From: a virus | IMG/VR virus record: IMGVR_UViG_3300009181_002905 | Span: 1-27,536 of that record | Length of the DNA stretch: 27,536 nucleotides | Direction: 5' to 3' (one strand) | In this document: positions 1-27,536 of the stretch, piece after piece | Numbering within the stretch: the first letter of the stretch is position 1 | How the letters are laid out: each line of letters starts with the position of its first letter | The notes under the pieces: model-generated | Told to the model about the DNA's origin: nothing | Databases searched by the model: none | The model's input: the letters and a program-made list of their open reading frames with translations, nothing else | Made by a program: the position numbers and the translations under genes

Positions 1-34
1 CGGCACCCGCAGGGATCGCCACGGGAGGTACCTG

Positions 35-1531
35 GTGCTCCCGCCCGACGGGAATAAGCCGATTGCCTACACACGCGCGACAACGATCGCGAAAGCGATC
101 GAAGATCAACACAGTTTGATCGCATGGAAGGCACGCGCGACCGCTGTCGGGCTCACACGCCGCCCCGAGTTGCTAGGCATGATCGCCGTCGCGGACGACC
201 GCAAGAGTTTGGACTGGTTGTGCGAGGAGGCTGCGACAGCAGGCGGGGCGACCGAACGACGCGACCAAGGCACAGCGTTACACCACGCCTTCGAGGGTTC
301 CCTGCGCGGCGAAACCGTACACGACCTGTTCCGGGCCGACGTAGACGCGATCCGCGCGGCGCTCAAGCGGCACGGGTTCCGACCGATCCCCGGCATGGTC
401 GAAATGATGGTCGTCGACGACGGCCGCAAGATCGCCGGCCGGTTCGACCTGGCAATCGAAAACGACGACGGCCAATATATAGCGGACCTCAAATCGGGGG
501 CGTCGCTCGACTATTCCGGGTGCGCGTTCGCTGCACAGCTCGCGATCTACGCCGGCGCCGATGCCTTATACACGCAGGGGCGCGCCGCCGACGGATCGCA
601 GGACGCTAGGGCGCCGCTCCCGGCCGTGTCACGCGACGTCGCATACATTCTTCACGCGCAGCCAGGGACGGCACGATGCGACATTTACGCAGTGGACATA
701 GCATACGGCGCCGAACTAGTAGAGCTGAACCTCACCGTTCGCGCCGCTAGGAACCGCGGCCGAAAACTGATCACCCCATACCTCCGCCCGCTGGCACCGG
801 GTGTCGAGGCTGTCGACCCGCCGGGGATCGTCTCAGCGACCCCGGCGAGGTCCGGCATCGTCGACCGGATCGAAACGCTGAAACAGATCCAATATGCGGC
901 GACGCAACTAGCGGCCGCATGGCCCGCCGGTGTCCCCGGCCTAAAATCGGCGCACGTCCACACCGACGACGAACTAGCCGCCATCGAGCAGGTAGTAGCG
1001 GCCGTGGAAGCCGCTCGAGGCGCGCCGATCCATCCTGACCCATACAGCCCCGAGGTAGCCGCCCGCATCTATATCGAGGCGCCTGTCAGGGTACCCGTCG
1101 TAGCCATCGACGAAGGCGTCGACGTGCCCGCAGACGTGATGGCTGCACTTGTCGCAGACATGGGCGGCCTCACCGTCGAAGAACGAGCGTTCGTCGACCG
1201 GGTCGCGACGGCTTGCAACGCCGCCAAATATCCGATAGGGCTAAAGAGCAAACCGTCGACGCGGCGGGTAGCTATCGTCCGGGCGTTGATGCTGTGGGCC
1301 GACCTTGACGACGAAACGTTTTCCGCCGGGCTTGTCGAAGTGTGCGGCGAACACGTAGACACCATCCCGGTAGGCGCGACAGTCGGGCAGTTATCCGCCG
1401 GCCAAGCCGAACGGCTGTCACATCTCAGCGTCGCGTTATCGTTCGGCGTTGCCGGCGTCGCCTACCAGCTAGACGGCAGATGCCGCATCGTGTACCACAC
1501 CCAACCCCAAACAGAAAGCGACACACAATGA
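35..1531 (+). CDS. PD-(D/E)XK nuclease (RecB/Cas4-like exonuclease)
   Basis: Predicted phage nuclease of the PD-(D/E)XK superfamily, 498 residues, probably processing DNA ends during recombination or replication. Seen in the sequence: a GTALHHAF motif at residues 79-86 (RecB/Cas4 G-T-x-x-H type), GRFDL at 135-139, the core DLKSG at 151-155 and QLAIYA at 168-173, which in order are the His, Asp, D-x-K and Q-x-x-Y elements of RecB-like nucleases. The remaining C-terminal half has no motif I recognise. The start is GTG, with a good Shine-Dalgarno GGGAGG 6 bases upstream (23-28). Its stop overlaps the ATG of the next gene (ATGA), so the two are likely translated together; the partner looks like a single-strand-binding protein, which fits a recombination pair. 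The fold assignment is fairly sure; the exact substrate is inference. Confidence 0.8.
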   Translation: MLPPDGNKPIAYTRATTIAKAIEDQHSLIAWKARATAVGLTRRPELLGMIAVADDRKSLDWLCEEAATAGGATERRDQGTALHHAFEGSLRGETVHDLFRADVDAIRAALKRHGFRPIPGMVEMMVVDDGRKIAGRFDLAIENDDGQYIADLKSGASLDYSGCAFAAQLAIYAGADALYTQGRAADGSQDARAPLPAVSRDVAYILHAQPGTARCDIYAVDIAYGAELVELNLTVRAARNRGRKLITPYLRPLAPGVEAVDPPGIVSATPARSGIVDRIETLKQIQYAATQLAAAWPAGVPGLKSAHVHTDDELAAIEQVVAAVEAARGAPIHPDPYSPEVAARIYIEAPVRVPVVAIDEGVDVPADVMAALVADMGGLTVEERAFVDRVATACNAAKYPIGLKSKPSTRRVAIVRALMLWADLDDETFSAGLVEVCGEHVDTIPVGATVGQLSAGQAERLSHLSVALSFGVAGVAYQLDGRCRIVYHTQPQTESDTQ

Positions 1532-1917
1532 ACATTAACGATATGGCTCCCCCGTCCGGCGAATCGTTCCGATTCGAGCAGATCGGCGACACCGTAAAAG
1601 GCGTCCTAGCCTACGTACCGAACGCGCCCGAAACGCGAACGAACAAGTTTACGGGTCGCGAAGAAGGCGTCGTGAAGCTCGTCCTAGTCACCGACAGCGG
1701 CGACCGGGCGATCTATCCCGTGGTCGGTACTGCGATGGCTCGCGCCATCGGGGACGCAGTGCGCGCCGCTGGCGCGTCGAGCCTCGAAGTCGGCGGCACG
1801 CTCGCCGTCAAATTCTCCGAGGAGCTAGACACCGGGAAGCCGTCCAAGATGAAGATTTTTGCGGCGAAGTATGAGCCGTCGAAGGTGACGGCAGCGATAG
1901 ACGTCGACCTGTTCTAA
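1528..1917 (+). CDS. Small OB-fold/SSB-like protein (hypothetical)
   Basis: A 129-residue protein starting at an ATG that overlaps the stop of the nuclease gene (ATGA). I cannot name the family with certainty. It is predicted to be beta-rich (GVLAYVP, VVKLVLVTDSG, AIYPVVG, GGTLAVKFSE), and it ends in an acidic stretch closing with hydrophobic residues, AAIDVDLF, reminiscent of the acidic Phe-ended tail by which bacterial SSB proteins recruit partners. Together with the coupled upstream nuclease this suggests a single-stranded-DNA-binding or recombination accessory protein. That role is inference; only the tail, the size and the coupling are seen. A fold prediction showing an OB barrel would confirm it. 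Confidence 0.6.
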   Translation: MNINDMAPPSGESFRFEQIGDTVKGVLAYVPNAPETRTNKFTGREEGVVKLVLVTDSGDRAIYPVVGTAMARAIGDAVRAAGASSLEVGGTLAVKFSEELDTGKPSKMKIFAAKYEPSKVTAAIDVDLF

Positions 1918-1989
1918 CAGGGGCGGATGGCTGGCAGGCTTCCACGTTCGAGCCGTGGACATCCACGCAAATAATTTGGAGGGGATCAG

Positions 1990-2133
1990 ATGGATGTGCG
2001 GGTTTCAGTTTGGCGTGTTGTCGCCGTTGCCTTGTTCGCGGTCGGGGTGTCGGGGTGTCGGAGTGGGAGCACACCGCAAGCGGTGCCCGTCCCCCCGAAA
2101 CTTTCTCAACAAATGTGCGCAATGTGGTTGTGA
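1990..2133 (+). CDS. Small lipoprotein (47 residues)
   Basis: Very short gene with an excellent ribosome binding site, GGAGGGG at 1978-1984, five bases before ATG. The product starts MDVRVSVWRVVAVALFAVG, with an Arg near the N terminus followed by a hydrophobic run, then a lipobox-like VSGC with Cys23 as the predicted lipidated residue. Only about 24 residues would remain after cleavage. It is therefore a candidate membrane-anchored lipoprotein; phage lipoproteins of this kind often act in superinfection exclusion, but that role is inference here. The last third of the gene (from about 2087) overlaps the copy-1 promoter repeat, so its C-terminal codons double as regulatory DNA. A longer Cys-rich frame overlapping it (1955-2158) lacks such a ribosome binding site. 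Confidence 0.55.
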   Translation: MDVRVSVWRVVAVALFAVGVSGCRSGSTPQAVPVPPKLSQQMCAMWL

Positions 2134-2162
2134 TGTTGTGCGAAGTGTGGTTAAATGAGTCC
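2101..2162 (+). promoter_or_regulatory. Promoter P1 with tandem 23-bp repeat, probably leaderless
   Basis: Probable promoter: -35 TTGTGA at 2128-2133, 17-base spacer, -10 TTAAAT at 2151-2156 preceded by TGG (extended -10). Six bases separate the -10 from ATG 2163 and there is no Shine-Dalgarno, so transcription would start at or next to the A of the ATG, a leaderless arrangement common in actinobacteria. The promoter contains two direct repeats of TGTGCGNNNTGTGGTT starting at 2114 and 2137, exactly 23 bases apart and covering the -35 and -10, as expected of a regulator binding site. A second copy of the whole unit lies at 2431-2493. Confidence 0.6.
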
Positions 2163-2369
2163 ATGAACACGAACCGCAACCTCACCCAACACTTCGAGCT
2201 TCACTTTGCAGACGGCACCGTCGTCGCCGAGCAGTCACGCCGTTCGTTCGGCGCATGGGTTCGGATGGCCGCCCGCATCGAGGCCCGGTTCGGCGGCCGC
2301 CTGCGCATGGCCGACGCCACTCATGGCACCGTCGCCGGCCTGTCCTTTACGGTCGTCGAGGTCGGGTGA
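2163..2369 (+). CDS. Hypothetical protein, 68 residues (leaderless)
   Basis: Short gene of unknown function located between promoter P1 and terminator T1, making a self-contained one-gene unit. The ATG at 2163 has no Shine-Dalgarno but lies six bases after the P1 -10 box, which decides this start. The product begins MNTNRNLTQHFELHFADG, has a basic helix-like middle (RMAARIEARFGGRLRM) and a beta-like C terminus (GLSFTVVEVG). There is no signal peptide, membrane segment or recognisable motif. The promoter type suggests early or regulated expression. Confidence 0.6.
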   Translation: MNTNRNLTQHFELHFADGTVVAEQSRRSFGAWVRMAARIEARFGGRLRMADATHGTVAGLSFTVVEVG

Positions 2370-2391
2370 CCGGGCGCGCAGCCGCAACACC

Positions 2392-2416
2392 GGGCCGCCC
2401 TTCGGGGCGGCCCTTT
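2392..2416 (+). terminator. Terminator T1
   Basis: Perfect 9-bp G/C stem, GGGCCGCCC (2392-2400) pairing with GGGCGGCCC (2405-2413), closed by a TTCG tetraloop and followed by only three T residues. It sits 22 bases after the stop of the 68-residue gene and just before promoter P2. The short T tract makes it weak by E. coli rules but typical for high-GC actinobacterial terminators. Its 3' arm and flank match terminator T2. Confidence 0.7.
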
Positions 2417-2430
2417 GCGTTCCCCCCCCA

Positions 2431-2493
2431 AGTTTCTTAACAAATGTGCGCGGTGTGGTTGCAATCATGTGCGTAGTGTGGTTAAATGGGTTC
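2431..2493 (+). promoter_or_regulatory. Promoter P2, second copy of the tandem-repeat promoter
   Basis: Second copy of the P1 unit: -35 TTGCAA at 2459-2464, 17-base spacer, extended -10 TGGTTAAAT with hexamer at 2482-2487. The two direct repeats start at 2445 and 2468, again 23 bases apart. Across about 65 bases P1 and P2 differ at only a small number of positions. As in P1, an ATG (2494) follows the -10 by six bases, but here the frame it opens does not look coding; the first convincing gene starts at 2546 with its own ribosome binding site. Confidence 0.6.
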
Positions 2494-2545
2494 ATGCCCG
2501 ACCGGGCACCAACCAAAACCCTGCGGGGAGAAAGTGAGGGTCACC

Positions 2546-2710
2546 ATGACCAACACCAACGCAACCAAGTTCGACACCGACCGGGCCGAATGGGTCGCCC
2601 TTGGCCGCCCGGCCGATCCGGCCAACGCCTATTGGGCGAGCGTGCTCGCCGATGTCGGCAAGGGCCACGCGCAGGCGTATCCGCTCGTCACGTTCGGTGG
2701 CGCGGCGTGA
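2546..2710 (+). CDS. Hypothetical protein, 54 residues
   Basis: First gene of the P2 unit. ATG 2546 is preceded by a Shine-Dalgarno-like GTGAGGG, which supports this start over an in-frame ATG at 2486 that lies almost on the -10 box. The product is acidic-to-neutral and soluble (MTNTNATKFDTDRAEWVALG at the N terminus, TFGGAA at the end), with no motif I know. Its stop overlaps the GTG of the next gene (GTGA), so the two small proteins are likely made together. Confidence 0.55.
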   Translation: MTNTNATKFDTDRAEWVALGRPADPANAYWASVLADVGKGHAQAYPLVTFGGAA

Positions 2711-2865
2711 CCGCGCCGGCGGGTGTGCCGCTGTTCGCGGTGGCGTGCGGCGACTACACCGGCCGCGGGCACCGGACCCGCGAGGCGGCCGAGCGCGAGC
2801 TGGCCGGCATCGTAGAAGCCGGCCACTGCCGACTAGCGCACGAAGTCGTCGAAGTGCCAAGATGA
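2707..2865 (+). CDS. Hypothetical protein, 52 residues
   Basis: Second gene of the P2 unit, starting at GTG within a GTGA overlap with the preceding gene and ending six bases before terminator T2. The product (FAVACGDYTGRGHRTREAAE in the middle) has two Cys residues and one predicted helix; no known family is recognised. The same frame stays open far upstream, but the upstream part is a shadow of the preceding gene with an arginine-rich, non-protein-like composition. Confidence 0.5.
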   Translation: MTAPAGVPLFAVACGDYTGRGHRTREAAERELAGIVEAGHCRLAHEVVEVPR

Positions 2866-2870
2866 CCTCC

Positions 2871-2895
2871 GGCCGCCCCTCTGGGGCGGCCCTTT
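2871..2895 (+). terminator. Terminator T2
   Basis: Perfect 9-bp stem, GGCCGCCCC (2871-2879) with GGGGCGGCC (2883-2891), three-base loop, followed by CTTT. The 3' arm and the following bases (GGGGCGGCCCTTTGCGTTCC) are identical to those of terminator T1, so the two terminators are copies. It closes the P2 unit and separates it from promoter P3. Confidence 0.7.
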
Positions 2896-2915
2896 GCGTT
2901 CCGGTAACAAACACG

Positions 2916-2954
2916 GCGTCGGGTTTTGACACCCGACGCGCACTGTGATCTAAT
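2916..2954 (+). promoter_or_regulatory. Promoter P3 with a dyad operator over the -35
   Basis: Strong sigma70-type promoter: consensus -35 TTGACA at 2926-2931, 17-base spacer, -10 TCTAAT at 2949-2954 with an extended TGA before it. The -35 lies in the centre of a perfect 9-bp inverted repeat, GCGTCGGGT (2916-2924) and ACCCGACGC (2931-2939) with six bases between, placed as a repressor operator would be. The start of transcription would be near 2961. It drives the coupled chain beginning with the 65-residue gene and including WhiB, both methyltransferases and the PrimPol-helicase. Confidence 0.75.
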
Positions 2955-2978
2955 CCCCCGACCTAACCACAAAAGGAC

Positions 2979-3176
2979 ATGATGGAAAACCGATGGAAGA
3001 CCCGACGCGACACCATCAGAGGCGGCCCGCCCCGAACCCTGGCACCATGCGGCACATACGCAGCGGCACGCCGCCACCAACGAGCAACCGCACCGATGTG
3101 CGGTCCGTGCCGCATCGCGTACAACGAACACCAGCGCAACATGCAACAGGCCCGCAAAGCGAAAAGGGCACGATGA
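2979..3176 (+). CDS. Small Cys-containing protein, 65 residues
   Basis: First gene of the P3 operon. AAAAGGA at 2971-2977 lies directly upstream; the true start may be ATG 2979 or the adjacent ATG 2982, which has better spacing. The product contains CGTYAAARRHQR and later CGPCRIAYNEHQR, a pattern (C-G-T then C-x-x-C, with many Arg/His/Tyr) seen in short actinobacterial and actinophage proteins thought to bind zinc and perhaps DNA. The C terminus is very basic. Function is unknown. Its stop overlaps the ATG of the WhiB gene (ATGA), and that WhiB protein carries a related Cys cluster. Confidence 0.65.
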   Translation: MMENRWKTRRDTIRGGPPRTLAPCGTYAAARRHQRATAPMCGPCRIAYNEHQRNMQQARKAKRAR

Positions 3177-3808
3177 CGACCGGAGCACAAAAACCCCAAG
3201 CCGTCGCCGCCCTCGACGCCTACAAAGCCGCCCATGACGACGCCTACGACGCCTACGACGCCGCCGCCCGGGACGCATACGCCGCATACGCCGCCTACGA
3301 GGCCGTTGCCGAGACCGGCGCCGCCCGAGACGCCGCCTACGCCGCCGCCGACGCCGCCCGGGACGCATACGCCGCCTACGAGGCCGTTGCCGCCGCCGCC
3401 CGGGACGCATATGACGCCATGATCGCCCCGAACCACCTACCATCCAACAGCAACTACCGGCAAGGCTGCCGATGCACCGAATGCAAACGATGCCACGCAG
3501 CAGACAGACGAGCCCGCCGGGCGCTAACCGTCGAACTAGGCGCACTCATCGGCCCCCAACTCGGCGCATGGCGCAAAAACGGGGCGTGCCGCCAAGTCGA
3601 CGACGACACCCGAAAAAAGTTTTTGTCGAACAACAACGCGCACATAAACCACGCGATCCGCATCTGCCAAACCTGCCCGGTGAAAACCGAATGCCTCGAA
3701 TACGCGCTCGAAGCCCGAGCCCTCTATGTGTGGGGCGGCACATCCGGCAAACAACGCTCCGCGATCCGGCGGCAACGCCTCACCCAAAAAGTAGAGGCCC
3801 CAAAATGA
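3173..3808 (+). CDS. whiB: WhiB-family transcription factor with Ala/Tyr/Asp repeat arm
   Basis: WhiB-like iron-sulphur regulator, 211 residues, about twice the usual length of 80-120. The C-terminal part holds the four cluster Cys residues, C139, C165, C168 and C174 (Cx2Cx5C), followed by VWGG at 186-189 and a basic tail SGKQRSAIRRQRL, the expected WhiB order. Ahead of it are two extra parts: residues 15-82 are a low-complexity array of DAY/AAY/AARDAY units, probably helical, and residues 99-107 form another cluster, CRCTECKRC. The start is the ATG overlapping the previous stop (ATGA), with AAAAGGG upstream. Phage WhiB proteins are known to mimic or interfere with host WhiB regulators; acting on host or phage late genes is a reasonable inference. 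The family call is secure; the role of the arm is unknown. Confidence 0.88.
   Translation: MTTGAQKPQAVAALDAYKAAHDDAYDAYDAAARDAYAAYAAYEAVAETGAARDAAYAAADAARDAYAAYEAVAAAARDAYDAMIAPNHLPSNSNYRQGCRCTECKRCHAADRRARRALTVELGALIGPQLGAWRKNGACRQVDDDTRKKFLSNNNAHINHAIRICQTCPVKTECLEYALEARALYVWGGTSGKQRSAIRRQRLTQKVEAPK
3215..3418 (+). repeat. Imperfect GC-rich coding repeats (DAY/AAY arm)
   Basis: Imperfect direct repeats inside the WhiB gene, built from GACGCCTAC/GCCGCCTAC-type 9-12 base units. A longer unit containing CCGCCCGGGACGCATACGCC followed by TACGAGGCCGTTGCCG occurs twice, and a shortened third copy ends in GCATATGACGCC. The repeats keep the reading frame, so unit number may vary by slippage between relatives. 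Confidence 0.7.
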
Positions 3809-5037
3809 CCGAACGAAAGATGTTGCCGGCTCAAGTGACCAGCGCCCGCTACCTCATCGGCGATACCCGCGACGTCGTCGCATCACTGCCCGACGCGTCC
3901 GTCGACCTGGTGCTCACATCGCCGCCATTTCTTGCGCTTCGTTCGTACCTCCCGGCCGATCACCCGGATAAGGGTTCGGAGATCGGTTCGGAGGGGACAC
4001 CGGCGGCGTTCTTGGCGGTGCTGCTCGAGCTCGCGCAAGGGTGGCGGCGGGTGTTGGCACCGCACGGGTCGATCTGCGTCGAGCTGGGGGACACGTACAG
4101 CGGCTTCGGCAACGGACCCGACGCACTCAAGGAAGGCCGCAACGGGTCACATGACTTGGCGCGCGACCCCAACGTGCCGAAACGCTCGGGCGCAGGCTGG
4201 CCGCTCGACAAGTCGTTGTGCATGATCCCGCAACTGTTCGCCGCGTCGCTCAGCTACGGCCGGAACCTCCTCGAACCGACCCAACAGTTCGAACCGTGGC
4301 GGGTCCGCAACATCGTCCGCTGGGTACGCCCGAACCCGCCCGTCGGCGCGCTCGGCGACAAGTTCCGGCCCGCTACGTCGGAGATGACGGTGGCGTGCAT
4401 GTCACGCACACGATGGTTCGACCTCGACGCCGTACGCGAGGCGCACAAGACCGCCGACGCGATCACACCTCCTCGCGTGCGTGGGTTGAAGGACGACGGG
4501 TACGGGTCGCGTGCGTCAACCGATACCGGCGGCAACCCTGCGGGTGCTCCGCCGTTGGATTGGTGGAAGATACCTACCCACCCGTATCCCGGCAGCCATT
4601 ACGCGACGTGGCCGCCGGCGTTGTGCGTGAAACCGATCAAAGCCATGTGTCCGGAACGGGTGTGTCGGGTGTGCGGCGAACCGTCCCGGCGGATCGTGGG
4701 GGAAGCGGAGTACGTGCCGTCCGCTACGAACCGCGGCGGCGTGATGGTCGCGGACGCCGAACGAGTCGGCGAAGGTGTCAACGGGTGGCGCGGCGCGAAT
4801 GGTGCCGGCAACGCCTCAATGACCCGAACCGCACCCACCCTCGGCTGGACGGACTGCGGGTGCTCCACCGACGGCACACACTGGCGCGCCGGGGTCGTCC
4901 TCGACCCCTTCGGGGGATCGGGGACCACGGGAATGGTGGCGACCGGGCTCGGCCGCGACGCGATCCTGATCGACCTCGACGCCCGCAACGCCGACCTGGC
5001 CCGAGATCGAATCGGCATGTTTATGGAGTCGGCATGA
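3805..5037 (+). CDS. DNA methyltransferase, N4-cytosine/N6-adenine type
   Basis: Site-specific amino-methyltransferase of 410 residues. The catalytic motif IV is TSPPF (38-42) and the SAM-binding motif I is LDPFGGSGTTG near 366-376; catalytic before SAM motif is the beta-group order. Between them is a long target-recognition region containing a probable zinc site, CPERVCRVCGE (C282, C287, C290) and CGC (C351, C353). The start is the ATG in an ATGA overlap with whiB. No restriction endonuclease is next to it, so it is an orphan enzyme, probably protecting phage DNA from host restriction; its recognition sequence cannot be read from the sequence. Directly coupled to a C5-methyltransferase downstream. 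Confidence 0.9.
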   Translation: MTERKMLPAQVTSARYLIGDTRDVVASLPDASVDLVLTSPPFLALRSYLPADHPDKGSEIGSEGTPAAFLAVLLELAQGWRRVLAPHGSICVELGDTYSGFGNGPDALKEGRNGSHDLARDPNVPKRSGAGWPLDKSLCMIPQLFAASLSYGRNLLEPTQQFEPWRVRNIVRWVRPNPPVGALGDKFRPATSEMTVACMSRTRWFDLDAVREAHKTADAITPPRVRGLKDDGYGSRASTDTGGNPAGAPPLDWWKIPTHPYPGSHYATWPPALCVKPIKAMCPERVCRVCGEPSRRIVGEAEYVPSATNRGGVMVADAERVGEGVNGWRGANGAGNASMTRTAPTLGWTDCGCSTDGTHWRAGVVLDPFGGSGTTGMVATGLGRDAILIDLDARNADLARDRIGMFMESA

Positions 5038-5975
5038 TCGGCTCGTTGTGTTCCGGCATCCTCGGCCTCGACCTCGCCGAGCGGCACTACGGCCACGAGC
5101 TTGCATGGTGCGCCGAGATCAACCCGGCCGCATCACAAGTCATCACCGCCCGCTCCGGGGTCACGAACTACGGCGACTTCCGCAACGTGACCCCGCCGCC
5201 GGTCGAGATTCTCACCGCAGGGTTTCCGTGCCAACCCGTATCTGCCGCCGGGAAGCGTGCCGGTATCAACGATGAGAGATGGCTGTTCGATGACATCTGC
5301 GACCTACTTGGCCGACTGGACCCACCGCCCCGGCTGCTCGTGTGCGAAAACGTCCGTGGGCTGCTCACTGCAAACGACGGGGACGCTATGGCCCGAGTCG
5401 TGGAGGGATTGGCCCGATGCGGGTACGTGGGATCGTGGCGGACTGTACGAGCTTCCGACGTCGGAGCACCGCACCGACGCGAACGAGTGTTTATCGTTGC
5501 TCATTCTGCCGACACCGACGGCGCCGGATTCGGCAGGCGCACGCAACGCGACGAGCGGACGGCAACCGGGCTCGAACCACCACGCCGGTACGACGCTGAC
5601 CGACTGGACACGGCTACTACCGACGCCGACGGCAAGCCTCGGCCGGGAGAACGGCGGCAGCGCGCAGGGCAAACGGTACGTGAACCCCCAGAGGTCGAAC
5701 GACCTCGACGACGCGATCGCGTGGACTTTGGACCTTTCGCGCCCGCCGTCGAACGGTGGGAACGCATCCTCGGCCGACCCGCACCCGCACCCGTCGACGA
5801 CCGAGGCCGGTTGAGCGCGCCGTTCGTCGAGTGGATGATGGGCTACTCGCAAGGGTGGGTCACCGACATCCTTGACCGTCGCACCGACGCGCTGCGGTGC
5901 CTCGGCAACGCCGTGGTCCCCCAACAAGCCGCGTACGCCTTGGCGCTACTCGAGCGGGTTCCGGTAACAACATGA
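5034..5975 (+). CDS. C5-cytosine DNA methyltransferase (Dcm-like), target region possibly frame-shifted
   Basis: Cytosine-5 methyltransferase of 313 residues, starting at an ATGA overlap with the previous methyltransferase. Seen: SAM motif I SLCSGILGLDLAE at the N terminus, catalytic GFPCQPVS with Cys66, ENV at 105-107, the RRER motif at 148-151 and GNAVVPQQ at 291-298. The catalytic core is complete. The segment between about residues 157 and 235, which should hold the target-recognition domain, is arginine-rich and odd in this frame (ERRQRAGQ, RPRRRDR), while the +1 frame over 5503-5735 gives a family-like segment with two LPTPTA motifs and a higher share of G/C at third codon positions. 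The gene may therefore carry two compensating indels (see findings). It is coupled to the PrimPol gene. Likely role: protection of phage DNA. Confidence 0.85.
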   Translation: MIGSLCSGILGLDLAERHYGHELAWCAEINPAASQVITARSGVTNYGDFRNVTPPPVEILTAGFPCQPVSAAGKRAGINDERWLFDDICDLLGRLDPPPRLLVCENVRGLLTANDGDAMARVVEGLARCGYVGSWRTVRASDVGAPHRRERVFIVAHSADTDGAGFGRRTQRDERTATGLEPPRRYDADRLDTATTDADGKPRPGERRQRAGQTVREPPEVERPRRRDRVDFGPFAPAVERWERILGRPAPAPVDDRGRLSAPFVEWMMGYSQGWVTDILDRRTDALRCLGNAVVPQQAAYALALLERVPVTT

Positions 5976-8125
5976 CACCCACAGAAGCACACCTAGCCGC
6001 AATGAGCTACGCCGCCAGAGGATGGCGCGTAATCCCCATCATCCCCGGACGCAAACACCCCGGCATCGCCGCCTGGCAAAACGCCGCCACAACCGACCTA
6101 AACCTAATCGAACAATGGTGGACCGCGAACCCCGGCCACGGCGTCGGAATCGTCACCGGGAAAGCATCAGGCATCTTCGCCGTAGACGTAGACATCGCAG
6201 ACGGCAAACAAGGCGACGACACCCTAGCAGACCTTCAACTCGCATACGGCCCCCTACCCGGAACCGTCGAATGCGTAACCGGGACAGGCGGACGACACCT
6301 CTACTTCCGATACCCCGACAACGCAGAAATCCGCAACGACGCCGGCCGCAAACTCGGACACGGCCTCGACATCAGAGGCGACGGCGGACAAGTCCTCGCA
6401 CCCCCCACCATCCACCCCAACGGCACCCCGTACCGGTGGGAAACCTCAAGCCACCCCGACGACATCACCGTAGCCGACGCCCCCGGATGGCTCCTCGCCC
6501 TACTCACCCACGACGACCACCCTACCCCACCCCGTCCCGTCCCCCGACCAGATACCAGCAGAAACGACGACGACTCGCCCGCCGGCCGATACAACAACCG
6601 CACCACCTGGCCCGAACTACTCGGACACGACGCATGGACCCTCGACCACACCGACCCCGACGGCGAACAATACTGGGTCCGGCCCGGCAAACAAGCCCGA
6701 GACGGCGTCTCCGCCACCGTCGGATGGCACGGAAACGACATGCTCCGAGTGTTCACCACATCGCTCGGGTGGCTCCCCGAAAGGGCCTACAGCCGGTTCG
6801 GGTACTACGCGTGCCGATACCACCACGGCGACCGGTCAGCGGCCGCCAAAGCGCTAATAGTCGCCGAACGCGACGGACACAACCTCGCAGCGCTACTCCC
6901 CGCCGACACAACCAAACCCGAACCGGGACAAACAACCGACCCCGACAACGACCCGCTCCGGCTCATCAAATGGCCCCAATTCTGGCAACGGGAAACCGAC
7001 ACCGCAGATTGGCTACTCGAGCCGCTCATCGCCCGAGGACGAGGACACAGCCTCTACGCCGGGGCTAAAACCGGCAAATCGCTGCTGATGCTCGCTGCGT
7101 GCGCAGCCGTCGCAACCGGCCGCCCGTTCCTAAACAACCCCGCCCGGCCACCCGAACCGATCCTTTACCTCGATTACGAAATGACAGGCGACGACGTCCG
7201 CGAACGGCTCGAGTCGTACGGCTACGGACCAGACGACAACCTTGAGCACCTCCACTACGCGCTCCTGCCGACCATCGACCCGCTAGACACCCACAGCGGC
7301 GCCGACGCAGTCATAGGCGCAGCGTTACGCCTCGGGGTCATCCACGTAGTCATCGACACGACCTCGAGGGCCGTAGCAGGCGAAGAAAACGACGCCGACA
7401 CATTCCGGGCCCTGTACCGCCTACTCGGTTTGAAACTCAAATCGCACGGCATCGGATACCACCGACTCGACCACGCCGGCAAAAACTTTGAGCTAGGCCA
7501 ACGCGGCTCGAGCGCCAAGAACGACGACGTCGACGTAGTCCAAGCGCTCACACGCAGAGACACCGGGCTACTACTCCGAGCCACTCACAAACGGATGGCG
7601 TGGGTACCCGAAACGGTCGAAATCGGCATCGAGGACCGCGACGGCTTCCTGGTCTACACGACCGCCGATCACGGCTGGCCGGCGAAAACTAAAGAGATAG
7701 TCGACCTGCTCGACGGCGCCGATGTGCCTGTGGATATCGGACGCGACAAGGTGCGCGAACTGTTTAAAAAGAGCGGTTACCAGTACCGAAACGACGCGAT
7801 ATCGTCCGCTATCAAGTACCGAAAGCTACGTTTGAAAGGCGACGAAATGTGTTACCAGCCGGTAACAAACCTGTCCCCGATTACTCCGGGACAGGTATTT
7901 TACGGACCTGTCCCCGAAACGTCGGGACAGGTGGGGACAGGTACACAAAACCCCAGGTCAGAGACCGGGACAGGTCGCGGGGACAGGTCGGGACAGTCAC
8001 CCACGGCGAACCAGTGTGTGGACCTGTCCCTAGTAGGGGACAGGTCCACACACGCCCCGGACCTACCGACACAAAAACGGAACCAACCAACCGATCCCAT
8101 CTTCGGAACCGACGACGAACTATGA
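5972..8125 (+). CDS. PrimPol-helicase replication protein
   Basis: Replicative protein of 717 residues combining primase-polymerase and helicase. Residues 1-200 match the bifunctional primase/polymerase (Prim-Pol) domain: GWRVIPIIPGRKHP, catalytic AVDVDIADG (D72, D74), GGRHLYFRYP (H109) and GLDIRGDGGQVLAPP (D133). Residues 360-560 are a RecA/RepA-like ATPase with Walker A AGAKTGKS (363-370) and Walker B HVVIDTTSRA (D462). It would prime and unwind DNA at the phage origin. The last 85 or so residues are low-complexity (GQVGTGTQ, ETGTGRGDRSGQ) because the DNA there is an array of GGGACAGGT repeats, a candidate origin. The start is the ATG of an ATGA overlap with the C5-methyltransferase gene. 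Confidence 0.88.
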   Translation: MTPTEAHLAAMSYAARGWRVIPIIPGRKHPGIAAWQNAATTDLNLIEQWWTANPGHGVGIVTGKASGIFAVDVDIADGKQGDDTLADLQLAYGPLPGTVECVTGTGGRHLYFRYPDNAEIRNDAGRKLGHGLDIRGDGGQVLAPPTIHPNGTPYRWETSSHPDDITVADAPGWLLALLTHDDHPTPPRPVPRPDTSRNDDDSPAGRYNNRTTWPELLGHDAWTLDHTDPDGEQYWVRPGKQARDGVSATVGWHGNDMLRVFTTSLGWLPERAYSRFGYYACRYHHGDRSAAAKALIVAERDGHNLAALLPADTTKPEPGQTTDPDNDPLRLIKWPQFWQRETDTADWLLEPLIARGRGHSLYAGAKTGKSLLMLAACAAVATGRPFLNNPARPPEPILYLDYEMTGDDVRERLESYGYGPDDNLEHLHYALLPTIDPLDTHSGADAVIGAALRLGVIHVVIDTTSRAVAGEENDADTFRALYRLLGLKLKSHGIGYHRLDHAGKNFELGQRGSSAKNDDVDVVQALTRRDTGLLLRATHKRMAWVPETVEIGIEDRDGFLVYTTADHGWPAKTKEIVDLLDGADVPVDIGRDKVRELFKKSGYQYRNDAISSAIKYRKLRLKGDEMCYQPVTNLSPITPGQVFYGPVPETSGQVGTGTQNPRSETGTGRGDRSGQSPTANQCVDLSLVGDRSTHAPDLPTQKRNQPTDPIFGTDDEL
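7869..8053 (+). repeat. Iteron-like GGGACAGGT array and palindrome, candidate replication origin
   Basis: Nine exact copies of GGGACAGGT plus one partial, in both orientations. Forward copies start at 7888, 7924, 7934, 7967, 7980 and 8037, with a partial one at 7990; reverse copies (ACCTGTCCC) start at 7869, 7906 and 8022. The copies fall in all three reading frames of the gene, so selection is on DNA rather than protein. The last pair is embedded in a perfect 17-bp inverted repeat, 8014-8030 with 8037-8053, loop TAGTAG. Iterons within the initiator gene are known from lambdoid phages; origin function here is inference. Confidence 0.7.
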
Positions 8126-8412
8126 GCCACGCAGACGACCTACTCGCCCACTGGGCAACCATCGCCGCCAACCGCGACAACGCCGGCGGCACCCCCAACG
8201 AACTACACACCACGATCGCCGAATGGGCCAAAGGCCCCTACCGGCTCGACACCCAAGAATGCGCCGCCGTCATGGACATGCTCGCCGAACTCGAAGCGTT
8301 CGTAGCCGGGCTAGGCGACCAAACCGGACATCACACTTCGAGACCCGCGGCCACCAAACCAGAACCGTCACCTACACCTGCTGGCGCCCCGCCACATAAC
8401 CCGAACCGGTGA
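8122..8412 (+). CDS. Hypothetical protein, 96 residues
   Basis: Small protein coupled by an ATGA overlap to the PrimPol-helicase gene. Residues 1-68 look helical (SHADDLLAHWATIAANRDN, QECAAVMDMLAELEAFVAGL); the tail is Pro/Thr/Ala-rich and disordered. No family is recognised. Position suggests a replication accessory protein such as a helicase partner, which is inference only. Confidence 0.6.
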   Translation: MSHADDLLAHWATIAANRDNAGGTPNELHTTIAEWAKGPYRLDTQECAAVMDMLAELEAFVAGLGDQTGHHTSRPAATKPEPSPTPAGAPPHNPNR

Positions 8413-8415
8413 CCC

Positions 8416-9051
8416 ATGCCCAAACCCCAATACTCCGGCCCGTGGCAACGCATCCGCCGCCACGTCCTCGACCGCGACAACTGGACGTGCCAAATCAAAG
8501 GCCCCTCGTGCAAAGGCGCAGCCACCCAAGCCGACCACATCAACCCGGTCGAACACGGCGGCGCATGGTTCGACCCCGACAACCTCCAAGCCGCCTGCCA
8601 AACATGCAACGTCGGCAGAGGCAACAAAACCCGCCTAGAAGCCTGGCGACACGGCCCACCCATCACCCTCGTCTGCGGCCCCCCAGGCGCAGGTAAATCC
8701 ACCTATGTGCAAGCACACGCCCAACCAGCAGACCTTGTCGTCGACTACGACCACATCGGCCACGCGCTCGGCTCCCCCAACAGACACACACACACAGCCA
8801 TACACACCGTCATCAACGCAGCACGAAACGCCGTACTCACCCAAATCCGCCGCGCCGAACACCAAGCCCCAGCCGTATGGATCGTGTCAACGAACCCCGA
8901 CGCAGCCGCCATGTTCCCCCACCACCACCTCGTGTACCTGAACCCCGGCCGAGACGTCGCCTACCAGCGTGCCGCCGACGGCGGACGCACAGCACAAGCC
9001 CTCGAACTGATCGACCAATGGCACACCCCATCATCCGTGTGGGATGTCTAA
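8416..9051 (+). CDS. HNH endonuclease fused to a P-loop kinase-like domain
   Basis: Two-domain protein of 211 residues, starting four bases after the previous stop. Residues 8-75 form an HNH nuclease: WQRIRRHVLDRDNWTC, zinc-type Cys residues C25/C32 and C61-x-x-C64, the catalytic DH at 40-41 and Asn56. Residues 82-211 are a small P-loop NTPase with Walker A GPPGAGKST (88-96), resembling polynucleotide-kinase/zeta-type domains. HNH proteins next to terminase genes take part in cos cleavage and packaging in HK97-like phages, and here the gene precedes the non-coding region and the small terminase gene. The added kinase-like domain could act on DNA ends; that is inference. Confidence 0.82.
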   Translation: MPKPQYSGPWQRIRRHVLDRDNWTCQIKGPSCKGAATQADHINPVEHGGAWFDPDNLQAACQTCNVGRGNKTRLEAWRHGPPITLVCGPPGAGKSTYVQAHAQPADLVVDYDHIGHALGSPNRHTHTAIHTVINAARNAVLTQIRRAEHQAPAVWIVSTNPDAAAMFPHHHLVYLNPGRDVAYQRAADGGRTAQALELIDQWHTPSSVWDV

Positions 9052-9122
9052 CCGTGTGAACGCATGCTCATACACAGCCATGCAGTAGCCCGTGCATGAC
9101 TATGCACACGTTATGCAGTCGA

Positions 9123-9194
9123 GCCTCTGACCAGGGGTGATACCGTCGCGCGTAACCGCAGGTCAGAGGCCTATGCAACGCTCTGACCAGGGGT
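9123..9194. repeat. CTCTGACC direct and inverted repeats
   Basis: CTCTGACCAGGGGT occurs twice as an exact 14-base direct repeat (9125-9138 and 9181-9194). Between them lies the inverse, GGTCAGAGGC (9161-9170), which pairs perfectly over 10 bp with 9123-9132 and over 8 bp with 9181-9188. The middle arm can therefore form either of two hairpins, the second with a 12-base loop. It may be a terminator for the early genes or a protein binding site for packaging. Confidence 0.6.
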
Positions 9195-9204
9195 TATGTG
9201 GCTA

Positions 9205-9231
9205 GGGGGGTGGGGTGGCGACGGGGCGGGG
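9205..9231 (+). other. G-quadruplex motif
   Basis: Four G runs of 6, 4, 4 and 4 separated by loops of T, TGGCGAC and C, which meets the usual G3+N1-7 rule with short loops. It is on the + strand in the non-coding region upstream of terminase. Function, if any, is unknown. Confidence 0.55.
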
Positions 9232-9313
9232 CTCGGCGCGTCAGTACCCCGGCCCAAGTCCGTTCTCTCCCCACGCAATAAAGTGCATTGCCATACATTT
9301 GGGGTGTATAGAG

Positions 9314-9344
9314 TTGCATAAATGGTGCATGGTGGTTGTATAAA
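9314..9344 (+). promoter_or_regulatory. Possible late promoter before terminase
   Basis: A/T-rich stretch with TATAAA at 9339-9344 and TTGCAT at 9314-9319, 19 bases apart, just before the Shine-Dalgarno AGGAG (9353-9357) of the small terminase gene. The -35 match is poor and spacing long, so activator dependence would be expected if it is used. Confidence 0.35.
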
Positions 9345-9362
9345 TAGCTGATAGGAGTTGCT

Positions 9363-9629
9363 TTGCTGGCCGAAGTACAAAAATCAAATCGGGATGGCTT
9401 GACGGCGCTACGTGATCTGCTGGCCCGAACGCTTGAGGACGCAGAACCGAAAGACGTTGCTTCGTTGGCGGGCCGGTTACAGTCGGTTTTGGCGGCGTTG
9501 GATGCGTTGCCGTTGGCGAAGGGGATAAATCCACTTGACGAAATCGCAGCTAAGCGTTCAAAACGTCGTGCTCCCGCGAGTACTGGTGGTGCCACCCCGG
9601 ACGGAAAGCGCGGGGCAAGAGGCGGTTGA
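9363..9629 (+). CDS. Terminase small subunit-like protein
   Basis: Protein of 88 residues that starts at TTG 9363, with AGGAG five bases upstream, which decides the start. It is helical (LTALRDLLARTLEDA, SLAGRLQSVLAALDALP) with a basic, Ser/Gly-rich tail (AAKRSKRRAPASTGG), the build of the short small-terminase proteins found directly before large terminases in actinophages. It would recognise the packaging site and load the motor. Its 3' end overlaps the large terminase by 95 bases. The assignment rests on build and position rather than a signature motif. Confidence 0.65.
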   Translation: MLAEVQKSNRDGLTALRDLLARTLEDAEPKDVASLAGRLQSVLAALDALPLAKGINPLDEIAAKRSKRRAPASTGGATPDGKRGARGG

Positions 9630-10944
9630 CATCGCAGCCTCTGCCGGTTTGTTCCTTGATGAATGGCAGGCGTTAGCGCTTGATGAGGCGTTAGGCGAGG
9701 TTGACGGTAAGTGGGCGGCGTTCGAGGTTGGGTTGGTGTGTCCGCGTCAGAACGGCAAAGGGTCAATCTTGGAGGCTCGAGCGCTTGCGGGCCTTTTTCT
9801 GTTTGACGAACGGCTAATTATTTGGTCGGCCCACGAATTTAAGACCGCGAAGGAGGCTTACCTGCGGGTTCGCCGGCTGATAGAAGACACCCCACACCTA
9901 AACGCATTGGTTCACCGCTACTACCAGTCAAACGAAATGACCGAAATTGTTTTGACGTCCGGCGCCCGGCTCAAGTTCCTAGCCCGGAACAACACTTCGG
10001 CGCGTGGGTTCACGGGGGATTGTGTGATCTTGGACGAGGCGTTTGCGTTGACGCCGGACACGATGGCGGCGATTTTGCCGACGATGGCCGCGAAGTCGGT
10101 CACCGGTAACCCACAATTGTGGTACACGTCGTCGGCGGGGATGCGTTCTTCTGTGCAGTTGCGAGCGGTCCGTAAACGTGCTTTGTCGCCGTCTCCTGGG
10201 TCGTTGTGCTGGTTGGAGTGGTCGGCACCGGTCGAGGCGCGCGACAGCCCGGAGGATCGAACGTGGTGGCGTCAAGCGAACCCGGCGTTAGGTCATCGGA
10301 TCTCTGAAGATTTTGTGGCGTCGGAGTTTGCTTCGATGTTTGACGAAGGGCTCGAGCAGTTCTGCCGGGAACGGCTAGGGGTGTTCGACGAGGATGAGGT
10401 TATTGACGCGGTGTTCCGTGCGGGGCAGTGGGCTGCGGTCGAGTCGCCGGACGTGTTTAACGGCGGTTTGACGTTTGCTTTGGCGGTGAACCCTGAAAGG
10501 ACGCACGCTGCTATCGCGTGTGCTGATCGTTCGGGTTTGTGTGAACTTGGCGCATATCGGCCTATGGGCCCTTGGGTTGTTGAATTAGTTGCCGAATTGG
10601 CAATAAAGCATGGTTCGACGGTAGCTGTGCAAGAATCGGGGCCGGCTGGGTCGCTGATAGCAGAGATCCAAGCGGAAGGCGTACAAGTCGAGTTGATTTC
10701 GCATTCTGATTTGCGTGCGGCGTGCGGATGGATGTTCGACGCTGTCGCTGCTGGTAAGGTTAGGGTCCGGAAGCATCCGCAATTGGATGCTGCGGTTTTG
10801 GCTACGGTGAAGAAACCTTCTGGTGATGGGTTTGTGTGGGATCAACGCGCCGGGGATGTCAGCGCTTTCGTAGCGTTGACGCAAGCGGCGTATATTGCGG
10901 CAACAAAGTCGGAAGTGATGGTGCCTCTTGGAGCGTGGCGGTGA
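9535..10944 (+). CDS. terL: Terminase large subunit
   Basis: Packaging motor ATPase, 469 residues. ATPase domain: RQNGKG Walker A (71-76) after AFEVGLVCP, the WSAHEFKTAKEA segment (97-108) and Walker B CVILDEAF (163-170, D167/E168). The C-terminal half has the layout of the RNase H-like nuclease (ALAVNPERTHAAI near 316-326, ESGPAGSLI at 367-375, GDVSAFVALTQAA at 440-452). Two positions where I expect acidic residues read A-V-N and Q-E (see findings). The start used is TTG 9535, with AAGGGG upstream; a GTG at 9568 is an alternative that shortens the overlap with the small subunit. Confidence 0.92.
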   Translation: MTKSQLSVQNVVLPRVLVVPPRTESAGQEAVDIAASAGLFLDEWQALALDEALGEVDGKWAAFEVGLVCPRQNGKGSILEARALAGLFLFDERLIIWSAHEFKTAKEAYLRVRRLIEDTPHLNALVHRYYQSNEMTEIVLTSGARLKFLARNNTSARGFTGDCVILDEAFALTPDTMAAILPTMAAKSVTGNPQLWYTSSAGMRSSVQLRAVRKRALSPSPGSLCWLEWSAPVEARDSPEDRTWWRQANPALGHRISEDFVASEFASMFDEGLEQFCRERLGVFDEDEVIDAVFRAGQWAAVESPDVFNGGLTFALAVNPERTHAAIACADRSGLCELGAYRPMGPWVVELVAELAIKHGSTVAVQESGPAGSLIAEIQAEGVQVELISHSDLRAACGWMFDAVAAGKVRVRKHPQLDAAVLATVKKPSGDGFVWDQRAGDVSAFVALTQAAYIAATKSEVMVPLGAWR

Positions 10945-11131
10945 ACGGCTGCAAATAGTAGGCGGCTTTTTTGGCGCGTTGGGGCTAGGGTTGTTTATTG
11001 GTGCGCTTCTCGGTCTTTGGGCCGGGGTTGGGGTAGCGTTGTGCGTGTCGGGCTGCGCTGCGGTCGTCGTCGGATTTCTGAAAGAACGTGAGGTGACCGA
11101 TGGGGCTAGCTCGTCTGTTGTCAACACGTAG
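10928..11131 (+). CDS. Small membrane protein, 67 residues
   Basis: Gene overlapping terminase by 17 bases and portal by 32 bases. After a short charged N terminus the product is a nearly continuous hydrophobic stretch, residues 10-50 (VGGFFGALGLGLFIGALLGL then WAGVGVALCVSGCAAVVVGF), read as two membrane segments with a tight turn, ending in KEREVTDG. The start is TTG and has no good ribosome binding site, so translation may depend on the terminase gene. Function is unknown; similar small membrane proteins sit between terminase and portal in other actinophages. Confidence 0.55.
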   Translation: MERGGERLQIVGGFFGALGLGLFIGALLGLWAGVGVALCVSGCAAVVVGFLKEREVTDGASSSVVNT

Positions 11132-12437
11132 CAACGAATCCCGGTCGACTTTCTCATTCGACGAATATCTACGTCTGATAACGAACGAATTTACGTTCTC
11201 GGGTATCAAGTACATCACCCCGGCGGCGTCTTACGCAGAGTTGACAGCAGCACAAGGGCAAAGAAACCCGATTGTCGCAGCGTGCGTAGCTGTCAGGTTG
11301 CTTGTGTTCGCCGAAGCCCGTTTTACATGGCAGTCTTTGAACGGTGGCCGCCCAGGGAAACTGTTCGGGAACCAGGAACTCGAATTGCTGGAATCGCCGT
11401 GGCAGACCGCTACAACCGGCGACCTTTTGGCCCGCTGCGAGGTCGACGCGTCGTTCTACGGGAACAGTTATTGGATACGTGAACGATCCGCTTTCGGTAA
11501 CCGCGACATACTTACCCGGCTTGACCCGACTAAAGTCATTATCATCGACGCGGATCTCGGCGGCTACTCGCGCGAGCTGGTCGGGTACGCGGTCACTGAC
11601 CAGGCCGGGAATGTTGTCGGCCAGTGGGACGCTAGCGAAGTCGCGCATTATCGGCCGTTGCCAGACCCGACGCATCCGTTTAGGGGCCGTTCGTGGCTCG
11701 ACGCAATCCTGCCCGATGTCACAGCGGACACGGAACTTACCCGCTATAAGACGTCGTTTATGCAGAATAGTGCAACGCCAAATATGGCTGTTTCGTTAGA
11801 CGCCGGGGTTTCACCGGCACAATTCGAATCGTTTGTAGAGAAAATGGACGCTTCGCACAAAGGTGTCGCGAACGCTTTTAAGACTTTGTATTTGGGTGGC
11901 GGCGCCGACGTAAAGGTAGTCGGCGCGAACTTTGAGCAACTAAACCTAAAGAACGTGCAAGGCGCGATTGAGTCGCGTATCGCCGCCGCTGCGGGTGTGC
12001 CGGCGTCTATCGTCGGCCTGTCCGAGTCGATGCAAGGTTCGTCGTTGAACGCCGGGAACTATCAGGCGGCGCGTCGCAGGTTCTCCGATGGGACGATCCG
12101 GCCGTTGTGGCGGTCTGTCGCAGGGGCAATGTCGACGCTATTGATTGCGCCTCGAGCATCGCGCCTATGGTTCGACGATCGCGACATCTCATTCTGCCAA
12201 GAAGACGTAAAAGACGCCGCAGATATTAAACAGGTCGAGGCGCAAGCGTTAAAAACGTTGATTGACGGCGGTTTCGACCCGGATTCGGCGATTGAAGCTG
12301 TCACGACCGGAGATTTCTCGGTACTCAGCCATTCCGGGCTGGTTTCCGTGCAGCTCCAGCCGCCCGGAACGCTAGCCGCCGCGCCTCCGCTTGACCCGTC
12401 CGCTGTCCCGGCCCCCCAAGCGCTCCCGGTTGCCTAA
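11100..12437 (+). CDS. Portal protein (HK97-type)
   Basis: Portal of 445 residues that forms the DNA gateway of the head. Typical features: NPIVAACVAVRL near 56-67, the ASFYGNSYWIRE segment (117-128), a stem region with DPTHPFRGRSWLDAI, and GVPASIVGLSESMQGSS in the C-terminal half before SLNAGNYQAARRRF. The start is ATG with GAGGTGA just upstream. The C terminus is Pro/Ala-rich and likely flexible. It is followed by protease and capsid genes in the standard HK97 order. Confidence 0.9.
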   Translation: MGLARLLSTRSNESRSTFSFDEYLRLITNEFTFSGIKYITPAASYAELTAAQGQRNPIVAACVAVRLLVFAEARFTWQSLNGGRPGKLFGNQELELLESPWQTATTGDLLARCEVDASFYGNSYWIRERSAFGNRDILTRLDPTKVIIIDADLGGYSRELVGYAVTDQAGNVVGQWDASEVAHYRPLPDPTHPFRGRSWLDAILPDVTADTELTRYKTSFMQNSATPNMAVSLDAGVSPAQFESFVEKMDASHKGVANAFKTLYLGGGADVKVVGANFEQLNLKNVQGAIESRIAAAAGVPASIVGLSESMQGSSLNAGNYQAARRRFSDGTIRPLWRSVAGAMSTLLIAPRASRLWFDDRDISFCQEDVKDAADIKQVEAQALKTLIDGGFDPDSAIEAVTTGDFSVLSHSGLVSVQLQPPGTLAAAPPLDPSAVPAPQALPVA

Positions 12438-12460
12438 GCGCAACCCACGAAGGATCAAAC

Positions 12461-13300
12461 ATGACCACATCAGAACGCGCCGCCCCTACCGATAACCTGA
12501 TCCGCTCGTCGGCGCCGTCAACGTCGACCATCGCGCTCGGCTCCACTGACGGCGGCGCCGACGGCCGGACTTTGTTCGGCCATTTTTCGGTATTTGACAC
12601 ATGGACCGAAATAAACTCGATGTTCGAAGGCCGGTTCTTGGAGCGGATCGGCCAGGGTGCGTTCCGGGACACGTTCAAAGCGCAACGAGGCCAAATCCGG
12701 GTGATTTTCCAACACGGACGAGACCCGCAGATTGGCGACAAGCCACTAGGCGCCCCCGACGTGCTCCGAGAAGACGCCCAGGGCGCTTATTACGAATCCG
12801 AACTGTTTGACACGCCATACGTAAACGATCTACTGCCGGCGTTGCGTGCGGGGCAGTTGGGGGCGTCTTTCCGGTTCCGGGTCACCGCCGAAGAATGGGT
12901 AGACCCAAAGAAAGCCACGTCGTCGAACCCTGACAAACTCCCCGAACGTACCATAAGGGCCGTTCACCATTTCGAGCATGGGCCTGTTACTTGGGGTGCG
13001 TATTCTGACGCCACGGCCGGTGTACGCTCAGGGACAGATGACTTTATCGAGTCGTTGATGACCGACCCGCGGTTTGTGGCCCGTTTCACCGAACGCGCCG
13101 GACTAAAAGTAGTTGAAAAGATCCTGTCGACGCTGCCTGCTCTTGGGCGCAGCGACGACACCGGAACGGAACCCGACGCCGTCGGTTCCGACGAACAAAT
13201 GCCTGATGTGTCGGTCGTCGACCATGCAGAGGATTACCGCAACCAGATCGCCGCGACGCTTATGCGTTTCCGGCACGAACCGAAAGGCCCCCCATGTTGA
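12461..13300 (+). CDS. Prohead protease (HK97/U35-like)
   Basis: Capsid maturation protease of 279 residues. The N-terminal part has the family pattern FGHFSVFDTWTEI and ERIGQGAFRDTF; probable catalytic residues are His85 in IFQHGRDP and Ser136 in GASFRFR. The C-terminal 90 or so residues are acidic and may serve as scaffold. The start is ATG 12461 with GAAGGA upstream. The stop overlaps the capsid start by 7 bases. It would trim the N-terminal delta domain of the capsid protein during maturation. Confidence 0.88.
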   Translation: MTTSERAAPTDNLIRSSAPSTSTIALGSTDGGADGRTLFGHFSVFDTWTEINSMFEGRFLERIGQGAFRDTFKAQRGQIRVIFQHGRDPQIGDKPLGAPDVLREDAQGAYYESELFDTPYVNDLLPALRAGQLGASFRFRVTAEEWVDPKKATSSNPDKLPERTIRAVHHFEHGPVTWGAYSDATAGVRSGTDDFIESLMTDPRFVARFTERAGLKVVEKILSTLPALGRSDDTGTEPDAVGSDEQMPDVSVVDHAEDYRNQIAATLMRFRHEPKGPPC

Positions 13301-14691
13301 TTAACGACATTAACGCCCGCCTCGGTGAGATTGACGCGGAGCTAGAACTCCTCGCAGCTCTCCCCGATCCCACCGCCGACGACGTCGCCCGTTCCGAGGA
13401 ACTGATCTCCGAAGCCGACGAACGCCGCGCTGCCCGCATCGCCGCTAACGAGCGTTCGCAGCGTATCGCGGCCGCTCACGCCACGGCAAAGGAACAGAAC
13501 CGCGATTTCGGCGGGTCGCCGTTCCAGATCATGGCAAAGGTTGACGCCTACGGCACCGACCTCCGCATGATGGACGCCGGCCAGGTAAAGGACGCCGCCC
13601 GCTCAATCCTCGAGCGTAGCGAAGCCCGCCACCTTGCATCCGACTCGAAAGAGAAAGCCGAAGGGCTCATTCAGAACCTTGATGCTCGTCTCGCGAAGCT
13701 GGTCATTACGACCAGCCGACCCGAGTACCGGTCTGCATTCGGGAAGTACATCACCGGCCGCGAAGGGCTTTTGTCGAACGACGAGCGCCGCGCAGTCGAG
13801 GAGTCCCGCACGAGCCTCGCGCTCGCTGACGCTAACGGCGGCTATGCCGTCCCGGCGCTGCTCGACCCGTCGATCATCTTCACCGGTTCCGGTACCGCAA
13901 ACCCGATGCGTCAGGTGTCGCGTGTCGTCACCGGCATTGATGACACTTGGCGTGGCGTCACGTCCGCCGGTATCACCGCATCATGGGATTCGGAAGCCAT
14001 TCAAGTTTCTGATGATGGGCCGACTCTCGGGCAGGCTACCGTTGTTTCGCACAAGGCTGCGGCGTTCGTGCCGTTCTCCGTGGAGATCGAAGGCGACTGG
14101 ACCGGCCTCGCGTCGGAAATGTCGATGCTGTTCGGCGAAGCGAAAGACACCCTAGAGACGGCCGGTTTCGCGACCGGTTCCGGTATCGCAGACAACCCGT
14201 ACGGTATCCTCACCGACTTGTTTGCCGCGTCGGCGACTGTTGGCGTGTTGCCGACCACCGACGGTTCGTTCGGTGCGGTTGACGTGCGAGCGTTGTTCGG
14301 TGCTCTCGGTCCTCGTTACCGAGGCCAGGCAGCGTTCATGTCGTCAATCGACGCCATGAACGAAGTCAGAGGTTTCGACACGACCGGCGGGCTCAGTAAC
14401 CAGACCGTCGACCTTACCCAGCCGTACAACTTCGCGGTGTTGGGCCGTCCGTACTACGAGAACTCGGGTTTCCCCGATTTCTCCGGTACGACCGGTGCGG
14501 CTAACATCCTCGTCGTCGGCGATTTCAGAAACTACGTGATCTTTGATCGTGTAGGCTCCCGAGTAGAGTTCATCCCGCATCTGATGGGCGCCAACAACCG
14601 GCCCAACGGAACCCGCGGCCTTTACTTCTGGTGGCGTGTCGGCGGCAAGACCGTCAACACGAACGCATTCAGGCTTCTTCTGAACGCCTAG
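13294..14691 (+). CDS. Major capsid protein (HK97 fold)
   Basis: Major head protein of 465 residues. Residues 1-140 are charged and helical (INARLGEIDAELELLAAL, SEELISEADERRAARIAANE), the built-in delta scaffold removed by the protease; mature sequence probably begins near SRPEYRSAFGKYITG. The rest follows the HK97 pattern: GGYAVPALLDPSII (N-arm), ASEMSMLFGEAKDTLE (spine helix), AFMSSIDAMNEVRGFD and a C-terminal GLYFWWRVGGKTVN. A strong hairpin follows the stop. It is the most abundant virion protein and a likely acceptor for the glycans suggested by the neighbouring genes (inference). Confidence 0.92.
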   Translation: MLINDINARLGEIDAELELLAALPDPTADDVARSEELISEADERRAARIAANERSQRIAAAHATAKEQNRDFGGSPFQIMAKVDAYGTDLRMMDAGQVKDAARSILERSEARHLASDSKEKAEGLIQNLDARLAKLVITTSRPEYRSAFGKYITGREGLLSNDERRAVEESRTSLALADANGGYAVPALLDPSIIFTGSGTANPMRQVSRVVTGIDDTWRGVTSAGITASWDSEAIQVSDDGPTLGQATVVSHKAAAFVPFSVEIEGDWTGLASEMSMLFGEAKDTLETAGFATGSGIADNPYGILTDLFAASATVGVLPTTDGSFGAVDVRALFGALGPRYRGQAAFMSSIDAMNEVRGFDTTGGLSNQTVDLTQPYNFAVLGRPYYENSGFPDFSGTTGAANILVVGDFRNYVIFDRVGSRVEFIPHLMGANNRPNGTRGLYFWWRVGGKTVNTNAFRLLLNA

Positions 14692-14700
14692 TAATTAAGG

Positions 14701-14740
14701 ATTCCCCCCGGTCTGCCTAGGCGGTCGGACCGGGGGGAAT
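14701..14740 (+). terminator. Strong hairpin after the capsid gene
   Basis: Perfect 13-bp inverted repeat, ATTCCCCCCGGTC (14701-14713) and GACCGGGGGGAAT (14728-14740), 14-base loop, nine bases after the capsid stop. There is no T tract, so it may be a partial terminator or an mRNA-stabilising structure that keeps capsid expression above that of the genes downstream. Confidence 0.6.
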
Positions 14741-14767
14741 AACCGCCTACACCGCCCAGGGGAAACG

Positions 14768-15013
14768 ATGGCAAAATATAAATATCCGCGATACGACACA
14801 AACGTACGTGACGCAGGCAGCAAATATCCGACCGAGATCCGTATAGGCCAAAAATGGCACGCGGATTATCCGCTCGTAAAAGCTCATCCCGAACTGTTCG
14901 GCGATGAGCCATCCGGGGAACCGTTGCCACGAGGGTTTATCCCTCCGGTAACTCGCGTGGAACAAGCCTCCGCGTCTCCCGGTGAGCGCCGGTCGGTCCG
15001 CCGTGACGATTGA
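14768..15013 (+). CDS. Hypothetical small structural-region protein, 81 residues
   Basis: Short protein starting at ATG with AGGGGAAACG upstream, first gene after the capsid hairpin. Begins MAKYKYPRYDTNVRDAG and contains ADYPLVKAHPELFG; the tail is Pro/Ser/Arg-rich. Short proteins with a similar AHP-[DE]-LF segment are common after capsid genes in actinophages, of unknown function. Its 3' end overlaps the next gene by 32 bases with the upstream start, 11 with the alternative start. Confidence 0.6.
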   Translation: MAKYKYPRYDTNVRDAGSKYPTEIRIGQKWHADYPLVKAHPELFGDEPSGEPLPRGFIPPVTRVEQASASPGERRSVRRDD

Positions 15014-16412
15014 CCCCGGATCAGTCCGGGTAGCGGTCCTCGTCGACGACGACCACGGCTACCACCCAAACTTTATGGATTCTTGGAACCCGATGCTAGC
15101 CGCCGACCTCGGCGGTCAACAGCGGGTGTGGCGCGGCGGGTACGCGTTCCAGCGTTGCACATCCGCCGGCGTCGTCGAAGGCCGCAACGAAGTCGCAAAA
15201 AACCTGCTTAGCTCGACCGCCGAATGGTTGCTGTTCGTCGACGCCGACATGGGATGGGACCATACAGCGCTCGAGGATCTGATGGCGGTCGCTGACCCGG
15301 TCGCCCGTCCAATCGTCGGCGGTTTATGTTTTGGGTTCGGTCCGATCACCGATCGGATGGACCACGCAAACGCTGTAGTTAAAGTCCCGTTTCCCACGAT
15401 CTTTGACCTTGTGGAACGAGACGACGATTTTGCGTTCCGTCCCCGTTTCTGGTATAAGCCAAACAGCGTTGTCGAATGTTCCGCTACTGGCGCAGCAATG
15501 CTGCTCATTCACCGCACGGTGTTCGAGGCGATCGCAGCTAAACCGGAACTCGGCCAGCCGTTCGACCGCATGAAGCATCCTCGTGGGAAGAAGCTGTGGG
15601 GTGAAGACACGTCGTTTTGTGCCCGTGCGAAAATGTGTGGTTTTCCGACGTATGTGCATACGGGCGTGAAGACTTCGCACGCCAAAACGGTTTATGTGAC
15701 CGAGTCGACGTTTCTAGCGCAGGTGCGGCCGCAACCGGCGACCGAGCAGGTAGCGGTTGTGGTCCCTGTGATGAACCGGCCGCAAAACGCGCGGCCGTTT
15801 ATGGAATCGTTGCGTGCGTCAACCGGGCTAGCTGCCGTGTATGCCATCGCAGACCCCGACGACCCCGAAACTTACATGGCGTGGATCGCTGCCGGCGCCG
15901 AAGTGCTACTAACGGAAACGGGGCGGTCTTCGTTCCCGCAAAAAGCAAATTTCGGATATGCGCACACTTCGGAACCGTGGCTGCTAGTCGTCGGCGATGA
16001 CGTGCGTTTTCATCCGGGCTGGTTGGACCACGCGCAGCAAACCGCTGCGATTACCGGCGCCGACCTAGTCGCAACAAACGACCTAGGAAACCGTCGCGTC
16101 GCCGACGGATTCCACGCAACGCACCCAATGATCCGCCGCACCTACATTGACGAACAGGGCGCGTCGTGGGACGGCCCCGGCGTCCTAGTACACGAAGGGT
16201 ACCGGCACAATTTCTGCGACGACGAATGGTCGGCGGTCGCCCGTCAACGTGGCGTGTTCGCCCCGGCGCTCGGCGCTCTCGTGGAACACAACCATCCGAT
16301 CTTCGGGAAGGCCGAAGACGACGTCGTGTACCGCAAGGGGAAAGCGCACTACGACCAGGACCGCCGCCTGTTCGAGCGCAGGCTCCGCGACAACACGCAG
16401 GCGTCGGCATGA
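14982..16412 (+). CDS. Two-domain glycosyltransferase (GT-A + GT-A-like)
   Basis: Protein of 476 residues with two nucleotide-sugar transferase-like halves. Domain 1 (20-245): VRVAVLVDDD, GRNEVAKNLL, LLFVDADMGW with the metal-binding D87-A-D89, and a later CGFPTYVHTGVKTSH, a GT2-like layout. Domain 2 (about 255-450): VAVVVPVMNRPQNARPFMESL and VVGDDVRFHPGW (D339-D340), again GT2-like, ending with VEHNHPIFGKAE. It probably transfers sugars, perhaps in two steps, to a virion protein or lipid carrier in the cytoplasm; acceptor and donor are unknown. GTG 14982 overlaps the previous gene by 32 bases and neither it nor GTG 15003 has a clear ribosome binding site. Coupled to the next gene by ATGA. 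Confidence 0.78.
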   Translation: MSAGRSAVTIDPGSVRVAVLVDDDHGYHPNFMDSWNPMLAADLGGQQRVWRGGYAFQRCTSAGVVEGRNEVAKNLLSSTAEWLLFVDADMGWDHTALEDLMAVADPVARPIVGGLCFGFGPITDRMDHANAVVKVPFPTIFDLVERDDDFAFRPRFWYKPNSVVECSATGAAMLLIHRTVFEAIAAKPELGQPFDRMKHPRGKKLWGEDTSFCARAKMCGFPTYVHTGVKTSHAKTVYVTESTFLAQVRPQPATEQVAVVVPVMNRPQNARPFMESLRASTGLAAVYAIADPDDPETYMAWIAAGAEVLLTETGRSSFPQKANFGYAHTSEPWLLVVGDDVRFHPGWLDHAQQTAAITGADLVATNDLGNRRVADGFHATHPMIRRTYIDEQGASWDGPGVLVHEGYRHNFCDDEWSAVARQRGVFAPALGALVEHNHPIFGKAEDDVVYRKGKAHYDQDRRLFERRLRDNTQASA

Positions 16413-16591
16413 GTTCGATAGAACGGCACTGCACGCCACATGGGTTCATCGGTCCACTGGAGCCATTGAAGTCTCTTTGCGCTCGCCGACATTGGCCCGC
16501 CGGGTCAGGGGCTTTCGATGTCATCTGCGATTACTGCGGAACCGAGTTCGGTTGGCACGTCGGCCGCAGGCTCCGCAACAACAGCAAATGA
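16409..16591 (+). CDS. Small CxxC protein, 60 residues
   Basis: Tiny gene linked on both sides by ATGA overlaps: to the two-domain glycosyltransferase before and to UDP-galactopyranose mutase after. The product has four Cys, C8, C24, C40 and C43 (ICDYCGTEFGW), suggesting a zinc ribbon-like fold. Position inside the sugar genes suggests a partner or stabiliser of these enzymes, but no function is recognised. Confidence 0.6.
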   Translation: MSSIERHCTPHGFIGPLEPLKSLCARRHWPAGSGAFDVICDYCGTEFGWHVGRRLRNNSK

Positions 16592-17646
16592 TCAACGTCG
16601 CGGGTGCCGGCTGGTCCGGCGCAGTGATCGCACGCCGCCTCGCTGAAACAGGGCGCTGTGTGACCGTATGGGAGCCCCGCAGCCACGTCGGCGGGAACTG
16701 CTACACCGAACGCCGCCACGGCATAAACGTCCACGTCTACGGGCCGCACATCTTCCACACATCAAACGAGCGGGTCTGGCGTTGGGTGAACAAGTGGGGG
16801 ATGTGGGAACCGTACCGGCTGAAAGTTATGTCGACCGCTCAGGGCGGCGTGTACTCACTGCCGGTGAACATGCACACCATAAACCAGGCGTTCGGGACAA
16901 CAGAAACACCGAAAGGCGCACGGCGACTACTTGAGCTAGGAACAGGCGGTGACACGTTTGAAGATGCCGCCATTGGGGCCGTCGGCGAACGCTTGTACCG
17001 TCTCCTATTCGCCGGGTACACCGCGAAGCAATGGGGTTGCGACCCCAAAGACTTGCCGGCGTCAGTGTTCCGGCGCCTCCCGGTCCGGTTCAACTACGAC
17101 GACAACTATTTCGAGCACCGATGGCAAGCCATCCCCCGCAACGGTTACACCCCGATCTTTGAACGGATCTTGGACCATCCGAACATCACCGTACGGCTCA
17201 ATGAGGCGTGCCCCCGTGGCGGGGAACACACCTTCTGGTCAGGTCCGCTCGACGGATGGTTTGGGCATGATGACGGCGCGTTGCATTATCGGACGTTACG
17301 GTTTCAACACATCGAATCGTCGGGGGATTGGCAGGGTGTTGCGTTAATGAACTACCCGGACCGCGGTATCCCGTGGACGCGCAGCGCCGAACATAAACAT
17401 TTAGCGCCGTGGGAGTCGCACGACCGGACGATCGTTACCCGTGAAGTGCCAGCTGAATGCGGCCCGGCTGATATCCCGTTTTACCCGATGCACGATCAAC
17501 CGATGTTGCACGCCTCGTATCTTGAACGCGCAGCACAAGAAAAGAATGTAACGTTTGTCGGACGGTTAGGTACCTACCGTTATCTTGATATGGACGTCAC
17601 GATTTCCGAAGCGCTTGACGCAGCGGACCGATACTTAGCAGCCTGA
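16588..17646 (+). CDS. glf: UDP-galactopyranose mutase
   Basis: Flavoenzyme of 352 residues that converts UDP-galactopyranose to UDP-galactofuranose, the donor for Galf-containing glycans. Full-length match to bacterial Glf: FAD-binding GAGWSG (6-11) with the HVGGNCY loop, YGPHIFHT (51-58), LPVNMHTINQ, GYTAKQWG, RLPVRFNYDDNYF (163-175, active-site Arg167), IPWTRSAEHKH with Arg265, and the C-terminal FAD motif RLGTYRYLDMDVT (326-338). All key residues are present, so activity is expected. Starts at an ATGA overlap. Galf is a core component of mycobacterial and corynebacterial cell walls, so such hosts would supply UDP-galactose. In this operon it more likely serves phage-coded glycosyltransferases. 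Family identity is very secure. Confidence 0.95.
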   Translation: MINVAGAGWSGAVIARRLAETGRCVTVWEPRSHVGGNCYTERRHGINVHVYGPHIFHTSNERVWRWVNKWGMWEPYRLKVMSTAQGGVYSLPVNMHTINQAFGTTETPKGARRLLELGTGGDTFEDAAIGAVGERLYRLLFAGYTAKQWGCDPKDLPASVFRRLPVRFNYDDNYFEHRWQAIPRNGYTPIFERILDHPNITVRLNEACPRGGEHTFWSGPLDGWFGHDDGALHYRTLRFQHIESSGDWQGVALMNYPDRGIPWTRSAEHKHLAPWESHDRTIVTREVPAECGPADIPFYPMHDQPMLHASYLERAAQEKNVTFVGRLGTYRYLDMDVTISEALDAADRYLAA

Positions 17647-17655
17647 GGGGGCTAC

Positions 17656-18345
17656 ATGACCGCCTTACTTCTTTCCGCACTTTATGGCAACTACGACGCG
17701 TTAAAGCATCCCCCGGAACAGGAAGGCGACGTGCGGTGCATGTTGCTAACCGACGACCTGACCGTGGAATCGGATGTGTGGGAAGTCGTGTACTGGCCTA
17801 AACCGCATATGATTGGGCTGCTCGCGGCGAAAGCGCCGAAGATGCTCCCGGCCCTCTATGCGCCGGACTGCGACGCATCAGTGTGGGTCGACGCGTCCGT
17901 GCAAGTCTTGTCGCCGACGTTCACCGCCGAATGTGTCGAATATGCCCGAGACGGGTTCGCGACGTGGCCGCACCCGTGGAACCCGACACTAGCCGCCGAA
18001 GCCGCCGAATCGTTGCAACAAACCCGCTACCAAAACCAGATGCTCGAGCAGCAAGTCGAGCGCTTCCACGCAGAAGGGCTCCCCGCTGATACCTCCGTCC
18101 GGCATACCGCAGTAGTCGCAAGGGCACACAATGACGCGACGCTAACCGCCGGCTATTTATGGGACGCCGAATATGAGTGGTCGATGGCCGATCAGATAGG
18201 TTTCATGTACGCTACCTGGCGGGCGGGTGTGCCAATGTACGAACTACCAATGTCGCAGGCGTTCTTGCAAGGGTTCTTGACCCCTGCCCGCCCCGACCGT
18301 TGGCTTTCGCATCACAGCCACCTGAAAGGCTATTGGGCGCCATGA
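17656..18345 (+). CDS. DUF616-like glycosyltransferase
   Basis: Protein of 229 residues. The start has LLLSALYGNYDALKHP (YGNYD 10-14), then VRCMLLTDD, WEVVYW, AKAPKMLPALYAPDCD and VWVDASVQV with Asp79, the pattern of DUF616/TOD1-type glycosyltransferase-like proteins, where the V-D-A-S motif lies in the nucleotide-sugar site. The start is ATG 17656 with AGGGGG upstream, nine bases after the glf stop. Coupled by ATGA to a methyltransferase. Probable third sugar transferase of the module; sugar specificity is unknown. Galf is a plausible donor given the neighbouring mutase (inference). Confidence 0.72.
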   Translation: MTALLLSALYGNYDALKHPPEQEGDVRCMLLTDDLTVESDVWEVVYWPKPHMIGLLAAKAPKMLPALYAPDCDASVWVDASVQVLSPTFTAECVEYARDGFATWPHPWNPTLAAEAAESLQQTRYQNQMLEQQVERFHAEGLPADTSVRHTAVVARAHNDATLTAGYLWDAEYEWSMADQIGFMYATWRAGVPMYELPMSQAFLQGFLTPARPDRWLSHHSHLKGYWAP

Positions 18346-18881
18346 TAAAAGAACTATTTGACCGGTACCGAAACACCCCGTCCGATATCTCCGGGCACCT
18401 TCAATACATGCACGACCTATGCGTCGAGCTAGGCGCAACATCCGTTGTTGAACTCGGCGTACGAACCGGCGTTTCGACCGCAGCGTTCCTAACAGCTATG
18501 GAACACAACGGCGGGACTGTTTGGTCCGCGGACATCGACGCGCCACGGGTAGACCCCGAGATCGCAAACCATCCGTGCTGGCAGTTCGTATGGGGCGACG
18601 ACCTCGAACTAATCGACCTTGCCCCCGAAGCGGATATAGTCTTTATTGACACTTCGCACGCCTACCAACAAACCCTAGATGAGCTTGACGCATACAGCCC
18701 AAAAGCGCGCCAAGTGATCCTGTTGCACGACACCCAACTAGAGCAGCCCGAAGGGCTCATAAACCAGCCGCCGTTCCCTGTCAGGAAAGCGTGCCTAGAA
18801 TGGCTTGACCGGAACCCCGGTTGGGATTGGGAAGAATTCGAGCACTGCTATGGCCTCGGTGTGATGAGGAGAATGACGTGA
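18342..18881 (+). CDS. SAM-dependent methyltransferase (class I, probable sugar O-methyltransferase)
   Basis: Protein of 179 residues with a Rossmann methyltransferase core: motif I VVELGVRTGVST (35-46), acidic motif II ending WSADID, IVFIDTSHAYQQTLDEL with Asp103, and VILLHDT. This is the Methyltransf_24/cephalosporin hydroxylase-like layout found in sugar O-methyltransferases. No DNA-methylation catalytic motif is present, so a small-molecule or glycan substrate is favoured. It starts at an ATGA overlap with the DUF616-like gene and ends in a GTGA overlap with the head-tail adaptor, so it is expressed with both. Methylation of the added sugar is inference from context. Confidence 0.78.
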   Translation: MIKELFDRYRNTPSDISGHLQYMHDLCVELGATSVVELGVRTGVSTAAFLTAMEHNGGTVWSADIDAPRVDPEIANHPCWQFVWGDDLELIDLAPEADIVFIDTSHAYQQTLDELDAYSPKARQVILLHDTQLEQPEGLINQPPFPVRKACLEWLDRNPGWDWEEFEHCYGLGVMRRMT

Positions 18882-19519
18882 CCATCACTAACGGGCTGCT
18901 AACCGCCCCCGAGTATGCTTCCTATACCGGGGCGGACGCGCCACTAGGGCTAAGGCTTACACAATGGGAAACAGCGATCGAAGTCGCTTCCCGTTGGGTT
19001 GAGCAGCACTGCGGACGCCAGTTCCACGAAACGGACACCGGGGCTTCGCCGACCCCATCAGCCCGCTATTTCGAGGCGACCGGCGACAAAGTCCAAATAA
19101 CCGACTGTCAGTCTGTGACCATCGTCCAGACAGACACCTTGGACGACGGCACCTATTCGACAACCGTTCCCACATCCGATTATCAACTCCTGCCCGTCGG
19201 CGGTTTCGACGACTTGCTAGGCGTGTCGGTGCCGTATACGGCGATTAAGCAGACGGTGTGGGCGACTTGGCCTGTCGGGTATAGGGACCAGCCGATCAAA
19301 GTTACGGGCCTTTGGGGCTGGGCGGCTGTCCCGTCCGCGGTCAAACGGGCGACGGCGATCCTTGCCCAAGACTTGCTACGCGACCCCGAAACAAACTTTG
19401 GTGGCCTGGTAGCGCAGAGCGATGGGGTTGTGCTGGGGTCGCGTGTCCCGACGCGAACTATCACGCTTCTTGATCCTTATGTGCGGGCGGTCCGTGCGCC
19501 GGGGGTTCAGGTCGCGTGA
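18878..19519 (+). CDS. Head-tail adaptor (connector) protein
   Basis: Protein of 213 residues resembling gp6/gp15-type head-tail connectors: helical N terminus with LRLTQWETAIEVASRWVEQHCGRQF, a beta middle, and GLWGWAAVPSAVKRATAILAQDLLRD in the C-terminal half, a layout typical of the adaptor ring under the portal. The start is GTG 18878 in a GTGA overlap with GAGGAG upstream. Its late position after an insertion of sugar genes is unusual; normally it follows capsid closely. Confidence 0.78.
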   Translation: MTITNGLLTAPEYASYTGADAPLGLRLTQWETAIEVASRWVEQHCGRQFHETDTGASPTPSARYFEATGDKVQITDCQSVTIVQTDTLDDGTYSTTVPTSDYQLLPVGGFDDLLGVSVPYTAIKQTVWATWPVGYRDQPIKVTGLWGWAAVPSAVKRATAILAQDLLRDPETNFGGLVAQSDGVVLGSRVPTRTITLLDPYVRAVRAPGVQVA

Positions 19520-19890
19520 ACGTCGCCGAGATCCGCGAACAACTAGCGTCGGCGCTCAGCGAAGCTGATATGTACGTCGCCAAATATCGGAACGAACCAA
19601 CAGACGGTTTCCCGCTGGCGATTATCAACGTCGATTCGATGATCGCTGACACGTTCCTCGATGGCTCTTACGCTCTGACGGTAACCGTCACGGTTCTCGT
19701 TTCGCGTGCTGATGTTCCTGACGGCTGGTCCCGGCTGGACCAACTGTTGTCGGATGACACGATCGGCGACGCGTTGCGTTCCGCCGAGTGTGTCGCGACA
19801 GTCGGCGCCTATGACCAGATAGGCGACGAAATCGAATACGACGCTGGCGTTCACATCGGTTTCACGGTCGCTGTTGAAGTGTTGGCCTGA
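19516..19890 (+). CDS. Head closure/neck protein, 124 residues
   Basis: Short protein with a helical start (VAEIREQLASALSEA) and beta strands (SYALTVTVTVLVSRADVP, HIGFTVAVEVLA), as in the tail-terminator and head-closure proteins of siphoviruses. The GTG start overlaps the adaptor stop (GTGA). Which neck role it has is not resolved by sequence; position suggests tail completion or head closure. Confidence 0.6.
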   Translation: MNVAEIREQLASALSEADMYVAKYRNEPTDGFPLAIINVDSMIADTFLDGSYALTVTVTVLVSRADVPDGWSRLDQLLSDDTIGDALRSAECVATVGAYDQIGDEIEYDAGVHIGFTVAVEVLA

Positions 19891-20489
19891 TGGGTGTGTC
19901 TAGTTCACCAGCGAAGTTTGTCTTGAAAGTTAACGAGCTGACAAAGGTTCCTGAGCGGGTAGCGTTGACCGCTGTTCGCGTCAACGCAAAAAACGCAGGG
20001 TCGAACGCCGAAAAGTCTGTTAGGTCCGCTACGAACGGTTCGGGGCGGCTCCGTAACGCAGGGGCGTTAGTTCGTGCGCCCGGAGCGCAACGCCGGGTCG
20101 TGGGCCGTAAGGGGGCACGGTTGCGAGTGTCTACGAGGGTCGCGCCTGGCGGGCAGTTTGCGACAATAAAAGCTCTTGGCCCGTGGCAACTTATCGAATA
20201 TCCGACTGTGAGCCACGAGATCGGCCCCAGCGGCCAAACAAAAGATGTACTGGCCGGCCCTACGCTTTCCGGGCGGAAACTGAAATCGAAATCGGGACGC
20301 GCCGGGGCGAAAGGGCGCCAAGGTCGCGCTAAAGCATTACGGACCCCTTACGGGCTTAAACGGCGAGTGTACGTCAAAGGCACTAAAGGAAAGTTTCCGT
20401 GGCGTGCCGCCCGGCTAAAAACGTACCGTGAAGCGCCGCTAGCAATAAAGAAAGCGGCAACAGCCGAACTAGCAAAGGTGTTCCGATGA
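19890..20489 (+). CDS. HK97 gp10-like neck/tail protein, 199 residues
   Basis: Very basic protein (RRVVGRKGARLRVSTRV, SGRKLKSKSGRAGAKGRQGR) starting at an ATG that overlaps the previous stop (TGATG). Size, charge and position between the neck and major tail genes fit the HK97 gp10-like/minor neck group. The Lys/Arg-rich middle suggests contact with DNA or acidic virion surfaces. Assignment is by context, so moderate. Confidence 0.55.
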   Translation: MGVSSSPAKFVLKVNELTKVPERVALTAVRVNAKNAGSNAEKSVRSATNGSGRLRNAGALVRAPGAQRRVVGRKGARLRVSTRVAPGGQFATIKALGPWQLIEYPTVSHEIGPSGQTKDVLAGPTLSGRKLKSKSGRAGAKGRQGRAKALRTPYGLKRRVYVKGTKGKFPWRAARLKTYREAPLAIKKAATAELAKVFR

Positions 20490-21496
20490 GAGCACTAGTG
20501 ATTGAACCGGGGCCGGCTTTCTCGGTGCTCGACGTTCAACGCGGCATCGTTGCCGGGCTACGCCACAACGGCATCGAAGCGCACTCGTTCAACCTCGGCG
20601 ACCGCCTCAACCTATACTGCAACGCAGAACTAGCCGTCGACGGCGAATATCGGAAAGCGTTTGAAAGCGAAGCAGCGTACGCCCTAGCGTCAGAAGGAAT
20701 CCTGTCCGCCTGCTGGAAATACGGCCCCGATATTGTTGTCATGGTTTCATCGTTTTTTACCCCGCCGGCGATCTACGAAGCGCTCCGGGCACGAGGCGTA
20801 CACGTCGTCCTTTGGCTGACCGAATCGCCGTACGAAGACGCCCGCCAAATCCCAATGGCACCCTACGCCAACACGGTCATAACAAATGACCCAACGAACC
20901 TAGACGACTTCCGGGCCGTGAACCCGAACACCCACTATATTCCGCACGGCTACCACCCCGAGATCCACCACAACCAAAACAGGACCGGCCAATACCCGTT
21001 TACGTTTGTCGGGACCGGGTATCCGTCACGGATAGAACTTTTCGAAAAAGTTGATTGGCCGTGCGAGCCGCTGTTCGCCGGTAACTGGCAGTCGGTAACA
21101 GACGACTCGCCGTTGTTGCCGTTCCTGCTATATGACCGCGACCAGTGCATAGATAATGACTCTGTCGCCGACCTATACCGGGCGTCGATCACATCTGCAA
21201 ACATTTACCGTAAAGAAGCGATGTCCGACGACCTCGTAGCGGGATGGTCGATCGGCCCACGCGAAGTGGAACTAGCTGCGTGCGGCACCTATTTCGCTCG
21301 GGAACCTCGAGCAGAAGGCGACGACCTGTTCCCTATGTTGCCAGCATTTACCGAACCCGGCGAGCTAGCAGATATCGTCCGGTGGGCACTCAACCATCCC
21401 GACGAACGGTTTGCCGCAGCTCAACAGGCACGGGCCGCCGTTACGGATCGCACATTCAAAGACAACGCAGCACTACTTTTAAGGCACATCGGCTAA
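20486..21496 (+). CDS. GT-B glycosyltransferase (CgeB-like)
   Basis: Protein of 336 residues with a two-Rossmann GT-B layout: N-terminal MRALVIEPGPAFSVLDVQRG and PDIVVMVSSFFTP, VVLWLTESPYED, linker NTHYIPHGYHPEIH, then FTFVGTGYPSRIELFEKV, SGIT-like repeats replaced here by ASITSANIYRKEA, and GPREVELAACGTYFARE near 255-271, the donor-site motif of CgeB/DUF3880-type transferases. It overlaps the preceding gene by ATGA and is followed by the major tail protein. It is separated from the other sugar genes by three neck genes. Adjacent position to the tail tube gene hints at tail-tube glycosylation (inference). Confidence 0.8.
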   Translation: MRALVIEPGPAFSVLDVQRGIVAGLRHNGIEAHSFNLGDRLNLYCNAELAVDGEYRKAFESEAAYALASEGILSACWKYGPDIVVMVSSFFTPPAIYEALRARGVHVVLWLTESPYEDARQIPMAPYANTVITNDPTNLDDFRAVNPNTHYIPHGYHPEIHHNQNRTGQYPFTFVGTGYPSRIELFEKVDWPCEPLFAGNWQSVTDDSPLLPFLLYDRDQCIDNDSVADLYRASITSANIYRKEAMSDDLVAGWSIGPREVELAACGTYFAREPRAEGDDLFPMLPAFTEPGELADIVRWALNHPDERFAAAQQARAAVTDRTFKDNAALLLRHIG

Positions 21497-21580
21497 CGTC
21501 GGTCCCTGAGGGGGGACAATTCTCCGGTAACCAATCGAATGCCGCGTTCCGGGGCGGCCCATCCCCTATAGGAGAACCCA

Positions 21581-21979
21581 ATGGCGCGTATCAGCGGCAA
21601 AAACGGCATTCTGTATGCAAACATCACATCGGGCGGCACCGCCGAACCGATAGCGTTCCTTAACCAGTTCTCTATGGACTTCACGACCGATAAACAGGAC
21701 GTGTCCTGTTTCGGTGACACGACAAAGCAGTACGTTTCCGGGTTCGCTGACGCGTCCGGGGCGTTTGCCGGTTTCTACGACAACGCAACCGCGCAGCTTT
21801 ACACGGCTGCGATCGACGGCGTAGCCCGCAAATTCTACTTTTACCCGACGACCGCATCGACGGCACAGTATTGGTTCGGGACCGGGATTTTCGATTTCTC
21901 AATCTCGGAACAAACTTCGGGTGGTGTCGCTATCTCCGGTTCGTGGGCGGCGGCTACTGCTGTCGCCAAGGTAGGCTAA
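21581..21979 (+). CDS. Major tail (tube) protein
   Basis: Protein of 132 residues, starting with ATG after AGGAG (strong ribosome binding site). Beta-rich with ISGKNGILYANI, FLNQFSMDFTTDKQDVSCFG, and a C-terminal GGVAISGSWAAATA; this fits the short tail tube proteins of actinophages. It stands before the tail chaperone and tape measure, the fixed position of the tube gene. Rich in Ser/Thr, as glycan acceptors often are. Confidence 0.8.
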   Translation: MARISGKNGILYANITSGGTAEPIAFLNQFSMDFTTDKQDVSCFGDTTKQYVSGFADASGAFAGFYDNATAQLYTAAIDGVARKFYFYPTTASTAQYWFGTGIFDFSISEQTSGGVAISGSWAAATAVAKVG

Positions 21980-22000
21980 CCGTCGACAAGAGGGGAAACT

Positions 22001-22306
22001 ATGTGGACGCTCACTTTCGAGGATCGCAAACACCGCGAAAACGATTTGACGATCGGGCAAGCGGAACGCATCGAGGACATGACCGGCGAAAGCTGGTTGC
22101 GTATCGTCCCTTTGCGTTCCGCTAAACACGCCCGGTCGATCCTGGTCGTGATGCACGCAGACGCCATCGGCGAAGCCGACGACGTGGTAGCGGCACGCGT
22201 TAAAGCGTTGAAAATGTCAGACTTCCTGAAAATGTACGGCACCGAGGAAGATGACGTGCCGTCGATGTATACCGACGGAAACCCTCCGGCGGCGGACGCG
22301 CCCTAG
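22001..22306 (+). CDS. Tail assembly chaperone, short form (gpG-like)
   Basis: Protein of 101 residues between tube and tape measure, starting at ATG with AGAGGGG five bases upstream. N terminus MWTLTFEDRKHREND, helical middle (VVAARVKALKMSDFLKMYG) and acidic Pro-rich end. Siphoviruses express a short and a frameshifted long chaperone from this position to guide tape-measure folding; the slippery site is at 22279-22285. Confidence 0.78.
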   Translation: MWTLTFEDRKHRENDLTIGQAERIEDMTGESWLRIVPLRSAKHARSILVVMHADAIGEADDVVAARVKALKMSDFLKMYGTEEDDVPSMYTDGNPPAADAP

Positions 22307-22413
22307 ACGGCTTCATTTGCCTATTCGCGCGTTCGCCGTGGTTCTGGCCTCCTGATGTGGTACGCAAACAGAAGCTCCGCGATTTGCGGATGCTGCTCGA
22401 GTCGATAAGTTAA
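22001..22413 (+). CDS. Tail assembly chaperone, -1 frameshift form (gpGT-like)
   Basis: Predicted fusion made by slipping -1 at AAACCCT: residues 1-95 of the short form continue into SGGGRALDGFICLFAR, then SPWFWPPDVVRKQKLRDLRM and LLESIS, ending at TAA 22411-22413, 137 residues in all. The second part has the typical WFWPPDVV-type sequence of gpT segments and has no ribosome binding site of its own. The last stop in this frame before the slip site is at 22252, so the open region allows the fusion. Confidence 0.72.
22279..22285 (+). promoter_or_regulatory. Programmed -1 frameshift slippery heptamer
   Basis: A AAC CCT in the zero frame matches the X XXY YYZ rule exactly (AAA, CCC, T). It is seven codons before the stop of the short chaperone and is the only such heptamer in the window between the last -1-frame stop and the zero-frame stop. 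Confidence 0.7.
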
Positions 22414-22421
22414 GGTGGGTT

Positions 22422-24698
22422 GTGGCTGGAACCGTTGAACGCTTACAGTTCTTAGTCACGTCAGATTCGGCGCAGGCGCGTGGCGACCTCGGGAAACTGA
22501 ACCAGTCGGCGTCGGCGTCGATGTCTGGCATCGCGAAGCTCCAAGAGGCGTTTAAGCTCGGCGCCGGCATCGGCGTCGGTACCACAGCGGTCGAAGGTGT
22601 CATCGGCGGTTTGCAGAAACTGGGCGGGTTCGCCCTGTCGCAGATGGAATCCGCGATCGGCGCCGCGTCGGATCTGCAACAATCCGCCGGCGCAGTGAAA
22701 GCAATTTTCGGTTCTGCGTCGAACACGATAAACGATTTTGGGCGTACGTCGGCGCAGTCTGTCGGCTTGTCAACGGCGGCTTTCAGCCAGAGCGCTGCGA
22801 CGCTCGGCGCGTTCTTGCAAAATTTGGGTTTGACTAACGACGCTGCGGCTTCGACGTCGATTTCGTTGGTGCAAGTTGGAGCGGATCTAGCTGCGGCGTT
22901 CGGCGGCAAAACGTCTGATGCTGTCGCCGCTATCGGTTCGGCGTTACGTGGCGAACGCGACCCAATCGAACGATACGGGATCAGCGTCAAGCAAGCGGCT
23001 GTAGATGCACGGGTGTTGGCTTCTGGCTTGGACACGTCTACGCAGGCGGCGTTAACGAACGCTCAAGCTCAAGCAACCTTGTCTCTGATCCAAGAACAGG
23101 CCGGGAAGACCGCCGGCCAGTTTGGCCGCGAGTCTGACACGCTTGCGGGGCAGCAGCAGCGGTTCACCGCCGAACTAGAAAACGCACGCGCCGAGCTCGG
23201 AACTGCGTTACTGCCAGCCATGACCGAACTAGTCAAAATCGGTCGCGATCTGATACCGGTTATCGAAGGGGTAGCGCTCGGCGTCGGCCTAGTAGCCGAA
23301 GCAGCAAAAGACGCCGCCGAACCGGTCGGGAAACTAGCCGGCGTTCTCGGCGCCCTTGTGAAAGCGCTCCCCTCTAACCCTCTAAAGAAATTGTTCGGCG
23401 GGGGGATGAGTGACGAAGAATTTAATCGGCTTGTCGCCGAAGGGGAAGCCACTAAAGCTCTCGCCGATAAAGAATTAGAATTGGGGGAAAAGTCAAGGGT
23501 GGCGGCAGCGGGCACTAAACTTCTCGCCGATCAGATGACCGATTTGCAGAAAGCGTCGTCGGGGCTTCTTGGTTCGCTTATCGGCGCCGACTCGGCAGAA
23601 TCAGCATTCTTTAAAACACTTGAAAGCGGCAGTTCTTCCGCCGGGTCAAGCGCAAAAAAGATTGAACGTGCTTACCGGTCTATAGAAGACGCGCAACGAT
23701 CTTTAACAGATTCGCAAAAAGAACTAGAAGAATCGTTGATCGCCCGTTTTGTTGTCGGGTTGGGGGCAACGTCGGACGAAATTACGTTAGGTCAGATCGC
23801 GGAGCGTGATTCGACGCGTGGATTGGCAGACGCGAAACGTGATTTGGCTGACGCGCAGTCGCGGCTAAACAAGTTGCGCGAGGTTGACAAGGCCGGGCTC
23901 CTCGACGCCGAAGCCGCATATATTCAAGCTCAACGCGATTTCGTCGACGCCGAAAAGACCGGCGATATTGTGCAACTGAACCGGGCGAAAGCAGATTTGT
24001 TACGCACAGAGAAAGCGTTGGGCGAGCAGCGCGACCCGTCGGTTACCGGCGATTTGGCGCAAGCCGAACAGGACGTAGCCGCCGCTCAGGACGCGGTGAC
24101 CACCGCAGAGATCGACGCGGTACGATCCCGTAAGGATCTAAACGACCTGATAAACAGCGGCAAGGAAGGTTCTCTGGACCTTGCCGAAGCGAACAAGCAG
24201 GTCGAAGCGGCGCAGCGACGCGTTGAAGGTTCGGAACGGGCGTTGGCCGACGCCCAGGACGCTCTGAACGAGTCGGCGTCGGGGCTCGGCGGCTCAGTCA
24301 AGAACGTAAACAAACAATTTGAGGACGGTTTGACCGCAGCCGACAAATGGTTGCAAAAACTTATAGACGAGAAAACCACCCCCGAAAAGTTTTCGGCTGC
24401 CGTCGCCGCCATTTATGGCAACCTAAAAAATGTCGCCGACCAGGCAGGCGAAACAGGCAACCTTGACACTTACCTTTCTAAGATCAGCGAAATTTATGCA
24501 CAGATCAGGAACATTTCAGGGTTCGGCAATTTCGCGCCAGGCGGTTTCTCAAACGACCCGGCGAACGCGTTCCAATCACTCCCCGAAACAAAAATTGTTA
24601 TGAATTTGAACGGCCGCGAATTCGGGGCGGCTGTCGTAGAAGGCTTGTTGGCTTACCAGTCAGCGAACGGCAGCGTTCCCATTAGGGTCACCGGATGA
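22422..24698 (+). CDS. Tape measure protein
   Basis: Longest protein of the window, 758 residues, setting tail length and ejected with the DNA. Residues 1-300 have the tape-measure core (GDLGKLNQSASASMSGIAK, LGAFLQNLGLTNDAAAS, GSALRGERDPIERYGISVKQ); 300-330 are hydrophobic; 400-640 are long coiled coils (RDLADAQSRLNKLREVDKAG, EANKQVEAAQRRVEGSERAL). By the usual 0.15 nm per residue, the tail would be roughly 110 nm. The start is GTG with AAGGTGGG just upstream, nine bases after the frameshift product stop. Confidence 0.9.
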   Translation: MAGTVERLQFLVTSDSAQARGDLGKLNQSASASMSGIAKLQEAFKLGAGIGVGTTAVEGVIGGLQKLGGFALSQMESAIGAASDLQQSAGAVKAIFGSASNTINDFGRTSAQSVGLSTAAFSQSAATLGAFLQNLGLTNDAAASTSISLVQVGADLAAAFGGKTSDAVAAIGSALRGERDPIERYGISVKQAAVDARVLASGLDTSTQAALTNAQAQATLSLIQEQAGKTAGQFGRESDTLAGQQQRFTAELENARAELGTALLPAMTELVKIGRDLIPVIEGVALGVGLVAEAAKDAAEPVGKLAGVLGALVKALPSNPLKKLFGGGMSDEEFNRLVAEGEATKALADKELELGEKSRVAAAGTKLLADQMTDLQKASSGLLGSLIGADSAESAFFKTLESGSSSAGSSAKKIERAYRSIEDAQRSLTDSQKELEESLIARFVVGLGATSDEITLGQIAERDSTRGLADAKRDLADAQSRLNKLREVDKAGLLDAEAAYIQAQRDFVDAEKTGDIVQLNRAKADLLRTEKALGEQRDPSVTGDLAQAEQDVAAAQDAVTTAEIDAVRSRKDLNDLINSGKEGSLDLAEANKQVEAAQRRVEGSERALADAQDALNESASGLGGSVKNVNKQFEDGLTAADKWLQKLIDEKTTPEKFSAAVAAIYGNLKNVADQAGETGNLDTYLSKISEIYAQIRNISGFGNFAPGGFSNDPANAFQSLPETKIVMNLNGREFGAAVVEGLLAYQSANGSVPIRVTG

Positions 24699-26584
24699 GT
24701 CTTTCGGCGACTTGCAAAGTATCTATAGCTTTTGCTGATGGCCCGTTGGTGGCGTCTCCGGCGTGGACGGATGTCACGGCGTATGTTCGTTCGGTTCGTA
24801 CGAACCGGGGTCGCAGTAACGAGCTTGACGACTTCCAAGCCGGCACAGCGACAATAGTCCTCGAGAACACTGACCGCCGTTTCGACCCTGATTATGCTTC
24901 GGGGGCGTATTACCCGAACGTGAAGGTTCGCCGCCAAATCAAAGTCGAGGGTGTGTATTCGGCGACGACGTATCCGGTGTTCCGTGGGGTGGTGCAGTCA
25001 TGGGGGCAGGATTGGCCGGTTCATAACCGCGACGCTACTTGCACAGTTCAAGCCGTGGATTTGTTCGGTTTGCTTGCGACATGGGATTTGCCCGAGTCCG
25101 CATATGAAACCGTTGTGCGTTCGCTGAACCCGACTAGCTGGTTTGATGTGGGTTCTACGGAACCGGCAGACCTGATCGGCCAATCAACTGTTTCTTATGG
25201 CGGGTTGAGGACAGAAGCCGCAGCGTTGGCAGTGGGCAGCACTGGGGCGTCGCGGCACGTTATCGACCCTTACGACGACAACGTGACGGTTTCGTCTGTC
25301 GCGTCTTTCGGGTTCAGCCCCAATTCGTCGAACAAAACGACTTTGGCGGCGTTCGTGAAGGTGTCCGACCTGCTTGAGTCGTACGACGGCGTCGTAGCGT
25401 TCGACGTGTCGCTATTGGCTGTCGGCGTAAGGCACAATTCGGGAACAGGTGTTTGCAGAGTCGGTGTGGCTTCGACCGGGCAGTTCGTCGGCTACGTTTC
25501 GACGTCGGGCGGTTCGGCCCAGGTTGGCGGAACGTCCGGCGAAACACTTGTAGACGGCTACCGGCATTATCTGGCTATGGTCCGCGACGGCACCGGTTTA
25601 ACCCTTTACCTAGACGGTGTGTCGTTCGCTACCGCTGTAACCGGGTCCACTTCGTTTACCGTCCTAGACGGAACGATCGGGTCCGGGCCGTCTGGTCTGT
25701 CGATCTCGTCTGTTAGGCGACGCCACGATTTCATCATCGACGAACCGACGGTGTGGCATGGGGTAGCGTTAACGGCCGCGCAGTTGTTGTCGTTGTCCGA
25801 TACCCGTGATGGGTGGGCAGCAGAAACCGCGTCCGCGAGAATTGTCCGCGTGCTCGATTTGTTAACGGTGCCGTCCGGGTTGTACTCGACTACTACAGCG
25901 TCGTCGTCTGTGGGTGCGTTCGTGGGCGGCAGCAACGCTCTCTCATATTTGCAGTCGGTCGCCCGTTCCGATCAGGGACGGCTCTTTGTGGACAGATCCG
26001 GTGTTATCACGTTCCAACCGAAAACGGCAGACATGGGCGGTTCCGCGTCGGTAACGTTCGCTGATGACACTACGGCGTCGTCGGTGCGTTACTCCGGGTT
26101 CGGCCTTGAGTACGACGACCGGCTGATTTATAACGATGTTGTTATCGCCGGGGTTAATTGTGAGGCAAAGAAAGAGAATTTGACTTCGATAGCGGCGTAC
26201 TCGCAGCGGAGTTTGTCGCTTCGGACGCAACTTCCGACGACGGCGGCGGCTAGAGACGTCGCAGAAGCTACCGTGGCCCGGTATGCAGACCCGTCGACAC
26301 GCGGCAAAGGTTGGAAAGCCCATCCGCAACGTGCGCTAAACGGCGTGTCTACCCTAGGGTATGCGACAGTTTTAGGGCGCGAACTCGGCGACCTTGTTTC
26401 AATTAAACGCACCCCGCCTGTCGGGACTGCGATAACGCAAACAGTGTCGGTAACGTCTATCGGCCACGATATAAACATTCCCGAAGGAAAATGGGATGTG
26501 TCTTTTACGGGCGCTCCCGCATACACAACAGCATCATTTCGTTGGGGTACCTCTAATTGGGGTGGAACGGATTATTGGTCGTGA
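24695..26584 (+). CDS. Minor tail/baseplate protein with LamG-like insertion
   Basis: Protein of 629 residues that starts at an ATGA overlap with the tape measure. N terminus (1-145) resembles distal tail proteins: WTDVTAYVRSVRTNRGRS and TATIVLENTDRRFDP. Residues 150-375 carry a LamG/concanavalin-like sugar-binding module: TLAAFVKVSDLL, YRHYLAMVRDGTGLTLYLDG and DEPTVWHGVALTAAQLLSL. The rest (380-629) returns to the tail hub-like part with GVITFQPK and ENLTSIAAYSQRSLSLR. Likely sits at the tail tip and touches host glycans; domain call is by pattern. Confidence 0.75.
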   Translation: MSLSATCKVSIAFADGPLVASPAWTDVTAYVRSVRTNRGRSNELDDFQAGTATIVLENTDRRFDPDYASGAYYPNVKVRRQIKVEGVYSATTYPVFRGVVQSWGQDWPVHNRDATCTVQAVDLFGLLATWDLPESAYETVVRSLNPTSWFDVGSTEPADLIGQSTVSYGGLRTEAAALAVGSTGASRHVIDPYDDNVTVSSVASFGFSPNSSNKTTLAAFVKVSDLLESYDGVVAFDVSLLAVGVRHNSGTGVCRVGVASTGQFVGYVSTSGGSAQVGGTSGETLVDGYRHYLAMVRDGTGLTLYLDGVSFATAVTGSTSFTVLDGTIGSGPSGLSISSVRRRHDFIIDEPTVWHGVALTAAQLLSLSDTRDGWAAETASARIVRVLDLLTVPSGLYSTTTASSSVGAFVGGSNALSYLQSVARSDQGRLFVDRSGVITFQPKTADMGGSASVTFADDTTASSVRYSGFGLEYDDRLIYNDVVIAGVNCEAKKENLTSIAAYSQRSLSLRTQLPTTAAARDVAEATVARYADPSTRGKGWKAHPQRALNGVSTLGYATVLGRELGDLVSIKRTPPVGTAITQTVSVTSIGHDINIPEGKWDVSFTGAPAYTTASFRWGTSNWGGTDYWS

Positions 26585-26587
26585 CTT

Positions 26588-27148
26588 ATGGCATACAGTG
26601 ACCCGCAAGGAACCCATAACCCGTCTACGGGGACTTCGCCGCCGGCGGCGTGGGGTGACCTTGTCCGCGATGATGTTGTGTGGCTGGCAGGCGATTCGGC
26701 TTCGGGTAACGGGAAACCGATGTGTCGTGTCTATAACTCGGCGGCTTTGTCTGTTGCCACGGCGACCTTTACGGCGTTGACGTTCAATTCGGAACGGTAC
26801 GACGTCGGCGGCTGCCATTCGACGGTTACGAACACTGGGCGGCTTACCGCTCCGACGGGCGGCGCCGGGGTGTACCACATCTCCGGGCATATGACGTACG
26901 CCGCGAACGCGACAGGTATCCGCGAATGCCGAATCAGGTTGAATGGCGCAACATATATTGCGGCACTATCAGACACGGCGCTTTCTGCGTCCGGTGATCA
27001 TTCTATGACGGTGTCGTGTGATTACAAATTGGCTGCCGCTGATTATGTTGAACTTGTGGCGTATCAATCGTCGGGCGGTTTATTGAATGTAACCAATTCG
27101 GCAAACATCACCCCCGAGTTTTCGTGGCATTGGGTTGGTGTCGGGTAA
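26588..27148 (+). CDS. C1q/jelly-roll-like minor tail protein
   Basis: Protein of 186 residues that starts just after the baseplate gene. N-terminal 35 residues are extended (DPQGTHNPSTGTSPPAAWGD); the rest follows the C1q/TNF jelly-roll pattern: CRVYNSAALSVATATFTALT, GVYHISGHMTYAANATGIRE, CRIRLNGATYIAAL, YVELVAYQSSGG. Proteins of this build are host-binding tips or head/tail fibres in many phages. There is no clear Shine-Dalgarno, so translation may depend on the gene before. Receptor is unknown. Confidence 0.68.
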   Translation: MAYSDPQGTHNPSTGTSPPAAWGDLVRDDVVWLAGDSASGNGKPMCRVYNSAALSVATATFTALTFNSERYDVGGCHSTVTNTGRLTAPTGGAGVYHISGHMTYAANATGIRECRIRLNGATYIAALSDTALSASGDHSMTVSCDYKLAAADYVELVAYQSSGGLLNVTNSANITPEFSWHWVGVG

Positions 27149-27536
27149 TGATCGCCGCATATTGTTTGCCGGGCGCCGACCCTGACCTGGCGGAACCGTT
27201 CGCGACGCGTTTGTCTGTGCTGCTCGAGCGGTTCGGCGGCAGGCTTATGGTGATGTCAGGGCGGCGCAGCTACGCCGAACAGCAGCGGCTGTATGCCGCC
27301 TATTTGGCAGGCGGGAACCTTGCCGCTAAACCCGGAACGTCGAACCACGAGCGGGGCTTAGCGGCCGACCTAGACCGCACCGACGGCGCCTCGCTGCCGT
27401 GGGTGGACGTTCACCGTGTGGCGGCAACCGCCGGGCTATGCTTCCCGTTGTACGCTGCAGGGCTAGGCGAACCGTGGCACGTCGAATCAGATCCGACATG
27501 GGTCGACCCTACCGAGGAAGTGCTAGACATGACCCG
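27148..27536 (+). CDS. VanY-type D-Ala-D-Ala carboxypeptidase/endolysin (partial)
   Basis: Start of a gene that runs off the right end of the window; 129 complete codons are present. ATG overlaps the previous stop (TAATG). Peptidase M15 motifs are visible: SGRRSYAEQQRLY, the zinc motif SNHERGLAADLD (His67, Asp74) and EPWHVE (His111). It would cut the peptide cross-links of host peptidoglycan for lysis or DNA entry. The rest of the protein, possibly a cell wall-binding domain, is beyond the window. Confidence 0.82.
   Translation, partial: MIAAYCLPGADPDLAEPFATRLSVLLERFGGRLMVMSGRRSYAEQQRLYAAYLAGGNLAAKPGTSNHERGLAADLDRTDGASLPWVDVHRVAATAGLCFPLYAAGLGEPWHVESDPTWVDPTEEVLDMT

Follow-up and report, generated by a model that had tools for sequence, protein, structure and literature searches.

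A putative virion-glycosylation cassette with its own UDP-galactopyranose mutase in the head-tail operon of an uncultured, actinophage-like soil siphovirus

The window, by which we mean the whole 27,536-nucleotide stretch of DNA that was analysed, derives from an uncultured actinophage-like siphovirus from soil. Its positions 9104-27536 are 99.95% identical to a separate IMG/VR contig across 18,433 bp, so that an assembly chimera was rejected as the origin of the locus. On the plus strand, the gene for an HK97-type major capsid protein (13294..14691; PF05065 2e-31, phrog_10 6e-33), 37-42% identical to the major capsid proteins of Mycobacterium phages Brujita and prophiGD02-2, is followed by an 81-aa small protein with a weak head-tail connector match (14768..15013; phrog_9538, E 0.004), a two-domain glycosyltransferase that we call GT2x2, a CxxC protein, a UDP-galactopyranose mutase (Glf), a DUF616 transferase and a methyltransferase. 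The head-tail adaptor (18878..19519, plus strand; phrog_442 6.5e-18) forms the downstream boundary of this cassette. A sequence-only reading had placed the five genes from GT2x2 to the methyltransferase at 14982-18881 between capsid and adaptor, and all five are open and lie where it put them. It had also described mostly ATGA/GTGA overlaps, and we find a 4-nt overlap of this kind at four of the five junctions, the exception being a 9-nt gap between Glf and the DUF616 gene. Relatives of the 81-aa protein occur in 92 loci, adjoining the capsid gene or GT2x2. A nucleotide search of the cassette region against annotated phages gave no match.

The GT2x2 gene (14982..16412, plus strand) encodes a 476-aa tandem enzyme with a PF13641 match at residues 80-241 and a PF00535 match at residues 259-365. 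Both domains have the fold, the DxD motif and the catalytic acidic motif expected of a GT-A enzyme, as judged by Pfam, alignment and an AlphaFold2 (AF2) model (pLDDT 89.5) compared by Foldseek; the invariant residues are D87 and D89 (DxD) with E208 and D209 (ED) in domain 1, and D340, D413 and E415 in domain 2. The Foldseek matches are themselves tandem GT-A enzymes, namely COLGALT1, K4CP, LH3 and mimivirus R699. We sampled 118 distinct IMG/VR loci with GT2x2, drawn from the best 80 of 232-233 loci per scan. The capsid gene lies directly 5' of GT2x2 in 101 of 107 distinct loci, and the adaptor ends the cassette in 68. By contrast with this abundance among uncultured viruses, tblastn against 50,697 INPHARED phage records, a collection without Corndog, returned no full-length relative and only partial matches of 26-31% identity in five records, none from a mycobacteriophage. 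GT2x2 is thus, on sequence comparison, a phage family without a counterpart in annotated phage records. An apparent insertion in the GT2x2 of three loci (L030, L039 and L065) proved to be a separate, stand-alone copy of the N-terminal domain.

The predicted Glf (16588..17646, plus strand), which would convert UDP-galactopyranose into UDP-galactofuranose (UDP-Galf), is a complete mutase of 352 aa, as had been proposed from the sequence alone, with matches to PF03275 (8e-64; 215.5 bits against a cut-off of 26.3), NAD_binding_8 (4e-20) and PHROG 9677 (7e-98). It keeps the FAD motif GxGxxG as GAGWSG at residues 6-11 and is 52% identical to the UDP-galactopyranose mutase (UGM) of K. pneumoniae (2bi7). 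Residues R163, R265, R326, W149, Y144, Y174, Y299 and Y332 correspond to R174, R280, R343, W160, Y155, Y185, Y314 and Y349 of that enzyme, which we take to be its catalytic arginines and the aromatic residues contacting uracil and diphosphate, and all eight are identical. The site is intact and without degeneration, so the enzyme is apparently active. Its full-length match to the NCBIfam equivalog TIGR00031 falls below the cut-off (272.7 vs 303.75 bits), which is a naming threshold and no biochemical criterion; the window Glf is best described as a divergent UGM member to which the curated name does not attach automatically. A mycobacterial-type origin is disfavoured, since the K. pneumoniae type is nearer (E 1e-113) than the M. 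tuberculosis enzyme (5e-73), although relatives at 49-57% identity occur in a few genomes from the phylum of Amycolatopsis pretoriensis, the host of a related prophage.

The 60-aa CxxC protein (16409..16591, plus strand; 4-nt overlaps at both ends) has no confident homologue and no Pfam or NCBIfam family, and matches PHROG 2210 weakly (E 0.004); a search with this protein alone returned itself as the sole significant match, and seeming matches in L062, L066 and L070 are artefacts, being stop-to-stop frames that overlap the glycosyltransferase gene. The DUF616 protein (17656..18345, plus strand; PF04765, now TOD1_MUCI70, 6e-8, 32.8 bits against a cut-off of 21.4) is a predicted GT-A glycosyltransferase whose AF2 model (pLDDT 87) is nearest to retaining UDP-Gal/GalNAc transferases and UGGT, at a TM-score of only about 0.5. 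The last gene (18342..18881, plus strand) encodes a probable SAM-dependent O-methyltransferase of the Methyltransf_24, RMNT_CmcI-like type (PF13578 7e-11; PF04989 rhamnosyl O-methyltransferase/CmcI 1.5e-6), 70% identical to the product at the equivalent site of L062 and found in 23 GT2x2 cassettes.

Further along the same operon lies a sixth gene that the sequence-only reading had overlooked, encoding a second conserved glycosyltransferase (20486..21496, plus strand; PF13524 1.1e-10). It has no match among annotated phage records, and in 20 of the 20 loci where both are visible it lies immediately 5' of a putative tail tube gene (21581..21979, plus strand in the window), a name given from position only.

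Comparison among relatives indicates that the architecture is widespread, with more than 100 related loci keeping GT2x2 at this place while the content between it and the adaptor is swapped. The nearest case is L062, the GT2x2 sister of the window phage in the tree (100/100 support), which carries an NDP-sugar epimerase in the slot where the window has the CxxC protein and Glf. The flanking genes of the two phages are 70-74% identical, whereas their DUF616 proteins share only 36%, and the window DUF616 is as divergent from that of L062 as from those of distant phages (31-46% identity at the equivalent site across relatives). DUF616 thus appears as the fast-changing transferase of the cassette. 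More than a dozen of the GT2x2 loci have an SDR epimerase with DUF616, usually together with the methyltransferase, and about 25 other viral contigs have epimerase and DUF616 side by side; this recurrence ties the donor enzyme to the DUF616 transferase. DUF616 is also divergent or exchanged in further lineages (for example L132 and L031), and both the window and L062 form long branches in its tree, so that DUF616 may have diverged quickly without having been replaced. Elsewhere, at least seven other contigs carry, 3' of the capsid gene or 5' of the adaptor, an unrelated NDP-furanose mutase of the GT75/RGP family (PF03214 8e-46) that resembles the UDP-arabinopyranose mutase 8cid (3e-18). Further cassettes contain O-methyltransferases, a sugar C-methyltransferase, GT2 and GT17 enzymes and 2OG oxygenases.

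We interpret the locus, with a probability of roughly two in three, as a cassette for virion glycosylation that is integrated in the head-tail operon, in which Glf would supply the Galf donor to the neighbouring transferases. During late expression GT2x2, made beside the capsid protein, would begin or build a glycan whose acceptor is a virion protein, in all likelihood that of the capsid. Glf would draw on the host pool of UDP-galactopyranose, the resulting furanosyl sugar would be added by the DUF616 transferase or by one GT2x2 domain, and the O-methyltransferase would cap it; the PF13524 transferase probably acts likewise on the tail tube, a possible second acceptor. The cassette is modular, with a constant first transferase and with a donor-sugar enzyme and a DUF616 transferase that differ from phage to phage. 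Since these two vary, related phages would bear different surface sugars. While the capsid is a likely acceptor, gene order has no power to name one, and glycosyltransferases made together with virion proteins could act elsewhere; the reaction order, the identity of the sugar and a methyl-Galf structure are likewise our reconstruction. The benefit may lie in evasion of surface-directed defences or antibodies, or in the tuning of adsorption.

The cassette might instead remodel the host envelope, acting late or from a prophage on Galf-containing arabinogalactan or other surface glycans to block superinfection or to spare virions from sticking to debris. In cells, Glf usually serves the synthesis of envelope polysaccharides, and Galf is used by mycolata-type hosts. 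One relative with GT2x2 is a prophage region of Amycolatopsis pretoriensis DSM 44654, with no Glf in the part of the region examined, in a host whose own Glf is 46% identical to that of the window; an envelope role has also been proposed for the glycosyltransferases of other actinophages (PMC10202952). We nevertheless consider this unlikely, as no transmembrane-like stretch is predicted in any of the six proteins (the five cassette products and the PF13524 transferase), the cassette has no flippase or lipid-carrier transferase, and placement between capsid and adaptor in more than 100 loci, with a second transferase beside the tail tube, suits virion proteins better. The sequence-only reading had offered both targets for a phage-made donor, its transferases and the methyltransferase working as a unit; this placement, the joint variation of donor enzyme and adjacent transferase, the missing membrane segments and the precedent of cluster O phages lend comparative support to virion proteins, and the arabinogalactan alternative has become the less likely one.

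A similarly small chance attaches to the view that Glf strayed into the phage recently and simply raises host UDP-Galf, uncoupled from the adjacent transferases, so that the virion glycan would contain no Galf. Among the 118 GT2x2 loci (best 80 of 232-233 per scan) Glf occurs in one phage population, represented by two contigs, and its coupling to DUF616 therefore rests on one event; rarer Glf-bearing relatives may be missed by such a sample. Phages often carry Glf in other settings, the tally being at least 592 viral contigs, and one other lineage has GT2x2, DUF616 and the methyltransferase without any donor enzyme. Thus the combination once thought undescribed is peculiar to one population within this head-operon family, but the architecture around it is not, nor is a phage Glf as such. 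Against a stray gene, Glf occupies the exact slot of the relatives' epimerase, overlaps the CxxC gene by 4 nt, keeps its active site and sits beside a DUF616 gene that has diverged from the sister phage's far more than its neighbours have. Glycosylation of modified DNA bases, as a shield against restriction, is very improbable: although sugar-modified bases occur in phages and two genes for DNA methyltransferases are present in the window (3805-5037 and 5034-5975), these genes lie far upstream of the late structural operon that holds the cassette, a scan for known families across part of the early ORFs of a partial record yielded neither a nucleotide hydroxymethylase nor a base-hypermodification gene, and the sugar O- and C-methyltransferases of the cassettes equally suit protein glycans.

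Virion glycosylation has precedents with which the window can be compared by description. In the sections of PMC4351075 consulted, cluster O phages carry an O-methyltransferase and glycosyltransferases among the structural genes, expressed in infection, and capsid peptides are under-detected; a passage of PMC11600133, citing Freeman 2023, states that these enzymes modify capsid and tail tube. Corndog gp35-gp38, the closest precedent, likewise combines an O-methyltransferase with several glycosyltransferases inside the structural operon, but these sections place them between portal and protease instead of capsid and adaptor, and mention no donor-sugar mutase or epimerase, whereas the window has Glf. 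Che8 gp108-gp110 (cluster F1) share GT2-type glycosyltransferases and a Methyltransf_24/TylF-type domain with the window cassette, but lie near the genome's right end, outside the head operon, with gp108 a transferase-methyltransferase fusion; capsid glycosylation is described as possible in the related F1 phage Maravista (PMC11256854). The Glfs of Aeromonas T4-like phages, Rhizobium/Agrobacterium phages and Streptococcus suis prophages are 35-43% identical to that of the window; placement between capsid and adaptor is reported for none of them, and that of Atu_ph04 is described merely as a host-survival gene (PMC6630229). GT75 mutases (plant UAM/RGP, MtdL, Hyg20) perform a furanose-donor step like that of Glf but form a distinct family, metal-dependent and without FAD (PMC9937993), which the PF03214 member in the capsid-adaptor interval of related phages represents. 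The gtr-type seroconversion module differs in having a membrane flippase and membrane-anchored bactoprenol transferases, neither of which the window cassette has. What appears to be new here is the GT2x2 family, its fixed position and in-operon donor synthesis by two unrelated furanose mutases.

A phage glycosyltransferase is usually treated as an accessory gene of unassigned function; in this cassette, position together with conservation and natural replacement indicates virion decoration, a likely acceptor for either of the two transferases, and a step that makes the donor. More tentatively, and with rather more doubt than confidence, we envision a large group of uncultured actinophages whose virions are coated with methylated furanose glycans from donors made in the head operon, Glf and GT75 having been recruited independently to the capsid-adaptor interval, and swaps of the donor enzyme and a transferase switching the surface sugar like a serotype. 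Switchable sugar coats that include furanoses, if real, would matter for how antibodies recognise therapeutic phages and for host defences directed at the surface; to our knowledge, furanoses of this kind are not made by mammals. New Galf and GT75 enzymes with their cognate transferases would also follow. As a named isolate with a related prophage region, A. pretoriensis DSM 44654 makes the central claim testable if the prophage is inducible.

The head-tail operon of this 27,536-bp IMG/VR virus record runs from the capsid (13294-14691) through a connector-like gene of 81 aa to a two-domain glycosyltransferase (GT2x2; 14982-16412), followed by a 60-aa CxxC protein (16409-16591), a UDP-galactopyranose mutase (Glf; 16588-17646), a DUF616 glycosyltransferase (17656-18345), an O-methyltransferase (18342-18881) and the head-tail adaptor (18878-19519). 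An additional glycosyltransferase, of family PF13524 (20486-21496), lies ahead of the putative tail tube. The sequence-only reading had placed a set of sugar genes between capsid and adaptor, joined mostly by ATGA/GTGA overlaps. The genes indeed occur in that order, which is real because another contig repeats it, matching window positions 9104-27536 at 99.95%; four of the five cassette junctions are 4-nt overlaps, the exception being a 9-nt gap between Glf and DUF616. The early region also carries overlapping DNA methyltransferase genes of N6/N4 and C5 type (3805-5037 and 5034-5975).

Consistent with its designation as a complete mutase, Glf shares 52% identity with K. pneumoniae UGM and retains all active-site residues counted as catalytic, with a score below the NCBIfam equivalog cut-off. 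The predicted GT2x2 model shows tandem GT-A domains (pLDDT 89.5), each with acidic motifs; its structural neighbours are tandem GT-A enzymes including COLGALT1, K4CP, LH3 and mimivirus R699, a likeness at the level of fold only (TM ~0.3). The DUF616 model adopts a GT-A fold closest to retaining UDP-Gal/GalNAc transferases and UGGT (TM ~0.5), and the methyltransferase matches Methyltransf_24 and rhamnosyl O-methyltransferase/CmcI.

No full-length GT2x2 relative was found among 50,697 phage records; IMG/VR yielded 232-233 contigs in each of two profile scans, of which the best 80 per scan were taken; 118 distinct loci were examined. Locus counts are lower bounds that depend on our own HMMs and dereplication; many loci are fragmentary, and gene calling was mechanical. 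The capsid lies directly upstream of GT2x2 in 101 of the 107 loci showing the region, the adaptor ends the cassette in 68, and in all 20 loci that show both, the PF13524 transferase immediately precedes the tail tube. The search for the same gene order in other phages recovered the capsid-GT2x2...adaptor architecture repeatedly, but Glf in one population only among the loci examined. In L030, L039 and L065, the GT2x2 gene is followed by a further copy of its N-terminal domain on its own. The nearest annotated capsids (~40% identical) belong to phages of actinobacteria, namely Mycobacterium phages Brujita and prophiGD02-2 and Gordonia phage Eyre; inspection of the Brujita and prophiGD02-2 operons revealed no annotated glycosyltransferase at the corresponding place. 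A single GTDB genome, Amycolatopsis pretoriensis, carries a relative. About 48 of 296 sampled genomes of its phylum have a substantial Glf match (best 57% identity), so the mutase carried by the phage may either enlarge a pool that the host already has or, in some hosts that lack the sugar, provide it.

Between GT2x2 and the adaptor, gene content varies, encompassing O-methyltransferases, a sugar C-methyltransferase, GT2, GT17, 2OG oxygenases, FAD oxidoreductases and NDP-sugar enzymes. L062, the sister of the window in the GT2x2 tree (support 100/100), is 70-74% identical to it in GT2x2, methyltransferase, adaptor, PF13524 enzyme and tail tube; DUF616 identity is 36%, for which fast evolution could be an alternative account, given its long branches. 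L062 lacks Glf and holds an NAD-dependent epimerase/dehydratase in its slot. Because the next-closest relatives, L009 and L063, carry the epimerase too, it is probably ancestral and Glf derived. In a separate lineage (L092, L101 and kin) GT2x2, DUF616 and methyltransferase occur with no donor enzyme. An epimerase also adjoins DUF616 in ~25 viral contigs with no detected GT2x2 or capsid of this type (L111-L113, L116, L120-L124 and others).

A second furanose mutase type bears on the role of these genes. A PF03214 (GT75/RGP) protein, a relative of UDP-arabinopyranose mutase, occupies the capsid-adaptor interval of L040 (12932-13894) and L232, both with GT2x2, and its gene lies 3' of the capsid or 5' of the adaptor in L233, L234, L235-L237 and L246. 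Among annotated phage records, only LR756511, a huge uncultured phage, matches such genes. In GT75 enzymes, which turn NDP-pyranoses into NDP-furanoses, a metal takes the place of FAD; a plant member reportedly interconverts UDP-Galp and UDP-Galf (PMC9937993). The presence in one interval of Glf and GT75, two unrelated enzymes of like chemistry, gives the best indication that the cassette may serve to provide furanosyl donors.

Taken together, gene content and position best support late cytosolic decoration of virion proteins. We envision that GT2x2 would act on the capsid and the PF13524 enzyme on the tail tube, both assigned by position, that the donor enzyme and DUF616 would set sugar identity, and that the methyltransferase would cap the added sugar. 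A precedent is Corndog gp35-38 (PMC4351075), which with its relatives is reported to modify capsid and tail tube (PMC11600133, citing Freeman 2023). The main internal doubt is that Glf may be a passenger uncoupled from the neighbouring transferases, because among the 118 GT2x2 loci only one population has it. Remodelling of the host envelope is possible, but the cassette lacks membrane components; a simple hydropathy scan predicted no membrane segments in the cassette proteins or the PF13524 enzyme. DNA glycosylation by these enzymes would call for supporting genes, and no nucleotide hydroxymethylase or base-hypermodification gene turned up in the families and ORFs scanned in this partial record.

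Several related cassettes carry further genes. 2OG-Fe(II) oxygenase genes recur (L014:7468-8088, L066:8975-9586, L061:11361-11993; 10 loci in one cluster), and their products perhaps hydroxylate acceptor residues or sugars. The product of L049:8635-9549 combines collagen repeats with a Gp10 C-terminal domain. The DUF616 gene at L072:8214-9728 (504 aa) is enlarged by a stretch that reads like an intein (CAPGDQMVWTTNRGKVRIDELIEG ... VEPHHTYVGDDQILFNC), with no Pfam intein match. Small proteins with no Pfam family, from one cluster of four cassettes, are encoded at L067:12794-13135 and L027:11443-11841; that of L067 has two CxxC pairs and is possibly analogous to the 60-aa CxxC protein of the window.
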